The notes under the pieces were generated by a model. The model made no database searches and was not told where the DNA came from. It saw nothing but the letters and a program-made list of their open reading frames with translations. From Thermoplasmata archaeon (GTDB taxonomy: Archaea > Thermoplasmatota > Thermoplasmata > Lutacidiplasmatales > UBA184), in contig JAJYXQ010000032.1 of NCBI GenBank assembly GCA_021796385.1, positions 1-64,000 of the forward strand: DNA of 64,000 nucleotides, given 5' to 3'. Position numbers and translations under genes: made by a program. Shown piece after piece: positions 1 through 64,000 of this stretch (its first letter is position 1; each line of letters starts with the position of its first letter).

Positions 1-1
1 T

Positions 2-250
2 GTGGACGCCATCGTGGGTTCGGTCGAGAAGACCGGCAGGGCCGTCGTCGTGCATGAAGCCCCCAAGTTCTCGGGCTTCGGAGCGGAGATCTCGGCCATG
101 ATCGCTGAACGTTGCCTCTACAGCTTGAAGGCGCCCGTCCTCCGGGTGACCGGCTATGACACCCCCTTCCCGTACACGTTGGAGAATCTCTATCTTCCGA
201 GCGTCGACCGGATCGCCCGCGGCATCGAGAGGACCGCCAGCGCAACGTAG
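2..250 (+). CDS. 2-oxoacid dehydrogenase E1 component, beta subunit (3' end only)
   Basis: This is the C-terminal 82 residues of the beta subunit of the thiamine-dependent E1 enzyme of a pyruvate or branched-chain 2-oxoacid dehydrogenase complex. The visible part is the transketolase C-terminal domain: a 'VVVHEAP' strand, a GFGAEI helix start and the 'LYLPSVDRI' tail typical of E1-beta. The gene runs off the left edge; the first GTG in the window is internal, not a start. It lies 23 bp upstream of E2. Substrate (pyruvate or branched-chain acid) cannot be told from this fragment. Confidence 0.88.
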   Translation: MDAIVGSVEKTGRAVVVHEAPKFSGFGAEISAMIAERCLYSLKAPVLRVTGYDTPFPYTLENLYLPSVDRIARGIERTASAT

Positions 251-273
251 GCGCGGCCCGAGGCAAGAGCACC

Positions 274-1566
274 ATGGCGTACGAGTTCCGGCTTCCCGAC
301 ATCGGAGAGGGCGTGGCGCAGGGCGAGGTCGTCAAGTGGCATGTGAAGGTGGGCGACTCGGTCGTGGAGGACCAGCCCCTCATGAGCGTCCTCACGGACA
401 AGGCGAACGTTGAGATCCCCTGCCCCGTGAAAGGCAAGGTGCTCGCCATCCACGCCAAGGAGGGCGAGATGGTCAAGGTGGGAGGACTTCTCATCACCTT
501 TGAGACGGCAGACAAGGCGGCCCCTCCTCCGTCCCAGACCCACGTCGCGCCTGCGGGACCCCCTCCCACGACGGGAGCGGCTGCTCCAGGCCCCGTTGCG
601 AACGACCGCATCATCACGACCCCCGCCGTTCGGCGTAGGGCGAATGAACTGGGGATCGACCTTCGTCAGGTGAAGGGGACTGGGCCCGGCGGGCGGATCA
701 CCGAGGGCGATCTGGAGGGATTCCACCGCGGCGGGGCTACCACCGCTCCGGCGCCTGCCCCACCCTCAGGTCCGGCAGCCACCGTCAGAACACCTCCGCT
801 ACCGGCCCCTAAGATCCCCACGGCTCCTTCCCCGGGCCCGACTGCAGGGAACGCCCCCCCGCTCCAAGAACGCATACCGATCCGGGGACTACGCCGGGTG
901 ATCGCGGAGCACATGAGCATTGCGAAATCCCATGCAGCCCATTACACGTACGTCGAGGAGCTCGATGTCTCGGAACTCGTGCGGGTCCGGGAACGGGCCA
1001 AGAAGAAGTTCGAGGAGCGGGGCGTTCCCCTCACCTATCTCTCCTTCATCACCAAGGCCGTGGTCGAGTCGCTCAAGGAATTTCCCCGCCTGAATGCCTA
1101 CATGGATGACGAGAAGGGGGAGATCGTGGTCTGCCACTACTACAACATCGGGATCGCAACGGCCACGCCGGACGGGCTCATCGTCCCCGTGGTCCGGGAC
1201 GCGGACCGGAAAAGCATCTCGACCATCGCCAAGGAGATCGAGGACCTTTCCACCCGGGGCCGGGTTGGTAAGCTCAGCCGGGAGGAGCTCACCGGCAGCA
1301 CCTTCACCATCTCCAGCCTTGGTCCCTTGGGAGGACTGCTTGCGACCCCCATCCTCAACTACCCGGAGGTGGCCATCCTCGGGGTCCACAAGATCGAGCG
1401 GCGGCCAGTCGTCCAGAGCGATGGAGGGTTCGGGGTGGCCCACATGATGAACCTCTCCATCTCCCTCGACCACCGGGCGATCGATGGCTACGACGGGGCC
1501 CAGTTCATCGCCGCCGTGAAAGCGCGCCTCGAAGATCCCCACCAGCTCCTGCTCGAGCTTCGCTAG
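274..1566 (+). CDS. 2-oxoacid dehydrogenase E2, dihydrolipoyl acyltransferase
   Basis: Core acyltransferase of the 2-oxoacid dehydrogenase complex: it takes the acyl group from E1 on a swinging lipoyl arm and passes it to CoA. Residues 1-80 form one lipoyl domain with the modified lysine at about K43 in 'LTDKANVEI'. Residues 113-150 form the peripheral subunit-binding domain, followed by a Pro/Ala linker to about 200. The catalytic domain fills residues 200-430 and ends with the active-site 'DHRAIDG' motif (His about 400). All parts are intact and the 430-residue length is normal. The lysine needs lipoate, which fits the LipB gene in the same operon. Whether acetyl or branched acyl groups are moved is unknown. 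Confidence 0.95.
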   Translation: MAYEFRLPDIGEGVAQGEVVKWHVKVGDSVVEDQPLMSVLTDKANVEIPCPVKGKVLAIHAKEGEMVKVGGLLITFETADKAAPPPSQTHVAPAGPPPTTGAAAPGPVANDRIITTPAVRRRANELGIDLRQVKGTGPGGRITEGDLEGFHRGGATTAPAPAPPSGPAATVRTPPLPAPKIPTAPSPGPTAGNAPPLQERIPIRGLRRVIAEHMSIAKSHAAHYTYVEELDVSELVRVRERAKKKFEERGVPLTYLSFITKAVVESLKEFPRLNAYMDDEKGEIVVCHYYNIGIATATPDGLIVPVVRDADRKSISTIAKEIEDLSTRGRVGKLSREELTGSTFTISSLGPLGGLLATPILNYPEVAILGVHKIERRPVVQSDGGFGVAHMMNLSISLDHRAIDGYDGAQFIAAVKARLEDPHQLLLELR

Positions 1567-1579
1567 GCCTGGAGGCGAC

Positions 1580-2671
1580 ATGGCCGCAGTTCCCGAGGGT
1601 GTCCTTCCGCTCCCTTATGGGGAGCGGGACCTCGCCGAGCTTCTCGGCGATGGATGGAAAGAGCTGCTCGTCCGCGGCTACCGATGGGTGCTCTTCGGCC
1701 GGCTCATGGACTCCCGGTTCCTTGGGCTCCAACGCCAAGGGAGGGTCGGCTTCTACGGACCGGCGACCGGGCACGAGGCGCTGAACGTGGGATGCGCGCT
1801 CCTTCTGCGGGAGGAAGACTGGGTCTTCCCCGGACTCCGGGAACAGCTCTTGGCGCTCGTCCGAGGCCTCGACCTTCAAGCATACGTGCACCACCTCTTC
1901 GGGAACGGGCTCGACCCCTCGCTCGGCCGCCAGATGCCGTGCCATCCGACGGGACGGCCGGTGGCGTACGTGTCCATGGCGAGTACGGTCGGCACGCAGA
2001 TCGTTCAGGCCGCCGGTTCGGCTTACGCACAAAAGTTCCGGAACGATCCCGGGGCGACCGTGGCCTTCTTCGGGGACGGAGCCACCAGCACGAGCGATTT
2101 CCACGCCGGGATGAACTTGGCCGGCGTCTACCAGCTTCCCGTCCTCTTCGTCTGTGCGAACAACCAGTGGGCCATCAGCGTGCCGGTGCGCAGGCAGACC
2201 GCCGTCCCCGTGCTCGCGGAAAAGTCCAAGGCCTATGGGATCCCAGGAGAGCGAATAGACGGAACGGACTTTGTCCGGGTCTACGCCACCCTGAGACGGG
2301 CCTTCGAGGACATCCGGGCCGGGCATGGCCCCCGCATGGTCGAGGCGCTCGTCTATCGGATGAATCCCCATTCCTCTTCCGACGATCCCACCCGCTACGT
2401 GCCTTCTGGTTGGATGAAGGAGGCTCAGGCCCACGATCCTCTCGCCCGGCTCGAAGAGCTCATGGACCGACTGGGATTGCTATCGTCGGAACAAAAGGAA
2501 GCGATGCGTAAGGAGATCGAGGACCAATTGCGCCGGGCGATCGCTGCGGCGGAGGTGGCCCAACCCCCCACCCAGGACACGCTCTTCCGGGACACCCTTT
2601 CTGAGGCCGTCTGGCCGCTTACCGAGGAACGGGACACCTTCGATCGGGACCAGGGAGGCCACTTCCCGTGA
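1580..2671 (+). CDS. 2-oxoacid dehydrogenase E1 component, alpha subunit
   Basis: Alpha subunit of the thiamine-diphosphate E1 enzyme, which decarboxylates the 2-oxoacid and acylates the lipoyl group of E2. The 363-residue protein has the family pattern 'GFYGPATGHEA' near residue 57 and the thiamine-binding motif that opens with GDGATSTSDFHAG and closes with CANNQ about 30 residues later. The ATG at 1580 follows a purine-rich 'ctggaggcgac' that can act as ribosome site. E1-alpha here follows E2 instead of preceding E1-beta, an unusual order; co-transcription is inferred from tight spacing (13 bp after E2, 4-bp overlap with E3). Confidence 0.93.
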   Translation: MAAVPEGVLPLPYGERDLAELLGDGWKELLVRGYRWVLFGRLMDSRFLGLQRQGRVGFYGPATGHEALNVGCALLLREEDWVFPGLREQLLALVRGLDLQAYVHHLFGNGLDPSLGRQMPCHPTGRPVAYVSMASTVGTQIVQAAGSAYAQKFRNDPGATVAFFGDGATSTSDFHAGMNLAGVYQLPVLFVCANNQWAISVPVRRQTAVPVLAEKSKAYGIPGERIDGTDFVRVYATLRRAFEDIRAGHGPRMVEALVYRMNPHSSSDDPTRYVPSGWMKEAQAHDPLARLEELMDRLGLLSSEQKEAMRKEIEDQLRRAIAAAEVAQPPTQDTLFRDTLSEAVWPLTEERDTFDRDQGGHFP

Positions 2672-4083
2672 CGCGGGACGTCGATGTCCTCGTCATCGGT
2701 GGCGGCCCTGCGGGGTACATCGCCGCCGCCCGCCTGGGACAGCTCGGTCGGAAGGCTACAGTGATCGAACGGGAATACCTTGGGGGGGAGTGCCTCAACC
2801 GGGGGTGCATCCCATCCAAGGCACTCATCCATGTCTCCTCGATCTATCGCCACTTGCGGGACCATGGTGATGAGATGGGCCTCCCCATGGCCGACCACGC
2901 GTTCGATGTCGTGGCGATGCAGCGCTGGAAGACCGGGGTCGTCGAGAAGGAACGCAAGGGGGTCGAGACCATCCTCAAGGCGAATGGAGCCGAGTGGATC
3001 CACGGGACAGCCTCGTTCGTGGCGCCCGACCGGGCGCTCGTCGAGACCGAGCAGGGAAAGGAGGAGCTCCGCTTCCGCGCCGCCATCGTGGCGACCGGGG
3101 GCTATCATGTGGCGCTCTCGGGGATGGAGCCGGACGGAATACAGGTCCTCACTGCCCGGGACATGCTCGATCTCGACCACGTGCCACCCCGGCTCTTGGT
3201 CCTCGGGGGTGGAGTGAGCGGGGTGGAGCTTGGGGAGCATTACGCCCGGCTCGGGAGCGAGGTCACGATCGTTGAGATGATGCCTCAGCTCCTTCCGGGG
3301 GTCGATCCCGACCTGGTCCGGGAGGTCACGCGCGCGCTCGAGGCGCTGAAGGTCCGGATCTTCACCTCAGCGAAGGCGGAGGGACTCCGCAAGGAGCCTT
3401 CGGGGGTCACCCTCAGCATCAGGACCCAGGACGGGAGCGTCGAGGTGGCGGGGGATGTCCTCTTCATGACCGTCGGCAAGCGACCCGAGACGAGGCACCT
3501 CAACCTGGAGGCGGCGCACGTGGCCCTGAACGTGAAAGGTTTCCCGGTCGTGGACGATCGGATGGCCACGAGCAACCCCAACATCTTCGTGGCCGGTGAT
3601 GTGGCGCGGCCTCCCATGCTGGCCCACAAGTCTTACCGGGAGGGCATCGTGGCCGCAGAAGCGGTCGCCGGTTTATCCTCCCGCTGGAGCTACCAGGTCG
3701 TCCCCTCCGTCATCTTCACGGTCCCCGAGGTCGCCTCGGTGGGGCTCACCATGGCGGATTGCGAAGGAAAGGGCATCAAGGCCCGGGAGGTCCGCTTTCC
3801 CTATGCCGCTCTCGGGAGGGCCCATGCGAACCACGAGGAGCGCGGCTTCGTGAAATTAGTCGCGGAGGAAGGGACAGGGCTCGTCCTCGGCGTACACGCC
3901 GTCGGTGCGGAGTGCGGGGACTTCATCAGCGAGGCGGCCCTCGCCATCGAGATGGGGGCCACCGTACGGGACATTGCCGGGACCATCCATCCGCATCCCA
4001 CCTATGGGGAACTCATGGGCGAGGTCGCACTGCTCTGGCTCGGGGAACCGCTCCATGTGGCGGTCAGAAAGGGTGCCCGCTGA
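2668..4083 (+). CDS. lpdA: Dihydrolipoyl dehydrogenase (E3)
   Basis: Flavoprotein that reoxidises dihydrolipoamide on E2 with NAD+. The N-terminal FAD motif GGGPAGYIAA is at residues 11-20 and the redox-active disulfide is C42/C47 in 'GGECLNRGCIPS'. A second dinucleotide motif (GGGVSGVELGEHYARLG) lies near residue 180. The C-terminal interface domain carries the catalytic His pair in 'HPHPTYGEL' (about 441-443). Length (471 aa) is normal. The GTG start at 2668 overlaps the E1-alpha stop (GTGA), which supports translational coupling. Confidence 0.96.
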   Translation: MTRDVDVLVIGGGPAGYIAAARLGQLGRKATVIEREYLGGECLNRGCIPSKALIHVSSIYRHLRDHGDEMGLPMADHAFDVVAMQRWKTGVVEKERKGVETILKANGAEWIHGTASFVAPDRALVETEQGKEELRFRAAIVATGGYHVALSGMEPDGIQVLTARDMLDLDHVPPRLLVLGGGVSGVELGEHYARLGSEVTIVEMMPQLLPGVDPDLVREVTRALEALKVRIFTSAKAEGLRKEPSGVTLSIRTQDGSVEVAGDVLFMTVGKRPETRHLNLEAAHVALNVKGFPVVDDRMATSNPNIFVAGDVARPPMLAHKSYREGIVAAEAVAGLSSRWSYQVVPSVIFTVPEVASVGLTMADCEGKGIKAREVRFPYAALGRAHANHEERGFVKLVAEEGTGLVLGVHAVGAECGDFISEAALAIEMGATVRDIAGTIHPHPTYGELMGEVALLWLGEPLHVAVRKGAR

Positions 4084-4693
4084 GATCGTCGACCTCGGAC
4101 GGATGGACTACGCCACCGCCTGGGACCTCATGCGCGAAAAGCGGCGCGAACGGAAGGAAGGACGCATTCCCGATACGTTGCTCCTGGTCGAACACCCTCA
4201 TGTGGTCACGGTGGGTGTCCAGGGCGGGGAGACCGCGGACGATATCGACGGGGCCCCAGTGTACCATGTGGAACGGGGCGGGCTCGCCACCTACCATGGA
4301 CCCGGGCAGGTCGTGGGGTATCCGATCGTGGACCTCACCCCCCGGGGGCGGGACGTACGGGCCTTCGTACATGACCTTGAAGAGATGGTCGTCCAGGCGC
4401 TTCGACCGTTCGGTATCGAGGGACGGCGAGTGGAGGGCAAGAGAGGCGTCTGGGTGGGGGACCGGAAGATCTGTTCGGTGGGCATCGCCGTCCAGGACTG
4501 GGTCACGTTCCATGGATTCGCCCTCAATGTCTCCACCGATCTTTCCTGGTTCGAAAAGATCCACCCGTGCGGCTTCGAGGGGAAGGTGATGACCTCGATG
4601 GAGCGGCAGCTGGGCCGGCCCGTCCCTCTTGTGGATGTTCGCCTCCAGCTAACAAGGTCCTTTATCGATCTGATCCCAGGGGCTCCGGGGTGA
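4073..4693 (+). CDS. lipB: Octanoyl-[acyl-carrier/lipoyl-domain] transferase LipB
   Basis: Transfers an octanoyl group to the lipoyl-domain lysine, the first step in making the cofactor of the E2 protein encoded upstream. Family signatures are 'LLVEHPHVVTVG', the 'GGLATYHGPGQ' loop, the lysine in 'DRKICSVGI' and the catalytic cysteine in 'HPCG'. I chose the GTG at 4073, which overlaps the E3 gene by 11 bp; an in-frame ATG at 4055 is an alternative and would only add six residues. The sulfur-inserting lipoyl synthase (LipA) is not in the window. Placement at the end of the complex operon suggests coordinated cofactor supply. Confidence 0.9.
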   Translation: MPAEIVDLGRMDYATAWDLMREKRRERKEGRIPDTLLLVEHPHVVTVGVQGGETADDIDGAPVYHVERGGLATYHGPGQVVGYPIVDLTPRGRDVRAFVHDLEEMVVQALRPFGIEGRRVEGKRGVWVGDRKICSVGIAVQDWVTFHGFALNVSTDLSWFEKIHPCGFEGKVMTSMERQLGRPVPLVDVRLQLTRSFIDLIPGAPG

Positions 4694-4750
4694 TACATCC
4701 CAGGCCCAAGAGATTGGACACGGAAGTGGGACGGCCAATCGGTCCTCCCT

Positions 4751-6877
4751 TCAGGCTGGGGGACCGATCTCCTCAATGGAGAAATACCGGAAGGCGACCG
4801 TGCCGTTCCAATGGTTGCACACCACGCCCCAGACGTTAGGCCCGAAGAATCCCGATACGTTCATGACCTCCGACACAGGAGTCCATTGGTTTGCTTGCGA
4901 GAATTGGGCGCTTGTGATGTCCCATGAGTTTCCCGTGGGGCTCCCGAAGGCTATGAAGTTCCCGGGATCAAGGGTGCTCGTCTCCATATCGAGTGTCACC
5001 CGATAGGTCCCGGGGACGAGGAAGGGATAGTACAACGTCCACATCTCGTCGGTCGTCCGATTCCCCGTCGGTCCCTCGATAACGCCTCCGGAACCTCGCA
5101 TCCCATCCCCCATTACGTTGAACATGGGACTCGTGGTTGCGACCTCATCGACCCAGGGCACGTAGTACTTGGGACCTCCATGGTACCCGCGCTCGAGGAC
5201 GTACATTCCTGAGGCTTCCGCCACGATCCCCACATAACCCCCAGCATACAGTTGTTGCGAGATCACCTGGACGCTCGGGTCGCCCCAGTAGTAGTACTGC
5301 GTGGACTCCGGTTCCCCGACCACGTAATCGATCTTTGCGTCCTCCCAGCGTCCCGTCAACCAGTTCTGCACGGGGTAGTGGTCGATCGAGTAGTTGGTAC
5401 CAAACGAGGAAAGGGGTGGTGACATGGGAGTGTTGTACGGGAGCGGACGGGGCAACAATTGCGGCATGTTCTCCTGAAACACCACGTACCCGTCCGAGGA
5501 TGGGACGTAGGAGATCACACCGAGGTACTCCGCATATCGGCTCGAGTTGTACGTGGTGGACGGGCCGAAGGCGAAATCTACGGGGGAGCCACTGTTCAAC
5601 GGGCCGTACGGGAGCAGGTAGAGCCCGAGGAGCGCCAAGAGTACCACAATGCTGAGGACGATGCTCATCGGTCCCCGGTGACCGAGCCTTTGGTAGGGGA
5701 GCCCCAGGAGCTTCCACCGGTCTCGGGGACCGACGGCCGGCCGTCGCTCCCCCTTTTTCGGGGCGACCTGCTCGAGCACCCGGATGGCATCGATCGCGGC
5801 GAGATAAACGAACGGCACCACGATCACGAGATACTGGTCGGTGAACACCACGGGGTAGTAGTAGTGGAACCACCCTACGAAGAACACGAGGTACGCATAG
5901 GGAAGGAAGAAGAGGAACCACCAGCGGACGAGCGGGAGGAGGAGACAGAACGGAAGGGCCAGCAACCCGAACGTCAGGAGCTTAGGTTCGAGTCCGGTGA
6001 AGAAGGTGCCCTGGTGCACCAGGGTGGTGGTGGCGGCCACCCCTCCGGGAAGTGCGAGACCCAGCACGAAGAGCACAACAAAGTAGAGGAGACAGACGAG
6101 GAGGAGGACCCCGGCAAAAGCCAGTTGGGTACGACGGGGATGGGGGAGCCAGTCCCCGCGCTGAAGAGCGGCCTGGAGGAGAAGCGTACCGGCCAAGAGG
6201 ATAGGAAACACCATGTAGGGGACCCGGACCCATCCCGAGAGAAAGAGTACGACCCCGGCCGGGATGAGGTGACCCCGCAGCAGCAGGTAGTAACCCAAGA
6301 TGAAGAGAAAGGGAAACAGGGCTTCCAAGTGGAAGTCGTACCAGTTCGCCCCGCTGATCTCGAAATTAATGAAGTAGGAGGCGGCCAGCCCGAAGGAGAG
6401 GTTCCGGTCGCGCAGACGCTCGAGACCGATCCCATAGAGCAGTAGGGCGGGGGCACCGATGAGGAAGCTCTGAAGGATGAGGAGTGCTTCGTAGTTGGGA
6501 TAGAGGGCGAAAGGCCACAAGAGGTACGCCGACCCGTTCCCCGTGGTGAAGTAAAAGTACTCGAACCCGGTCCACGATTGCAGATTGTGGAAGGGGCCAT
6601 AGATCTGAGTCATCTGGATCCCGAGGTCGTACACCTGGGTCTGGAAGGCGAACATCCGGGCGAGGGAAATGTAGGACCATACCACCGTGTAGGCTCCCAG
6701 CATGAGCCCGAGGAGGAGCCACTGGGTCCGAGATTCCCGGAGGGCTTTCCCCACCGCCTTGGCCGCCGTCAAGGTTGCTGGTAGGAGAGCCCGATTACGG
6801 AGAACTGGGCTTTTTGGATTGTCACTTAGAAGTGTCACGGATGCCTTCTCCCCGGAAGGTGTGGGCCGGGTCGACAT
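4751..6877 (-). CDS. DUF2079 family polytopic membrane protein, copy 1
   Basis: A 708-residue integral membrane protein with about ten hydrophobic segments in the first 430 residues and a large C-terminal part that probably lies outside the cell. The 'FAFQTQVYDLGIQM' stretch near residue 75 and the following aromatic loop mark it as DUF2079, a family thought to resemble GT-C membrane glycosyltransferases. No substrate is known. The extracytoplasmic C-terminus is rich in N-x-S/T sites. It is a clear paralog of the next minus-strand gene (same length, same blocks), and both sit beside surface-glycan genes, which suggests, but does not show, a role in cell-surface sugar transfer. Confidence 0.85.
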   Translation of the reverse strand: MSTRPTPSGEKASVTLLSDNPKSPVLRNRALLPATLTAAKAVGKALRESRTQWLLLGLMLGAYTVVWSYISLARMFAFQTQVYDLGIQMTQIYGPFHNLQSWTGFEYFYFTTGNGSAYLLWPFALYPNYEALLILQSFLIGAPALLLYGIGLERLRDRNLSFGLAASYFINFEISGANWYDFHLEALFPFLFILGYYLLLRGHLIPAGVVLFLSGWVRVPYMVFPILLAGTLLLQAALQRGDWLPHPRRTQLAFAGVLLLVCLLYFVVLFVLGLALPGGVAATTTLVHQGTFFTGLEPKLLTFGLLALPFCLLLPLVRWWFLFFLPYAYLVFFVGWFHYYYPVVFTDQYLVIVVPFVYLAAIDAIRVLEQVAPKKGERRPAVGPRDRWKLLGLPYQRLGHRGPMSIVLSIVVLLALLGLYLLPYGPLNSGSPVDFAFGPSTTYNSSRYAEYLGVISYVPSSDGYVVFQENMPQLLPRPLPYNTPMSPPLSSFGTNYSIDHYPVQNWLTGRWEDAKIDYVVGEPESTQYYYWGDPSVQVISQQLYAGGYVGIVAEASGMYVLERGYHGGPKYYVPWVDEVATTSPMFNVMGDGMRGSGGVIEGPTGNRTTDEMWTLYYPFLVPGTYRVTLDMETSTLDPGNFIAFGSPTGNSWDITSAQFSQANQWTPVSEVMNVSGFFGPNVWGVVCNHWNGTVAFRYFSIEEIGPPA

Positions 6878-6970
6878 GCCCTAGGGCACCGTTGGGATAT
6901 CTCCTTCGGGGGAAGGGACCTGCCTAAACCTTCGCAAATCTTGGGGGAAACGAACCAAAGGAGTCCTTCC

Positions 6971-9055
6971 TCAGGCGGGAGGAGCGATCTCTTGGATGGA
7001 CATTTCCGAGAGAGAGACCGATCCGTTCCACTGTATGCAATACCCCACCCATGCGTTCACGGACATGAAGGATGTCACATTAAATTCCAACGAGATGGAG
7101 GTCCAAAGGTTGGCTTGGGGGAAATCCGCGCTATCGACGTACCAGTTCGCTCCCAAGGGATTCCCGATGAGCAGGCGGTTGCCGGGGTCGAGAGAGCTGG
7201 TCTTCATCTCGAAGCTCATCCGGTAGGTTCCCGGCACGAGGAACGGATAGCCGAGGTTCCATATCTCGTTCGTTGTGGAACCGTTCACTGGTCCTTGGAT
7301 CGACCCGTCGGCCGACCGGACACCGTCCGCTCCGACCCCGAACTCCGGAGCGGTGGTAGACAGTCGTTGGGCGGCCGGAAGGTAGTCCTGTAGGCCACCG
7401 TGGTACCCTCTTTCCAGCACATACATCCCGGACACCTCGGCCACCAGTCCCACAAAATTTCCCCCGTAGAGCTGCTGGGAGATCACTTGGATGCTCGGAT
7501 TTCCCCAGGCGAAGTATTGGGTCGCCTGGGGCTCGCCCACGACGTAATCGATCGTGGCATTCGCCCAGGTGCCAGTGAGGGCGTCGAACACCGGGTAGTG
7601 ATCAGGTGTGTAGTTCGTCCCGAATGGGGAGATTGGTGGGGACATCGGCTGGCTGTATGGCAGAGGACGCGGGAGCAACTGCGGGAGATTCTGCTGGATT
7701 ACAACGTAGCCATCGGACGCAGGAACGAGGGAGATCATGTGGAGATACGCCCCGTACATCGACGAGTTGTAGGTCGTGGATTCGGTGAAAGCGAAATCTA
7801 CCGGAGAACGATCATTGAACGGCCCATAGGGTAGAAGGTACAGCCCGAGGAGCGCTAGGATCACCAGGACGCTGAGCACGCTCACGAGGGGTGCCCGACG
7901 CCCCAAGTGATGATAGGGCACTCCCAGCGTTCTCCACCGGTGCTGGGACGCCGGTGGTGACGGCGAACCCTTGGGCGCCTTCGTCACGTGCTCGAGCGTG
8001 CGCACGGCGTCGATCGCCCCAAGGTAGATGAAAGGGACGACGATCGCCAGGTACTGGTCGGTGAACACCACGGGGAAGTAGTAGTGGAACCACCCCACAA
8101 AGAATACGAGGTACGCATAGGGAAGGAAGAAGAGGAACCACCAGCGAACGAGGGGAAGCAGGAGTATGAAGGGGAGGGCCAGCAACCCGAACGTCAGGAG
8201 CTTGAGATTGAAATCCGTGAAGAAGGATCCTTGATGCACCAAGGCCGCCGCGCCGGCGCCACCGCCCGTGAGGAATAGTCCCGTGGTCCATAGCACGACG
8301 AAGTAGAGCGAACACGCTAGGAGAAGTCCGCTTGCGAACCGGATCTGGGCAGGGGTTCGGAGGGGTACCCAATCCTCCCGGTGCATGAAGTGCTGAACGA
8401 GAAGTACCACCGCCAACATCAGCGGGAAGACCATGTAGGGGACACGGACAAGGCCCGAAAGGAAGAGCACGGCCCCCGCCGGAGCGTAATGGCCCCTGAG
8501 CAAGAGGTAATAGCCAAGCACGAAGAGCAGCGGGAAAATCGCCTCCAAATGGAAATCGTACCAGTTCATCCCGGCGATGTCGAAGTTGAAGAGGTACGAC
8601 GCGGCGAGAAGGAAGGCGAGCCCGGAATTCTCCAGGCGTTGTCGCCCGATACCATAGAGCACGAGTGCGGGGGCACCGATGAGAACCGATTGGGTGACCA
8701 GCAGGACCGGATAGTTCGGGGCGATGGCAAAGGGCCAGAACAGGAACGCCACACCGTTACCGAGCGTGTAGTTGAGGTAGAACACCGGAGACCACATGGA
8801 AGCGCTGTGATAGGGGACCCAGAACAGGGCCATCTCGATCCCGAGGTCGTACACCTGGGTCTGGAAGGCGTACATCCGGGCGAGGGAGATGGCCGACCAC
8901 AAGATCGCATATCCCGCGAGGAACGCGAGCAGCATGATTCCCAACGGCTTCCTTGAGGAAAGGCGGCCCACGAGGGCTCGAATGCCTCGGGTCAGATGGC
9001 TCGCTCCTGCACCGGAAGAGCCACCCAGATCTTGTTCCGGAGGGTCGTGCGGCAT
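6971..9055 (-). CDS. DUF2079 family polytopic membrane protein, copy 2
   Basis: Paralog of the 4751-6877 gene in tandem on the same strand, 694 residues. Shared blocks include the 'FQTQVYDLGIEMA' segment, 'NWYDFHLEA' and a long identical run in the 'RWWFLFFLPYAYLVFF' region, so the pair arose by duplication and has stayed similar in the membrane part while diverging in the extracytoplasmic tail. About 90 bp separate the genes. A GT-C-like glycosyltransferase role is plausible from family knowledge; catalytic residues cannot be named from this sequence alone. Confidence 0.85.
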   Translation of the reverse strand: MPHDPPEQDLGGSSGAGASHLTRGIRALVGRLSSRKPLGIMLLAFLAGYAILWSAISLARMYAFQTQVYDLGIEMALFWVPYHSASMWSPVFYLNYTLGNGVAFLFWPFAIAPNYPVLLVTQSVLIGAPALVLYGIGRQRLENSGLAFLLAASYLFNFDIAGMNWYDFHLEAIFPLLFVLGYYLLLRGHYAPAGAVLFLSGLVRVPYMVFPLMLAVVLLVQHFMHREDWVPLRTPAQIRFASGLLLACSLYFVVLWTTGLFLTGGGAGAAALVHQGSFFTDFNLKLLTFGLLALPFILLLPLVRWWFLFFLPYAYLVFFVGWFHYYFPVVFTDQYLAIVVPFIYLGAIDAVRTLEHVTKAPKGSPSPPASQHRWRTLGVPYHHLGRRAPLVSVLSVLVILALLGLYLLPYGPFNDRSPVDFAFTESTTYNSSMYGAYLHMISLVPASDGYVVIQQNLPQLLPRPLPYSQPMSPPISPFGTNYTPDHYPVFDALTGTWANATIDYVVGEPQATQYFAWGNPSIQVISQQLYGGNFVGLVAEVSGMYVLERGYHGGLQDYLPAAQRLSTTAPEFGVGADGVRSADGSIQGPVNGSTTNEIWNLGYPFLVPGTYRMSFEMKTSSLDPGNRLLIGNPLGANWYVDSADFPQANLWTSISLEFNVTSFMSVNAWVGYCIQWNGSVSLSEMSIQEIAPPA

Positions 9056-9088
9056 GAGTTGGTCTCCTCGGCCGGAGTCGCTCGAGGG

Positions 9089-10336
9089 TTATTTAAGTCT
9101 GCGTGGCGGGACGGGCCGAAGCAGGTCTTCAACGACCTGATTCCATGTGGGTATCCGGCCCCGGGCTTGGTCGGCCAATCGATGACGCAGAGCCTCATCG
9201 GCGATCAGACGGTGGAGTTCATGCGCAAGCTCCGCCTCGTCGTCCTTCTCGAGCACGATCATTCCCAGGGCCCGGAGATCCTGGGGGCAGCCTGAGGGAG
9301 AAGTGATGACGGGCAAACCGTGGACCAACGCTTCGACCCTCGATATCCCGAAGCTCTCCATCTGGGAGGTTGAACAGAAGATCGATGCCCGTTGATATTC
9401 CTCACTGACGTTCGTCACCTCACCCACGATCTGGACTCGGGAGCGGAGCCCAAGAGAGTCCACGAGCGCCTCCAGTTCCTGCCGATACCCGAAGTCCTCG
9501 ACCGGCCCCACCAGCCGCAGCGTCCACCCGGGAAAGGTGTTGGAGACGATCCCGAAGGCACGAATTAATACCTCGAGGCGCTTGACGCGGGAGATCCGGG
9601 CCACCGACAGCACCTGGGGACTTCTCGGGTGCGGGTCTTTCTCTGCTATCGGATGGTGGTGGGGAGAGTAGCCATCCGGAATCATGCAAAGTCGGGCCGG
9701 GCCCCACACCCATCTCCGTGCGATCTCCTCTGCGCACGTAGTCTCGACCACGATCTTATCGAAGAGCCAGCTCGAAAGGAAGAGGTACGGCCCCGTGAAG
9801 TACTTGGTGAGGTGGTCCGAGTACGGTCCCCCCCAATCCATCTTGAGGATCCATCGACGGGCATCGTGTCCGGATGGTCCGACGGAGCGCACCCCCCGGA
9901 TCAAGCGATCCCAGAGCGTAACGAGCATCTGGCGCTTCCAACCCTTGATCACGATCACATCGGTCACCGCATACCGGTCGAGCACCGATAAGGCGCAGCG
10001 AAGTTCTCCCCGGATGCTCCCCGGACCTTCCTTCAGGACCTCGACGATCTCCACTCCGGAAAGTGCGGGTACGCGGGAACTGCGCACCAACGCCACGGAA
10101 GGGGAGCCCGCCTCCGCGACCGCGATGGGAATGCCGCCGGGATCCTTCTGCCGGTGCACCGCTTCGATTGTTCCGCCCGACCAGTACGTCAGTACCACCC
10201 GGCGGCCTGGAGATGCACGGCTCAAGAGATTCGGGGCCACACCGGGGGGGGAAGTTACCCACCCGTATAATAATCCAGGGGAGGGGGCCTTTCGCCGTTG
10301 CTTAGGACCGCCGTCCTCGGGGCTCTCCGAAACCAT
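9089..10336 (-). CDS. GT4-type glycosyltransferase (family 1 fold)
   Basis: Predicted GT-B glycosyltransferase that uses a nucleotide sugar. The C-terminal half has the family 1 pattern: 'VLSVARISRVKRLEVLIRAF', 'RLVGPVEDFGY', 'VQIVGEVTNVSEEY' and the donor-binding 'SFGISRVEALVHGLPVI' with the EX7E-type acid. I place the start at the ATG at 10336 (415 residues); the open frame continues 30 codons upstream without recognisable sequence. Adjacent genes are glycosyltransferases and an FkbM methyltransferase, so it probably builds or decorates a surface glycan or glycolipid. Donor and acceptor are unknown. Confidence 0.85.
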   Translation of the reverse strand: MVSESPEDGGPKQRRKAPSPGLLYGWVTSPPGVAPNLLSRASPGRRVVLTYWSGGTIEAVHRQKDPGGIPIAVAEAGSPSVALVRSSRVPALSGVEIVEVLKEGPGSIRGELRCALSVLDRYAVTDVIVIKGWKRQMLVTLWDRLIRGVRSVGPSGHDARRWILKMDWGGPYSDHLTKYFTGPYLFLSSWLFDKIVVETTCAEEIARRWVWGPARLCMIPDGYSPHHHPIAEKDPHPRSPQVLSVARISRVKRLEVLIRAFGIVSNTFPGWTLRLVGPVEDFGYRQELEALVDSLGLRSRVQIVGEVTNVSEEYQRASIFCSTSQMESFGISRVEALVHGLPVITSPSGCPQDLRALGMIVLEKDDEAELAHELHRLIADEALRHRLADQARGRIPTWNQVVEDLLRPVPPRRLK

Positions 10337-10612
10337 AATGGCCCAAGCCCCCTTCGCCCGAAGGAAGCCCGGGGGGATAAGAGGAGGGAGATGGGGAATT
10401 GTCGTCCGATGGCTCGCTCCCCACACCGTGTCTTCGCTACTCCCCGCGTAGCTGCTTCAAGTTTGCGTGCTGGGGCGGTTGGGGCCCCCTTCTTGCCAGT
10501 CTGCCACCGAACACTTCCGGCCGGGTACGGGGAGCATGATGCATCAGCGGCGTCCGGGTACAGGGTGCTCCAGCGTCTCCTGCCTGAGCGACATACTGCC
10601 TGACGGGGAGAG

Positions 10613-11845
10613 ATGATGAGCCGCATTAGGCAGAACCGGTTCTCCGACCCGACCGGCGAGCGGCCGCGCCTGGTCCTCTTTTATCACCGCGACACCCGGA
10701 ACAAGTTCCATGGAGAAGCGGTGTACGTGCGCCAGTTCATCGTTTCGTTGAAGACACCGTTCGATCTGGTTACCGTGGCCCCGGGAGGTGGGGAGCTCGA
10801 CCCCCCCCGGTTCTCGGGATTGTTGCCCGACTCTGTGGAGACCCTCGGCCTTCAAGCACGGGTCCTTCTCGGCATGAAGGGGATCCTTCCCTCTGAACAG
10901 CGTTCGGTGATCGTGGTAGCCGATGTGTATCTGTACCTCGTTCCGATGCTGATCGCACGCATTCGACAGGTTCCGTTGGTCTTCCTCTGTAGCGACCTTC
11001 CCGGGAGATATGCCGCTTCATGGGCGGGTTCTCAGAAGGGGAGAGGGTCCCTGATGCGGATCCTCCGGAGCGTTCTTGACGGACTATCCTTCGCCACGTG
11101 CGACGCGGTCGTGGTCCGTACAGATGCGATGCGGGCCGCCCTCGCTTCGAACCCCCGATGGAAGCACTTGACCACGTGGATCGCACCCCATCGACCGGTG
11201 CAGTCCTTCCCGGACAGGGAACGTATCCGTTCGTTTCAGCGGGAACGGGCACTCCCGCCAGGCCCGCTCCTGGTCTTCGCCGGAGATTGCCATTACCCAC
11301 CCAATGCGGAGGCTGTTCGGTACATCCTGCGCGATCTGGCCCCGGCCTTGGCAACCAGCTCCCCCACGGCGTGTATCGTCATCGTCGGTCCCGGAAGCGA
11401 ATCCTGGACGAAGGAGGCCGGGCCGAACGTCCGCTTGCTGGGACCGGTCGATGACATCAGCTCCCTGTTCTATGGAGCCCACGTCGGCCTCGCACCGATT
11501 CGGGTCGAGGGCGGGGTCAGCTCGAAGGTCATCGACTATCTGGCCCACGGACTCACAGTGGTGGCGACCCCGGAGGCCGCCGTGGGGCAACCCGATCAGG
11601 CGCGCCTCGTCGTCCTTCCCTTCCCGAGGTTTCGGGAGGGGGTAGAGGAGCTGCTCCGCTCGGGGAAAGTGTTCCCGGCCCTCGATACGTACCTGGCCGA
11701 AAGGGGGATGGAACGGGACCGGGGCGACGAAGAGCATTGGACCCGTTTCATCGGGGAGCTCTTCCAGATTGCAAACGACCCGGGCGGATTCAAGAGATCC
11801 GGCCCCCCATCGTCCGGTAGAACGAGAGCGCGACCGCCGGGCTGA
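10613..11845 (+). CDS. GT4-type glycosyltransferase
   Basis: A 410-residue GT-B glycosyltransferase. Features seen are an N-terminal 'LVLFYHRDTRNKFHGE' acceptor domain with a GEA-type loop, 'LVFAGDCHYPPNAEAVRYI' opening the donor domain and 'LAPIRVEGGVSSKVIDYLAHGLTVVATPEAA', the usual donor-binding helix. Divergent from the GT4 gene at 9089-10336 with about 276 bp between the starts. Its 3' end overlaps the convergent GT2 gene by 56 bp. Likely substrate is a nucleotide sugar for cell-surface polysaccharide; specificity unknown. Confidence 0.85.
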   Translation: MMSRIRQNRFSDPTGERPRLVLFYHRDTRNKFHGEAVYVRQFIVSLKTPFDLVTVAPGGGELDPPRFSGLLPDSVETLGLQARVLLGMKGILPSEQRSVIVVADVYLYLVPMLIARIRQVPLVFLCSDLPGRYAASWAGSQKGRGSLMRILRSVLDGLSFATCDAVVVRTDAMRAALASNPRWKHLTTWIAPHRPVQSFPDRERIRSFQRERALPPGPLLVFAGDCHYPPNAEAVRYILRDLAPALATSSPTACIVIVGPGSESWTKEAGPNVRLLGPVDDISSLFYGAHVGLAPIRVEGGVSSKVIDYLAHGLTVVATPEAAVGQPDQARLVVLPFPRFREGVEELLRSGKVFPALDTYLAERGMERDRGDEEHWTRFIGELFQIANDPGGFKRSGPPSSGRTRARPPG

Positions 11846-12845
11846 GGGATGCCGTCCCCGTCGCGAGCAGCAGAGGACGCCGAGTCTTCACCACGTAGCT
11901 CGAGCGGAGCCGCATCAACTGCCCGAAGTCCTCTCGGTACCGGGCGCGCCGGATCTCGGCTCCCCTCAGGTCGAGAAGCGCCTTCTCTACGGCGAGCACG
12001 GAATCCACGATCTGGCGATATTCCGATGGCTGCCCCTCCTTTAAGGTCTCGCCGACGGCGTCGAGTGCCTGTACGTTTCGTTGGGAAACCTCGAGCAAAC
12101 CCTGCGGGACCATCGATCGGGATGCCTCGGATATTTGGGAGGCGTTGGCACCATGGAGACGAACGGTCGTCAGACGTCGCTCATCGAGAGAGAGGCACCA
12201 TGGCGACCGCAAGGCCACCAGCCACAGGAATTGGTCCGTCGCGAGGTCGGCGAGGGGTAAGAGATGGGCGTACGGGGCCAGGAGTTCCCGGCGGACCGAT
12301 ATGCAACTGTTGTTGAATTCGGGATAGACCCCCGCCAAATGCTGGACCTGATCCCAGCGGGTGTGGGAATCGATCCGTATGCCGCCCCGGGCCCGAAGGA
12401 GACGGTCTGCCCGAGCGCGGAATGCGCTCGGCGGCAGAGGATGGCCTTGGGCATCCATGAGCGAGTAGTGGTTGTGTAGATACCCGAGTTCTGGGTGGCG
12501 ATCGTACTCCTCAATCAACGCGGAGAGCTTGTGCGGATGGAAGGCATCATCGTCCTCGAGGAATGTGATCAACGGGGCCCGGGCGTACCGGAGGGCGGTC
12601 GCAATCTTTTGACCGAGGCTGGCGCTGTTCTCGGTGAGGACACGGACCCTTGGACTACGTACAACGGGACGCACGGTCCCCTCTTCCATGTTCGAGATGA
12701 GGAGGATCTCGAAGTCCGACGGAGAAGCGTCCTGCTGTGCGAGCGACCCGAGGGCCTCCGAAAGGTACGAGAGGCGATCGTGTGCCGTGACGATCACAGA
12801 GATCCGGGGCGAGGGGGTGTTCGACGGGGAGGGATTCACGTCCAT
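11790..12845 (-). CDS. GT2-type glycosyltransferase
   Basis: A 351-residue GT-A enzyme. The N-terminal domain starts with 'RISVIVTAHDRLSYLSEAL', followed by 'ASLGQKIATALRYARAP' and the metal-binding 'FLEDDDAFHPHKL' (DxD-type), all standard for family 2. The C-terminal 120 residues are helical and charged and were not recognised. The 3' end overlaps the convergent glycosyltransferase by 56 bp. It belongs to the surface-glycan cluster; the sugar it transfers is not predictable. Confidence 0.87.
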   Translation of the reverse strand: MDVNPSPSNTPSPRISVIVTAHDRLSYLSEALGSLAQQDASPSDFEILLISNMEEGTVRPVVRSPRVRVLTENSASLGQKIATALRYARAPLITFLEDDDAFHPHKLSALIEEYDRHPELGYLHNHYSLMDAQGHPLPPSAFRARADRLLRARGGIRIDSHTRWDQVQHLAGVYPEFNNSCISVRRELLAPYAHLLPLADLATDQFLWLVALRSPWCLSLDERRLTTVRLHGANASQISEASRSMVPQGLLEVSQRNVQALDAVGETLKEGQPSEYRQIVDSVLAVEKALLDLRGAEIRRARYREDFGQLMRLRSSYVVKTRRPLLLATGTASLSPAVALSFYRTMGGRIS

Positions 12846-12969
12846 GGTATTCCGATCCGGAGCGCGTCTACCGAAGGAGACGGGCCATAAAAGCGGCCCG
12901 GGATACCGGCGAGGGACGGGCGGGTCGACGAACCGTTATAACGGTCGCGGCCTCGAAAGGGGCCGTACG

Positions 12970-13941
12970 ATGAGTCCCACTCGTTCGACCGGCCGGTTGA
13001 CCTCACGGGTCTTACGGAAACTCTGGTCCCGAATGCTCCTGCTCCAAGCATCCCATCCCGACATCCTTTCCAACCCCGGTGCCTATTGGGCCACGGGACT
13101 TTTCGGGGGCACCCGCACCCTCCATCTGAAGGATGGAACCGCGCTTCTCGTGAGCCGGGACAATCTGCGCATGGTGACGAACATCCTCCTCCTTGCCTAC
13201 TATGGGGCCCGCTTTTCGGGTCCGCGTTCGCAGCGGCACCTTTGGCGACTTTCGGTCGAGGATGGGATCATCGAGACTCCGAGCGGCATCCAGTTTACCC
13301 TGGAATCGCTCGAAGCGAACATCTTTGCCGAGACCTTCATCTACGACCTGCACCAGGTGCCTGGAGACCTCCGCGGCAAGGTGGTGGTCGATGTGGGAGC
13401 CCACGTCGGGGACACGGCGCTCTACTTCGCCGCCCAGGGCGCCACGGTCTACGCCCTGGAGCCGGATCCCATGAATTTTCGAAGGCTCCTTCGCAACCTG
13501 GAATTGAATCCCGGCCTCGCCCAAGCCGTCCGACCGATTGAGAAGGCCGTCGGTCGTGACGGGAAGGTCGTGTTCCGGAGCGGCCTCCGGGGGGGAAGCG
13601 GCCGGTTCGCACGACAAGGGACCCCGACGGAGGTGGACAGCCTGAGCCTGACCCAACTCCTGTCCGAGTTCCATATCGAAAGGCCGTATCTCCTCAAGTT
13701 GGACTGCAAAGGCTCCGAGTTCGAGATCGTTCGGGACCCCGCCCTTGCTCGATTTGAACGCCTCTCGATCGAATACAACACGGACCTTGGCGTCGGAACG
13801 CTCGACCAGCTCGTTACCGCTTTGGAAGCCCAGGGGTTCCCCGTGATCCATACAGCGAAGTTCGGATGGGGACCCGAGGCCGAGTCGGACATGGGCCTGC
13901 TCCATGCCGAACGGACCTCTGGGGTGCCTTCCCGCTCGTGA
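12970..13941 (+). CDS. FkbM-family S-adenosylmethionine methyltransferase
   Basis: Predicted O-methyltransferase of 323 residues. The SAM-binding core begins at 'KVVVDVGAHVGDTALYFAAQGATVYALEPDP', which has motif I (DVGAHVGD) and the acidic motif II, followed by 'LLKLDCKGSEFEIV', the FkbM signature. Start is the ATG at 12970; the open frame upstream runs through the intergenic region and lacks similarity. In archaea and bacteria FkbM enzymes often methylate sugars, which fits the neighbouring glycosyltransferases. A promoter may lie in the 'cgttataacggtc' segment about 30 bp upstream. Confidence 0.85.
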   Translation: MSPTRSTGRLTSRVLRKLWSRMLLLQASHPDILSNPGAYWATGLFGGTRTLHLKDGTALLVSRDNLRMVTNILLLAYYGARFSGPRSQRHLWRLSVEDGIIETPSGIQFTLESLEANIFAETFIYDLHQVPGDLRGKVVVDVGAHVGDTALYFAAQGATVYALEPDPMNFRRLLRNLELNPGLAQAVRPIEKAVGRDGKVVFRSGLRGGSGRFARQGTPTEVDSLSLTQLLSEFHIERPYLLKLDCKGSEFEIVRDPALARFERLSIEYNTDLGVGTLDQLVTALEAQGFPVIHTAKFGWGPEAESDMGLLHAERTSGVPSRS

Positions 13942-14147
13942 GATTACCGAGCCCCCATAGATGGGCGCGACCGGGTCCTAAGTCCGGCCCGGGGTACACC
14001 TTCCATCCTGAACTGGGCATTTCCACTTCAGAGCAAAAGTTTATTACCTCATACCCGGTCTAAAATCCCACGGGCGGACTTCCCATGGATGGAAACGGCG
14101 AACAGCAGGGGGTGTAGTGGCCTACTCGCCGTTGTCGATCTTGAACC

Positions 14148-15008
14148 ATGGTGATGGAAGCCAACGCTGAGCACTTTGCGATACACCGGCCGATCGCCTT
14201 CGACCTCCCCCATCCCTATTTTGAGGACTTCGGGAAGGCGCCTACGGACTCCATGGGGGTCTCCGTGGTCATCCCCGCTTACAATGAAGAGCGACGGCTG
14301 CCCCAAACGCTTGCTAAGTACCTCGCGGCCCTCGAGCGGGAGGAACGGCCCTACGAGATCATTGTGGTCGTCGACGGCGTCACGGACCGGACCGCCGAGG
14401 TCGCCCGGTCCTTCGCCCACCGTGGGGTCCGGGTGCTCGAGTTCAGCAGGCGCCTCGGCAAGGGCGGAGCGATCAAGGCTGGGGTCGATGTGGCCCGGTA
14501 TGACTGCGTTGGCTACGTGGATGCCGATGGCCCGGTCCTCGCTTCGGATCTCGTGCGGATGGTGAACGCGCTCCCCACATGCGATGCAGTGATCGCCTCA
14601 CGCTGGGTGCGCGGGAGCCAAGTGGTCGTTCAGCAACCGATCTCCCGGGTCGTCATGGGCCGGGTGTGGAACGCGCTGACCCGTAGCCTTCTCCTCCTCC
14701 CGGTCAAGGACACTCAATGCGGGGCCAAGTTCTTCCGGCGATCTGTCCTCACTTCTTCCCTCCGGTCGGTTTCGATCACGAATTGGGCCTTTGACGCGGG
14801 GCTTCTCTTTCACCTGCGGAAGAAGGGGTACTTCCTCCGCGAGGTCCCGGTGACATGGAACCACGCGGACGACAGCCGTCTCAATCCGGGAACCGAGGCC
14901 CCAAAGATGTTCCTCTCGGTCCTGGCGGTCCGGGTCATGAGCTGGCGCTACGCACGGTGGATCCCGAAGTCGGTGGTCCAGCGATTTCAGCAGATGGTCA
15001 ACGATTGA
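14148..15008 (+). CDS. Dolichyl-phosphate sugar synthase-like GT2 glycosyltransferase
   Basis: Transfers a sugar from a nucleotide donor, probably onto dolichyl phosphate. The 286-residue protein shows 'SVVIPAYNEERRLPQTL', 'EIIVVVDGVTDRTAEVA', 'RRLGKGGAIKAGV', the metal-binding 'YVDADGP' and 'DTQCGAKFFRRSVL', the pattern of the ALG5/DPM1 group. No C-terminal membrane helices are present, so it is a soluble or peripheral form. Two ATGs lie at 14148 and 14154; an internal ATG at about 14253 directly before the first strand is a possible alternative. A dolichol-linked sugar would feed N-glycosylation or the DUF2079 proteins nearby (inference). Confidence 0.86.
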   Translation: MVMEANAEHFAIHRPIAFDLPHPYFEDFGKAPTDSMGVSVVIPAYNEERRLPQTLAKYLAALEREERPYEIIVVVDGVTDRTAEVARSFAHRGVRVLEFSRRLGKGGAIKAGVDVARYDCVGYVDADGPVLASDLVRMVNALPTCDAVIASRWVRGSQVVVQQPISRVVMGRVWNALTRSLLLLPVKDTQCGAKFFRRSVLTSSLRSVSITNWAFDAGLLFHLRKKGYFLREVPVTWNHADDSRLNPGTEAPKMFLSVLAVRVMSWRYARWIPKSVVQRFQQMVND

Positions 15009-15036
15009 CCAGGTCGCGCGCACCGCTTCCGTTCCC

Positions 15037-15447
15037 CTAGCGGGTGACCCGGAAGGTGTACCGAGCAGGGACCCGGCGGCGGATCGGTGTCCAGAACGGA
15101 CAGCGGCTGCACTTGTACCCGGCGATCACCCGGCCCCCGTCCAACGTTTCGTTGTAGATCTCCCGGATCGGTCGGTGACAGACCGGACAGGAACGCAAGG
15201 GCGCGGACACCGGTCGCGAGGCGTACCGCACATCGACCGCGATCCGTTTCGATGTGAGGAGTACCGAACGCATGCGCTCCTCGCTGACGCGCAGGCGCTT
15301 CTCCTCGCCGCGCAGTTGCTCGACCAGCTCGGCGTGGAGCTTCCCCTGGGTCTCGATGGAGCCACCGGAGGAATACAGCGCCCGTAGGGCGAGCGCCTCG
15401 ATGATCTCCGGCGCCGCGAGCTCGTAGTCCCCGGAAGAGGGGGCCAT
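15037..15447 (-). CDS. Small zinc-ribbon protein, function unknown
   Basis: A 136-residue protein with a helical N-terminal half and a C-terminal four-cysteine ribbon: 'SCPVCHRPI' and, about 25 residues later, 'YKCSRCPFW'. The start is placed at the ATG at 15447, 22 bp downstream of the AAA ATPase stop codon; the longer open frame would overlap that gene. Same strand and tight spacing suggest one operon with the ATPase. The ribbon could bind DNA or the ATPase. I do not recognise the family. Confidence 0.6.
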   Translation of the reverse strand: MAPSSGDYELAAPEIIEALALRALYSSGGSIETQGKLHAELVEQLRGEEKRLRVSEERMRSVLLTSKRIAVDVRYASRPVSAPLRSCPVCHRPIREIYNETLDGGRVIAGYKCSRCPFWTPIRRRVPARYTFRVTR

Positions 15448-15469
15448 GCGTCGCAGCGTTCGCTTCGGC

Positions 15470-16930
15470 TCAGTGTCTCCAGGAGCCTTTCCCTTCCCTC
15501 GCCGCAATCTCCTCCTCGTAGAAGCGCCGGGCCAGCCCTTCCTCTTCCTTTCCCACCGGGATGACATCGTCCGAACCCTGAGCGAAGTACCCGACCAAGG
15601 CTCCGGCAGCCGCCAGCCGGACCGCCCGGCTCTTTAGGCGCGGAGAGAACCGGGGGTGACTCGTCCTATCCAGGGCCTTCTCAGAAACCGAGCGCAAGGA
15701 ACCGTAGAGTTGGCGCGTGAGTGCGACCCCCTTCCTCTTCCAGCGCCGGGCCAGAGGATGGCCCGTCTGCACGGCATGGACCAGGGTGAGATGATCCCGG
15801 ATCATCCCGGCCCGAGAGAAATCGATCTCCCCGAGCTCCAGACGCTCGGCGCTCGTTTCCACGGCCCGGAACCGGGCCTTGGTCATGCGATGGAACCGGA
15901 GGAGCATCCGGTCCTCGAGCGCAGCGAAGTTCGGGTCGGCGATCGTGGTCCAATAGTCACTTCCCCCTTCGACCCGGACGTTGTAATTCACCGAGAAGTA
16001 CGAGGCGAAGATGTACGGGCCGATCGTGCCAAGCGTGGTCTCCCACTTGACGGGGCGCTGCTCCATGACCAGCTTCAAGGGCTCGACCATGCCGCGGTAC
16101 TTGAACCAGTCGTTGAACTCCGGCACGATGAAATTGAACGTGCGACCCCGATAGAAAGAACCCACTCGGAGGAACTGTACTGGGGTGATCCCGCCGCAGT
16201 AACGGTTCCGTCCGGGAAGCCCGTGGGGGGGAACCCCTGCCTTCGGGTTGCCCCGGATCATGTCGTCGATGGCAAAGGTCTTCCCCGTCCCGGGTGGTCC
16301 GAACAGGGAGAGGTTGAATCCGCTCGTTCCCGTCGGCCGCCCCGTGGGGGCCATCAGCGGGGCATCGCATAGGGCATACTGGTGCAGGAGTCCGATCAGG
16401 ATGTCGAGAAAGAGCTCCTCACCGAAGAGCTCCTTCGTGTAGCTCACGAGCGATGCGAGCGTGAACTCCTCGGCGAACTTGAGCACGGCCGGAAGACGAT
16501 CGGTGAGGAGGTCCTTCAGGTAGAGGAAGTACTCGGTGTCCATCTCCCTTAGCTCGATCGCCTCATTGGTGGGCCCGGACATGGTTCCCTCGAATCCCGG
16601 CTCGGGCGCCTCGAGGCTCGAGCGGAGGAACCCGAGGAGATGCTCTTCACTCGTGGGGACGTACGTCCGGTCTTCCCGGGTCGATGCGACCTCCTCGAGG
16701 AGCCCGACCCGCTTCAGGCGCTGTAGAAGCCGCAGAGGATCTGTGAAGGCCTTCTCCTTCAGGAGTGCCAACCGTAGCTCGGAAAGCCGGAACGAGGGAC
16801 GGCCACCCCGCTGGCCACGCGCCTCCTGATGCTGACGGGAGCTCTGAAGGAGGTCCAGTACCTTGCGGGCCACCGGGACCTCCTCCTCGGTCACCTCGAG
16901 GTCCGGCCCATGCCCTGCCGCCACCCCCAT
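15470..16930 (-). CDS. AAA-type P-loop ATPase with N-terminal winged-helix-like region
   Basis: A 486-residue ATPase. The Walker A motif 'LFGPPGTGKTFAIDD' lies near residues 211-218 and is followed by an unusual, aromatic-rich ATPase domain ('GRTFNFIVPEFNDWFKYRGM'). The first 110 residues look like one or two winged helices ('SELRLALLKEKAFTDPLRLLQRLKRVGLLEE'). I chose the ATG at 16930 because it sits about 30 bp from a TATA box shared with the divergent resolvase gene; the 16990 start would overlap that gene. The divergence from Hjc suggests a role in DNA repair or chromosome handling. The exact family was not recognised; MCM and RuvB are not good fits. Confidence 0.7.
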   Translation of the reverse strand: MGVAAGHGPDLEVTEEEVPVARKVLDLLQSSRQHQEARGQRGGRPSFRLSELRLALLKEKAFTDPLRLLQRLKRVGLLEEVASTREDRTYVPTSEEHLLGFLRSSLEAPEPGFEGTMSGPTNEAIELREMDTEYFLYLKDLLTDRLPAVLKFAEEFTLASLVSYTKELFGEELFLDILIGLLHQYALCDAPLMAPTGRPTGTSGFNLSLFGPPGTGKTFAIDDMIRGNPKAGVPPHGLPGRNRYCGGITPVQFLRVGSFYRGRTFNFIVPEFNDWFKYRGMVEPLKLVMEQRPVKWETTLGTIGPYIFASYFSVNYNVRVEGGSDYWTTIADPNFAALEDRMLLRFHRMTKARFRAVETSAERLELGEIDFSRAGMIRDHLTLVHAVQTGHPLARRWKRKGVALTRQLYGSLRSVSEKALDRTSHPRFSPRLKSRAVRLAAAGALVGYFAQGSDDVIPVGKEEEGLARRFYEEEIAAREGKGSWRH

Positions 16931-16950
16931 CGCCACTCCCGGAGCATCTT

Positions 16951-16972
16951 CCGAGCCTATATCTATTGTTGG
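16951..16972. promoter_or_regulatory. Shared bidirectional TATA box, AAA ATPase / Hjc
   Basis: The segment 'cctatatctattg' (16956-16968) is AT-rich in both directions and sits 26-32 bp from the start codons on each side (16989 on plus, 16930 on minus), which is the archaeal TATA-to-start distance for leaderless transcripts. One box therefore probably serves both genes. The motif is seen directly; promoter function is inferred. Confidence 0.5.
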
Positions 16973-16988
16973 GTCCTTCCGGACCCGC

Positions 16989-17522
16989 ATGGGATCCGGG
17001 TACTCCTCCTACGAGCGGGAGCTCAAGGGGATCATGGGGGGAGATCGACAGCTCTTGGGCCGGTACCGAAGGATCGCCTCGTCCCTTGAGGCGTTGCACA
17101 CTCTCGACAAGCTGGCGGAACGCCCCTTCCTCGTGGTCCGGACGGCAGGATCGCACGGGTTCGACCTCCTGGCGCTCCGGGATGGCGTGGCCCTCCCCAT
17201 CGAGGTGAAATGCTCCGGGGAGGCCGTGGTGCATTTCACCGCGTCGCGGGGACGGAACCGGGAACAATACGAGCAGCTCACCCGTGAAACCCTCCGGGCG
17301 GGGCAAGTCCTGCTCTATGCATACCGCCTCATGGGAATGCGGGACGAGGACCCCTGGCGGCTCTTCCGCGCCTCGAATGGGGACACGAAGGGGGTGGCAC
17401 GGTTCATCGCCAACAACACCCCGGGGATCGACGTGACCGACAAGGGGAACCAAGTGCTGCGTTGGAAGGACGGGAAACCCCTCATGGACTTCCTCCAGAT
17501 GGTGCTCGAGATATCGACATGA
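16989..17522 (+). CDS. hjc: Hjc-type Holliday junction resolvase
   Basis: Archaeal structure-selective nuclease of the PD-(D/E)XK fold that cuts four-way DNA junctions. The 177-residue protein starts 'MGSGYSSYERELKGI', the typical N-terminal ERELK helix, and has the active-site blocks 'GSHGFDLLAL' and 'PIEVKCSG' (D...E-x-K). It is longer than the usual 120-140 residues, with an extra C-terminal 50 residues. Start chosen at 16989, leaderless with respect to the TATA box near 16960. Its stop overlaps the next gene's ATG by the usual ATGA. Confidence 0.82.
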   Translation: MGSGYSSYERELKGIMGGDRQLLGRYRRIASSLEALHTLDKLAERPFLVVRTAGSHGFDLLALRDGVALPIEVKCSGEAVVHFTASRGRNREQYEQLTRETLRAGQVLLYAYRLMGMRDEDPWRLFRASNGDTKGVARFIANNTPGIDVTDKGNQVLRWKDGKPLMDFLQMVLEIST

Positions 17523-18652
17523 GCGTCTGGGTTTCCGCGGCCGGTCGGACCCGCTTCGGGCGGCGGGAAGAGGATCTCCTCGGGCTCTTGACCCAAGCGG
17601 GTAAGGACGCTCTGGAGCGTGCCCCGGGGGGGGGTACCCCCCCGGAGGCCCTCTTCGTAGGCTGCATGGCCCCCGGGCCGCTTTCCGGTATCGAGAACCT
17701 CGTCCCCAAGGTCGCCGAGGCCCTCGAGATGACGGGAGCACCGGGGTTCCATGTGAATGCCGCCTCGGCCTCTGGCGCGGCCGTGTTCCATGCCGCAGTC
17801 CACGCAGTGGCTTCGGGCAGCTACCGCTCCGCCCTCGTCCTCGCCGGGGAGAAGATGACCGCCGCCCCCTTGACCGACGTCACCACCATCCTTTCCCACT
17901 CGCTTTCCCCGCGGGAGGTTCTGCACGGGGCGACCATGCCCTCGATGGCGGCCCTCGTGAGCCAGGCGTACCTGGACGCTTTTTCGCTTTCGATCGAGGA
18001 TGTCGGGATCGTCACCGTAGCCAATCGGGAGCGGGCTGCGCTCAACCCCTATGCGCACTTCCAAAAACCGGTCACCTTGGCCGAGGTCCGGGAGAGCCGC
18101 ATGATCTCGAGCCCTCTCCGGCTCCTCCATGTCGCTCCGATAAGCGATGGGGCCTGCGCTGCCGTGATCACCCGGGCTACCGACAGGGTGGCGGTGGTCG
18201 GTATAGGACAGGGGACCGACATCCCGGATGTGGTGCTGCGGGAGACCCTGACCGGGTTCCGCGCCACACGGCTCGCCGCCCAGCGGGCGTACTCCATGGC
18301 CGGGATCACACGCAAGGAGGTCGACCTGGCCGAGGTCCACGATGCGTTCGCTCCCTTCGAGCTCATCGATCTCGAGGACGTGGGCCTGTGCGGGCCAGGA
18401 GAGGCCCTTCTCTGGCTCCAAAAGGGAAACGGAGCCCCGACGGGCATCGTGGCGGTCAATCCATCGGGGGGAATCCTTGGCAGGGGGCATCCGGTGGGAG
18501 CCTCCGGCCTTGCCCAGATCGTCGAGATCGTGCTCCAGCTTCAAGGGGAGGCAGGGAAGGTGCAGGCGGGGAAACGCCGACTTGGCCTGGCCCAATCCGT
18601 CGGCGGGATGGGCTCGAACAATTTCGTCACCTTGCTCCGCCGGGGCGATTGA
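17519..18652 (+). CDS. Thiolase-superfamily protein lacking the nucleophilic cysteine
   Basis: A 377-residue protein of the SCP-x/archaeal acetyl-CoA acetyltransferase group. The fold is clear from 'FHVNAASASGAAVFHAAV', 'EVHDAFAPFELI' and 'NPSGGILGRGHPVGASG'. The position that normally holds the acyl-accepting cysteine (ACASG) is Ser83 here, and the C-terminal segment 'SVGGMGSNN' also has no cysteine. The two catalytic histidine motifs (HDAFA, GHP) remain. It therefore may be catalytically inactive, use Ser, or act as a partner subunit. Archaeal thiolases usually work with HMG-CoA synthase and a DUF35 OB-fold protein; a small OB-fold-like gene lies 1.6 kb downstream. Confidence 0.85.
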   Translation: MSVWVSAAGRTRFGRREEDLLGLLTQAGKDALERAPGGGTPPEALFVGCMAPGPLSGIENLVPKVAEALEMTGAPGFHVNAASASGAAVFHAAVHAVASGSYRSALVLAGEKMTAAPLTDVTTILSHSLSPREVLHGATMPSMAALVSQAYLDAFSLSIEDVGIVTVANRERAALNPYAHFQKPVTLAEVRESRMISSPLRLLHVAPISDGACAAVITRATDRVAVVGIGQGTDIPDVVLRETLTGFRATRLAAQRAYSMAGITRKEVDLAEVHDAFAPFELIDLEDVGLCGPGEALLWLQKGNGAPTGIVAVNPSGGILGRGHPVGASGLAQIVEIVLQLQGEAGKVQAGKRRLGLAQSVGGMGSNNFVTLLRRGD

Positions 18653-18706
18653 ACGGCCGTAAGGCCCGACCTATCCTCCCCTCGGGAAGCATTCGGTGCA
18701 TCGTCA

Positions 18707-18717
18707 GTTTTATAGGC
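18707..18717 (+). promoter_or_regulatory. TATA box of the 18740 gene
   Basis: 'gttttatagg' lies about 27 bp before the ATG at 18740, the normal archaeal TATA spacing for a leaderless or near-leaderless transcript. It is the first clear promoter after the thiolase gene and probably drives the 18740-21676 gene run. Confidence 0.4.
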
Positions 18718-18739
18718 GGGGAGGCCATGAACAATCTGG

Positions 18740-19474
18740 ATGAGGTTCCTGGCCTGCCTCGCAATCCTGCTTCTGGCAGGCACTTTCTACGGCACCGCCG
18801 CCGCCCACCCCATCACGGTCCCCCATACAGGGCCTACCCCTCTCGGCCCGGTTCACCCAGGGAGGAGCGCCTGGGGATGCGGGTCAAATGCGATCGCCCA
18901 AGGGGACTTCTCCGTCTGCCTCTACTTCATCAATGCCAACGCCGCGACCAACGTGCCGTCGAACCAATCGATCACCGGATTGAACGACAACACCGACTCG
19001 GCAATCTACGTGAGCACCGTAGGGCTCTCCACGATCGCGATCTCTTGGCACTGCACCGTCCCGGTGGACATCAACAAGATCGCATTCAACCTCCTTCTCT
19101 ACGGGCTATCGATGTTCACCTGGGTGCAGTCCAACCTCCCTCCCTGCACCCCGACCAACCTCTCGGGGAGCACGAATCTCACGAACACCGGTTTCTCCAA
19201 CTACGGCCTGATACTTTCCGGTGTCTACGATGCGTCCATCATCTTCTACTCGGCGAACAATTCCCAACTCGGTCCGGGTATCCCCTTCGTAACGAAGATC
19301 ATCTCCCCCTACAACCCGCTCACCATCCTCGTCCTCATCCTCTTGCTCGTTGCGCTCGTGGAAGTGTACTATATCACACGCGACTTCCTGCGGTACAGCC
19401 GGAAGCTGCGTGAGGCACGGCAAGGGGCCTTGACAGCGAGGGGGCCGGCGGGAACCGGCCCAGACAAGCCATGA
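18740..19474 (+). CDS. Secreted or membrane-anchored hypothetical protein
   Basis: A 244-residue protein with a signal peptide ('FLACLAILLLAGTFYGTAAA'), a 170-residue exported domain with several N-x-S/T sites and four cysteines, and one C-terminal membrane helix ('LTILVLILLLVALVEVYYI') followed by a basic cytoplasmic tail. I do not recognise the family. It overlaps the next gene by 4 bp (ATGA), and that gene is also a membrane protein, so the two products may form a complex. Confidence 0.7.
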   Translation: MRFLACLAILLLAGTFYGTAAAHPITVPHTGPTPLGPVHPGRSAWGCGSNAIAQGDFSVCLYFINANAATNVPSNQSITGLNDNTDSAIYVSTVGLSTIAISWHCTVPVDINKIAFNLLLYGLSMFTWVQSNLPPCTPTNLSGSTNLTNTGFSNYGLILSGVYDASIIFYSANNSQLGPGIPFVTKIISPYNPLTILVLILLLVALVEVYYITRDFLRYSRKLREARQGALTARGPAGTGPDKP

Positions 19475-20235
19475 CGGAGAGCGCATCCGGACCCGCTTCG
19501 AGCGGAGTGGTTCTCGGGATCGTCCTCGGCCTCCTCATGTGGCTGTTGAACTACGTGGACCCGGTCACCATGATCATCCTCATCGTGATCCTTTCGATCG
19601 CCTTTGCCGTGGCAATTGGGCTCCCGGCCCGCTACTTGATCGGCAAGATCCGGCGGGAGCGAGCGGCGGCGACGGTTGTCCCCCCGGCGGCTCCAGTGTT
19701 TGCCATGCCGCCACCCCCCGTCCCTTCCGGACCTGTCGGCCCGCCCGCCCCGGCGCCGGCCCTGCCCGTCTGGCCGCTCTTTGAACCGCTCGTTTTCCTC
19801 GAGACGAATCAGGAGAAGAACCTCTTGCTCATGACCCAGAACGCCGGTGTGCCCCCCGACCGGCTATTGCTCCTTCTCGCCTTTGCCTCGAACTTCCAGC
19901 TCCAAGAGCTGGGGTTGAGCCAGGCCGAGGTCGTCCGGATCTCCCGAGTCGAAGGTGAGGACGTGGTCCCTCCGGGCGATCTCGACAAGATCGGATACCT
20001 TATTGAGAAACACTTCGGGAAGGGGCAGGGATACAAGGTCGTCCTCTCGTCGATCGAGACCCTTGTCGAGGCCAATGGCCCCAAGAACGTCCGCCGACTC
20101 CTCGATGTTGCCCGAGAGGTAGCCATGAGCTCCCGGGGATCGATGCTCGTATCGCTCGATCCGAAGGCCATTGCAAAGGATCCTGTGGCCATGCTCGAGC
20201 GGGGAGCCACCCTCCTCAAGATCCCGACCACCTGA
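19471..20235 (+). CDS. Membrane protein with DUF835-like cytoplasmic domain
   Basis: A 254-residue protein: two N-terminal membrane helices (residues 12-50), a Pro/Ala-rich linker (70-110) and a cytoplasmic domain. The segment 'VVLSSIETLVEANGPKNV' through 'SMLVSLDPKAIAKDP' resembles the C-terminal part of DUF835, an archaeal domain often attached to membrane sensors. The role is unknown. Its ATG overlaps the stop of the secreted protein gene, which suggests co-translation of two interacting membrane proteins. Confidence 0.6.
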   Translation: MTESASGPASSGVVLGIVLGLLMWLLNYVDPVTMIILIVILSIAFAVAIGLPARYLIGKIRRERAAATVVPPAAPVFAMPPPPVPSGPVGPPAPAPALPVWPLFEPLVFLETNQEKNLLLMTQNAGVPPDRLLLLLAFASNFQLQELGLSQAEVVRISRVEGEDVVPPGDLDKIGYLIEKHFGKGQGYKVVLSSIETLVEANGPKNVRRLLDVAREVAMSSRGSMLVSLDPKAIAKDPVAMLERGATLLKIPTT

Positions 20236-20243
20236 GGAAATGC

Positions 20244-20465
20244 ATGGTCGAGACCACCGAGCCTTCCCGGGGTCGGATCCGGGCCGCGACAGAACTCGTG
20301 GTTCCCCCGGCCGGATTCACCGCTCCCCACCGCCTGGCTCTCGTGGACGCGGCCGACGGGCATCTCACCGTGGCCATCGTGGAGGGTTCCCTCCCTGACC
20401 GCGGTGCTGAGGGAAACCTCCGGACAGACACCGAGGGGCGATTGTTGTGGCGCGCCACACCCTGA
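20244..20465 (+). CDS. Small OB-fold-like protein (DUF35-related, tentative)
   Basis: A 73-residue protein, 'RAATELVVPPAGFTAPH' followed by 'LALVDAADGHLTVAIVEG', a pattern like the OB-fold half of DUF35 acyl-CoA-binding proteins but without the zinc ribbon. Start ATG at 20244 is 8 bp after the previous stop, and the 3' end overlaps folP by 19 bp. A link with the thiolase-like protein upstream is an inference from family habits only. Confidence 0.5.
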   Translation: MVETTEPSRGRIRAATELVVPPAGFTAPHRLALVDAADGHLTVAIVEGSLPDRGAEGNLRTDTEGRLLWRATP

Positions 20466-21676
20466 GATCCTCTCCGTTCGCCCGCGTGATCGAAGTGCGA
20501 TCCTCAGCCGATAAGGAACGCTACCTTCTGCCCCTGCACTGGATCGTACCTCCAGCGCCCGACGAGGGTGGAAGCGGGCGCTCATGTCTCCTGAGCTACG
20601 GACCGATTCTGCCATCCGAGGCTCGTAGGCTTCTCCAGACATTGCAAACCATGGGCCTTCACACCGGTTTCCGAGACCTCGTCGGGAAAGGCCAGCGCTT
20701 CCAGGAACTGATACTACCCATGACGATGCCATCGGTCGATCGACAGGCCCGGGTTCCCAGAAACTTGACCCGACCCATCGCACGGTTGCTCGCGGCGGTC
20801 GCCGATGCTCGCCGGTACCACGGCACTACCGGAACCCGGAAATGGGCGATCCGAGGGAGATCCCCCATGCGCGTGGGGGGACGGGTGCTCGTCATGGGGG
20901 TGGTGAATGTCACCCCGGACTCCTTTTCGGACGGAGGGCGTTTTTTCAAAAGCGACCGAGCCATCGAACACGGGCGGGCCCTCGCCCGGGAGGGTGCGGA
21001 CATCATCGACGTTGGCGGGGAGTCCACTCGGCCGGGGGCCACCCACGTGCCTGTTGCGAAGGAGATGGAACGGGTCCTTCCTGTGATCGAGGCGCTCGCG
21101 GAGGAGGTCCGGGTTCCGATATCGGTCGACACCCGAAGGCCCGAAGTGGCGAAGAGGGCGGTCGGGCTCGGGGCCTCGATCGTGAACGATGTGGAGGGGC
21201 TACGTCGAAAGGGAATGCGCGCGGCGGTGCGGGAGAGCGGGTCGGGGGTTGTGGCGATGCACATGCGGGGAACACCTGACTCGATGCAGAACGACACCTC
21301 GTACGCTGACATCCGCAGCGAGGTGTACGGCTTCCTCAAGACCCAGACGGACCGAGCCCTTGGGGCGGGGATCCGGCGGGAGCAGATCGTGATCGACCCC
21401 GGCATCGGCTTCGGCAAGTCGGTGGAAGGGAACGTGGAGTTGCTCGACCATCTCTCCGAGTTCCGGGCCCTCGGGTTCCCGATCCTCACGGGGACATCCC
21501 GGAAGTCCTTCTTGGGGCACATCACCGGGGGTCTCGGGGTCACCGAACGGCTCGAGTCTTCCCTCGGATCGGCGGTCTTTGCCACCCTGCGGGGAGCGGA
21601 CATCGTCCGGGTGCACGATGTCCAGGCGACCATCCGGGCACTCGCCCTGGTCAATCTTCTGCGCGAGCCACGGTAG
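20447..21676 (+). CDS. folP: Dihydropteroate synthase with N-terminal extension
   Basis: Joins p-aminobenzoate-type substrates to a pterin pyrophosphate in folate or methanopterin-type cofactor synthesis. The barrel starts near residue 145 with 'LVMGVVNVTPDSFSDGG', then 'GADIIDVGGESTRPGA', 'PISVDTRRPEVA', 'IVNDVEG', 'VIDPGIGFGKSVEGN' and 'LTGTSRKSFLG', all canonical. Residues 1-140 form an extra domain not found in bacterial FolP and not recognised by me. The GTG start overlaps the preceding OB-fold gene by 19 bp. The GTG also gives the longest frame that avoids larger overlap. Confidence 0.9.
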   Translation: MARHTLRSSPFARVIEVRSSADKERYLLPLHWIVPPAPDEGGSGRSCLLSYGPILPSEARRLLQTLQTMGLHTGFRDLVGKGQRFQELILPMTMPSVDRQARVPRNLTRPIARLLAAVADARRYHGTTGTRKWAIRGRSPMRVGGRVLVMGVVNVTPDSFSDGGRFFKSDRAIEHGRALAREGADIIDVGGESTRPGATHVPVAKEMERVLPVIEALAEEVRVPISVDTRRPEVAKRAVGLGASIVNDVEGLRRKGMRAAVRESGSGVVAMHMRGTPDSMQNDTSYADIRSEVYGFLKTQTDRALGAGIRREQIVIDPGIGFGKSVEGNVELLDHLSEFRALGFPILTGTSRKSFLGHITGGLGVTERLESSLGSAVFATLRGADIVRVHDVQATIRALALVNLLREPR

Positions 21677-21768
21677 TCTTGTCCCTTGGCTGGAACCGGC
21701 CGTGGGTGGGCCCGGAGCTCGGAAACGGTATGAGTCCAGAGAGTTCCTGTAGGACCTGAGAGCCTTCC

Positions 21769-22371
21769 ATGAGCGGCGACCGAGTGGTGCATTGTATCTG
21801 GTGCATGTCCTCGAGGGTGCAGCCGGCCCGGGAGTTCCGTTCCGAACGTTAGCCAATGTTGCATTTTGTTGATTGCGGTCTTCGGTTCCTCTCGCCCATC
21901 CCAAATCAGGATGAGCTTCGCCGCGCATATGCGTACGGGCGGTACGCGGGCGAGACGTACTCCCTCGATGACCGGGCGGCTGCGCAACGTCTCGGACCAA
22001 GTTCACGGATACTGGATACTCTGACTCTCCATGTGGGCCATCCCGGAAGGCGGCTCAAAGTAGGGTGCTCCATGGACGGTCTTCTTCTATCGGTGTCTTG
22101 GCGAGGGTGGACCGGCACAGACATCCAGATTGAACGGGTGTTTCCGACATCTCGGGCCTCCCGAATCCCCGTGGGGGCCTCCTCCCGCACAATGCGGAAG
22201 TGTCCGTTCTCTACCGACGCCCGAGTCCCACTTGAATGGTTTCGTTCTCAGGGTCAGCACCCTGCCTCCGAGCTCCGCAAGGATTGGAATGCTTCCTCAG
22301 GGGCTAAGGAAGAGGTGTCCGGTAGGGAATCGTCACCGGTTCGTTCGGGGGTGGTCGGGAAGGCCTGCTAG
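21769..22371 (+). pseudogene. Decayed class I SAM methyltransferase with N-terminal zinc motif
   Basis: The 690-bp gap between folP and the aminopeptidase holds remnants of one gene. From 21769 a frame encodes a CxxC start ('VVHCIWCMSS') and stops at 21850. A second frame from 21856 continues with 'CGLRFLSPIPNQDELRRAY', the usual second half of the zinc motif and first helix of Methyltransf_23-type enzymes, then 'RRLKVGCSMDGLLLSVSWRGW', which matches the SAM motif I position (normally DVGCGxG) but has lost its acidic and glycine residues. The C-terminal part is degenerate. I infer a frameshifted, decayed methyltransferase. Confidence 0.55.
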
Positions 22372-23483
22372 CGTATCTCGCCCTTGACGACCAACGGCTT
22401 TCCGTCGACCCGTACATCGCACTCGCCGATCGCAAGCCATGAGAGGAACGGGCAGCGGTTGCTGCCTCCCTGCCAGTGGTTTCCACCGACCGCGACGCAG
22501 AGGGTACCCCGTTCCTGATCCTCCATCTGGGGGGCGTGGTGAAGGCGAGGATTCAGCCCAACGGAGAGGGTGGCCGGCCGGTCCCTTCCGCTCGGGGCCT
22601 TTCCGTAGGGCTCCGAGAATTCCTCCCCTCCGCTATCGTACTGGAACCCGACGAGCCTACCTTTCTTGAAGTTCCATGTGCCACCTTCGACTGCCTTTCC
22701 CCGGAGGTAGCTTGGCCGGTTGGCCCGGACTACCCCTTCGGCGAACGTCTCGTCCACAGCCACCGCGACGACACCTGAGGGGATGGGGGTCATGTTCCGT
22801 CCGGCGGCCACGTCCTCCGGACCCACCACCCCATCGTCCACCGCGGGGGAGCGCCCCTTCAGGCGCAACACTAGATGGGTCCCGTTCGTATGGTCGATCG
22901 TCACTTCCCGTCCTTGCTGGAACGCGGCTGCGATCCTGCGCCCTTCGCGCACCATGGCGCGCGTGTCGACAAGGCTCGCCTCGACAAGTTCCTTTCGCCA
23001 AGCCGCGGCATCGACACCGAAGTTTCGGGCCTGGGAATCGCTCGCCATGGAAAGGAACATCCGCGCGGCCCGGATCCGAGCTTTCTTGGCCCGGCGATAC
23101 CATTCGAGGTTGTATGCGGTAAGCGCCTCGAGCTTCTTGGCGGGCAGTGCCCGGTACCGGGGACGGTCTGAGGGGCCCTGGAAGAAGACATAGGCGTTCG
23201 TCTTTGAAAGCAGGGCCCATTCGTGTGCGCCCACATTCCCAAGGGCAGGAGCCGGGAGGTCTTCGACACTCTTCCAATAGGTGGGCTCATCCTCGAGCAG
23301 CAGCAAGGGGTGGGCCCCGATCCTCCGTGCTTCGTAGACGAAGGCGGTAGCGTAGGAAAGGGTGTGGGGCCAAGTCTCGATCGTAACGTTCTCCCCTCGT
23401 TTCACCCGGAGCGTCTCTACGAGGGTCTTCCGGGCCAGTTGTCGTTCTAAAGTGGGAGGGACAGGGGCTTGCGTTCCGCTCAT
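22368..23483 (-). CDS. M29-family (thermophilic) aminopeptidase
   Basis: Metal-dependent aminopeptidase of 371 residues. Recognisable blocks are the N-terminal 'TLRVKRGENVTIETWPHTL', the mid-protein 'VTIDHTNGTHLVLRLKGR' and the C-terminal metal-site region 'VGLNPRLHHAPQ' to 'VAVGGNHWQGG'. In characterised M29 enzymes two Glu, two His, a Tyr and an Asp bind two metals; I can see candidate Glu ('DETFAEG', 'GGEEFSEPYG') and His residues but did not verify each. It is convergent with the methyltransferase remnant and divergent from the thioesterase gene. Confidence 0.75.
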   Translation of the reverse strand: MSGTQAPVPPTLERQLARKTLVETLRVKRGENVTIETWPHTLSYATAFVYEARRIGAHPLLLLEDEPTYWKSVEDLPAPALGNVGAHEWALLSKTNAYVFFQGPSDRPRYRALPAKKLEALTAYNLEWYRRAKKARIRAARMFLSMASDSQARNFGVDAAAWRKELVEASLVDTRAMVREGRRIAAAFQQGREVTIDHTNGTHLVLRLKGRSPAVDDGVVGPEDVAAGRNMTPIPSGVVAVAVDETFAEGVVRANRPSYLRGKAVEGGTWNFKKGRLVGFQYDSGGEEFSEPYGKAPSGRDRPATLSVGLNPRLHHAPQMEDQERGTLCVAVGGNHWQGGSNRCPFLSWLAIGECDVRVDGKPLVVKGEIR

Positions 23484-23583
23484 AGGTCGAGGATCGGCTG
23501 CGCGTATAATATGCCGGTGTCACGGGACTTGGACCACCGCGAACGCCCGATACTTTCTTCTTCCGTGGTGTGTGCCCGCCCTC

Positions 23584-24066
23584 ATGTCAGGAGAGGGGAG
23601 ACCTAGAGGCCTAAAGGAGTGGGCGTTCTCGGAGCCGCTGGAGGTCACCTTCCGGGACCTCGACCTTGCAGGCCATGTGAACAACGCCGTGGTCTTCACA
23701 TGGATGGAAACGGTGCGTCTCCATCATTACATGCAGGTTTCGGGCCTCGACGATCCCATGCAAATCGACTTCATTCTCGCCGAGTCCGCGGCCCGCTACC
23801 ACGTACCGGTGCGCTATCAGCACAAGATCGTGGCGGAGGTGGCCCCTTCCCATGTCGGGCGCACGAGCTGGGAACTCCTGTACCGGTTCGTGGACCGGAC
23901 GACCGGGACCCTGCTTATGCAAGGACGCTCTGTGCAGGTGGCCTATGATTACCGGACCCTACAAAAGAAGCCCCTCTCCGGACCGATCCGTGAGAAGCTG
24001 CTCGCGGCCCTCGTCTCCGCCGAGGAGGAAGGGTGGATGATCCCCCCTCGTCCGATGCGTGGCTGA
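23584..24066 (+). CDS. Hotdog-fold acyl-CoA thioesterase
   Basis: A 160-residue 4HBT-type thioesterase that hydrolyses acyl-CoA esters. The active-site block 'VTFRDLDLAGHVNNAVVFTWMETVR' (the D-x-D/GHVNN pattern) lies at residues 22-46, followed by the second strand 'VRYQHKIVAEV'. The ATG at 23584 is chosen because residues upstream in the same frame have no family similarity. Acyl specificity is unknown. Confidence 0.88.
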   Translation: MSGEGRPRGLKEWAFSEPLEVTFRDLDLAGHVNNAVVFTWMETVRLHHYMQVSGLDDPMQIDFILAESAARYHVPVRYQHKIVAEVAPSHVGRTSWELLYRFVDRTTGTLLMQGRSVQVAYDYRTLQKKPLSGPIREKLLAALVSAEEEGWMIPPRPMRG

Positions 24067-24143
24067 ACGGAGGGACAGCTGCGTTACCAAAATAAGTAAC
24101 GCTCAAATAGTTCCGGGGCTTTGCTCCACGTGAGGTCGAACCC

Positions 24144-24506
24144 ATGTTCAGTCGAAGAGAACGAGACTTCCTTGCATTGCTAGTCCGTGGGCCAGACGGG
24201 AATCCCACCGTGACGAACGCCCTCTTCTCATCCTTTCCGAACCCAGGGTACCAGCGCAAGATCCTCTGGGGTATCCGACGGAAGGTCGTCGAAGTCGTCC
24301 CTGACCTCGAACTCTACGTGCGAGCGGCCCAAGTGGAGCCGAAGGTATTGCCCCTCGAGACCCCCCGCCCTTCAGAGAACCTCCCCCATATGGAGGATCC
24401 CCTCGTCACTGTCCTTCGGTCCGTGCAGGCATTCCTCACCCGAGCCCCCCGACGCCCTGACGGAAAGGCGGGAAGCCCGAGGGAACCTCACGGCGGAGGA
24501 AGGTGA
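24144..24506 (+). CDS. Hypothetical protein
   Basis: A 120-residue basic protein beginning 'FSRRERDFLALLVRG' and continuing 'SSFPNPGYQRKILWGIRRK'. It looks like a small helical, possibly nucleic-acid-binding protein, but I cannot name a family. An AT-rich stretch 'aaaataagtaacgctcaaata' without the last base lies 35-55 bp upstream and may hold the promoter. The gene is followed after 3 bp by a membrane zinc-ribbon gene. Confidence 0.6.
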   Translation: MFSRRERDFLALLVRGPDGNPTVTNALFSSFPNPGYQRKILWGIRRKVVEVVPDLELYVRAAQVEPKVLPLETPRPSENLPHMEDPLVTVLRSVQAFLTRAPRRPDGKAGSPREPHGGGR

Positions 24507-24509
24507 ACC

Positions 24510-24806
24510 ATGGGGCCAATCGCGATCGTATCGATAAGTGTCGCCGTACTGTTGATCGTACTGCTAGTGGTATTCTACACCTGGGTCCTCCGGAGGAACC
24601 GCTCCCGCGGACGCCCTGGAGTGATCTCCGGCTCCCGGCTGACATGCCCGAAATGCGGCCAGTCCTTTGATTACGACTACATCCCCGGAGCCTCGCTCAC
24701 GAGTGTTCGGCTGGGCACATCGCGGTACATGTCTTGCCCCCTCTGCCACAAGTGGTCGGTGTTCGACCTGGGGACACCCTCACCGGTGGGCCCTCCTCCG
24801 CACTGA
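24510..24806 (+). CDS. Single-pass membrane zinc-ribbon protein
   Basis: A 98-residue protein with one N-terminal membrane helix (residues 4-28), a short basic stretch and a cytoplasmic four-cysteine ribbon ('LTCPKCGQSF' and 'MSCPLCHKW'). Such ribbons often bind nucleic acid or protein partners. The family was not recognised. It starts 3 bp after the preceding gene and is convergent with the 24825-25439 membrane protein. Confidence 0.65.
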   Translation: MGPIAIVSISVAVLLIVLLVVFYTWVLRRNRSRGRPGVISGSRLTCPKCGQSFDYDYIPGASLTSVRLGTSRYMSCPLCHKWSVFDLGTPSPVGPPPH

Positions 24807-24824
24807 TCGACCGAGGCAGGCCCT

Positions 24825-25439
24825 TCAGGTGGGTCCTTTCATCTCGGCGAGGCGCACGCTGACCCGGGACTTCCATGCGATGGTCAGCGCTGCGACGAGG
24901 ACGGCCAGGGATCCACTGAAGACATCGAGCAAAAGGAACGACGAAGAGGTTGCGAAGGACGGCGCTCCGGTAACGGAGAAGGCGTTCAGGATGTCCACGG
25001 CCGAGACCACGGCCCGGGGGAGAAGGCACACCCACAGCAAGGTGACCAATCCCGAGCCCCCTTCGAACCAACGACGACCGTCCGCGTACCGGCCGATCTT
25101 CATCCTCCGGCCGATGGCCCGGCCCGACCCGGCGCCCGCCACCAAGGCGAGGAATTGTACGCCGAGGGAAATCGCAAGGAGCAAGGGGGTGCTGAAAGAA
25201 CCCCCGAGGGCTTCGGTGGCGACTCGCCCAAGCAACGATAGGAGAAGGTACCCGTAGAGAAGAGGAGAGACCCAAAAGAGCGGGGTATATCTTCGAGGTT
25301 TCAGGAGACGAAGGTCGATGACGAGCAGAACGAAGACGAGGATGTCACCCACAAGGAAGAGGCCAGGGACGAACGATCCGCAGTTTACACTCGTCGGGCA
25401 ATAGCCGGCTAACGACACGACCGAGCCTACGGCAAGCAC
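24825..25439 (-). CDS. Polytopic membrane protein, unknown function
   Basis: A 204-residue protein with about five hydrophobic helices ('LFLVGDILVFVLLVIDLRLL', 'LLLAISLGVQFLALVAGAG' and others) joined by short basic loops. No motif of a known transporter or enzyme was seen. It is the last gene of a minus-strand run that starts with dph2. Confidence 0.6.
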   Translation of the reverse strand: MLAVGSVVSLAGYCPTSVNCGSFVPGLFLVGDILVFVLLVIDLRLLKPRRYTPLFWVSPLLYGYLLLSLLGRVATEALGGSFSTPLLLAISLGVQFLALVAGAGSGRAIGRRMKIGRYADGRRWFEGGSGLVTLLWVCLLPRAVVSAVDILNAFSVTGAPSFATSSSFLLLDVFSGSLAVLVAALTIAWKSRVSVRLAEMKGPT

Positions 25440-25460
25440 GGCTTAATGGTTAGCATTCGG

Positions 25461-26696
25461 TCAGGACGGCACGGGATCCGGCCCGGTCCCTTTTCGAAAG
25501 ATCTTCGAACGGTAGAGGATCGGGATGGCGGCCACCGAGAATGCTGTCGCCAGCGTTGCCATCAGAAAGAGGCCGGTAGAACCCCCGATGGAGAGGGCAA
25601 TGGCTCCGACAAGCGGGCCCGAGCTCCAGAGCGTCGAATTCACCATCGAGAAGAAACCGAGGTACTCCCCCCGACGACCCGAAGGGGCCATGCCTCCGAC
25701 CCAGGAGAGCATGGCCGGGTTCATGAAGGCGAAGCCCACCCGGTAGGTGATCTGGGCCGGGAAGAGCTCCGGCCATGCGGTCGTGAAGAGGAAGATGAGG
25801 ATCGCTCCTAAGCTCACCGACGCCCCCAGCATCATCGCCCGGATCTCACCCATCTGGTCGACAAGGCGCCCGGCGCGTGCGGAAATGAGCGCCCCGACGA
25901 CCCATCCCGACATCGCAATGAGGCCGATGTCGAAGGCGGAAGCTCCGAGGACGTAGGCAAAGGCGCCGTAGAACGACACGACGGCGCCCCAGCCGATCGC
26001 ACGGATAGACACGGCGAAGGAGAAGGTGGCGAGCGGCTTCATCTCGCGGATCGCCCGGCGGCTAGGAGCGACGGGAACCTCGGCTTCGGACAGGAGGAAC
26101 ACAACGGTGAGGAGGGCCAAGGCCATCACCGTTCCGGCGACGACGAAGAGGGCGGCGAAGCCCCAGATCCCGATGAGGTACCCGGCCACGGGGAAGCCGA
26201 TGGCCGCCCCGAGGGCGCTTGCGGCCCCGAGCACGCCGTACCAACGTCCCCTCTCGCCCCTCCGGGTCGAATCCACGACATATGCATTCATCGCCGGTGA
26301 ACCGAAGGAGAGGACCCATTCCCCCACGATGAACGCCAGGGAAGGCCCCTCGAAACCGGGAAGGAAGGGGATGGAGATGAGGAGCGGCAGGGAGAGCGCC
26401 TCCCCCGCGATCAGAAAGGGGCGGCGACGCCGCAACCGGTCGGACCAGCGTCCGATGAGCGGGGAGAGCAGGCTTGCCCCAATGTACGCGACCGAGAGCG
26501 TCGCCAGCGCGAAGGTGAGGGGGGCATGCTTCTCTGTCACGAGGAAAAGTGCGAAGTAGATGGTGAACAGGCTTCCCCGATTGCTGGCGAGCAGGGAATA
26601 GAGCGCGAGCGCTGTGAGCGAGGAGCGCCGCGGACGGGGCCCCGGCATGGGGGATTGTCCCGTTGGAAGTGGGGCTTCTGAAATCGCTTCCTCCAC
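25461..26696 (-). CDS. Major facilitator superfamily transporter
   Basis: A 411-residue permease with twelve predicted membrane helices. The MFS loop 2-3 motif appears as 'LIGRWSDRLRRRRPFLIAG' (G-x-x-x-D-R-x-x-R-R) and its half-repeat copy as 'RAGRLVDQMGEIRAMMLG'. It probably exports a small molecule; the substrate is unknown. It starts 6 bp after the DUF131 gene and lies in the dph2 operon. Confidence 0.85.
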   Translation of the reverse strand: MEEAISEAPLPTGQSPMPGPRPRRSSLTALALYSLLASNRGSLFTIYFALFLVTEKHAPLTFALATLSVAYIGASLLSPLIGRWSDRLRRRRPFLIAGEALSLPLLISIPFLPGFEGPSLAFIVGEWVLSFGSPAMNAYVVDSTRRGERGRWYGVLGAASALGAAIGFPVAGYLIGIWGFAALFVVAGTVMALALLTVVFLLSEAEVPVAPSRRAIREMKPLATFSFAVSIRAIGWGAVVSFYGAFAYVLGASAFDIGLIAMSGWVVGALISARAGRLVDQMGEIRAMMLGASVSLGAILIFLFTTAWPELFPAQITYRVGFAFMNPAMLSWVGGMAPSGRRGEYLGFFSMVNSTLWSSGPLVGAIALSIGGSTGLFLMATLATAFSVAAIPILYRSKIFRKGTGPDPVPS

Positions 26697-26702
26697 GCGC
26701 TT

Positions 26703-27128
26703 TCAGACGAAAACGAAGAAGAGGATCAGCGCCAGCATGAGGATGATACCCATAGCCACGAGATAGGGCATCCAGGCAGGTCGGTTCCCGAAAACTACCG
26801 GGATGGGGCCGATGAGGAGGAATCCCCCATAGGATCTCCTGGTGCCTTCGGACCGGTCGGCTGAACCTCCCGTGGGCGACACGATGGGTGTCGCCGGCCC
26901 CAGCGCCACCTCATCTCCCGCCATGGAGGCCCATCCGAGGAACGTCAGGAAGAACCCCAAGACAAGGAGTAGCACCCCTAACGCAAGGTAGGGTGAGCTC
27001 CCGTAGAGTACCGGAACGATGAGCACCACGGCCACATGCGCGGAGCCGAAGAGGACCGCAAGGCTGAGAAAGGTAATCCCCCCGACGAGTACCGCGAGCC
27101 CCAACGCGAGAAGGTGCGATGACCTCAT
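26703..27128 (-). CDS. DUF131 archaeal membrane protein
   Basis: A 141-residue archaeal protein with about four membrane helices. The 'YGGFLLIGPIPVVFGNRP' segment is the hallmark of DUF131 (TIGR00304). The function is unknown. The ATG overlaps the dph2 stop by 4 bp, so it is translated with dph2. Confidence 0.8.
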   Translation of the reverse strand: MRSSHLLALGLAVLVGGITFLSLAVLFGSAHVAVVLIVPVLYGSSPYLALGVLLLVLGFFLTFLGWASMAGDEVALGPATPIVSPTGGSADRSEGTRRSYGGFLLIGPIPVVFGNRPAWMPYLVAMGIILMLALILFFVFV

Positions 27129-28120
27129 ACGAACGTATCAAACCGATAAGGAAGCAAGGGGCGGTCCCCAATGGCGGAGAGGAACTCGGGGGCGGTGAGC
27201 ATCGGGCGGTCGTAGAGCGCGGCGTCGTCGATCGCGATCCTAGGGCAAGCCGTCACCACATAGGCATCCAGCCTCCGCCCGATGAGATCGCGGGGATCGA
27301 GCCGGTCGAACGTCAGGATTCCAGCCTCCCGGCCGTGTGCACGGGCTTTGCCGACGAGCCGTTGGGCTAGCGGAGAGCGGCATTGGCCTGGAAAGGCGCT
27401 GACGAGGACGCCCCATTGCTTCGCATCCATCGCGGACTCGATGAGGAGAAGACGTTTCGCGACCATCGAATCCCGGTCGTAGGGCCCTTCGAGGGTGGCT
27501 TGCATGGGATCGAGGCTCCAGACCGGTTGCTCCACCGAGAGTGCAAGACCCACGGGATGGAACCGGCCCGTGGCGAGCAGTAAGAATCCGTCGACCCCTT
27601 TTGCAAGCGTGGTCGCTGCGGTGTAATTACATCCGAGGGCTTGGCCAGGATGGCCGAGACGCCGGCCGCCAGTCCCGATCTCGGCCGAGATCCCGTGCTC
27701 CGCCAGACGCTGCCGGAACGGTTCCAGGAGTTCGATGTGCTGGATCGATGCGACGAGCCCTAGCCTGTGGGGGAGCCCACCGTCAACCACGGTGCGCACA
27801 AGCTTCTCGATGTCCGCCGTACCCGCCCGCATCTCGACGTAATATTCCCTCATCGCTTGCGGCATGTTCGGGATCGGGGCATGACCCAAGGTGACGACCG
27901 CCTCGGCGGCCAAGGACTCTTCCCGGGAGGGCGGATCGCACGCACCGAAGCAGGCTCGGGTGGGAACGATCACATGGGCTCCCGTAAGTTCCTCGAGGCG
28001 TCGGGCGAGTTCGCCCGCGCCCGGCAAGAGGCCGGCCGGCACCTGAAGGGCGATCCGGCGGTACCCCGCCTTCTTCAGATCCCGGACGAGGTCGTCATCG
28101 ATCGCAGGGTAGAGCTTCAT
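27125..28120 (-). CDS. dph2: Diphthamide synthase Dph2 (radical SAM-type, first step)
   Basis: Catalyses transfer of the 3-amino-3-carboxypropyl group of SAM to a histidine of elongation factor 2. Archaeal Dph2 binds one 4Fe-4S cluster through three cysteines, one per domain; here they are in 'PTRACFGACDPP' (C57 or C61), 'LGCNYTAAT' and 'VTACPRIAIDD'. The length (331 aa) is normal. It is divergent from the polymerase gene and shares an AT-rich promoter with it. Confidence 0.92.
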   Translation of the reverse strand: MKLYPAIDDDLVRDLKKAGYRRIALQVPAGLLPGAGELARRLEELTGAHVIVPTRACFGACDPPSREESLAAEAVVTLGHAPIPNMPQAMREYYVEMRAGTADIEKLVRTVVDGGLPHRLGLVASIQHIELLEPFRQRLAEHGISAEIGTGGRRLGHPGQALGCNYTAATTLAKGVDGFLLLATGRFHPVGLALSVEQPVWSLDPMQATLEGPYDRDSMVAKRLLLIESAMDAKQWGVLVSAFPGQCRSPLAQRLVGKARAHGREAGILTFDRLDPRDLIGRRLDAYVVTACPRIAIDDAALYDRPMLTAPEFLSAIGDRPLLPYRFDTFV

Positions 28121-28147
28121 CGGACTTCTGGCCTTGCGAAGGCGCGG

Positions 28148-28160
28148 ACCTTATTTTAGC
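28148..28160. promoter_or_regulatory. Shared bidirectional TATA box, dph2 / DNA polymerase D large subunit
   Basis: 'ccttattttagc' lies about 25 bp before the polymerase ATG at 28179 on the plus strand and about 34 bp before the dph2 ATG at 28120 on the minus strand. It is the only AT-rich stretch in the 58-bp gap, so one box probably serves both genes. This repeats the layout seen at 16951-16972. Confidence 0.5.
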
Positions 28161-28178
28161 TCGTGGAATGCAAAGCCC

Positions 28179-31100
28179 ATGGAGGCGTACTTTGACTCTC
28201 TCGATAAGGAGGTCAAGCACGCCTATGGTGTCGCGGAAGCGGCCCGGCGGCGAGGACTCGATCCGGAGACCCGGGTCGAGATCCCGCTCGCGAGCGATCT
28301 GGCCTCGCGGGTAGAGAAGCTCTTGTCGGCCTGGCATGTGGAGGGGGTGGCCGATCGGATCCGCGAACTCTCAGCCCGGGACATTTCCCGGGACATGGTG
28401 GCCCTGACCATCGCACGGGAGCTGGCGATGGACCCGGCGCGGGGGGACCGGGAAAAGCGCCTTGATGTGGCCCTCAGGACGGGTCTCGCCATATTGACCG
28501 AGGGGATCTTGGTCGCACCCCTCGAGGGGCTCGTCGAAGCCAGGATCCGGGAGGACCCCGCCGGACCGTACGTGGACCTCTACTATGCCGGCCCCATCCG
28601 CGCCGCCGGGGGCACCGCCCAGGCCATTTCGGTCCTCATGGCGGATGTCGTACGTCGGCAGCTCAATCTCGCACCGTTCGTGGCCACGGAAGAAGAGGTC
28701 GGACGCTACAAGGAGGAGGTCCCGCTCTACAAACACCTGCAGCATCTGCAGTACTCCCCGACGGCGGAGGAGATCGAGGTGGCCGTCCGGAACATCCCAG
28801 TATGCATCAACGGTGAGGCCACCGAGGTGGACGAGGAGGTCACCGCGTTCCGGAACCTCAAGCGTGTGGACACGGCCGGTGTACGAGGGGGCGCCTGCCT
28901 TGTCCTCGCCGAGGGCATCTGCCAGAAGGCCCGAAAGCTGAGCTCGGTGGTCGAGAAGCTAGGCATCGATGGATGGGATTTCCTCAAGCAACTGGGCCGC
29001 AAGAGCACTTCAAGCGAGGAGGGACCGGTGCCAAAGTACCTGGCCGAGTCCGTAGGGGGACGGCCCATCCTAGCCTACCCGCACCGGAAAGGAGGGTTCC
29101 GCCTCATCTACGGGCGGTCTCGCACGAGCGGTCTGGCCGCCGCTTCTCTTAACCCGGCCACGATGACGCTCTTGGATGATTTCGTGGCCCTTGGAACGCA
29201 GCTCAAGACCGAGTATCCGGGAAAGGCGGCGGCGATCACCTCGTGCGACACGATAGAGGGACCCATCGTCCTGCTGAACAACGGAGACCTTGTGGCGGTC
29301 CACGATGCGGCCCGAGCGAAAGCGCTGCTCCCGTCCGTCCAGAAGATCGTGGACCTTGGGGAGATCCTCGTCTCCTACGGTGAATTCCTGGAGAACAACT
29401 ACCCCCTCGTCCCCGGCGCATACACTCTGGCATGGCACCTTGAGGAACTCCGGCGCAAGGGCGTCCCCATCGACCGCAGGGCGATCACCCCTAGCTGGGG
29501 CGAAGCGCTCGAAGACTCTCGGGTCCATATGGTTCCCCTCCATCCCCGTTTCAATCTCTTCTGGCACGACATTTCGACCGCCCAAGCGGGCTATCTTTCC
29601 GACATGGTGCTGGTGAAGGGCAGGGTCGAAGGGGGAACCCTTGTCCTCCCGGATGAGCGGGAGATCAAGGACCTTCTCATCATGCTGGGGCTTCTCCACA
29701 GTGTACGCGGCGGAGCGATCTATGTAGACCCTCTGCTTTCCCCGGCCTTCGTACATTGCCTCGGGTTGGACGAGCAGGATGGCCGGTTGGCACGACGGGC
29801 GGTCATCGAGGGGAACGCCCCGGACGCTACCGCCGAGGTGTCCCGGGTCACCGGGATCCGGATAAAGCCGCGGGGCCCTTCGCGGATCGGGGCGCGCGTC
29901 GGTCGGCCCGAAAAGGCACGCCTCCGCATGATGAAACCTCCGGTCCATACCCTCTTCCCCGTAGAAATGGCTGGAGGACCCCAGCGGGCCCTGAACAGCC
30001 TCTTGTCAAACGAGGGCGGGGGACGGGCGAATGTTTCGGTCGGCGTTCGCAAATGCCCGAAGTGTGGGCGCCAAACCCCGTGGAACCTCTGTTCCTGCGG
30101 TGAGCATACCGAACCCGTGGGGAAAAAGGTGGAGGTCGAGATCCCCGTGGGGGAGCTCTTCACCAACGCCTGCGCCCGGCTCCGGATCACCGATCCGCCC
30201 CTTGTGAAAGGGGTACGCGGGCTCATCTCCCGGACGCGGACACCGGAACCGGTCGAGAAGGGCATCCTGCGGGCCCAGCACGACATCTATGTCTATCAGG
30301 ACGGCACCAGCCGCATCGATCTCACCGATATCCCCTTGACCCATTTCCGCCCCGCTGAGATCAACCTTTCTGTGGAGCGGGCCAAGGAATTGGGCTACGA
30401 GACCGATGTGACCGGGGCGCCCCTGAGCGACTCTACACAACTGCTCGAGCTCCGTCCGCAGGACATCGTCGTTTCTTCAGACACTGGAGAATACCTGCTT
30501 CGCCTCTCCCGGTTCCTCGACCAAGAGCTTGTCCGCCTCTACGGGCTCGAACCCTACTATGAGGCCGAGACGCCCACCGACCTGATCGGTCACCAGGTGA
30601 TGGCCCTCGCCCCGCACACGTCCGGTGCCGTGCTCGGAAGGATCATCGGGTACACGGAGGTTGAGGGATGTTTTGCCCACCCCGCCTTCCACGCCTCCAA
30701 ACGGCGCAATTGCGACGGGGATGAGGATTCCGTGACCCTGCTCCTCGATGGCTTGCTGAACTTCTCGTTCGCGTACCTCCCCGAGACCCGAGGTGGGCTC
30801 ATGGACAAGCCCCTGGTCCTGACCACGCGCCTCGACCTGAGCGAGGTGGACAAGGAGGCGCAGAACGTGGACATCCTCTCGACGTATCCGCTAGAGTTTT
30901 ACGAGGCCGCGGAGCGCCGGCAGCGACCGAAGGATGTCGAACCGCTCATGGAAACGGCAGGACGGCATCTGAAAGAACCTGCACGGCAGTTCTCGGGATA
31001 CGGCTTCACCCACGACACGACCGACATCGCCCTTGGGCCGACTCGGTCCGCGTACCGGGAGAGCGAAGGGATGGCCAGCGTGGTGGCCCAGTCGATGTCG

Positions 31101-31499
31101 GTGGTCTCGAAGATCTCCGCCGTGAACCTAGGAGAGGCCGTGGCCATGGTGCTCAACCACCACTTCCTGCCCGACATCATGGGCAACATGAAGAGCTATG
31201 CCACGCAGCACTTCCGGTGCCGGAAGTGCGGAGTATCGTACCGGCGGCCCCCGCTCCGTGGACTCTGCGCTTCCGTCACGGAAGGTGGGGTGTGTGACGG
31301 GGAATTGAGCCCGACGGTCTACGAAGGGGCCGTGACAAAGTACTTGGGGCTTTCCAAGGGCCTCGCGACGCAGGACGGGGTAGGAGACTACCTCAAACAG
31401 CGGGTCCAAATCCTGGAGGCCTCCATCCTGACTCTCTTCCCTCAGCCCCAGACCAGCCTCCAGACCTTCAGCGACGAGGACCCCGAGGAGAAGCTTTAG
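28179..31499 (+). CDS. polC: DNA polymerase D (PolII) large catalytic subunit DP2
   Basis: Catalytic subunit of the archaeal replicative D-family polymerase. The protein is 1,106 residues. Seen are 'YYAGPIRAAGGTAQAISVLMAD' region near residue 135, the zinc motif 'VRKCPKCGRQTPWNLCSCGEH', the catalytic 'KRRNCDGDEDSV' (two Asp that bind metal) near residue 845, and the C-terminal zinc finger 'CRKCGVSYRRPPLRGLCAS'. No intein is present, unlike in many euryarchaea. I chose the ATG at 28179 over the earlier frame start because of TATA spacing and family N-terminus ('MEAYFDSLDKEV'). The small subunit DP1 is not in the window. Confidence 0.96.
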   Translation: MEAYFDSLDKEVKHAYGVAEAARRRGLDPETRVEIPLASDLASRVEKLLSAWHVEGVADRIRELSARDISRDMVALTIARELAMDPARGDREKRLDVALRTGLAILTEGILVAPLEGLVEARIREDPAGPYVDLYYAGPIRAAGGTAQAISVLMADVVRRQLNLAPFVATEEEVGRYKEEVPLYKHLQHLQYSPTAEEIEVAVRNIPVCINGEATEVDEEVTAFRNLKRVDTAGVRGGACLVLAEGICQKARKLSSVVEKLGIDGWDFLKQLGRKSTSSEEGPVPKYLAESVGGRPILAYPHRKGGFRLIYGRSRTSGLAAASLNPATMTLLDDFVALGTQLKTEYPGKAAAITSCDTIEGPIVLLNNGDLVAVHDAARAKALLPSVQKIVDLGEILVSYGEFLENNYPLVPGAYTLAWHLEELRRKGVPIDRRAITPSWGEALEDSRVHMVPLHPRFNLFWHDISTAQAGYLSDMVLVKGRVEGGTLVLPDEREIKDLLIMLGLLHSVRGGAIYVDPLLSPAFVHCLGLDEQDGRLARRAVIEGNAPDATAEVSRVTGIRIKPRGPSRIGARVGRPEKARLRMMKPPVHTLFPVEMAGGPQRALNSLLSNEGGGRANVSVGVRKCPKCGRQTPWNLCSCGEHTEPVGKKVEVEIPVGELFTNACARLRITDPPLVKGVRGLISRTRTPEPVEKGILRAQHDIYVYQDGTSRIDLTDIPLTHFRPAEINLSVERAKELGYETDVTGAPLSDSTQLLELRPQDIVVSSDTGEYLLRLSRFLDQELVRLYGLEPYYEAETPTDLIGHQVMALAPHTSGAVLGRIIGYTEVEGCFAHPAFHASKRRNCDGDEDSVTLLLDGLLNFSFAYLPETRGGLMDKPLVLTTRLDLSEVDKEAQNVDILSTYPLEFYEAAERRQRPKDVEPLMETAGRHLKEPARQFSGYGFTHDTTDIALGPTRSAYRESEGMASVVAQSMSVVSKISAVNLGEAVAMVLNHHFLPDIMGNMKSYATQHFRCRKCGVSYRRPPLRGLCASVTEGGVCDGELSPTVYEGAVTKYLGLSKGLATQDGVGDYLKQRVQILEASILTLFPQPQTSLQTFSDEDPEEKL

Positions 31500-31522
31500 G
31501 CTCGGCGGTCTCTTCCGCCGAC

Positions 31523-31597
31523 GGGCTCGTGGGGTAGTCTGGACCATCCTGATGGCCTTCGGAGCCATCGACCCGGGTTCGAATCCCGGCGAGCCCG
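31523..31597 (+). tRNA. tRNA-Arg (anticodon TCG)
   Basis: The 75-nt segment folds as a tRNA: acceptor GGGCTCG pairs with CGAGCCC, the T arm is CCGGG-TTCGAAT-CCCGG, and the anticodon stem ATGGC/GCCAT holds the loop CTTCGGA with T33 and anticodon TCG. The discriminator is G and no CCA is encoded. The D stem is short. The anticodon loop context is that of other archaeal tRNA-Arg(TCG). A recombinase gene starts 42 bp downstream, so the 3' half is the likely insertion site of the element. Confidence 0.88.
31560..31597 (+). other. Candidate attL of the integrated element (tRNA-Arg 3' end)
   Basis: Archaeal tyrosine recombinases commonly insert elements at the 3' end of a tRNA gene and leave a copy of that end at the other border. 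A recombinase is directly adjacent here and accessory genes follow for more than 30 kb. I did not find a second copy of the T-arm/acceptor sequence in the window, so the right border is outside it or has decayed. Confidence 0.45.
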
Positions 31598-31607
31598 TTC
31601 CCAAAAG

Positions 31608-31616
31608 GGTATAAAC
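31608..31616 (+). promoter_or_regulatory. Integrase TATA box
   Basis: 'ggtataaac' lies about 27 bp before the ATG at 31639, the leaderless spacing for archaea. It follows the tRNA 3' end by 11 bp, so the promoter lies on the element side of the presumed junction. Confidence 0.5.
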
Positions 31617-31638
31617 TCCTGTGCCCTTCCCTTACTTG

Positions 31639-33162
31639 ATGCCGAGATTTGGTCCACACCACGACCGTCTTCTACAAACTCCAGCCATTCGAAGATGGCA
31701 TCAGAACGTTTCCCAAGGGTCCCCCATCACGGCGGATGTCAACCTCCGGAGGCTCGGGGCATTCTGCATTCAAATGCGGACCACTCCCGAGAATTTGCTG
31801 AAACTAAAGGAGGAAAGGTTGCACAACCTCTTCCTCGACTTTGTCAATGAGGAGACAAAAAAGGGTCGGACGGGCTCCTATATCAAGAGTACCCTGACAG
31901 CCGTTCGATCTTGGCTGGCACACAATGGGATTCAGGTCAGGCGTCCGGTAAAAGTGAAGGGGGCTCAAGCCACCCCGACGTTGCAGGACGAACGCGTCCC
32001 AACCCAAGAGGAGCTTCATCGAATATTCCTTAGCGCCACGCCAAAGGAACGTGTCGCTTGTGCCCTGATGGCACATTCTGGTGTTCGCCCGGAAGTCATT
32101 GGCAATTATCTCGGGAACGATGGCCTACGACTGAAGGATATTCCAGAATTGCATGTGGAAGGTAAGTTGGTGACATTCCAGACGACCCCCGCTATGATTG
32201 TCATCCGGCCCGAACTGTCTAAAGCCCGAAACAAGTACTTCACGTTCCTATCTGATGAGGGCTGCTCTTACGTTAGGGACTATCTTGAACAGCGCCTAAG
32301 TAATGGGGAGCGGCTCGAGGCAGGATCGGCGCTAGTGACTCCAAATGTCAAGGTCAAGGAATTCATACGGACAACCAACGTATGTGATGGAATCAGAAGG
32401 GCGATCCGAACTGCTTCCTTCCAGTGGCGTCCGTATGTTCTTCGGGGCTACTTCGATACCCAGCTTCTCATGGCCGAGAGCAAGGGGAAAGTGGCTCACG
32501 ACTACCGAGTGTTCTGGATGGGTCACAAAGGCAGCATGGAGGCCCGATACACCACCAACAAGGGCCGGCTACCCTCCGACCTTGTGAATGACATGCGGGA
32601 TGCCTACCGGCGATGCCTGCCCTTTCTGGAGACCACCTCCACGACTTCCAGGGAGGACGTGCCCAAGCAGGTAGCGATTGCCATGCTGCAACTTGCTGGA
32701 TTCGACGAGGAAGAAATCGAGAAGATGGACCTGAACGATCTTGCGGCCATCCGAGACCAAGTCAGGGACCGGTTGGGGGCGTCGAGTGGCCCCACACAGG
32801 AGGTTGTCCCCATAGGCGAGGTTTCCCAGAGGCTCGCAGCGCGGTGGCAGTTCGTGGCGGCGCTCGGACCCACCCAGGCCATCGTCACTTCGCCTTCCAG
32901 TCCACGTACTCCACCCACTCCTGCAGTCTCCGCCTTGCCTCTGCGTGCGGCAGCCAGTCCGGTTCCCCCTGCAGGGCAAAGCGCAGTGGGTGGTTCTCGG
33001 GTAGGAGGGGAACCTGCCTCTTCAGTGACCGGAGGTCCTTCATCGACTCTGCCCTTACCTCCGAGGGCTTCGGGACAGCTTGGGGAAGCGCATTCGGTGG
33101 GAGTGCACCGGTTGGAACCGCACCGGGGCTCACCAGAAGAAGATAGCCCTGGCCAGAGTTGA
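31639..33162 (+). CDS. Tyrosine recombinase / integrase
   Basis: Site-specific recombinase predicted to insert and excise the element at the adjacent tRNA. The 507-residue protein has an N-terminal SAM-like core-binding domain (about 20-105) and a catalytic domain with Arg150 ('HSGVRPEVIG'), Arg269 in 'PYVLRGYFDTQLL', His296 in 'WMGHKGS' and nucleophile Tyr304 in 'EARYTTNK'. A family-like C-terminal domain ends with 'WQFVAALGPTQAIVTSP' near residue 418. The last 90 or so residues are Pro/Ser-rich and are encoded on the opposite strand of a conserved gene (32885-33259), so the original stop was probably lost. GTG 31621 is an alternative start; ATG 31639 fits the TATA box. Confidence 0.88.
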   Translation: MPRFGPHHDRLLQTPAIRRWHQNVSQGSPITADVNLRRLGAFCIQMRTTPENLLKLKEERLHNLFLDFVNEETKKGRTGSYIKSTLTAVRSWLAHNGIQVRRPVKVKGAQATPTLQDERVPTQEELHRIFLSATPKERVACALMAHSGVRPEVIGNYLGNDGLRLKDIPELHVEGKLVTFQTTPAMIVIRPELSKARNKYFTFLSDEGCSYVRDYLEQRLSNGERLEAGSALVTPNVKVKEFIRTTNVCDGIRRAIRTASFQWRPYVLRGYFDTQLLMAESKGKVAHDYRVFWMGHKGSMEARYTTNKGRLPSDLVNDMRDAYRRCLPFLETTSTTSREDVPKQVAIAMLQLAGFDEEEIEKMDLNDLAAIRDQVRDRLGASSGPTQEVVPIGEVSQRLAARWQFVAALGPTQAIVTSPSSPRTPPTPAVSALPLRAAASPVPPAGQSAVGGSRVGGEPASSVTGGPSSTLPLPPRASGQLGEAHSVGVHRLEPHRGSPEEDSPGQS

Positions 33163-33259
33163 CCCTCTGGAACGGCAAGACCTCGACCTCACCATCAACA
33201 TCACTCCCTTCGGGCACTGGCACAAGCACAATGGCGAACCTCCTTCCGTTCACGGACAC
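32885..33259 (-). CDS. Small protein, paralog of 36640-36966
   Basis: A 124-residue protein of unknown function. It shares with the 36640-36966 product the N-terminal 'VLVPVPEG', the central 'DLRSLKRQVPLLPENHPLRFAL' region (20-residue excerpts not shown in full) and the C-terminal 'PDWLPHAEARRRLQEW'. Protein conservation on the minus strand shows this is the real coding strand, although it overlaps the 3' end of the integrase by 278 bp. I chose the GTG at 33259 by alignment to the paralog; a GTG at 33298 is possible. No catalytic motif was seen. Confidence 0.65.
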   Translation of the reverse strand: MSVNGRRFAIVLVPVPEGSDVDGEVEVLPFQRVNSGQGYLLLVSPGAVPTGALPPNALPQAVPKPSEVRAESMKDLRSLKRQVPLLPENHPLRFALQGEPDWLPHAEARRRLQEWVEYVDWKAK

Positions 33260-33434
33260 AGCCTTCAAGTATAGGGAGAGGCTGCGTCTACTTGCCACCA
33301 GCGAAGAGAACTCCCTCCTCCTTGCCCAGCAGAAGAGCGCAACTCATCCCCCAAGCAAAGACCATACTTGTTGCGCTCGGAAAGATGGGGTCTTGGCCAA
33401 CGACCCGTGGGTGGATTCTCTAGTGGAAGTTGGG

Positions 33435-34238
33435 TTAGACCTCAAGTTGCATGGCTGATTCCCCAAATGTGCAGAGCATTGCCATGTGCCGACCCTGGTC
33501 TGTGAGTTTAAGCATCCTTTCGCTTCCCGCGGATTCAACTTCCACAAACTTCCATTCGAGCAGCTTCTTGACAACCCTGCGATTCAAAGTAACATTGGAT
33601 AGGTTACGAGGTACCCCCCTTTTCCCATCCTTCGGTTTCTTCGGAATCTCGTATCCCTTTGAGCCGCGCTTGCTTAATAGGTCGATACACGCCGTATATG
33701 ACAGTGTGCCTCCGGGAGCGTTTGACAATGCCCACAAAACTACCCGCGAATCTCCCTGCGGAATGGGAAGTCTGAAGAACGGTATCTCCACGGGATCCCC
33801 AGACATCCCGATAGAAAGGCCATGTTCCATTCGATCCTTCTCAGTGCGAGAATAGTCATCGGCGACTGGATAATAGAGTAAGCCGGTGTGGCTGCTCAGA
33901 TGAGCCATTGCAACCAACATTGAGGCCGCGGCCGCGACCTTCCCGGCTCCCGCGATGTTGATCATCAAAGTGTTGTTGGCCCTCTGTTCGGTCTGAACGA
34001 TGTCTGACATTTCCCTGAGAAGTCCACTCAGGTCGGAGTTTGCATCGACATCGTGGTGTTTGACATCGATTCCTTTCCTTTCCAGGAAGACCTTCACCAT
34101 GTCCAAGTAGTGCGACCTGACGGGGTCAGAGTCGGGCCTGCAAAGAAGGTGCACCCGGTGAGCATGCATCAAAGAAATCGGCCGAACAACCCTGTCGTAC
34201 TCCCACCCCAACGGAACAACGTGAACGATCCTTCTCAT
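33435..34238 (-). CDS. CARF-like / HFX_2341-type transcriptional regulator
   Basis: A 267-residue protein. The N-terminal domain starts 'MRRIVHVVPLGWEYDRVV' and contains 'HRVHLLCRP' and 'NTLMINIAGAGKVAAAASML', a Rossmann-like pattern resembling the HFX_2341/DUF6293 group, related to the CARF ligand-binding domains. The C-terminal 90 residues look like a winged helix ('NRRVVKKLLEWKFVEVESA' then a basic wing). The start ATG at 34238 is about 28 bp from an AT-rich 'cataagtatc' on the minus strand. A nucleotide-sensing regulator of the integrase or surface genes is an inference. Confidence 0.62.
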   Translation of the reverse strand: MRRIVHVVPLGWEYDRVVRPISLMHAHRVHLLCRPDSDPVRSHYLDMVKVFLERKGIDVKHHDVDANSDLSGLLREMSDIVQTEQRANNTLMINIAGAGKVAAAASMLVAMAHLSSHTGLLYYPVADDYSRTEKDRMEHGLSIGMSGDPVEIPFFRLPIPQGDSRVVLWALSNAPGGTLSYTACIDLLSKRGSKGYEIPKKPKDGKRGVPRNLSNVTLNRRVVKKLLEWKFVEVESAGSERMLKLTDQGRHMAMLCTFGESAMQLEV

Positions 34239-34330
34239 CACCCTTACGAGAGTGTGGATACTTATGATAGTATCGATAGCAAGATTCAAGCCAACTCGGA
34301 CCTTACTAAGAGCCTGACGGAAAGGTGGCA

Positions 34331-34687
34331 ATGGCGTGCATAGCTAAACTTCTCGAAAACCTGCGACCCGAAGTCGAGAGTGGACTGAAGCCTTACCTCG
34401 GAGGATTCATCGGAGCAGTCATTCGCACCTACCTTCCTCAAACCTGGGTGTTCGTTACGGAAACTGAAGCGGCTACCTTCTACGTGGCTTGTTCTGGAGA
34501 CACCGTTGTGTATCCCCAGGCCGCAGATCGACCCGATGTCACGATCGTAGTCGATCACGCCGTAATTTTTTCCGCCCTTTCTACTCGGGATTCTAGTCTG
34601 GTGCCAGCGGGAAGGAGGGAGGTTCGTTTCCAGACCCAGAAGGGCCGGACCGCCTTCAATTTCTTGAGGAGCCGGTTTGGATTGTAG
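34331..34687 (+). CDS. SCP2-like small protein
   Basis: A 118-residue protein resembling the sterol-carrier-protein-2 fold: 'PDVTIVVDHAVIFSAL' followed by 'REVRFQTQKGRTAFNFLRSRFGL', the usual SCP2 strand-helix ending. Such domains bind lipids or act as accessory domains. The start ATG at 34331 has 'aaaggtgg' upstream; a GTG at 34325 is an alternative. It is divergent from the regulator gene and precedes a surface-protein gene by 8 bp, so the two may form an operon. Confidence 0.55.
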   Translation: MACIAKLLENLRPEVESGLKPYLGGFIGAVIRTYLPQTWVFVTETEAATFYVACSGDTVVYPQAADRPDVTIVVDHAVIFSALSTRDSSLVPAGRREVRFQTQKGRTAFNFLRSRFGL

Positions 34688-34695
34688 GAGGGGAT

Positions 34696-36504
34696 GTGGG
34701 AGCAGTGAGAGTCTACAGCAGAGGGTCATACGGGGAATCGCTCGCGGTTGCCGCAGCGTTGCTGGTTGTTACGGTGTATTTCTTGGTACTGTCGGCTCCC
34801 CCTCGGGCAGCATTCGCCGGTAGTTCAGAGCCGAATAGCGCGAGCTTGGGCCTCCCAGACAGCGAGCGGTCCGAAGGTGCAGCCTCCCTATCGCTCGGTA
34901 GCGGAGCAGGGAACGCAGTGACCGTAGGTGAGCTCTGGAACCTCACAGTTCACGTCGAGTACAATTTTAGTGGGGTCGCTGGTGCCACCGTCAACATTAC
35001 GAACCTGACGGATGGTGCGCACGTAGTCGGGACAACTGATGCGTCGGGAACTTATTCGGGTTCTGGCTTGCAAGGTGGCACCTACCAGATTGAGGCACTG
35101 GCGAAACCCCCCGGCGTCAAGGACGACATCTCGAGTCAGGAGGATGTAAGTTTAACCCCCTCTCTCGGAACAAACTTCACAGACGCGATAACTCTTGTCC
35201 TAAGTACCCCCAAACCTGAGGCGCTCACCGTCCAAGTTGAGTCGACGAATGGGACCTGTCCATACACACACCATACCACTTTGTACACGTCGGTTGCGGG
35301 GGCCCTTGGGAATGAATCGTATCAGTGGTATGTGGATGGAGCATTTCGGGGAAACCAATCGACCCTTTCCCTTTCGGTTTCAAGTCTAGGGAACAACGTA
35401 AATGTGACCGTTACCAGTCGAGGGTTGTGGCTTGGGACTTACCCTTACGCCAATAGCAACAATAGCCCACGCTTCCATTTGAACGGAACCGAATGTGGAG
35501 AACCCGTGCGCCTAAGTCCTGCTACTGGCAGTTCGGGTGGAAGCCTAACTCTTTCTTGGAATGGAAATGCTGGCTACGTCCTTTTGGTAAATCGCACAAC
35601 GTCCATCACGATCATCGCCAATCTGACCTTCGCTCCTTCAAATTCAGGTTGGTCGAACCCACCTCAGAATCTCACCAAGTTCATGGGTGTCGTCACGCCT
35701 TGGTGGCAACTTTCCATCACGAATCCGGAAGGAAACACCGCTCCCCTTGAGTGGATAGTTCAGCCTGGTCAGTCATCGCAGATGTTTGCAGAGTTCCACT
35801 CAACCAGTTTGCTGCACCCCTCAGTCGGAGACAGGATCAACATCTCCGCCTCCCCGACTGGCAACCTGGCCCTTGCAGCGGACTTGGTTACGCTTGCGTA
35901 TGAGACTTTGGGGATCATTGACCCCATTCAATCAGTCGACAAGGACCCGGGGTTCTTGGCGGAGTTGATTCAGACGGAGGCGATTGGGCTTGCCCAGCAG
36001 GTGACTTCCGCTGAGATTCAAGATGGATTCTCGGGCAATAGTTTAGGCCTCGACTTCTTGCTGAATAGTGCAATCCCGTGGGTGCTCTCCGACGCAACAA
36101 CCTTGCCATCCATACTTGCGGGGGCTGGATCAATCTATCTGACGCAGTACCTCGGGATTCCTTTCGCCTCCTTCAATAAGACTCTCCAATCTGCTCTTCT
36201 CCAAATTGCGAGCGACCTCGCTTCAACGGCAGTTTCTGGATTCGGGTATGGGACTTTGGCGTACCAAACTGGAATGTTCGTCGGCGTGCTTGGCTCTAAT
36301 GCGACTCTTGCGCCGTTTAGCATAACCAACGTCGATTACCAGAACTCGACATCATGTCAGGAACTATGTGATGAGGGAGGGGGGGGAGTCGTTACATACA
36401 CTTCCCTGGACTGGGAGTCCATCCTGTGGATAATCGTTATTGTCGCGGTGATTGTGGCGACCCTTGCTATTATAGTTTACTACGTAAAGGCAAAAGAGCG
36501 TTAA
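34696..36504 (+). CDS. Membrane-anchored surface protein
   Basis: A 602-residue exported protein. It has an N-terminal signal ('AVAAALLVVTVYFLVLSAP'), a beta-sandwich of the carboxypeptidase-regulatory type near residues 80-140 ('GATVNITNLTDGAHVVGTTD', 'GTYQIEALAKPPG'), an Ig-like region, a helical segment (400-540) and a C-terminal membrane helix ('ILWIIVIVAVIVATLAIIVYY') with a short basic tail. There are many N-x-S/T sites. The GTG start follows a strong ribosome site, 'aggagggga'. It could mediate cell contact, as the element also carries a secretion system, but no binding motif is visible. Confidence 0.75.
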   Translation: MGAVRVYSRGSYGESLAVAAALLVVTVYFLVLSAPPRAAFAGSSEPNSASLGLPDSERSEGAASLSLGSGAGNAVTVGELWNLTVHVEYNFSGVAGATVNITNLTDGAHVVGTTDASGTYSGSGLQGGTYQIEALAKPPGVKDDISSQEDVSLTPSLGTNFTDAITLVLSTPKPEALTVQVESTNGTCPYTHHTTLYTSVAGALGNESYQWYVDGAFRGNQSTLSLSVSSLGNNVNVTVTSRGLWLGTYPYANSNNSPRFHLNGTECGEPVRLSPATGSSGGSLTLSWNGNAGYVLLVNRTTSITIIANLTFAPSNSGWSNPPQNLTKFMGVVTPWWQLSITNPEGNTAPLEWIVQPGQSSQMFAEFHSTSLLHPSVGDRINISASPTGNLALAADLVTLAYETLGIIDPIQSVDKDPGFLAELIQTEAIGLAQQVTSAEIQDGFSGNSLGLDFLLNSAIPWVLSDATTLPSILAGAGSIYLTQYLGIPFASFNKTLQSALLQIASDLASTAVSGFGYGTLAYQTGMFVGVLGSNATLAPFSITNVDYQNSTSCQELCDEGGGGVVTYTSLDWESILWIIVIVAVIVATLAIIVYYVKAKER

Positions 36505-36639
36505 ACCGACTCGATCCTGCGGGCCAGCAAACATTGGAGCATGCGGGGCGGGGTACCTCACACATTCACAACAACACCAGAACTGGTTCATGGCATTCCT
36601 TGGCCGTCCCTTCTTCGAGCTACTCACTCATGACGTTTC

Positions 36640-36966
36640 CTACTTCTCCTGCCACGAGAGGTACTTCGCCCACTCCCGGAGCTTCAGCCGCAACTCGGAG
36701 CGGGCCATCCAATCCGGCTCGTCTTGCAGGGCGAATCGCAGCGGATGGTTCGAGGGCAGGCGGGCCACGTGCTTCTTGAATGGCCGGAGGTCGGCCATAC
36801 CATCCTCGGGTACACGAGGAGGCTTCGGGAGGGACTGAGTAACGGGAAGGTAGTCGATCGTGGAGGCTAGGTCTTGAATCTGAGAGACGCCAACCTCTCC
36901 GTCAATGGTGGTGCCTTCGGGCACGGGCACGAGCAGAAGGGCCATTCGGCTGCGGCTTGCGGACAT
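36640..36966 (-). CDS. Small protein, paralog of 32885-33259, under the shared element promoter
   Basis: A 108-residue protein of unknown function with 'ALLLVPVPEG' near the N-terminus, 'SNHPLRFALQDEPDW' in the middle and 'LKLREWAKYLSWQEK' at the end, all matching the 32885-33259 paralog in order. The ATG at 36966 is about 30 bp after a TATA box that belongs to the palindrome-containing promoter shared with the secretion operon; a TTG at 36990 is less likely. The two paralogs lie in the same orientation 3.7 kb apart and flank the regulator and surface-protein genes. Confidence 0.68.
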   Translation of the reverse strand: MSASRSRMALLLVPVPEGTTIDGEVGVSQIQDLASTIDYLPVTQSLPKPPRVPEDGMADLRPFKKHVARLPSNHPLRFALQDEPDWMARSELRLKLREWAKYLSWQEK

Positions 36967-36991
36967 TCGTGTTCGGCAGACTGAAGCCAAA

Positions 36992-37020
36992 GAGATATTT
37001 AAGCAGTATAGATTTCTATA
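36992..37020 (-). promoter_or_regulatory. Promoter with palindromic operator, copy 1
   Basis: Read on the minus strand: ATAGAAATCTAT, four bases, then CTTAAATATCTC, then the ATG at 36966. The same two blocks with the same 4-bp spacing occur before the secretion operon at 49777-49802. On the plus strand the operator is TATAGA-TT-TCTATA (37007-37020), a perfect inverted repeat with a 2-bp spacer. Confidence 0.7.
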
Positions 37021-37066
37021 TCACATGTGACCACTTTCGCCACGTCCGTCTGGTGTACCAGGCACC

Positions 37067-37076
37067 ATAAAATACT
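37067..37076 (+). promoter_or_regulatory. TATA box of the deaminase-protease module
   Basis: 'cataaaatac' lies about 28 bp before the ATG at 37101, the leaderless spacing, and precedes four closely spaced plus-strand genes. It probably starts one transcript covering 37101-40274. Confidence 0.45.
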
Positions 37077-37100
37077 GGATTGCGAGTATCTTGAAACGAC

Positions 37101-37775
37101 ATGGTGCCGGGACTCGGGGATAGTGAAGGTATCGATTACTTGGACACAACCATCCTTCCCTATGAGGGTTTGGTTGAACGCCTCGACATCGACGAGTCCT
37201 ATGCGGACGACAAGATTCTGATTACTCCCTTGTTGGACCCAAGCTTTGGCACGGCCGATGGTCAGTTGACCTCAGCAGGAATCGATTTGAGACTAGACTT
37301 CAGGTTCAGACGAATTCTGCCAGGGGAGGTAACTGCAATCTCGCTCGTCAGAAAGCAACGCATAGACACAGCTGTAGAACTCGACGTTGATGATCCTCGG
37401 AGCAGATATGTTCTCCACCCCGGGGACTTCGTGCTTGGTCAGTCGATGGAGTACATTCGGCTTCCAAACGATATCGTGGGCCGACTTGACGGGCGTAGCA
37501 GTATGGGGAGGCGCGGACTAGAAGTTCATAGCACCGCAAGTTGTGTCGACCCTGGTTTTCAAGGTCATCTCGTCTTTGAGCTCAGCAATGTTGGAAGAGC
37601 CCCAATTATTCTCCACCCTTTCATCAGAATTGCGCGGCTAGTTTTTTATAAGACACGTCCTACGGCTTTCCCGTATCAGGGAAAGTACAGGTTTCAAAAT
37701 AATGTCATGCCAATTCAGCTGGATAAATTGACACCCTTGTTAAAGAGACAGAGAGATGCCGAAACCGCTGATTAG
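37101..37775 (+). CDS. dCTP deaminase / dUTPase-fold protein
   Basis: A 224-residue protein of the trimeric dUTPase superfamily closest to dCTP deaminase. The signature is 'DGRSSMGRRGLEVHSTASCV' followed by 'DPGFQGHLVFELSN', which includes the Ser-Ser of the active site and the Glu that activates water in Dcd. The first 60 residues are an extension. A housekeeping role in dUTP supply is possible, but Dcd relatives are also known as phage-defence enzymes that deplete dCTP, and here the gene heads a four-gene accessory operon with a protease. Its stop overlaps the next start by 20 bp. Confidence 0.78.
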   Translation: MVPGLGDSEGIDYLDTTILPYEGLVERLDIDESYADDKILITPLLDPSFGTADGQLTSAGIDLRLDFRFRRILPGEVTAISLVRKQRIDTAVELDVDDPRSRYVLHPGDFVLGQSMEYIRLPNDIVGRLDGRSSMGRRGLEVHSTASCVDPGFQGHLVFELSNVGRAPIILHPFIRIARLVFYKTRPTAFPYQGKYRFQNNVMPIQLDKLTPLLKRQRDAETAD

Positions 37776-38166
37776 GTCGGCTGGACACAGGGTAGTGTTC
37801 ATTGGTAGCCGACGCGATACGGATGTTAGAACGAAGAACAGACTACTTGGAACTCTCTCAATTGCGACCGAAGCGCTGCAGGCTGTCAGGGAGGACCATC
37901 GCTTGGCTACTGAATTGATCAACGATTTGGAAGTCATTCGAAAGGCGCAAAGGCTTGAGCCCCAGACCGAAATCTCTCTGATGCAAGAGAATGTTCAGAA
38001 AGTGGCCATGGTGGTCGAGAGGGTTTCGAGCGTTGTAAGGAGTTTCGCATTGGAACTCCCGATTACCGATGCATCAAAGCCGGACCTCTCCGAGATCGAA
38101 CGACTGGAGGATGAGTTGGATCTACTTTACCGGAACATTTCAGACGAGTCCCTAGCTGATGAGTGA
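37756..38166 (+). CDS. Small coiled-coil protein in the deaminase-protease operon
   Basis: A 136-residue acidic, mostly helical protein with heptad-like stretches ('VQKVAMVVERVSSVVRSFAL', 'LSEIERLEDELDLLYRNI'). No family was recognised. It overlaps the deaminase gene by 20 bp and the metalloprotease gene by 8 bp, which argues for translation as one unit and possibly for a three-part complex. Confidence 0.6.
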   Translation: MPKPLIRSAGHRVVFIGSRRDTDVRTKNRLLGTLSIATEALQAVREDHRLATELINDLEVIRKAQRLEPQTEISLMQENVQKVAMVVERVSSVVRSFALELPITDASKPDLSEIERLEDELDLLYRNISDESLADE

Positions 38167-39634
38167 CTCTTACTCCTTCCTAACGCCGGAAATAATCAGC
38201 AAGAGGTTGCACACTTACCATTTCCACCTTAAGAGATTAGCGGACTCTTCAACAGATGTCCGTCTTCTTCTATGGCAGAGTGATGACACCAAGAGAGTTG
38301 TCTCGGAGCTTATCCAGGTTCTCCAAGATGAGCTTAGTGAAAAGATCAAGAAGATTGAGTCCATGTCGGACCAAGCCAGGATGGCTGAACAAGCTGGCAT
38401 TGCCCGAGCTCAACTTGAGCAGTTTGTCCACTATGTGGAGCACTCTCTGTCGGAGGTCACGTCGGTTTTGTCGGATGAAAGGTCTGTGGGGCGGGAGCTC
38501 TACTATCTAGTCTTGAACGTTCTAACCGACCTGGGGCTGGCTGCGCTTGATGAGCCAACTCTAGAAAGAAAAGGCGAGGCCAAGGTGGGCCACCCCAGAA
38601 AGAATGTTGCGATACTTATCAATCGCGGGGAGAGCGTGGCGGTACAGCGTCTATCCCACAAGCTCGTCGAGGACCTCACTTTCTTCCCCAGAACCTTCGC
38701 AAGGGGGATGAATATCGAGAATTCCCCATGGCTGCTGTCAGTGCCGGTTTCAGTTCTCAGGAACCCACTCAATTGGGTGGCAGTTCTCCATGAAATGGGG
38801 CATGTGGCGGAAGAGGAAACCATCCGTGCGCTTGACCAAGTTAGGATTGCATACGAACGAAAGGATGGAGCGTTCGATTCCTACAATAGTACCAGCTTCC
38901 AGAGGCTGATAAGCCACCTGTCAGAATATCAAGCAGATTTCATTGCATATCTGTACGGCGGTTACTCATACGTTCGGATAATGCTCCTCAACGAGTTCAC
39001 TCGAGAGATTGGGACTTCATCAACTCATCCAGATTGGCTACACCGTATGCGCATTCTCCGTTCGGAGTACCTCAGCCCGATTCTTGAGGCCGCAGGAATC
39101 AAACCTTCCGAGAACAGGGGGTATGATAGAGACGCTGAGTACCCACGATACGAGAAGCTCGTCAAAGCCCCACATGGCAATCTAATCACGGATGAATTCA
39201 CCGATGAATGGCTAAGGACCATCCTAGTCAGGACTGCGAAGTATCTTGCGAGCACCACTACCAAGCGATTTGGCGGAGAGAAGCCTGGATCTCTAGTTTT
39301 CAACCCGGAAGATTATCGGAGGTCAACCGTGTTTGCTGCGCTAGCCGGTTTGGTCCCATACACTCGAGATTTCAGGTACGTCATGGCCGCCGGTACTGAT
39401 TCAACAGCGTACGATAGTGCAATTGCCACCCTAAGAAGACTTCCCAAGACGGACACCCCAAGGCATAATTCGGAGACCATGGAGGGCCCGTCCACCAAAG
39501 AAGATAAGGAAGTTGCAGAGGAATTCAACAGGTATGTCGCGAATACTATTCGTCTGTGCTACATCCGTTCAAGGTATACAGCATGGACCAATGTACCGAG
39601 ACCGGTCACTCAGCTGACGCTGGGCACAATTTGA
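38159..39634 (+). CDS. HExxH zinc metalloprotease (gluzincin-like)
   Basis: A 491-residue soluble protein. The zinc-binding motif HEMGH is at residues 211-215 in 'NWVAVLHEMGHVAEEE', and a third ligand is likely Glu256 in 'LSEYQADFIAYLYGG', the ExxxD pattern of M48-like and related gluzincins; 'STHPDWLHRMRIL' follows as in M48 (HP...R). Residues 1-110 are coiled-coil-like. No signal peptide or membrane helix was found, so it acts in the cytoplasm. In this operon it may be activated by a signal and cleave a host or effector protein; that is an inference. Confidence 0.72.
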   Translation: MSDSYSFLTPEIISKRLHTYHFHLKRLADSSTDVRLLLWQSDDTKRVVSELIQVLQDELSEKIKKIESMSDQARMAEQAGIARAQLEQFVHYVEHSLSEVTSVLSDERSVGRELYYLVLNVLTDLGLAALDEPTLERKGEAKVGHPRKNVAILINRGESVAVQRLSHKLVEDLTFFPRTFARGMNIENSPWLLSVPVSVLRNPLNWVAVLHEMGHVAEEETIRALDQVRIAYERKDGAFDSYNSTSFQRLISHLSEYQADFIAYLYGGYSYVRIMLLNEFTREIGTSSTHPDWLHRMRILRSEYLSPILEAAGIKPSENRGYDRDAEYPRYEKLVKAPHGNLITDEFTDEWLRTILVRTAKYLASTTTKRFGGEKPGSLVFNPEDYRRSTVFAALAGLVPYTRDFRYVMAAGTDSTAYDSAIATLRRLPKTDTPRHNSETMEGPSTKEDKEVAEEFNRYVANTIRLCYIRSRYTAWTNVPRPVTQLTLGTI

Positions 39635-39650
39635 GGTAGAGGCGAGGAGT

Positions 39651-40274
39651 ATGGACCAAGGGGAAACCAAGTTTGAGACCGAGAAGCAACTACTACTCCG
39701 CAAAGTCCAGGAGGATCTGAGTCGTCTAAGAAGATTCGATGAGTCAATAAGGGAACAGGTAGATTCAATCGTTGACGATTGCGTCGGCGCTGTCCCCATT
39801 GAAATCACTCAAAAGACTTCTTCAACGAGTTATTTAGTGATCATGGCCGATGGAGGAAGGGGAGGCGGGGTCAGCCGGAAGCTGTGGAACATACGTCTCA
39901 CTTGGCGAGAGCGTGCATGGGACAAACTTGAGCAGCTAGGTGCGACGTCGGCCGCCGCAACCATTGTTCCTTGGCTCGGGGTGCTTGTGGTACTGCTCGT
40001 AGCGAAAACCGTCCTTGACCTAACCGAGATACATCTGTCTGAGAGGCATGCCATGGTCCTTTGGGCATCATGGAAGGTTCCTTCACACGACCACATAGTG
40101 TCCGTTGACCAGATTCTGTCCGTCTTGGTATCAGCAAACGAACATTTCACCGAAACGGAGGTCGGTTCACTGATGTCGGACTTGCACTATTTTGAGTGTG
40201 TGTCACGAGAGCCCGATGGAAGATTCCGCTTGGTGGAATCCTTAGAGTTAAGAACACATCTTCCAGCGCGATAG
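39651..40274 (+). CDS. Membrane-anchored protein with C-terminal winged-helix-like region
   Basis: A 207-residue protein, last in the deaminase-protease operon. The N-terminal 40 residues are a charged helix ('LRKVQEDLSRLRRFDESIRE'), one membrane helix lies near residues 105-125 ('IVPWLGVLVVLLVAKTVLDL'), and the C-terminal 70 residues look like a winged helix ('HIVSVDQILSVLVSANEHFT'). A 'ggcgaggagt' ribosome site precedes the ATG. It could be a membrane effector or a sensor; no family was recognised. Confidence 0.58.
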   Translation: MDQGETKFETEKQLLLRKVQEDLSRLRRFDESIREQVDSIVDDCVGAVPIEITQKTSSTSYLVIMADGGRGGGVSRKLWNIRLTWRERAWDKLEQLGATSAAATIVPWLGVLVVLLVAKTVLDLTEIHLSERHAMVLWASWKVPSHDHIVSVDQILSVLVSANEHFTETEVGSLMSDLHYFECVSREPDGRFRLVESLELRTHLPAR

Positions 40275-40321
40275 CTTAGTCCTCGGACGGCCTTCTGAGG
40301 CGTCCCTTGCCTGCAGGTTGG

Positions 40322-43300
40322 TCAGGCCACAGGTGAGCGCTTTCCGTGCCTCTTGCTACCTAGGGGTTGTGTAGGAGCATCTTTGTTGAGAAACTTTGGA
40401 AGAGCACTCTCGTCTACCTCAACTTCTACCCTTGGTGTTGGTGGAGTCGAGGGCATGGCCCTGAAAACCACGCTGTCGAAATCCCCGAAGTCGGCTCCAG
40501 GGTCCCACGCAATCTCGGTTCTCATGTCGAGGAGGTAGTTTCGAATCTCGCCTTCGCCAAGATTGTAGGGCTTGAGCACCTCCTTCAACCTCCTCCCTGT
40601 CACAGGGGTCTCGCTACGGATGGTTGAGAGCATGGTATCCGTGATCATCCCCATCCGGGCGAGTTCCTCCCTGGAAACCTCGCCTCCCGCGTTCGTGTAT
40701 CTCGTGGTGCCACCGTTCTCGCTCTTCTCGATTTTGTGAGTTTCCGAAAGGATAGACAATTGTGTCCGCACGGTGGCATCAGTTGCACCAGTCATCGAAG
40801 TCACTTGGTGGACCAACGCGGCCTCCTCCTCGTTCGGGTTCTGTTTCAGGTGGTCCTCGATGGCCTTGGCCACACCACTATCGGACGAATTCGCAGTGGT
40901 CATGGCCGGTCCGCCTCCCGAGCGTCGCCTCTTCCGTAGCTCCACAAAGGCAAGGATAGCCGCGAATGCGACCACCATGGCAACCACGACCAGCAGGAAC
41001 GTGAACCCCCAGTCCGTTCCCTGGCCACTTGACCCTGTCGGACCCTTGCCTGATGGTGGGGTGGTGAGGTTGAGCACCAGTGTGTAAGGAGATGAGGTCC
41101 GGTTGTAGTTGTCGATGACCTGGATGAAGAGCTGCTGGATTGCGGACCCCGTGAGGGTCAGATTGGCCACCCTCTCGCTCAGGGGAATCCAGGGCAGTGA
41201 GGACAGGTTGGACTCGTTCGTGGAATACCGGTAGCCTGTCACAGAGCCATCGGTGTCGCTGGTCTGGAGCACGAACTCGAGCTCGAGATGGTAGGCGGTC
41301 CCGTTGCTGGTCGTATTGTGAGATAGGGAGACCTGCTCGTAGGTAGCGTTGTCGATTGAGGGAGGGATAGTTCCCAATGTCAGAACCTTCGAATCAGCCA
41401 TCTCTCCAAGCGCATCGGTTACATTCACCGAGATCTCGTAGGAAGCAGCTTGGTGAAAGATGACGGTTGCCTGCGGGGCGGTCGTGACCTGGTGATTCGC
41501 TCCTAGGCCCCACGAGTAGGACAAGGGTCCGGTTCCACCACTAACGCAGTTCAGGGAGAATGTCAACGCGTTGCCTGCCATTGGGATTCCTGACACGATC
41601 TGGGGCGCACAAGGAGCAGTCGGAACAGCATTCACGGTGAGCTTTGTCGTCTCGGATGCCCGGTACCCAAATGCGTCAGTCACCATGGTAGTGATGGAGT
41701 AACTGCCAGACGTAGTCCAAGTGGCATCCAGGGCATTCACGGAGCCGTTGATCCAACGGTTGCCACTTACCGCGGAGATGAGCCAGTCATAGGTGAAAGG
41801 TGCCCACCCACCCGTGGCCGAGGCGGTGGCGTTGTCCCACATTCCGCTGTCCACGACTGACCGGCTGATGGTCAACGTGACCGGGCCCACCATGTCCACG
41901 ATCACCTTCACCGACAGGGTGAAGGTCGAGACCTGCCCCTCGGAATCGCTGATGGTCACTGACAGGGAGTGGTTTCCGACCGATGGCCACGACAAGGAAA
42001 AGTTGGTCCAGAGGTTGAAGATCGCAGTCGAGTTAACCGTGGTTCCGTTCAGCTTCCAGACTACCGAGTAGGGCCGGGTGCCGCCAGAGAAGGTCAGGTT
42101 GAAAGAGGCAGTGGTCCCGGAAGGAAGTGTGGTGCTTCCACCAGATGTGATTCCCGAGGTTGAGATCGGCCCATCGACCATAGACATGACCTTCACGGCA
42201 GGGTCCGCAATCACCTGCACGGAAGTCGATAGGGTCGAACTGGCCCCGGCTCCATCCGTGATGGTCACCTTGACCGTGAAAGTCCCTGGGGAAGGCCAAG
42301 CGTAAGTCACCCAGGGTTGGTTCGTTGTCTTGGTCGCCCCGTTGCCGAAATCCCAGACGAAACTGTAGGGAGTGAGGCCACCGGTGGTCTTGGCAGAGAT
42401 GTTGTCAATCACTTGGGCATCAAGGTTTGTCTGGGCGGGCGCTATTGACGTGACGCTGACAGGTGCTGTGACATCCACTATCAGCCACTGTCTAGCTGTC
42501 CCGCCTACCCCACCAAAGGAATCCTTCACGGTGAGGTCCAGTGTGTATGTTCCCACATGGGTCCACGTGTACGTGGTCGAGCAACTCGACGTCGACGATG
42601 ACCAGAGAGCGATAGTGCCGGACCCGTTCTGAGTGAGTGTGCATGTGTACGGGCTTGACCCCCCGACGTAAGAGGCTATGAAGGTGGTGGTGGCCCCAAC
42701 CTCGTCCTGGAGAGTTCCACCCTGCACCGCGGAGTAGCTCCCTGCTTGGGCTGAAAGAGTGAGGGACCCGAGATCCGAGACTACCTGATAGGAGAAGGGC
42801 ACGAAGAGTCGGGAGTGGAGTCCATCCCTCACCGTTAGGTTGAGCGTGTCGGTCCCGTTCCAATTGGGGACGAAACTGCACGACTGGGTCCCGTACGAAG
42901 GCACGGCCACAGGTCCGCAGAGGGACATCCCGCGGGTAGAGTCGTTCAGCCACCATTCCATGGGAGGAGCCCCATGATTCTGAAAGAGGGTGAAGGTGAC
43001 GTTGGCCTGAGTGCCCTGGTGCACAAGAGGGATTACCGGAATGCTCACGTTGAGAGGCCAATAGACGCTCTCATTGAACCGGAGCGTAGAGACCCAACCG
43101 GTGGAGTCGGTGATGTTCGTGACCACCATGTAGGTCCCTGCCGTACTGTACGGCTGGTAGTCGGGCAAGAGGAGAGAACTACCTCCCAATCCATTCACGC
43201 ACCCGGCGGGCCACGCAGGGGGTGCGTCTATGCAATTGGAGTAGGGGGCGATTCCTCCAGTGAAGTTAATCTCCAAAGCGAGGGACTCGTTGGCGTACGC

Positions 43301-46300
43301 TACTCGTCCACCGACTGGGAACCAGTACGACGTGATTGCTGGGTCGGTATAAACGATGAAAGCTACGGAGTGATTTGCACTTCCTCCTCCGGTATCATTT
43401 GCAAAGACTGTCACGGTGAAGGTCCCTGTAGCCGTTGGTGTGCAAGGGAGTCTGCTGGAGTTTGCAGTAGAGCAACCTGAGGGTAGACCGAGGTAAGTGT
43501 ATGTGTAGATGCCTGTTCCCCCACTGGCATTGGCGTAGAGGAGTAGGGTCTCATGCATGTCCAATTGAGACCTGTTGACCTGCAACGAAACGATGGGTGC
43601 GGAGGTCACCACGAAACGGGTGGGTGCGGAGGTCACCGTGTATCCGTTGGAATCTTTCACCGTCACCGCAACATAGCTCACCGTTTGCTGGGTCGGGGTA
43701 CAGGAGACCGTGCTTGAATTGACCGAAGCGCATCCCGTGCCTGTCGGAAGACCCGCCCAAGAGTAGGAGTAGATACCGGTACCACCGTAAGGGTTGGCAA
43801 TGAACGTGACCACCGTTCCAATGTCGGCGGTGGGATTAGTACTAGACGGTGAGGGTGCTAAGGGATCTGACAGTACGTTCACCAAGGGTGCAGTGGTCAT
43901 CGGAGAACCAAAGTTGTTCCAGTCAACCACCGACAAGGTTGGAGACAGGGTAGTGGCCACTGAGATATCGCACCGCTCGTAGTACTGATTCCCCGAGGTC
44001 GAGTTCTTGGCTCCCTGACAACCCATAGACGGGAGGCCACTCCAAGTGTAGTTGAAGCCGCTCCAGTTCGTGAACGGACCGCCATAGCCCCCGTTCACCG
44101 TCGCATTGATCCAGAAGATCTGCCCCTCGTCTGCCGAAGTTCGCGAGGCCGAAATCGAAACCGTGGGGTCACTCCAAACATTGACTTGCGCATAGGCGAA
44201 TTCCGTGGAGTACGCCCACTGAGAGGTGTAACCGTTCGAGTCGGTAACGGACACTTCTGGAATCTCTCCACCGAGAATGGTCTGGGTGCACTTGACTGAG
44301 GATGTCGTAAGCCCGGTGCAGTAGGCCGATGGTGGTGGCTGGTTATTGTAGGTATATCTCCACGAGTAGGTGAAACCTCCACTACCTCCGCTCTCTGTGG
44401 CGTTGTACCAAGCCACTTGGCCGATGTCGTAGTTCTCCCTCGGACCGATCGTGATGCCCGTGATGCTGGGGTCCGTTGACAGGGTGAGAGAAGTTGTTCC
44501 TGTTGCGGTGACAGCGTAGTTGTTGCTATCCACCACCAAAACGGTTGGTGTAAACGTTCCACTTGTTGTAGGAGTGCACTTGACCGAAGGGACTGTCTCC
44601 TGTTGTACGGATGGGCACCCTGTCGGAAGGTGGCTCCATGTGAAAGTGTACCCATTGAGACCTGGATAGCCCCCAGTTACCGTGGCGTTGAACCAGACCA
44701 CCTGATTCTCGTCAGCGGCCGTCCGAGACGGGATGATTGAAGTTACGACGGGATCCGAGAAGGCACCCACTGATGGGGCGGTGACCGCTGGACTAGTGAC
44801 ATCATTCGAATCCGTCACCGTGAGGGTTGGGCTGAACGTGCCGGTGGTCTGCACAGTGCATTTCACGGAATCAGTGGTCGTGCCCGCACATCCAGAACTT
44901 GGTAGGTTGCTCCATGTGTAGGTGATCACTCCATATCCTCCCGACACTGTTGCATTGAACCAGACGGCCTGATTCACATCGACTGTTGACCGTGAGCTTG
45001 TAATGACGGATATCGTTGGGTCTGGGGAGACGGTCAGCATGCCGTATGTTCCGGCGGTCTTTCCATCGGCATCCATCACCCACGCGTGTACTGTGTAGGT
45101 CCCCGGCGAGCTGGCGGTACATGCCACCTTGTCGATAGTAGTGTACGGAGGGACCTCTCCACTCGGTCCTGAGATCGCTGACGGGCACGAGTTGAAGTAC
45201 TGGTCGAGGGAACCATCTTCCGAGTTTACAAACCAAAGGTACTGATACGGAGAAGTCCCACCGATCGGTGTAGCAACAAAGGAAAGCGCTTGACCGCTGT
45301 CTCGCTCACTGGCCATCGAGAGTGAGACCGAGGGCAAGGGGTTCACCGTGAAGGTGAAGGTGAAGGTGCTCTCTATCGCATTCCCGTTTGAGTAGTCTAC
45401 ATACAAGTCTGCCGTGTAGGTTCCGCTGGTTGCGGAGCTACAATCGGTCCAAGAGTCACCGGGGTCTCCACCAGAACCGCTGCCCGAGCCATAAGTACAA
45501 CCAGAAGGGAGCCCGGCCCAAGTGTACCAATAGAATATTCCACCGTTCGTCTGCTGATTGATGGTATCGGACGTGGGGAGTGAAGACAGGTTGTAGACCA
45601 CTCCAACCGTGACCTGAGTAGCGCCTGTAGTCATTGCGAGGTCACTGTAAACAGTGATCCAGTCGGTGGCGCTGGCCTCTTCCCCACCGCATGTGCATAG
45701 GATATCCCCATAGACATGAAACTGGCCGGACTGGGTGGGAGTGCAGGAGAACTGTGCGGCGTCCTGGGAGGTACAACCACCCGGGAGGTTCCCCCAGTAC
45801 CAGTAGTCACCAGTCGGGAGGGTGCAGCCACTCGCGGAGAATGTCACTGGTTGACCCACAAAATCCCCCACGGGACTAGCCGATACTTCAAGTGACCCGC
45901 AGACCAGCGGGTGTATTGACAGGGATATTTTCGCATGCCGCGGGGTGCCGAGATTTCCGGACTGGTTCTGGGAAGGTGAAAGAGGGGGTTCGGTGATGTT
46001 CTGTGTAAAGGACGGCCTTGCGGGGTCAGGGGCGGGCTGAACAAGGACCCTCACTGGAGAGTTCGTTGAAGAATGGGTTTCGGGGATCACTGCCTTACCA
46101 GATGGTGAAACTTCGCTGAGGTTTCGGGCATGAGCAGGAATCGTCGTCCCGACGCTTGCGGGTCTAGGTTCCGAGGTGCTCTGGGGAGAAATTTTGGTGA
46201 CGAGGGCTGTGGTGTGGGAAGCTGTTGGACCCAGATTTGCGACCTTCACTCCATAGAAGGGTGTGGACGGGAAGACAAAGATTCCACCCATCAGGAGGAT

Positions 46301-46357
46301 TGACAGGGTCAGGATTGAATGCAGGCGCGGACCTGGTCGTTCTCTCAAAGTGTACAT
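40322..46357 (-). CDS. Giant PKD-repeat surface protein with cytoplasmic winged-helix-like tail
   Basis: A 2,011-residue protein. Residues 10-30 form a signal/anchor helix ('SILTLSILLMGGIFVFP'). About 1,700 residues of PKD/Ig-like repeats follow; at least nine of the first repeats carry a paired-cysteine pattern ('LPxGC ... CTPT ... DSNG'), later ones are cysteine-poor with 'VTITDGAG'-type endings. A membrane helix lies at about 1783-1805 ('FLLVVVAMVVAFAAILAFVEL') and about 205 cytoplasmic residues follow, with a winged-helix-like segment ('AALVHQVTSMTGATDATVRT' and a basic wing). The start ATG at 46357 is 5 bp after the upstream stop. It may sense or bind partner cells and signal inward (inference). 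Confidence 0.78.
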   Translation of the reverse strand: MYTLRERPGPRLHSILTLSILLMGGIFVFPSTPFYGVKVANLGPTASHTTALVTKISPQSTSEPRPASVGTTIPAHARNLSEVSPSGKAVIPETHSSTNSPVRVLVQPAPDPARPSFTQNITEPPLSPSQNQSGNLGTPRHAKISLSIHPLVCGSLEVSASPVGDFVGQPVTFSASGCTLPTGDYWYWGNLPGGCTSQDAAQFSCTPTQSGQFHVYGDILCTCGGEEASATDWITVYSDLAMTTGATQVTVGVVYNLSSLPTSDTINQQTNGGIFYWYTWAGLPSGCTYGSGSGSGGDPGDSWTDCSSATSGTYTADLYVDYSNGNAIESTFTFTFTVNPLPSVSLSMASERDSGQALSFVATPIGGTSPYQYLWFVNSEDGSLDQYFNSCPSAISGPSGEVPPYTTIDKVACTASSPGTYTVHAWVMDADGKTAGTYGMLTVSPDPTISVITSSRSTVDVNQAVWFNATVSGGYGVITYTWSNLPSSGCAGTTTDSVKCTVQTTGTFSPTLTVTDSNDVTSPAVTAPSVGAFSDPVVTSIIPSRTAADENQVVWFNATVTGGYPGLNGYTFTWSHLPTGCPSVQQETVPSVKCTPTTSGTFTPTVLVVDSNNYAVTATGTTSLTLSTDPSITGITIGPRENYDIGQVAWYNATESGGSGGFTYSWRYTYNNQPPPSAYCTGLTTSSVKCTQTILGGEIPEVSVTDSNGYTSQWAYSTEFAYAQVNVWSDPTVSISASRTSADEGQIFWINATVNGGYGGPFTNWSGFNYTWSGLPSMGCQGAKNSTSGNQYYERCDISVATTLSPTLSVVDWNNFGSPMTTAPLVNVLSDPLAPSPSSTNPTADIGTVVTFIANPYGGTGIYSYSWAGLPTGTGCASVNSSTVSCTPTQQTVSYVAVTVKDSNGYTVTSAPTRFVVTSAPIVSLQVNRSQLDMHETLLLYANASGGTGIYTYTYLGLPSGCSTANSSRLPCTPTATGTFTVTVFANDTGGGSANHSVAFIVYTDPAITSYWFPVGGRVAYANESLALEINFTGGIAPYSNCIDAPPAWPAGCVNGLGGSSLLLPDYQPYSTAGTYMVVTNITDSTGWVSTLRFNESVYWPLNVSIPVIPLVHQGTQANVTFTLFQNHGAPPMEWWLNDSTRGMSLCGPVAVPSYGTQSCSFVPNWNGTDTLNLTVRDGLHSRLFVPFSYQVVSDLGSLTLSAQAGSYSAVQGGTLQDEVGATTTFIASYVGGSSPYTCTLTQNGSGTIALWSSSTSSCSTTYTWTHVGTYTLDLTVKDSFGGVGGTARQWLIVDVTAPVSVTSIAPAQTNLDAQVIDNISAKTTGGLTPYSFVWDFGNGATKTTNQPWVTYAWPSPGTFTVKVTITDGAGASSTLSTSVQVIADPAVKVMSMVDGPISTSGITSGGSTTLPSGTTASFNLTFSGGTRPYSVVWKLNGTTVNSTAIFNLWTNFSLSWPSVGNHSLSVTISDSEGQVSTFTLSVKVIVDMVGPVTLTISRSVVDSGMWDNATASATGGWAPFTYDWLISAVSGNRWINGSVNALDATWTTSGSYSITTMVTDAFGYRASETTKLTVNAVPTAPCAPQIVSGIPMAGNALTFSLNCVSGGTGPLSYSWGLGANHQVTTAPQATVIFHQAASYEISVNVTDALGEMADSKVLTLGTIPPSIDNATYEQVSLSHNTTSNGTAYHLELEFVLQTSDTDGSVTGYRYSTNESNLSSLPWIPLSERVANLTLTGSAIQQLFIQVIDNYNRTSSPYTLVLNLTTPPSGKGPTGSSGQGTDWGFTFLLVVVAMVVAFAAILAFVELRKRRRSGGGPAMTTANSSDSGVAKAIEDHLKQNPNEEEAALVHQVTSMTGATDATVRTQLSILSETHKIEKSENGGTTRYTNAGGEVSREELARMGMITDTMLSTIRSETPVTGRRLKEVLKPYNLGEGEIRNYLLDMRTEIAWDPGADFGDFDSVVFRAMPSTPPTPRVEVEVDESALPKFLNKDAPTQPLGSKRHGKRSPVA

Positions 46358-46362
46358 TCTGT

Positions 46363-46935
46363 TCACCTGGGCAACGGCCGCGATAGGGGTGAAACGACCA
46401 ATTTCTGCTTCGTGGTCGCTTCCAATTCGTTGAGCGATGGCCACACCCACTTGCCCTTGATGACCGGCTTCGCAAGGTAGACATGTCCGACCTCTCGGGG
46501 TTCGAAGGCCGCTCCCTTAACCTCCGCTTCAACATAGGCAAGGTACTCGCTCTGCGGGGCCACAAAGGCAATAGGGTCGAAGCTTTCGAATCCTTTCGCC
46601 CCCTTCTTGCGCACATCCAGCTCAAGGTGGCTAGCGACCTTCTCGTTGATACGGATCGCGTTGTGCGGATTGATCTGGCAAATCGAGACCACGTCGTACA
46701 TCTCCCGCTGGAGGATCTCCTGGGAATTGTGCGATGGAACGATCCTCAAGCGCCCAGGCCCCCGGTTCAGGAAGGCCAGGGTGCGGAGGTGATGGGGTAG
46801 CTTCTCGATCACGTCTTCCCGACATCCTATCAATTGGGCCACCTCGTAGGGAATCGAGGTATACATCCAGCTGGTCGTCGTGGCCTTCAACACCGTCCAC
46901 TCATCTTGTCGGGGCATAGGAATCGAGGGGGACAT
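46363..46935 (-). CDS. Hypothetical protein, possible AbrB-like regulator
   Basis: A 190-residue protein encoded directly upstream of the giant surface protein in the same operon. Two segments, 'WMYTSIPYEVAQLIG' and 'INPHNAIRINEKVASHLELD', resemble the swapped-hairpin AbrB/SpoVT half ('RIPKxVAxxLGL'), suggesting two AbrB-like halves and DNA binding. The match is weak. The ATG at 46935 is preceded by the shared palindrome at 46969-46980, so it could be the regulator that binds it. Confidence 0.45.
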   Translation of the reverse strand: MSPSIPMPRQDEWTVLKATTTSWMYTSIPYEVAQLIGCREDVIEKLPHHLRTLAFLNRGPGRLRIVPSHNSQEILQREMYDVVSICQINPHNAIRINEKVASHLELDVRKKGAKGFESFDPIAFVAPQSEYLAYVEAEVKGAAFEPREVGHVYLAKPVIKGKWVWPSLNELEATTKQKLVVSPLSRPLPR

Positions 46936-46968
46936 TGAGCTCTATCCTATTAAGCGTTTCGATGTAGT

Positions 46969-46980
46969 ATAGATATCTAT
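46969..46980 (-). promoter_or_regulatory. Palindromic operator ATAGATATCTAT, copy 2
   Basis: A perfect 12-bp palindrome 34-45 bp upstream of the ATG at 46935 and identical to the copy before the secretion operon (49777-49788). It is flanked by AT-rich DNA ('ttataaagg' on the plus strand) that could hold the TATA box. Operator function is inferred from recurrence. Confidence 0.65.
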
Positions 46981-47141
46981 TATAAAGGCAACCGGGTCCC
47001 ACATACGCGACCGACAAGGTGAACTGCGTAGACCAGAGCATGCCAGCGTGAAATCGTGAATCTTGGCAGGTACCCAAAACGAGGAGGAAGACCTTGTCGA
47101 TACCTGTAAGAGCGGAGTTGCCGCAAGGGTCGGCCCAGTCC

Positions 47142-49124
47142 CTACGAAGAATCGTTATCTATCGCTCGCAGGATTCTATAAGCGGCACTCTCATCCGTCC
47201 CTTGATCGAGAAGCTTCTTTGATTCCTCGGAGAGCCTCGCCTTGAATTTTGTTAGCTTGTCGGAAGTTACTGATGCGAATCGGTTCCCGTCAATCAAGTT
47301 TACCTGCGACCGGTCAAAACGAGAGAACGAATCCCACACTGCGTATCCAAAGGCGATGGTGGCCATAGCGGCCTCGGCGCCGCCAGGAACTTCTTGGATA
47401 GTGTCCTCTGGAATGTTCCACATTTGCATCACCAATTGGGCAATCGGAGCCGAGGCACCCACCACACCTCCAAAAATCGCGCCGAGCAAGGCCCCCAGGA
47501 GCATCCCTGCTGGCCCCCCTATCGCCCCAAGAATGGCGCCTGTAGCGAGTCCTGCGGCCGCGCCTCCGGGAGCTCGGGTAACAAGCTTGCGAACCTGCTT
47601 CGTACGAGGAGTAACCTTGGTAGACTTTTTGGTTGTCTTGGACAATACCGACGCAAAGGTGTCCCGAATTGCCGTTTCAACTTCACCGCGTACCTTGGAA
47701 CCTCCCACCTCGTAGTCAATACCCAGACGAATGACCAGTCCAGTCAAGAGAACCTTATGGATCGGAACTCCGACCTCAGGAACCACCTGATGCGGTTTCA
47801 CGGTTGAAGCGCGAGCAGCCACTCGAAGGATAGCATCCTGAATCAACCGGTTCCGGCTGAGTTGATGTTGCCGAACAAGCATCTCGTTGAACGTAGCAAC
47901 TGCATTCTCGGAAAGCTGAAAGCAGACCGCATTGACTAGACTGTCCAAAGCAATCGGTTTTCGATTTCCCCCTTTGGGCTTCGCAGCAACGGCTACGAAA
48001 TCCACGAATGCACGCTTCTTCAGGTCGAGGCGAATGTTCTCTATTGAGTTTTCGTTGTCAAGAAGATCTCTCTTGTTTCCAGCGAGAACGACCGACGGAC
48101 ATCTAGCTCTGACTTCATTCAGGAACTCGAAGTCGGAACGTTTGAAACCGCCCGCAAGGTCAAAGACCAAGATGACCACCACTGGAACCTTAGCATAATC
48201 CAGTTGGGAGCACATCCCCAACGTCCTGTTCTTTTGCGAATCGATATCGACTACAGGAATACTAGACGTACTGGAGTTCTTGATTGTTGAAGCTAGGCCA
48301 AGGAAAGACCGCGTGACTCGCTCATAGCGTTCATTCATTCCCCCAACTCCTGGGGTATCAATTATGGTAAGACCATTCTGCAAATGGATCCTAGCAATGG
48401 CTCCTGTCACGTCTGTGATTACCGCTGTGGGAACCACGTCGTCTCCGAAAAGTGCGTTTGCGATGCTTGACTTCCCTGTGTGGGTAGTTCCGACAAAGAC
48501 CAAGGTAGCCTCCGACCTTCCAAGGATTCCCTTGACTGACCTGAGAAGACTTGCTGAAAGCTCGCTCTTTGATACTGACATCCAGAACTCCTCGCCAAAG
48601 ACACGTCGCATGTAAGAGACTATCTGCTGCTCTTCAACGTCTCTTGGAGTCACTTCCTCGACGGGGCTGGCGAGACGCAAAAGGAATTGCCTTCGCGCGG
48701 CCATGCTGGTTGTATCAAAGAGCCCAGCGAGTTGGGCAAATGTGGAGACCAAGACGATTGAGTTCTCTTGCACAGCATGCAGATTCCTCAACTCTGCAGG
48801 AACCTCCGTACCAAGTAATATGACTCTGGACCCTGGGACCGTCACTCCGCGAGCGACTGCTATCACTCTCTGGATATCGTGAAGAGTAATTCTTCCGAAC
48901 TTTACCTCGACGTAAACAGGAGCACCACGGTAGCTGCCACCAAGGTCAAAACTTCGAAGCCCCGACTGAATTCTGACGTCTATCCCAAGTTCCCCTAGGA
49001 GCGCTTGGACAACCCCGAGCATCCTATTCTGGATTTGAGAGGGGTGTTTTCCGGAGGTGTAAGTTGGGTCCCCGGAAGACAATCCTACTAGCTCGGCGGT
49101 GAGCGCGTCGTGTCTGTCGTGCAT
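47142..49124 (-). CDS. PD-(D/E)XK nuclease-GTPase fusion with glycine-zipper segment
   Basis: A 660-residue three-part protein. Residues 30-130 show a restriction-endonuclease-like core, with Asp60 in 'LRSFDLGG' and Glu73/Lys75 in 'VYVEVKFGR'. Residues 205-400 form a GTPase: P-loop 'GTTHTGKSS' (212-220), 'DTPGVGG' (256-262) and 'NKRD' (350-353). After a charged region comes a glycine-rich hydrophobic stretch (about 525-575, 'GLATGAILGAIGGPAGMLLG') that could insert into a membrane or oligomerise. The gene starts on the base next to the stop of the upstream nuclease gene. The architecture suggests an antiviral or conflict protein. I know of no described system with this exact combination. Confidence 0.72.
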   Translation of the reverse strand: MHDRHDALTAELVGLSSGDPTYTSGKHPSQIQNRMLGVVQALLGELGIDVRIQSGLRSFDLGGSYRGAPVYVEVKFGRITLHDIQRVIAVARGVTVPGSRVILLGTEVPAELRNLHAVQENSIVLVSTFAQLAGLFDTTSMAARRQFLLRLASPVEEVTPRDVEEQQIVSYMRRVFGEEFWMSVSKSELSASLLRSVKGILGRSEATLVFVGTTHTGKSSIANALFGDDVVPTAVITDVTGAIARIHLQNGLTIIDTPGVGGMNERYERVTRSFLGLASTIKNSSTSSIPVVDIDSQKNRTLGMCSQLDYAKVPVVVILVFDLAGGFKRSDFEFLNEVRARCPSVVLAGNKRDLLDNENSIENIRLDLKKRAFVDFVAVAAKPKGGNRKPIALDSLVNAVCFQLSENAVATFNEMLVRQHQLSRNRLIQDAILRVAARASTVKPHQVVPEVGVPIHKVLLTGLVIRLGIDYEVGGSKVRGEVETAIRDTFASVLSKTTKKSTKVTPRTKQVRKLVTRAPGGAAAGLATGAILGAIGGPAGMLLGALLGAIFGGVVGASAPIAQLVMQMWNIPEDTIQEVPGGAEAAMATIAFGYAVWDSFSRFDRSQVNLIDGNRFASVTSDKLTKFKARLSEESKKLLDQGTDESAAYRILRAIDNDSS

Positions 49125-49706
49125 CTAGTGTATCCCCCAAACTCCAGAGAGCTCGCTAGCAACCACCACGGCGAACACTCGCCCTCTGAGCATATCCTGT
49201 TCGTCAAGGTTCAGGGAAGGCTCCCCCACGGACTCATAGAGAGAACAGAGTTCTTCCGACGAATGCGCTATTCTCGGGCTCGGCATGCGCGTTGGTAGGA
49301 GGGGAGAAACGAACGCAAAGAGCCAATCTTCCCCAGCATTCGTTGAGACCTGGTCCACCACCTGCCGCACCCTACCAAGGAAATCCCTGAATCCTCTATC
49401 GATGTAAGAGCTGTCGTAACTGGCCTTGGTCTCGACCACCAAGTGACCGTGTTTCTCTCCCGTTTCCCTAGGGCGGTGGTGAAAGTGGAGGTCGAAGAGA
49501 ACACTTGAGCCATTCACAGGGAATGTCAACATGCTGGGGCTGTCCTGCGCCTTGGCCAGAAGGGACCAGTAAGGGATTCCACTGCCTATCTCGGGCACAA
49601 TAGATTCGATGAAACGAGTTACGAGTTCGTTGTAACTTGCCGCTATAGCGGCTGGAAGTTCTCCGCCAGGCGTGGAATACCACCAGTCTTGGAGAGTCGC
49701 CCGCAC
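49125..49706 (-). CDS. PD-(D/E)XK nuclease-like protein, partner of the GTPase
   Basis: A 193-residue protein with a nuclease-like active site: Asp72 in 'SVLFDLHFHH' and Glu92/Lys94 in 'GHLVVETKASY'. The GTG start at 49706 is the only in-frame start before an upstream stop. The stop codon abuts the ATG of the nuclease-GTPase gene, so the two are one operon. It may be a guide, regulator or second nuclease of a two-gene system. Its promoter must lie in the 118-bp gap shared with the divergent secretion operon. Confidence 0.6.
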   Translation of the reverse strand: MRATLQDWWYSTPGGELPAAIAASYNELVTRFIESIVPEIGSGIPYWSLLAKAQDSPSMLTFPVNGSSVLFDLHFHHRPRETGEKHGHLVVETKASYDSSYIDRGFRDFLGRVRQVVDQVSTNAGEDWLFAFVSPLLPTRMPSPRIAHSSEELCSLYESVGEPSLNLDEQDMLRGRVFAVVVASELSGVWGIH

Positions 49707-49776
49707 TCTTCATTGTATCGGTTCAGACGAGAGGTGTTGCCTGGGGCGGTTTGAACTGCGGTAAAGTCTATGGAAA

Positions 49777-49802
49777 ATAGATATCTATAACCCTTAAATA
49801 TC
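49777..49802 (+). promoter_or_regulatory. Secretion-operon promoter with palindromic operator, copy 3
   Basis: The palindrome ATAGATATCTAT (49777-49788) is followed by four bases and the TATA-containing block CTTAAATATCTC. The ATG at 49825 lies about 28 bp after the TATA centre, so the transcript is probably leaderless. The same arrangement with the same spacing occurs on the minus strand at 36992-37020. An operator placed just upstream of TATA suits an activator, or a repressor that blocks TFB. Confidence 0.72.
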
Positions 49803-49824
49803 TCAGCGCCTTGGGTACGGGCCG

Positions 49825-50259
49825 ATGACGACCAACACCATCGGCAAAGAAGAGAAGCGAAAGGGCGAACGTACGACCTTGAGGATGCTACGGAGCGTGA
49901 CGATACCACTGGTGGCGGTCCTGCTCTTGGGACTGGCATTCCCGGGCGGGGCATTGGCGGCCTCGCCGCACGGGACAACGGTCTCGGCGGCGACGAGCTG
50001 CAACGGCAACTCGACGTGCGACCTCGACTCGACCTTGAACAACATACAGTATTTCCTCATCGGGGTCGGGGTTCTCATCGGGGGCATCATGTTCGCACTC
50101 TTCGGCATCCAGCACATGGCCGGGGCCGTGGAGGAGATGCCGCCCGAGAAGCGGCTCCAACGGCGCCACCAGTTCATGACCCTGATCGTGGGGCTGGTGA
50201 TCGTCTCAACGAGCGTGGTTCTCGTCCACGTGGCGCAGGGCCTGATCGTCACGTCGTAG
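49825..50259 (+). CDS. VirB2/TrbC-like small membrane protein (possible pilin)
   Basis: First gene of the secretion operon, 144 residues. It has a signal-like N-terminal helix after a basic start (residues 24-46, 'SVTIPLVAVLLLGLAFPG'), then two membrane helices ('NIQYFLIGVGVLIGGIMFAL' and 'FMTLIVGLVIVSTSVVLVHV') separated by a short basic loop. This signal plus two-helix layout is the VirB2/TrbC pattern, the pilin of type IV secretion. Sequence similarity is too low to be sure; position before VirB6- and VirB4-like genes supports it. Confidence 0.62.
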   Translation: MTTNTIGKEEKRKGERTTLRMLRSVTIPLVAVLLLGLAFPGGALAASPHGTTVSAATSCNGNSTCDLDSTLNNIQYFLIGVGVLIGGIMFALFGIQHMAGAVEEMPPEKRLQRRHQFMTLIVGLVIVSTSVVLVHVAQGLIVTS

Positions 50260-50295
50260 AATTCCCGACGAAATCTGAACATCCCAGGGGGTTGC

Positions 50296-50892
50296 ATGCG
50301 GGCCACCATCTGTGCTCTGTCCTTAGCACTGATCCTCATCGTGGGGGCATCCCCCGTCCCAGTGTCGGCCACTGCTCCCGGTGGGAAGGGGAGCATCACC
50401 TTCTCTGTCGGAACCTTGTCCTGTGAGAACGCCACCGCCCGTGTCAACCTCTCCAGTGTCAGTGTCTCGATCCTCTACCTGAACACCAGCGACTCCTTCT
50501 CAAACGACACCAACGATTCCAACACGGGAAGCTACAGTTGGAACACAGGGGCGAACTATACGGAGAACATCAGCCTCTCGGGAGCGATCTCGATCCTCCT
50601 CGACGCCAGTCCTCCATCCCAGTGCCCCTGGGCGGGGAACGCCTGGCTGAACTGGTCCAATGTGAGTGACGGGAGCGTCGTTGAGGTGGCCATCACCTTC
50701 CCCCCCGGAAACGGTGGCTTGGGCAACGGGAGTTGGACCACTGGCAATTCCACTGTGAAGGTTTCCCCTCCGGCACCAGCCTTCCCCTACTTTCTCGATA
50801 TTGCCGGACTGGGACTCTTCTGCATCTTCCTCTACTGGACCCTCAAGGGCTGGCGAAAGCTCACCACGCTCGTCAGTGGAGATGCGGCATGA
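50296..50892 (+). CDS. Secreted, C-terminally anchored protein of the secretion operon
   Basis: A 198-residue protein with a signal peptide ('ICALSLALILIVGASPVPVS'), a 130-residue exported domain with ten or more N-x-S/T sites and two cysteines, and one C-terminal membrane helix ('YFLDIAGLGLFCIFLYWTL'). Nothing in it resembles a known family. In the operon it may be a mating-pair or pilus-associated component of the cell surface. Its 3' end overlaps the next ATG. Confidence 0.6.
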   Translation: MRATICALSLALILIVGASPVPVSATAPGGKGSITFSVGTLSCENATARVNLSSVSVSILYLNTSDSFSNDTNDSNTGSYSWNTGANYTENISLSGAISILLDASPPSQCPWAGNAWLNWSNVSDGSVVEVAITFPPGNGGLGNGSWTTGNSTVKVSPPAPAFPYFLDIAGLGLFCIFLYWTLKGWRKLTTLVSGDAA

Positions 50893-51068
50893 TGAGCGGG
50901 CTGGTCAGCCCCCCTCTCCCTTCCAACGGGGGCATGGACACTTGTGAGGACTGTGGGTTTTTGATCTTCTGGCAGGATGAGCAGCCGCTCTACTGCGTTG
51001 ATTGCGCCAAGGGGCCTCTTTGCTGGGATTGCTACGAGACCCATGCCCCCGGGGAGAAGGAGCCTTGA
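50889..51068 (+). CDS. Small zinc-finger protein of the secretion operon
   Basis: A 59-residue protein with six cysteines in three CxxC pairs: 'TCEDCGF', 'YCVDCAKGP' and 'LCWDCYE', probably binding one or two zinc ions in a B-box-like fold. The start codons ATGATG at 50889 overlap the previous stop, and its own TGA overlaps the next gene's TTG start, so it is embedded in the operon. It may be a chaperone or regulator of the secretion apparatus. It is too short for usual automated calling. Confidence 0.6.
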   Translation: MMSGLVSPPLPSNGGMDTCEDCGFLIFWQDEQPLYCVDCAKGPLCWDCYETHAPGEKEP

Positions 51069-52324
51069 GCTTCTGGGGCGATTTCTGGTCGTCCCTCTGG
51101 GGAGCCCTCATGGCCCCATTGGGGGTCGCCGTGCAGACGGAGATGGGTTGGGTGGTCGGGTCCATTGACTACGTTCCTAGCCTGGACAACTCGGCCGTCA
51201 AGTCACTACTCGAGGTGACCTACTCCGTCTTCCTGGCCTCCCTCGGGATCATCATCGCGGCCATCGGCATCCTCTTCGTCCTCGCCCCCATAGCGGAGAA
51301 GAAGTTCCAGTACCGGCACCTGCTGACCAAGCTGGTCTTCGCCCTAGTCCTTGGGAGTTCCGTGATGCTCATCGGGGATTTCTGCATCGCCCTCTCTGGA
51401 GCCCTGGCCCAGACCATCCTCCCCCCGGGGACGAGCATCCCCTGGTCGAACGCCATCACCGGAGGGACGGGCCCCCTCACCCTGTTCTTCTACTTCGTCA
51501 TGATGATCATGCTCTTCATGCTCCTCGTGGAGCAGGGCGTCCGCATCCTGATGATCTTCTTCGCCGCCGTCATCCTCCCCTGGGGGTTCCTCCTCTGGAG
51601 CTTCCCGAAGACCCAGTCCTACGGGAAAAAGATGATCAAGATGTTCTTCGAGTGGACCTTCCTCGCGGTATTCGTCGCCATCGTGCTCGAACTCATGGTC
51701 CTCTTCATCCAGGGGGGAGGCACCGGAAACTCCTGGCTCGACTCGTTCATCGTGATCGGAGCCATTGCGCTCGCCATCGGGATGCCCAAGGTGATGACCG
51801 ACACCGGAGGGGCCGTCTCGGGCATCGGGGCTTCCGTCATGGGCGCAGGGGCAGGGATGGGCTCAGCAGAGACCTTCGGAGGTTCCATGGGGATGGCTGG
51901 AGGCATGCCTGGGATCGGAGGAGCTGGTGGAGGCGGCGGTGGACTCTTCAGCGGGGCAGGAAGGGCCATCGGCTCCGCAGCCCGCGGCCTTGGGACCATG
52001 GCTCCCATCGGGGCCGCTGCTGCTCTGGGAGGAGCCGTTGCCTATGTGGGCGGAAAGGCAATTGGTCGGGCAGTCGGCAAGAGGGTCGGAGGCCCCCTGA
52101 AGCAGGCCTGGAGCGCGCACAAGGCGGCGAAGGCAGGTGCCGGTGCAACGGGCGCCGACCCACCAGGCGGTGGAAGTTCAGGCCCGATACATCCGTTCTT
52201 CAACCTCGACAACAAGGAGTCCGGTACCGGGAGCCCAAGGCAGAGGGTTGCGATCGATTACCACTCCATGGTCAATTCGCTCCGAAGAAGCGGTGCCCTG
52301 CCCGCTACCCGGCCAGAGGGATAG
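51065..52324 (+). CDS. VirB6/TrbL-like polytopic channel protein
   Basis: A 419-residue integral membrane protein with about six helices in the first 270 residues ('VFLASLGIIIAAIGILFVLA', 'LTLFFYFVMMIMLFMLLVEQ', 'GVRILMIFFAAVILPWGFLL' and others), followed by a glycine- and alanine-rich cytoplasmic tail of 150 residues. This is the layout of TrbL/VirB6 inner-membrane channel proteins in conjugation systems. The start is placed at the TTG at 51065, which overlaps the zinc-protein stop (TTGA); no in-frame ATG occurs before the first helix. Its stop is 3 bp from the VirB4 start. Confidence 0.7.
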   Translation: MSFWGDFWSSLWGALMAPLGVAVQTEMGWVVGSIDYVPSLDNSAVKSLLEVTYSVFLASLGIIIAAIGILFVLAPIAEKKFQYRHLLTKLVFALVLGSSVMLIGDFCIALSGALAQTILPPGTSIPWSNAITGGTGPLTLFFYFVMMIMLFMLLVEQGVRILMIFFAAVILPWGFLLWSFPKTQSYGKKMIKMFFEWTFLAVFVAIVLELMVLFIQGGGTGNSWLDSFIVIGAIALAIGMPKVMTDTGGAVSGIGASVMGAGAGMGSAETFGGSMGMAGGMPGIGGAGGGGGGLFSGAGRAIGSAARGLGTMAPIGAAAALGGAVAYVGGKAIGRAVGKRVGGPLKQAWSAHKAAKAGAGATGADPPGGGSSGPIHPFFNLDNKESGTGSPRQRVAIDYHSMVNSLRRSGALPATRPEG

Positions 52325-52327
52325 AAG

Positions 52328-54907
52328 ATGATCGAAGAAGAAGAGAGTGCGAGCTGCACGGTGAGCTTCCCCCCCAAGGTGGGGTCCGAGACCATGAGGA
52401 TGGGCCCCTTGCCGGCGAACCAGGCCGTGACCCTGATCCTGAGTGCGGCCGTCGGGGGAGGAGCGTCCTACGCCCTCCTTGCCCTCTTCCCCCACGACCT
52501 GATTGCCATCCTCCTGGCCACGACCATCTTCCTCCTCTCGGTCGGTGCTGGTGCGGCCCTTGCCTTCGTGATGCGGCACGGAATGACGCTTCCCCGCTAT
52601 CTCTTCCTCAAGTGGAGGTTCGACAGGGAGGCCCACCACTTCAGCGGCGTGGCCGAGACACGACGTTTCGTCCACTTGGCCGATGTCACCTCAGACACCC
52701 TGGTCCTCCCCCACGACACGTACGTGAGGGTGGTCGAGGCGAGCGGTGTGAACTTCGACCTCCTCGGCGTCGACGAGCAGAAGGAGCGCATCCTGTCCTT
52801 CGCCGGTTGGTTGAACGGCCTCGACTTCCCGGTTCAGGTCGTTGCCCGACCCGACACCTTCCACTCGGTCCCCTACCTCAAGGACCTCGTCCAGCGGGAG
52901 ACCGAGGAAGTCTCTCCGGTGGTCAAGACTCAGATCCAGAGCTTCGCCGTCTTCTTCCACGAGACCGTTTCCCAGGCCCTGGACCGGCGCTTCTATGTCG
53001 TTACCCGGGTTCGGCTCCCGGACGCCATTCCGAATCTCTACAAGAACGGGCAAGCCCCTTCCCCAACCAAGAAGGCGAAGGTGGCCAAGGAGATACTCGA
53101 CCTCCGGGCCCGGTCCCTCGTGGAGGGACTCGTGTCGATAGGATTGGAGGCACGGTCGCTGGAGGGGGAGGACCTGGTGACGCTCCTCCGGAACTACTAC
53201 CACTTCGGATGCAAGAACGAGTCCCGGGGAACCCCAGCGAGCATTGTCGATGCCCTGGCTCCCGCGCGGGTTGACGTCTACCCCGACTATCTGGTCTGGG
53301 GTTCGGAGCACGTCCGCGTGCTGCGTGTGGAGAACTATCCCTCCAGCTTGCCCTTCGGGTGGCTCACCCAATTGCTGACCGACACGGAGCACCGGGTGGA
53401 TGTCGTCCTGCACATGGAGCCCCTTTCCCAGGAGGCGGCGGTCACCATGCTCAAGCATGAGACCGTTCGCCTCCAAGTGGAGCTCATGGGACGGCAGAGC
53501 AAGGGCTCCACCGACACCATCTCGCTGGAGAACCAGCTGGGCATCTTCGAAGGCGTCCGTGCCGCCCTGGTGCGGCAGGAAGAACGCCTCTTCTCTACCG
53601 GGCTCTACATCTCCCTGAGGGGGAAGACCTACGAGGAACTCGAGACGCTGACGGCCCGGGTCCAGGGGTATCTCCGGAGCCTGATGGTGAGGGCGGTCGC
53701 ACCCAGGTTCCAGCAAGCGCAGTTACTCCGGTCCACCCTGCCCTTCGGGAGGGACTTTCTGGGCGATACCTACCTCTTGCATTCCTCGGCCATCTCGACG
53801 ATGTACCCCTTCGTTAGCGGCATGCTTGTGCAGCCCGGGGGAACTCTCTACGGACTCAACGAGGCCAACGGTTCACCGGTTATCTTCGACCGCTACAGCC
53901 TGGAGAACTACAACACGGCCATTTTCGGGATATCGGGTTCGGGGAAGTCCTACGCCTCCAAGCTGGAGATCTTGCGCCAGATGATGGTGAGCCCCGAGCT
54001 CCGCTCCTTCATCATCGACCCCTTGGGGGAGTTCGGGGACCTCACGGAGTCCCTGGGTGGCTCCGTTCTCACCCTCGGGGACGGTCTGACCCACCTCAAT
54101 CCGCTGTGGATTGGGAAGGAACCATCCGAGCGGGTCCGGTTCGCCATGGAGTTCTTCCAGGCGACCCTTGACCTCACCAAGGAGGAGGTCGCCCTCTTGG
54201 ACGGCACCCTGCACCGGATGCAGGTGGAGAAGCCGGACGAGTTCACTCTCGGGGACCTTCTGAAGGAACTGGATGGCCTGGGATCCGTCCACGCCGACCG
54301 GCTCCGAATCATTCTCCAGCCCTACGTACATGGGTCGTTCCAGTGGCTGAACCACGCGACTGACATCGACCTTTCTGCCCGAGTGGTCAGCCTTGACCTC
54401 AAGGGGCTCTCCGGGGACCTCTTCACCCCCGTCATGCTCCTCCTGCTCGACTTCATCCTCACGGAGTGCCGACAGGACTACGAGCGAAAGCTCGTGGTCG
54501 TGGACGAGGCTTGGCACCTGATGGACCGGGAGACTTCGGCGGTTGCCCTCGCCAACATGACCCGGCACTCCCGGCACTACCATGCCGGCATCACTCTGAT
54601 TTCCCAGTCGGCGGCGGACTTCTTGGACAACGACCACGGCCGGGTCGCGATGACCAACTCCGCGATGATCACCCTCATGCGCCACCGTTCGGTCTCCGCG
54701 GCCATGCGGGACTACTTCGCCATGACCCCCGCAGAGGTAAGCTACGTGAAGCACACCAAGACCGGGAAGGACGTGGGGTACGCGACCGGGCTCCTCATCA
54801 CCGGCACCACCCACACGCCTTTGCGCATCGTCTCCAGCGAGATGGAGCACGAGATCATCACCACCAACCCAGAGGAATTACGGGAACGGGTGGCGCAGGA
54901 GGCCTGA
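52328..54907 (+). CDS. VirB4-like secretion ATPase with N-terminal VirB3/PrgI-like membrane domain
   Basis: Motor ATPase of type IV secretion, 859 residues. Residues 30-90 form two membrane helices of PrgI/VirB3 type ('LPANQAVTLILSAAVGGG', 'LIAILLATTIFLLSVGAGAA'), fused to the ATPase as in many Gram-positive and archaeal systems. The VirB4/TraC body follows, with Walker A 'GISGSGKSYAS' near residue 535, 'IIDPLGEFGDL', Walker B 'LVVVDEAWHLMD' near 725 and the sensor 'ITLISQSAADFL'. All ATPase motifs are intact. The 3' end overlaps the coupling-protein start (TGATG). Confidence 0.88.
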   Translation: MIEEEESASCTVSFPPKVGSETMRMGPLPANQAVTLILSAAVGGGASYALLALFPHDLIAILLATTIFLLSVGAGAALAFVMRHGMTLPRYLFLKWRFDREAHHFSGVAETRRFVHLADVTSDTLVLPHDTYVRVVEASGVNFDLLGVDEQKERILSFAGWLNGLDFPVQVVARPDTFHSVPYLKDLVQRETEEVSPVVKTQIQSFAVFFHETVSQALDRRFYVVTRVRLPDAIPNLYKNGQAPSPTKKAKVAKEILDLRARSLVEGLVSIGLEARSLEGEDLVTLLRNYYHFGCKNESRGTPASIVDALAPARVDVYPDYLVWGSEHVRVLRVENYPSSLPFGWLTQLLTDTEHRVDVVLHMEPLSQEAAVTMLKHETVRLQVELMGRQSKGSTDTISLENQLGIFEGVRAALVRQEERLFSTGLYISLRGKTYEELETLTARVQGYLRSLMVRAVAPRFQQAQLLRSTLPFGRDFLGDTYLLHSSAISTMYPFVSGMLVQPGGTLYGLNEANGSPVIFDRYSLENYNTAIFGISGSGKSYASKLEILRQMMVSPELRSFIIDPLGEFGDLTESLGGSVLTLGDGLTHLNPLWIGKEPSERVRFAMEFFQATLDLTKEEVALLDGTLHRMQVEKPDEFTLGDLLKELDGLGSVHADRLRIILQPYVHGSFQWLNHATDIDLSARVVSLDLKGLSGDLFTPVMLLLLDFILTECRQDYERKLVVVDEAWHLMDRETSAVALANMTRHSRHYHAGITLISQSAADFLDNDHGRVAMTNSAMITLMRHRSVSAAMRDYFAMTPAEVSYVKHTKTGKDVGYATGLLITGTTHTPLRIVSSEMEHEIITTNPEELRERVAQEA

Positions 54908-57900
54908 TGCCCTACCATCGCATCCTCCACCACCAGCCCGTCCCCGCCCAACGGCGGGAAAGGGTCCCCCCCGAGGTCCACCTTCTGCTCAAGAGCCCGA
55001 TCCCTGAGGGGGGAGTGGAAATCCACCTGCATCCCGATGGCCGCATCGACTGGTTGCTCTCGGCCCCTTCCGTGCAGGCCCTTTCTCTGTTTGCGAACTC
55101 TGTGGAGCGGACCTTTCCTGGGGCTGGGGTGTATCCCGAGCCTGTTCCTTGTGCCCTGCCCGGTCACCCTGCTGATCACTGGACCTTTGCATGGGCAAGA
55201 CAGCGGACGAGACACTGGACACCATTGGACATTGCCAGGGAGCATGACTATGCCGACTCTCTCGTCACGGCTCTTTCCTCCCCCCTCGCCAGGAGCCACG
55301 AGGTCGTGGTCCAGATCCTTTTTCGGGCCACGGGGGCCTGGGAGGAGAACCCGCACCTCTTCACCGCCCCCCGGGAGAAGCTCCTCCTCTATCATCAGGG
55401 ACTCGACGTCTCCATGACGGGCTCCTACACCAAGAGGGTCCCGACCCAATGGGACCAAGAGCAGCACCGGACGCTCTCCCAACGCTTGAACGAGCCCTCA
55501 TACCACTTGGAGGTGAGGGCGGCGGCCTATGGACCCGAGGCGAAGACGATCCTGACCCATTGTGTAGGAGAGGCTTACCTGAAACAGTTCCTCTCCGGGA
55601 GGTGGCGGAGCCTTGAGTTCGTCAAGGAGGGGAAGAAGGTCGAGTTCGACCAGGCCTTCCGTTCCCACAGCTTTGGTGCCTTCGTCAATGGCAGGGAGCG
55701 CCGGGACATCTCACGAAGCGAACTGGCCTCCGTCATCTGCCCACCATGGTCCCGCCCGAATGCCGCACTTCAATACTACGTCGAAGACCAGGAGATCACT
55801 GCCCTACGCGAAGTGCTCTCCTCGCGGGGAACTGAGTCCAGTTCGACCCCCCCGTCTGCGTATCTGGCCAGCCTTGCGCCAAGAACCGTTGAGGGGGGTG
55901 GGCCCCCAAGGCGCTCGGGGGTCCTTTCCACCACGGGACGGTCACAGAACATCCCCAAGTTCCAACCATCGAACTTGCAGGAGGCCAGCCGCCAGTGGGT
56001 AGCGCTCGGAAAGACCTACCAGGGTGACCCGGTCTTCCTCTCGGAGACCCCGCCTTGGCATCACGCCGCCGTGCTGGGGGCGACGGGGACAGGAAAGTCC
56101 ACCCTGCTCCTCCAGTGGGCTCTGGAGGTCCTCCTCAAGAAACCCACATGGAACGTGATCCTGATCGACCCTCACGGGACCCTGGCCGAGGCCCTCAAGG
56201 GGCTCCTTCCTCCCGAGATCGCCTCGGACACGATCGAGCTCGACCCTTCTCGCCTCACCTACCGAGAGAACGGGATGGAGATGGTGGGCCTCCCGTTGAA
56301 CATACTGGCGCTCCCCGACCGGGAAACCATGGACGTTGCCGACCTCACGACGGCCCGCGACGTGATCGTGGACAACCTCGTCTACTTCGTGAAGACCATC
56401 TGGGGTCCCGATGTCTTCGGCCCTCAGATGGACCACAACATCTCGTCCCTGGCCTCCGGACTTCTCGAGATCCCCGGGACCAACTTGGTCGACATGTACT
56501 ACATCCTGACGAACTCTCAGGCCCGGTTGCGATTCTCCGAGCTGGTCCACACCGAAGGGATCCGGCAGTTCGTGCTGAACGAGCTCCCTCGTCTCACGAA
56601 CGTTCGCTACTCGCAGGACCGCGTCTCATCCACCCTCAATCGATTGGGGAAGATCACCAACAACAACCTCCTCCGCTTGACCCTTTGCCAGCGGGCGAGC
56701 CCAGTCGATTTCCGCACGCTCCTCAACCATCGCCTGGTCATCGTCAACCTCTCGAAGACGAAGATCGGGAACGAAGCATCTCGTTTCCTGGGGGCGATGG
56801 CCTTCGCCCGTCTCTGGCTTGCCGTCTTGCAGCGGGGGGTGACGGGCAGGCACACCGCGCTGTTCGTGGATGAGTTCCAGAACTTCGTGACCCCTAGCAT
56901 CGCCCATGTCCTGACGGAGGCCCGCAAGTTCGGCCTGCACCTCATCATGGCGAACCAGTACCTGGAGCAAATCCCGGACGAGATCCGTTCAGCGGTCATC
57001 GCCAACACCGACACCTGGGTCTTCTTCCGGATGGGGGTGGAGGATTCCCGGAGGGCAGCAGATATCACCCGTCCAGGTCGCAGGGGATGGACCGAGGAGA
57101 CACTGCGCGCCCTTCCCCCTTATCGGGCGCTCTTCGTCCAAGGGAATCGCTTGGAGATGCTAACCACCTTCCCTCCTGCGAAACCGGAACGAGACGTTGG
57201 AGAGGTCGATGCCATCGTGACCTCATCGACCCGACGTTACGCTGCGGAGGAGACCTCAGGAGCATCCCCCTTTTTGGTGGGCGATGAGCAGTGCCTTACC
57301 GTCCTCAGGGCCCTTCAGGATGGCCCAAGGACCCGTGTGGAACTGGGCCAGAACGTTCCTCTCCATCCGAACGAGATCTGGGATGCGATCCTTCGATGCC
57401 GACAGTTGGGATACCTCGACTTCGACCGAGAGAACCAGACGAACGTGCTTACCGAGAAAGGCCGTCAGCATCTGGACAAGGGAGGATGGAAGGGGGGTGG
57501 GGGTCCAAACCACGATGGATTGAAGGCACAGGTCGTGGTCTTCGTGGCGTCTCAGGGGTTCGGCCAAGCCCAGGAACCCGCGCAAGGCTCAAATTTGGAG
57601 GCTCCGGACCTCACCCACTTCGAGCACGGGGTCCTCATCAATGACGAGATCGAGACCACGGGGTTGAATCGCGATCAGGTTGTCAAGAACTTGGTAAAGT
57701 CGAGGGGGACACCAGTGCACTTCTTCGTTCCCGACCTCAAGGTGGCAGGGAATGTCTTCAGGCACCTTGTGGGGAAGACCGGCTACTCCGTGTTTGTCTG
57801 GACCGGTGTGAACTCGTTCCGCCGGGTGTCTCGAGATGAGATCAAGGAGGACGATGAGGTATCTCCCAATGTTGCCCAAGACTCAGTTCCGTCTGTTGCC

Positions 57901-58290
57901 GGCCAATTCGGAGGCTCTACCGAGGAGGGCCGCAGGGAAGTTTCTGAACCGGCCAGTCTTTCCCCTCCTCCGTCCGCTGGAGTGGAACGCAACACGGATG
58001 AGGAGGCGACGACGCAGGGAAGTGCTGACGTCGAAGGACCGAGCGGTCTCACTTACATGCGGAAGGAAGCCCTGGGCTTCTGTGACAGGTTGAAGCAGTT
58101 GGGGAAGGCCGTCGAGGTGGACCGCGAGCCAGCACTCTGGCTGAAAGACCTCCTCGTCTACTACGAAGGATGGGACGAGGCGAAGCTTGGGACCCTGTTG
58201 GGTCTCCTCGGCATTGGCACGAAGCGCGTGCGGCTCTCAGGAGAGCGCGGGTCCGTGTGTTTCCCGTGGTCTCCACGACCGGACATTTAG
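54907..58290 (+). CDS. VirD4/TraD-type coupling ATPase with possible C-terminal nuclease domain
   Basis: A 1,127-residue ATPase expected to bring DNA to the secretion channel. Walker A 'GATGTGKSTLLLQW' is near residue 391, 'LIDPHGTLAEAL' near 425, Walker B 'ALFVDEFQNFVTP' near 655, and 'GLHLIMANQYLEQIP' follows, all HerA/FtsK-VirD4 style. After the ATPase come a winged-helix-like part (about 805-865) and a segment with Asp901 ('APDLTHFEHG') and Glu914/Glu916 ('INDEIETTGLNRDQV'), which resembles a PD-(D/E)XK-type nuclease of the kind that carries ExE. The last 150 residues are a low-complexity linker and a helical domain. The ATG at 54907 overlaps the VirB4 stop. No relaxase gene is nearby. 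Confidence 0.82.
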   Translation: MPYHRILHHQPVPAQRRERVPPEVHLLLKSPIPEGGVEIHLHPDGRIDWLLSAPSVQALSLFANSVERTFPGAGVYPEPVPCALPGHPADHWTFAWARQRTRHWTPLDIAREHDYADSLVTALSSPLARSHEVVVQILFRATGAWEENPHLFTAPREKLLLYHQGLDVSMTGSYTKRVPTQWDQEQHRTLSQRLNEPSYHLEVRAAAYGPEAKTILTHCVGEAYLKQFLSGRWRSLEFVKEGKKVEFDQAFRSHSFGAFVNGRERRDISRSELASVICPPWSRPNAALQYYVEDQEITALREVLSSRGTESSSTPPSAYLASLAPRTVEGGGPPRRSGVLSTTGRSQNIPKFQPSNLQEASRQWVALGKTYQGDPVFLSETPPWHHAAVLGATGTGKSTLLLQWALEVLLKKPTWNVILIDPHGTLAEALKGLLPPEIASDTIELDPSRLTYRENGMEMVGLPLNILALPDRETMDVADLTTARDVIVDNLVYFVKTIWGPDVFGPQMDHNISSLASGLLEIPGTNLVDMYYILTNSQARLRFSELVHTEGIRQFVLNELPRLTNVRYSQDRVSSTLNRLGKITNNNLLRLTLCQRASPVDFRTLLNHRLVIVNLSKTKIGNEASRFLGAMAFARLWLAVLQRGVTGRHTALFVDEFQNFVTPSIAHVLTEARKFGLHLIMANQYLEQIPDEIRSAVIANTDTWVFFRMGVEDSRRAADITRPGRRGWTEETLRALPPYRALFVQGNRLEMLTTFPPAKPERDVGEVDAIVTSSTRRYAAEETSGASPFLVGDEQCLTVLRALQDGPRTRVELGQNVPLHPNEIWDAILRCRQLGYLDFDRENQTNVLTEKGRQHLDKGGWKGGGGPNHDGLKAQVVVFVASQGFGQAQEPAQGSNLEAPDLTHFEHGVLINDEIETTGLNRDQVVKNLVKSRGTPVHFFVPDLKVAGNVFRHLVGKTGYSVFVWTGVNSFRRVSRDEIKEDDEVSPNVAQDSVPSVAGQFGGSTEEGRREVSEPASLSPPPSAGVERNTDEEATTQGSADVEGPSGLTYMRKEALGFCDRLKQLGKAVEVDREPALWLKDLLVYYEGWDEAKLGTLLGLLGIGTKRVRLSGERGSVCFPWSPRPDI

Positions 58291-58540
58291 TGAATTGGCC
58301 CGTTTTTGCAGATGCTGAATCCCGGATTCCAGCGAAAACGTCCATGGTTGAACGGGCCCCAAAGGGATCGTGTCACGGGAGGACACGTGACGTCCTCTGT
58401 TGACATGGCAACACGGGCTTCGAAGTGGAATCGCTGGGAGCGCCCGACGATCTTCTCCGTCAATATGCAGGTTGAGTTGATAAATTGCCAAAATTGCCTG
58501 CATGCAGGTTATATATATAAATAGTCTAAGTTACCTGCAT
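58291..58540 (+). other. Intergenic region after the secretion operon
   Basis: No gene was supported here. Just after the coupling-protein stop there is a T-run ('cccgttttt', 58299-58307) that could terminate the secretion transcript. The right half holds the AbiE-like promoter and operators listed separately. Confidence 0.4.
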
Positions 58541-58542
58541 AT
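58463..58542 (+). promoter_or_regulatory. AbiE-like operon promoter with inverted-repeat operators
   Basis: The TATA box 'ttatatatataaatag' (58509-58524) lies about 26 bp before the ATG at 58541. It is bracketed by ATATGCAGGT (58463-58472), the palindrome CCTGCATGCAGG (58497-58508) and ACCTGCATAT (58533-58542), i.e. four copies of the half-site ATGCAGG. The outer two are exact inverted copies, and the last overlaps the start codon. This is the layout expected for autorepression by the first gene product. Confidence 0.7.
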
Positions 58543-59131
58543 GGAGCGACGGAAGGTCAAGGCCATACGGATCGTCAAGCACCTCTTGGAGAAGCCTGGG
58601 GGTGAGTGGACAAGATACGGGCTGGCCAAGGTTTCAGGATGTTCCTGGCAGTGGGCGATAGAGCTGCTTGGGAAACTGGAGGAGAGAGGGTTGGTCTCGG
58701 GCACCAAAGTCGTAGACCCAATGGCTCTTCTCCGGTACGCGGCGTCGGTCGCCCCTCCTCCCACTCGGACGGTCGAATGCTATCACACCCGACCTGTGAA
58801 CCTGATCCGAAGTTCGAAGGTCGACTACGCGATCACCACGACATTTGCGGAGAACGAATTCACCCACCTCCTCTTCAAGACGCGTTGCGATGTCTACGTG
58901 AGTGAAGCCTCGATGAATCTGTTATGGAGACGAGTCGCTGACGAGGGACTTCTGGGAAGAGGCAACCTTCGTCTGATGATCCCGGCAGACCCTCGGGTGA
59001 TCTCAGAAGCCTCTTTCGTTCACGGGATCCGCATCGTGAGCCGGGAACAGCTCATGGTGGACCTGATGAGGGAAGGAGGGGTCTGCGTTCAAGCGGTGGA
59101 GGAGATGGTGGGGCGACATGCTGTATCCTAA
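58541..59131 (+). CDS. AbiEi-like antitoxin / winged-helix repressor
   Basis: A 196-residue protein. Residues 1-60 are a winged helix ('EWTRYGLAKVSGCSWQWAIE' then 'LEERGLVSG'), followed by a domain of mixed strands and helices ('CDVYVSEASMNLLWRRVADE'). Position before a nucleotidyltransferase toxin-like gene and an operator at its own promoter match AbiEi antitoxins of type IV toxin-antitoxin pairs. The leaderless ATG at 58541 is preferred over the longer frame, which would run through the promoter. Confidence 0.68.
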   Translation: MERRKVKAIRIVKHLLEKPGGEWTRYGLAKVSGCSWQWAIELLGKLEERGLVSGTKVVDPMALLRYAASVAPPPTRTVECYHTRPVNLIRSSKVDYAITTTFAENEFTHLLFKTRCDVYVSEASMNLLWRRVADEGLLGRGNLRLMIPADPRVISEASFVHGIRIVSREQLMVDLMREGGVCVQAVEEMVGRHAVS

Positions 59132-59900
59132 GAAGGAGACCGACGTTTCGTTTCGCTACCTCGACGCCCTGATCGACAACCTCCCGGCGAGTGTCTGCCT
59201 CATTGGAGGATGGGCGGTCTATTACTCGGTGAGGTCGGACTACTCCAAGGAACTGAGGGCAGACTACCTGGGATCCCGTGACATCGACCTGGGTCTTCCC
59301 GACGTCGGCTCTTTCAGAGCGGCGGAGCATTTCATCGCAGACACGCTCGGGTTCAGGCGACTATCGTTCAGGTATCTGAAACACCTCGATTACGAGACCG
59401 GCCGCGAGCTTTCGGAGGAAGAGGCCAAGCGCGTGCCCACCCATGATCTGATTCCTATGTATATCGACCTCATCCTTCCACTGGTCGACCGGGCAGCCTC
59501 AGACGTGCTTGGTTTCACTCCTGCGGATGAACCACTCCTTGGCTTGGTTTTTCAAGAAAAGGGGAACAGGCGAGAGATATCGATGGGCAACCGCCGGGTC
59601 AGGGTCCCGAGCCCTGCTCTACTCCTTTCAATGAAGCTCCACTCAGTGGGGACGCGCGGCATGGATCACAAACGGGTCAAGGATCTGTGTGACATCGCTG
59701 CACTTACCCTGTACAGCGGAGAGGGGATTGGAGACCTGGCTCGGGTCGCAGGCAACATCTGTGACTCGGGCAAGGTTGAGAAGTCGGCAAGGTCCATCAC
59801 TTCAGGAGACGTGAACCAAGCATCCTCGGCCACAGGGATCCCTGTCCGCAGGATAAGGGGGATCATGGACCGCTTGGGGCTACGCGCCCATAACCAGTAA
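59118..59900 (+). CDS. AbiEii-like nucleotidyltransferase toxin
   Basis: A 260-residue protein of the nucleotidyltransferase superfamily. The active-site helix 'LIGGWAVYYS' (Gly30-Gly31) is followed by the metal-binding pair Asp55/Asp57 in 'LGSRDIDLGLP', and 'MDHKRVKDLCDIAALTL' is the helix found in AbiEii and related proteins. Such toxins transfer nucleotides to tRNA or protein targets. It overlaps the antitoxin-like gene by 14 bp, the typical arrangement. Confidence 0.75.
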   Translation: MLYPKKETDVSFRYLDALIDNLPASVCLIGGWAVYYSVRSDYSKELRADYLGSRDIDLGLPDVGSFRAAEHFIADTLGFRRLSFRYLKHLDYETGRELSEEEAKRVPTHDLIPMYIDLILPLVDRAASDVLGFTPADEPLLGLVFQEKGNRREISMGNRRVRVPSPALLLSMKLHSVGTRGMDHKRVKDLCDIAALTLYSGEGIGDLARVAGNICDSGKVEKSARSITSGDVNQASSATGIPVRRIRGIMDRLGLRAHNQ

Positions 59901-59948
59901 CTTCTCTTAGGAACAAAGAAGTTGGCTAACCTGTACGACTCGTCCATG

Positions 59949-60163
59949 TCCAGGGGGGTGGCCAACCCCTCAAGAACTGGCCAGGGGTATGGCCACGGTG
60001 GCCAGGGGGGTGGCCGCGGTCACCTCAGACCGTTTCCACGGTGGTGGAGATTGGCTGGTTCATGTCTCATGAGCCAATCCCTGCCTGTCCAGGGGGGTGG
60101 CCATTCCCAATAAGATATCGTTGTTTTCAGGGGGGTTGCGGCAGCCGTCCAGGGGGGTGGCCA
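59949..60163 (+). repeat. Direct repeats TCCAGGGGGGTGGCCA (iteron-like)
   Basis: Three exact copies of TCCAGGGGGGTGGCCA lie at 59949, 60088 and 60148, with partial copies at 59979, 60001 and 60127, all on the plus strand and unevenly spaced. No coding sequence covers them. Tandem iterons of this kind bind replication or partition proteins in plasmids; here an origin, a partition site or a transfer site are all possible. The unit is G-rich and could form G-quadruplex-like structures. Confidence 0.6.
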
Positions 60164-60232
60164 GCGCCGCGGCAGTCACCCGCCGAGCGCAGCGAAGCGG
60201 AGCGAGGCGACAGCTTGCCCACGGGAGGGGCC

Positions 60233-60375
60233 CCGGCGTCCCGAGCCGCCCGTCAGCCTGACACGGGCGTGCGAAGGGGCGCCGGGATGGAGCCGCAGAA
60301 GGGGGAGGCCCCGAACAGCCGATATGGGGCCGAGGTGGCAAAGGTCCCGAGGCCCCTTACGTGATGTTCGGGGCC
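60233..60375 (+). ncRNA. Structured element A (hairpin with CCGATAT/TTACG internal loop)
   Basis: An outer 10-bp stem GGCCCCGAAC (60307-60316) pairs with GTTCGGGGCC (60366-60375); the internal loop is AGCCGATAT against TTACGTGAT; an inner stem GGGGCC (60326-60331) pairs with GGCCCC (60351-60356). A 13-base block CCGGCGTCCCGAG upstream (60233-60245) also occurs before copy C. Whether it works as RNA or as DNA is unknown; strand is given by analogy only. Confidence 0.5.
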
Positions 60376-60508
60376 GACCAGCTATCCCGATCTGACTCTT
60401 CACGGAAGGGGAAAAGGGAGGGTTCGGGCCTTGATGAGTGAACGAGCCTGAGGTGAGAGAGCCATCATGGCCCGTACCCCGACCGGACCACCAGGGACGG
60501 CGAGGGGA

Positions 60509-60578
60509 GACCCCGAAGGGCCGATATGTGTGCCGAAGCTCGCAGAGCGGCAAGGCACCTTACGTGCCCTTCGGGGTC
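60509..60578 (+). ncRNA. Structured element B (hairpin with CCGATAT/TTACG internal loop)
   Basis: A perfect 12-bp outer stem GACCCCGAAGGG (60509-60520) pairs with CCCTTCGGGGTC (60567-60578). The internal loop is CCGATAT (60521-60527) facing TTACGTG (60560-60566). The inner stem has GTG/CAC and TGCCG/CGGCA with a three-base bulge. The stems differ in sequence from copies A and C while the loop is kept, which suggests selection on structure plus loop. Confidence 0.52.
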
Positions 60579-60644
60579 GATAACGGTCCCAGAACAACGG
60601 CCAGTCTTGCCGGGGAGGGTGGGACTCCCCGGCCCGCGCCCGGC

Positions 60645-61499
60645 TCAGGGCATCGCGCTCACCCCCTCTTCCTCCGACAGGAGGAGGGCCCGGGCGGCCA
60701 TGCGCTCGAAGGCGCGCTCCCGGTCCGGCGCCACGTGCACGTCGTGCGTCAAAACGTCGGTCGCGAGGTTGTACGCCTCCCATCGGCTCGCCTGGCCCCA
60801 GAGCGTGCTCCCGAAGTACTCCGGCAGCTTCTCCCCGATGGCCCGCGCGTGCCTCCGCGGGATCCCGGCACTCTCCAGGGCGGGCACCACGTCCACGATG
60901 TCCATCCGCTCCCGCATGCTCTCCCCGTAGAGGTCGAGCGCCCCGGAGAAGTGATCCAGGGCCTCGTGGATGCCCCGCTCCAGCTGGGCGAGGAGGTCCT
61001 CCGGGTCCGACAGGTGGAGCTCGCGGAACTCAAGGAAGCTCCGGGCCCCCGCGTAGAGCTGGTTCGTGCAGCAGGCCCGCACGGCGAACGCCTCCACGCG
61101 CACCGCCCACGCCCCGTCCAAACTGTTCAGGATGCGGAGCCCCGGGAAGAAGGTCTCCCCCTCCCCGAGGCTGAACTTCTGGCCCACCACGAGCTTGACC
61201 TCCATCCTCCGCCCGCCCTGGTAGAGCGTGATGCTCTCAGGGGTGAAGGCCGCGGCGCGGGCCCCGAAGGCCTCGGGGTCGGGACGGCTCAGGGCCGCGC
61301 CCACCTGGTGCACCGCCTCCGCTATCGCGCGGTGCTGGACCAGACCGTATCGGTCCGACACGACAGAGACCACGCCACCGGACACGGTGTCGCGGACGCC
61401 CCGGTAGGCCCCCAGCTCCTGGCCGTTGGGCCCGAAGACCGGGACCAGCTCGTAGAGCGGCACCTCTTCGGGCGTGCGGAGCACGAGGGAGGCGCTCAT
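60645..61499 (-). CDS. DUF932 family protein
   Basis: A 284-residue protein of DUF932, a family common on plasmids and phages with no established function. Seen are 'YELVPVFGPNGQELGAYRGV', 'VSVVSDRYGLVQHRAIAEAV', 'CTNQLYAGARSF' and 'DVLTHDVHVAPDRERAFERM'. It overlaps the upstream zinc-protein gene by 4 bp (ATGA). Its codon use is very GC-rich, unlike the AT-richer genes at 37-40 kb of the same element. It lies between structured elements B and C. Confidence 0.75.
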   Translation of the reverse strand: MSASLVLRTPEEVPLYELVPVFGPNGQELGAYRGVRDTVSGGVVSVVSDRYGLVQHRAIAEAVHQVGAALSRPDPEAFGARAAAFTPESITLYQGGRRMEVKLVVGQKFSLGEGETFFPGLRILNSLDGAWAVRVEAFAVRACCTNQLYAGARSFLEFRELHLSDPEDLLAQLERGIHEALDHFSGALDLYGESMRERMDIVDVVPALESAGIPRRHARAIGEKLPEYFGSTLWGQASRWEAYNLATDVLTHDVHVAPDRERAFERMAARALLLSEEEGVSAMP

Positions 61500-62005
61500 G
61501 CGCTCACCTCCCCCTGGGCCTCGACCCGCGTGTGCAGGTTCCGTAGCGCCTGTACCTGGGCCTCCAGTTCGCCGTAGACGAGCGCCGCCACCCTCTGCGC
61601 GAGGGCCTGCGCGTCCTCCCCGTCCTTCGCGTAGTCGGCCACCCCGGCCTTCACGCTCTCGAAGCTCCCCAAGTTGTATGTCACTTGGAGGAGGGACCAG
61701 GCGCGCTCCTCCCCCGTCCTGACCACGGAGACCGCCACGCTGGGCGCGGGCTCCCTGGCGGGCGCGGGCGGGCTTGCCGGTGCGGGTGGGACGGGGGCCG
61801 GCACCGGGGACGGCGCGGGCTTCGTCTCGTTCTTCGGGGTCGGTGTCTCGGTCACGCGCTTACCCCGCAGCTGCTCGCACGTCTGGCTGTTGGCGCAGAC
61901 GGGGCGGTTCTTCCCCTCCCGGTTCACGAAGGCGATCTCCTCCCCCACGTGGAACGGGGTCTGGCACAGGGCGCACGTCCCGGCACGGCGGGCGTAGCTG
62001 CTCAT
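61496..62005 (-). CDS. Zinc-finger protein, partner of DUF932
   Basis: A 169-residue protein. The N-terminal 45 residues carry a four-cysteine site ('GTCALCQTPF' and 'PVCANSQTCEQL'), then comes a Pro/Ala-rich linker (55-100) and a C-terminal helical region. The ATG at 62005 is preferred because upstream residues in the frame are not conserved in character and 'ggggtgagcgc' before it can act as ribosome site. It is translated with DUF932 (ATGA overlap). Confidence 0.65.
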   Translation of the reverse strand: MSSYARRAGTCALCQTPFHVGEEIAFVNREGKNRPVCANSQTCEQLRGKRVTETPTPKNETKPAPSPVPAPVPPAPASPPAPAREPAPSVAVSVVRTGEERAWSLLQVTYNLGSFESVKAGVADYAKDGEDAQALAQRVAALVYGELEAQVQALRNLHTRVEAQGEVSA

Positions 62006-62731
62006 GCGCTCACCCCGGTTGCCGAGGGCGGGGAGGTCACGACACGGTCTCGGCCTTCGATGGTTACCCCGCGGCACCCCACGAGGACACTGGGTCGTTC
62101 GGCGATACAGGCGCTCTCTCTCTGGCTTACTACGTTTTCCGACATAGTGATCGGAACCGAGCCGAAAGCGGTGGGACCGGGGGCACCGTGGAACGGTGGG
62201 GGGCCCCCGAACCGCGACCCCCCATCATGCCTCCGGCGTCCCGAGGCCGCCCCGCTCCCGACAGGCCGATATGGGGGCGGTCTTCCTGAGCGCGAAGCGG
62301 GACCAGCCCCCTTACGAGACTGTCTGGGAGCGGAACCCGGGCGGTCGAGGGAGAGGCTTGATGAAGGGGGTGAGGCGCAAAGCCCCTATGTCGGAAAACG
62401 GACAGGGAAAGGAGAGAGCGCGACCCGGAGCCGGACGACCCGCACCACCGAGTGGGGGGCACCCCTAAATTTGCCCAGGCCCCCTTTAAGGGGCCCGGTC
62501 GAGCGGGCGCTCCTGAGCATCATTCTCGGACAGCAGCGGAGAATCCTTGAGCTCGAGAGGAGTGGGGGGATCCTGCTGGGCACGGCGAGGCACCACCCAC
62601 CCCTCACGTCCGAGCTGCCCAATGGACAGCAAACACTGGCTCCGGGCTAACAGAAGGAACAGCCTTCGAGGACGACGTCACGTATTGGTTGCACGTATAC
62701 CTTAAGTACTCTGCACGTATAGGGTACACGT
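62006..62731 (+). other. Noncoding region holding element C, a short inverted repeat and the antitoxin promoter
   Basis: No gene was supported in this stretch. It holds structured element C, a GGCCCC-CTTTAA-GGGGCC inverted repeat (62478-62495) whose centre resembles a TATA box, and the operators of the CcdA-like gene. A short open frame after the inverted repeat encodes 'RALLSIILGQQRRILELERS' but has no start codon in a suitable place. Confidence 0.4.
62233..62333 (+). ncRNA. Structured element C (hairpin with CCGATAT/TTACG internal loop)
   Basis: CCGCTCCCGACAG (62252-62264) pairs with CTGTC-T-GGGAGCGG (62320-62333) with one bulged T. The internal loop is GCCGATAT (62265-62272) facing TTACGAGA (62312-62319). 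The inner stem is GGGGGC/GCCCCC. The block CCGGCGTCCCGAG (62233-62245) upstream is identical to the one before element A. Confidence 0.5.
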
Positions 62732-62733
62732 AT
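62678..62733 (+). promoter_or_regulatory. CcdA-like operon promoter with CACGTAT repeats
   Basis: Four copies of CACGTAT occur at 62679, 62692, 62714 and 62727, i.e. with spacings of 13, 22 and 13 bp, and the last runs into the ATG at 62732. The TATA-like 'ccttaagtac' (62700-62709) sits in the middle, about 27 bp before the start. Regular direct repeats around TATA suggest autoregulation by the ribbon-helix-helix protein encoded next. Confidence 0.65.
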
Positions 62734-63307
62734 GACAGAGGGAAAGCAGAAGCTCACTCTCAGTGTTGACGCGGAAACGGTGGAGCGGGCGAAGAGCCTC
62801 GGCATCAACATCTCTGACCTTACTGAGCAGGTTCTCAAGTCCTTCACCTTCAAGCCTGAAGATGCCCAGAGCGAGGCGATCGAACGTCAGCGGAAGGAAC
62901 TTTTCGACTCGATGAGTCCGCTCATCAGTCGGTACAAGCTTCGCGTACCGGTTGGGGTTTACATGCAGTTCGACCCCAATCCGTACGAAGATGACTACTC
63001 CGAGTGTGGGACCGTGATGATGGTCGGCAAGGACGAATTCGAACGTCCGTTCCGACCGGATGACTGGGAAGGGGGTCCGAGGGTCGGCACGATTGCCCAA
63101 ATCGTCGACGACGGGGACTACATTTCTTACTACCCCACCGAAACGCTCCTGAAGAATTTTATGAAAGCCGTTGAGGACGAGAAGACTAAACAGAAGCAGC
63201 AGGTCGCCTCGCTCGCGGTGGCTCGCAAGATCATTGAGGCAATCACTCAGGTCGACGACACCGAAGTGAAGCAGGGAGATGCCAGCCCACGGGAGCCGAA
63301 GAAATGA
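62732..63307 (+). CDS. CcdA-like ribbon-helix-helix antitoxin
   Basis: A 191-residue protein. Residues 5-38 ('KLTLSVDAETVERAKSLGIN' then 'ISDLTEQVLKSF') match the CcdA-type ribbon-helix-helix DNA-binding antitoxin. The remaining 150 residues are an acidic domain with aromatic strands ('VYMQFDPNPYEDDYSECG') that could bind the partner protein. The gene overlaps the NYN nuclease gene by 4 bp (ATGA), and regular operators precede it. It is much longer than bacterial CcdA (about 70 residues). Confidence 0.68.
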   Translation: MTEGKQKLTLSVDAETVERAKSLGINISDLTEQVLKSFTFKPEDAQSEAIERQRKELFDSMSPLISRYKLRVPVGVYMQFDPNPYEDDYSECGTVMMVGKDEFERPFRPDDWEGGPRVGTIAQIVDDGDYISYYPTETLLKNFMKAVEDEKTKQKQQVASLAVARKIIEAITQVDDTEVKQGDASPREPKK

Positions 63308-63894
63308 CCGATGTGGGAAGCAGCGCTCGGCCATCTACACGTGTTGGGCTGTTCGTGGATGAACCCAACATGCACGCATCTCTCAAGGAACTGAATGTGG
63401 CGTTCGACGCTGCCGACCTGTACAAGCGCGCCCAGGCCCTTGGCCGTGTCGTCATAGCGCGGGCTTACCTCGCCATGAAAAGCGAATACCAGGGTGAAGC
63501 TGCGGCGAGCCGCGCAGATGCGAGCGGGTTAACAGGGGGACTGGTTGCTAAGGGGTTTCTTTCAATCTCTGACTGGCTCGCACGGAAGTACAACGAAGCA
63601 GGCTACACCGTCCGGATGGTTCCCCCAGGCTCAAGGCAAAAGGACGTCGACACAGCCTTGGCCGTCGATGGGGCCCAGGCGATCATAGAAGACCGTCTAG
63701 ACCTCGCCATCATCGCATCAGGTGATGCGGACTACGTCCCAATCGCGGACCTAGCCCACTCAATGGGGAAGGCGGTTGGGATTGCAGCTGTAGACCGAAG
63801 CTGCAGTCCAGCCCTAAGGGCGCGAGCGGACCTCTTCCTGCCGATTCCTGCGCCCTCGGCAATCGTTACCGCGGCGAACTCTGGGGGGCGATGA
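63304..63894 (+). CDS. NYN-domain (PIN-like) nuclease, probable toxin partner
   Basis: A 196-residue protein of the NYN/LabA PIN-like fold. Acidic metal-site residues are in 'RVGLFVDEPNMHASL' (residues about 13-27), 'QKDVDTALAVDGAQ' and 'IIASGDADYVPIADLAHSMG'. NYN proteins are RNases. Coupled to an antitoxin-like gene it is probably the toxin of a type II pair that stabilises the element; this is an inference. Confidence 0.72.
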   Translation: MTDVGSSARPSTRVGLFVDEPNMHASLKELNVAFDAADLYKRAQALGRVVIARAYLAMKSEYQGEAAASRADASGLTGGLVAKGFLSISDWLARKYNEAGYTVRMVPPGSRQKDVDTALAVDGAQAIIEDRLDLAIIASGDADYVPIADLAHSMGKAVGIAAVDRSCSPALRARADLFLPIPAPSAIVTAANSGGR

Positions 63895-64000
63895 CAGGTG
63901 GCTTCTTCCCCAATCGATCCTTGAGCAGTGGCGTAACTCGCGTTGTCTTGCTCTCGCTCAACTGGCACCGCGCGAAGGACCCCCGGACACCCCTCGGAAC
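63895..64000 (+). other. Right end of window, nothing recognised
   Basis: The last 106 bases hold no supported gene, tRNA fragment or repeat. A gene may begin beyond the edge. The right border of the element is not visible here. Confidence 0.5.

Follow-up and report, generated by a model that had tools for sequence, protein, structure and literature searches.

The balance tips slightly toward the view that the coupling ATPase of a conjugation module in a Thermoplasmata archaeon carries a predicted nuclease that replaces the relaxase, and that this arrangement is general to archaeal conjugative plasmids. Reviews to December 2025 describe archaeal conjugative plasmids as elements in which no relaxase has been found (PMC12857230). 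A candidate answer to this gap lies inside the operon described here, whose coupling protein ends in a predicted nuclease domain. The operon was studied in a 64,000-nucleotide stretch of one contig, referred to below as the window, and the features found are collected in Table 1.

Table 1. Features of the integrated element and its conjugation operon (window coordinates unless marked)
Feature	Position	Strand	Basis or remarks
tRNA-Arg (TCG), integration target	31522-31598	+	ARAGORN
attL (tRNA-Arg 3' end)	core 31576-31600		att comparison
Element-terminal sequence CCCAAAAGGGTnTnAACnC	31600-31618	+	directly 3' of tRNA-Arg
Window portion of the ICE	31601-64000		remainder extends past the window to attR
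Tyrosine recombinase/integrase	31621-33162	+	R...R...HxxxMxxRY pattern
Palindrome ATAGATATCTAT, second copy	46969-46980
Palindrome ATAGATATCTAT	49777-49788		just 5' of the operon; expected count 0.01
VirB2-like pilin	49825-50259	+	PF18895 T4SS_pilin, 4.4e-6, over cut-off
Secreted protein with C-terminal membrane anchor	50296-50892	+	alignment, hydrophobic segments; conserved in family
Small zinc-ribbon protein	50889-51068	+	weak zf-B_box match
Polytopic membrane protein in VirB6 position	51065-52324	+	TTG start; six hydrophobic segments
VirB3-VirB4 fusion ATPase (VirB3 part likely)	52328-54907	+	Walker A aa 534, Walker B 722; two N-terminal hydrophobic segments
VirD4-like coupling protein	54907-58290	+	no membrane segment; N-terminal domain aa 1-350, ATPase (Walker A 391, Walker B 652), winged helix ~790-860, PD-(D/E)xK-like ~865-975, C-terminal domain
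Predicted nuclease domain	57514-57942	+	H869, P900-D901, E914-x-E916, then conserved Q, N, K in next helix
attR	contig 80014-80038		beyond the 64-kb window; repeat of tRNA-Arg 3' end

Read from its sequence, the operon is almost certainly part of a 48.4-kb (48,438 bp) integrative and conjugative element (ICE). An integrase gene lies at one end by a tRNA gene, att repeats are present, the uninterrupted (empty) integration site is found in a near-identical genome (contig G001:C103), and the element has its own VirB4 and coupling protein. No canonical relaxase was found, a trait shared with every archaeal conjugative element known so far. The attR repeat matches the tRNA-Arg 3' end at 23 of 26 bases; because it is imperfect, a search for exact 12-mers within the contig overlooked it, and comparison with the empty site revealed it. 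The GC content of the ICE portion in the window is 0.57, versus 0.63 in the left flank. The integrase matches NCBIfam recomb_XerA_Arch (1.3e-5) and a PHROG integrase (1.6e-5), and integrases 49-56% identical to it adjoin VirD4/VirB4 in two related loci (L040 and L039). The element-terminal sequence occurs once in the genome; an identical copy follows tRNA-Lys in sister genomes G003 and G016, where related elements carry the terminal sequence, integrase and VirD4 together. A scan of IMG/VR with VirB4 returned no relatives. The palindrome upstream of the operon is a possible operator.

All six open reading frames of the operon were confirmed at the coordinates of the initial annotation, which had described six overlapping genes. 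That description is inexact, because only three junctions overlap (ATGATGA at 50889, TTGA at 51065 and TGATG at 54907), and gaps of 36 bp and 3 bp follow the pilin and VirB6-like genes, respectively. The set of pilin, secreted protein, VirB6-like protein, VirB4 and VirD4-like protein recurs in several divergent elements (VirB4 identity 47-53%), arguing that the operon is more than a chance assembly. The VirB2-like assignment of the first gene is borne out by its pilin-family match. The product also aligns with Patescibacteria pilins encoded near VirB4 (hhalign probability 91%, E 9.5e-7), and one related locus (L050) has a homolog at 52%. In related elements, the secreted protein itself begins with a fused Cys-rich ribbon. 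The VirB6/TrbL-like label is tentative: position, the hydrophobic segments and conservation (42-91% identity to relatives) favor it, but no Pfam model matches the window product or seven relatives, and the AF2 model is poor (pLDDT 42). Any likeness to the CedA/TedA channel would be one of topology, and hhalign comparison with Patescibacteria polytopic proteins gave no match.

VirB4 matches AAA_10, P-loop_TraG and TraC_F_IV over their cut-offs and structure 4ag5 at 6.6e-23. Since CagE_TrbE_VirB (PF03135) has no match anywhere in the genome, membership in the VirB4 family rests on these other models. The N terminus matches PrgI/VirB3 at 9.6e-4; because this is under the Pfam cut-off, the VirB3 part is likely rather than certain, and with the VirB4 family matches it upholds the proposed fusion. 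Phylogenetically, the protein clusters with archaeal VirB4 (SH-like support 0.945) and not with HerA repair helicases. In a test for the MPF_FATA class, the CD1110-family VirB4 model scored 252 bits against a cut-off of 325, so that the relationship is clear and membership is not; a VirB1-like wall hydrolase and VirB8 are absent among the operon products. On the family matches and the VirB4 tree, the operon is very likely a T4SS for DNA transfer.

The last gene encodes the coupling protein, and its annotation as a VirD4-like ATPase is sustained by matches over cut-off to TraG-D_C (23.0 bits versus 22) and DUF87; relatives match TrwB_AAD_bind (39.3 versus 20.5). No hydrophobic segment that could form a T4CP-type N-terminal membrane anchor is present. 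Beyond the ATPase, AF2 confidently predicts a wHTH and, behind it, an alpha/beta domain, most of which has a pLDDT of 80-91. This domain carries the motif PD-x(n)-E-x-E...Q-x3-N-x2-K, in which D, E-x-E, Q, N and K do not vary across eight ICE proteins that, except for one close copy, are only 22-27% identical to the window protein. PD and ExE are kept in nearly all homologs, with E rather than K as the third catalytic residue, while the helix that follows holds a conserved K. Foldseek matches to the modeled tail include the nickase Nt.BspD6I (E 8e-3), Hjc (prob 0.97), FokI, YaeQ and Cdn1; PD-(D/E)xK matches have E values of 0.008-0.04, and none falls under 0.001. Comparison with the Hjc profile by hhalign was not significant (probability 1.3%), and its best alignment puts PD on GVD and ExE on ExK. 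No model of Pfam or NCBIfam, relaxase families among them, recognizes the tail. Together, the AlphaFold2 model, the Foldseek matches and the motif register make a PD-(D/E)xK fold probable, with no single test significant alone. The domain is somewhat more likely to be catalytically active than inert.

The same tail is found in VirD4 of pNOB8, pING1, pHVE14, pAH1, pYN01, pRT2 and the Thermococcus 33-3 plasmid. The Sulfolobales plasmids in this list (pNOB8, pING1, pHVE14, pAH1 and pYN01) resemble the ICE in having VirB4 and VirD4 homologs, the latter with a wHTH and PD...ExE...QxxxN tail, and in lacking a relaxase. Unlike the ICE they are plasmids, and in pNOB8 the VirB4 and VirD4 genes lie far apart. 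The 103-kb plasmid of Thermococcus nautili 33-3 (NZ_OX281346) corresponds by strain, size and organism to pT33-3 of the reviewed experiments. Its VirD4-like protein shares the tail (KPDLIAIP...IAIEIESPNE...QIIRNSMKE, 44% identical to that of pYN01) but is plasmid-borne and 1370 aa long. The conserved His is missing from the Thermococcus 33-3 and Sulfolobus plasmid proteins. A tail HMM also finds VirD4 of haloarchaeal plasmids from Natrinema (E 4.6e-13 among 4135 ORFs, and 4.4e-12), Haladaptatus and Salinigranum; their VirB4 falls in the same archaeal clade as that of the window, whereas the accessory genes differ. The thaumarchaeal ICEs likewise have VirB4, VirD4, VirB6, VirB3, empty-site evidence and no relaxase, but differ in carrying TFIIB, ParB and type IV pilus genes and belong to another host phylum (PMC6563490).

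The tail was not found in the bacterial coupling-protein homologs examined, from Patescibacteria and Rhodococcus, which stop near the end of the ATPase. The Patescibacteria T4SS has a PF18895-type pilin, a VirB4 about 30% identical, a T4CP homolog in some cases (without the nuclease tail) and mostly no relaxase; it differs in being chromosomal, with no integrase and no reported VirB3-VirB4 fusion (PMC12102498). Given this distribution, a coupling protein with its own nicking domain could be the relaxase that archaeal conjugation lacks, a possibility that experiment can test. A parallel is offered by the MOBC relaxases (TraX of pAD1 and MobC of CloDF13), which are PD-(D/E)XK proteins (PMC12857230) that nick with no covalent intermediate. 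The tail is only predicted to be of this type, with no sequence match shown, and MOBC relaxases stand alone rather than fused to an ATPase.

The most serious alternative, although a fairly unlikely one, is that DNA is transferred double-stranded or is opened by host enzymes such as HerA-NurA, and that the role of the VirD4 tail is confined to DNA binding, or lies in partition or defence. HerA-NurA has been proposed by Beltran et al. as the source of archaeal ssDNA (PMC9905601), dsDNA transfer has been suggested for Sulfolobus plasmids (PMC6563490), and the FtsK-like TcpA also speaks for this reading. However, no part of the otherwise diverged tail is better conserved than its active-site-like residues, and a domain that did nothing but bind would have no need to retain D, E and E.

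It is improbable that a canonical relaxase has escaped recognition, be it one from another part of the ICE or one provided in trans. Family matches are lacking for several ICE ORFs, but no canonical relaxase was found among those scanned. Profiles PF03432, PF13814 and PF08751 were run on six genomes and found nothing over cut-off in the organism's own. The only strong match in the six was a TrwC-type relaxase on contig G001:C373, probably a contaminant, because it is 40% identical to proteobacterial MobF and lies in a 64%-complete bin labelled 'bacterium'. A relaxase is, moreover, known in no archaeal conjugative plasmid. The initial description of a T4SS operon that has a coupling ATPase but no canonical relaxase, VirB8, VirB9 or VirB10 stands; the accompanying argument from a one-membrane archaeal envelope is general background and only tentative.

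Very improbable is the reading of the VirD4-like protein as an anti-phage ATPase-nuclease of HerA type that neighbors the T4SS by chance. It does match PADLOC mad8 (5e-23) and HerA models, the ICE contains defence cargo, and one genome (G052) has stand-alone copies with no full VirB4. On the other hand, the gene overlaps that of VirB4, the two occur together in all linked elements, and the homologs are the VirD4 proteins of experimentally conjugative archaeal plasmids, pT33-3 included. Least probable of all is a protein-delivery or Ced/Ted-like DNA-import machine: the latter resembles the operon's VirB2/VirB4/VirB6 set, since it too combines a pilin, a putative channel protein and an ATPase of VirB4 type in archaea with a single membrane, but Ced/Ted is chromosomal with no coupling protein of this type, the T4SS here sits with a coupling protein in an ICE that has an integrase and a matching empty site, the CedB model scores its ATPase at 12.4 bits against a cut-off of 700, and a separate chromosomal VirB4-like ATPase is a better Ced/Ted candidate.

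In the model favored here, the integrase would excise the element at tRNA-Arg, and the VirD4-like ATPase would bind element DNA through its winged helix, nick or cut it with its own PD-(D/E)xK-like domain, and pump it to a channel in the membrane that the VirB6-like protein, VirB3-VirB4 and the pilin would form. The fused nuclease would substitute for a separate relaxase, and likewise in archaeal conjugative plasmids in general. The chance that the tail readies DNA for transfer, and so stands in for a relaxase, is put at a little under even. Slightly more tentative is the broader proposal that one polypeptide recognizes, nicks and pumps DNA in Thermoplasmata ICEs and in haloarchaeal, Sulfolobales and Thermococcus 33-3 plasmids, such that a relaxase is dispensable in archaeal conjugation.

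The element is a well-delimited Thermoplasmata ICE with a pilin common to the T4SSs of Patescibacteria. The conserved nuclease-like tail, with its named catalytic residues, makes the question of how DNA is readied for conjugation in archaea directly testable in the existing Thermococcus and Sulfolobus genetic systems. A nuclease-like coupling-protein tail, if it cuts DNA, would explain the missing relaxase in archaeal conjugative plasmids.

From a tRNA-Arg gene and the adjoining integrase gene onward, the GC content of the 83,572-bp contig that carries the window drops from 0.63 to 0.57. Genome G001, which is near-identical, shares this tRNA and matches the contig at 100% identity through base 31600; it then carries other sequence that returns in the window's contig at 80039-80090 and 81725-83572. 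Joined up, these sequences yield attL and attR (23/26 bases identical when one more base is counted), set the element's length at 48,438 bp and show its exact site empty in G001. The integrated stretch is an ICE. Relatives of the element in G003 and G016 (all genomes compared are MAGs) are inserted at tRNA-Lys and start with the same CCCAAAAGGGTnTnAACnC, which occurs once in the window's own genome; they encode an integrase of related sequence (56% identity in G003), with VirD4 adjoining it. Beyond attR, a segment of some 1.6 kb that holds a methyltransferase-like gene (contig 80091-81724, L002) lies between two chromosomal flank stretches that are adjacent in G001, and is a second insertion.

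Features of the ICE and its borders (contig positions)
Feature	Location	Remarks
tRNA-Arg	31522-31598	tyrosine integrase directly after
attL	31576-31600	
HFX_2341/DUF6293 protein	33435-34331 (-)	adjoins integrase; related to CARF-wHTH regulators (PF19810, 7e-24)
PKD-rich surface protein	40322-46450 (-)	2042 aa; membrane segment, cytosolic winged-helix-like tail
Dynamin/LeoA-like GTPase and 193-aa protein	47142-49706 (-)	95-96% conserved adjoining T4SS in G001:C45 (L046)
Three 23-nt repeats TGTCCAGGGGGGTGGCCA	59947-60168	border a very GC-rich region of the ICE (60-62 kb, GC 0.70)
Defence cargo	69426-79788 (L001:9426-19788)	UvrD-PDDEXK, D12 methylase, DndB-HEPN, BglII-type restriction endonuclease with methylase
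GHKL ATPase with PF20553 protein	within 69426-79788 (L001:9426-19788)	ICE defence cargo
attR	80014-80038	

The six T4SS genes described in the initial annotation are present in that order at 49825-58290 (pilin, anchored secreted protein, zinc ribbon, VirB6-like, VirB3-VirB4, VirD4-like); the overlaps cited for a single translational unit occur at three of the five junctions but not at the other two. The pilin matches PF18895 above the cut-off. The gene at 52328 encodes a VirB4-like ATPase whose N terminus resembles PrgI/VirB3; this protein matches the solved structure of Thermoanaerobacter VirB4 (4ag5, 6.6e-23). The last protein is VirD4-like by family match. The VirB6-like protein is polytopic (six hydrophobic segments) and is kept in all related elements whose sequence spans that place, but its homology to VirB6 is unproven, because Pfam gave no match on seven relatives and the AF2 model was poor. 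The palindrome ATAGATATCTAT, possibly a shared operator, lies upstream of both the operon (49777-49788) and the divergent gene that starts the other way at 46935 (46969-46980), with a one-mismatch copy at 37008-37019 (0.01 expected by chance). The PKD-rich surface protein, a 36% relative of which adjoins the T4SS in the related element L034, is a candidate mating adhesin.

Within the family, just five further genomes have full-length VirB4 relatives (47-96% identity), as fits a mobile element; named records with such relatives are Thermoplasmata MAGs. In the tree, VirB4 clusters with VirB4-like ATPases of haloarchaea and Sulfolobus and with chromosomal ones of Thermoplasmata (SH-like support 0.945). 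A pattern search of species genomes placed the next relatives in Patescibacteria (about 30%), whose pilins match the element's by profile (probability 91%, E 9.5e-7). The pilin, anchored secreted protein, VirB6-like, VirB4 and VirD4-like proteins recur together in related elements. In a near-identical set in G001 (L033 versus window 52328-58290), VirB4 is 96% and the VirB6-like protein 97% identical but the VirD4-like protein only 37%, so near-identical T4SSs swap the coupling protein as a unit. A small OB-fold-like protein between VirB4 and VirD4 in L034 (12082-12603; weak Pfam match, 0.11) is possibly an ssDNA-binding helper. Most family genomes also have a second, shorter VirB4-like ATPase (566-700 aa, about 30% identical; G000:C33:2262-3839 (L041), L042-L047, L010-L032); in L044 a protein hit by the VirB6-like profile of the ICE (E 2e-6) lies close to it. 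This ATPase is a candidate component of a domesticated Ced/Ted-like DNA-exchange system of Thermoplasmata.

The reported absence of a relaxase held, in that no recognised relaxase was found among the ICE ORFs scanned or, with PF03432, PF13814 and PF08751, above the cut-off in the window's own genome. A TrwC/MobF relaxase in G001 (C373:10212-11039, L188), about 40% identical to proteobacterial ones, is probably contamination, given that likeness and its poor bin, titled 'bacterium'. The VirD4-like proteins of all related archaeal elements carry 300-400 extra residues behind the ATPase, whereas homologs from Patescibacteria and Rhodococcus stop near the ATPase end. Across eight aligned tails (22-27% identical to the window's, one close copy at 72%), invariant residues include D112, E125, E127, Q135, N139 and K142 (tail numbering); in the window's full protein, PD occupies 900-901 and E-x-E 914-916. 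The AF2 model (pLDDT 72 overall, 80-91 across most of the nuclease-like part) has a winged helix followed by alpha-beta-beta-alpha-beta; D precedes strand one and ExE closes strand two, the arrangement of PD-(D/E)xK enzymes. Foldseek against the PDB matched the winged-helix part to MarR-type winged helices and the remainder to Nt.BspD6I, Hjc, FokI, YaeQ and Cdn1 (E 0.008-0.04), all of them PD-(D/E)xK proteins; the same list holds unrelated methyltransferases, matched through their winged helix. Hjc profiles gave no significant match, the best alignment putting PD on GVD and ExE on ExK. The modelled domain probably has a PD-(D/E)xK fold.

Searches with tblastn and an HMM detected the same tail in haloarchaeal plasmids and in the VirD4 of pYN01, pNOB8, pAH1, pING1, pHVE14, pRT2 and the Thermococcus 33-3 plasmid, with the motif RPDLVAFP-x-AIAVEIESPNE-x-PEQVKRNMQK in pNOB8 and KPDLIAIP-x-AIAIEIESPNE-x-EQIIRNSMKE in the Thermococcus plasmid. 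PLSDB MOB-suite typing lists pNOB8, pING1 and pHVE14 as 'relaxase MOB_Unknown'. The papers searched, with poor coverage of subscription journals, make no mention of the tail domain. In pT33-3, by strain, size and organism the Thermococcus 33-3 plasmid, mutations of the VirB4 and VirD4 genes abolish conjugation, as reported by Catchpole et al. 2023 (reviewed in PMC12857230), and the tail-bearing protein is therefore essential for transfer there. There is a precedent in MOBC relaxases, PD-(D/E)XK proteins that act without a covalent intermediate (PMC12857230) and show that conjugation can be initiated by a nuclease of restriction type. The tail of the ICE's coupling protein would nick the element DNA and pass it on to the ATPase within one polypeptide.
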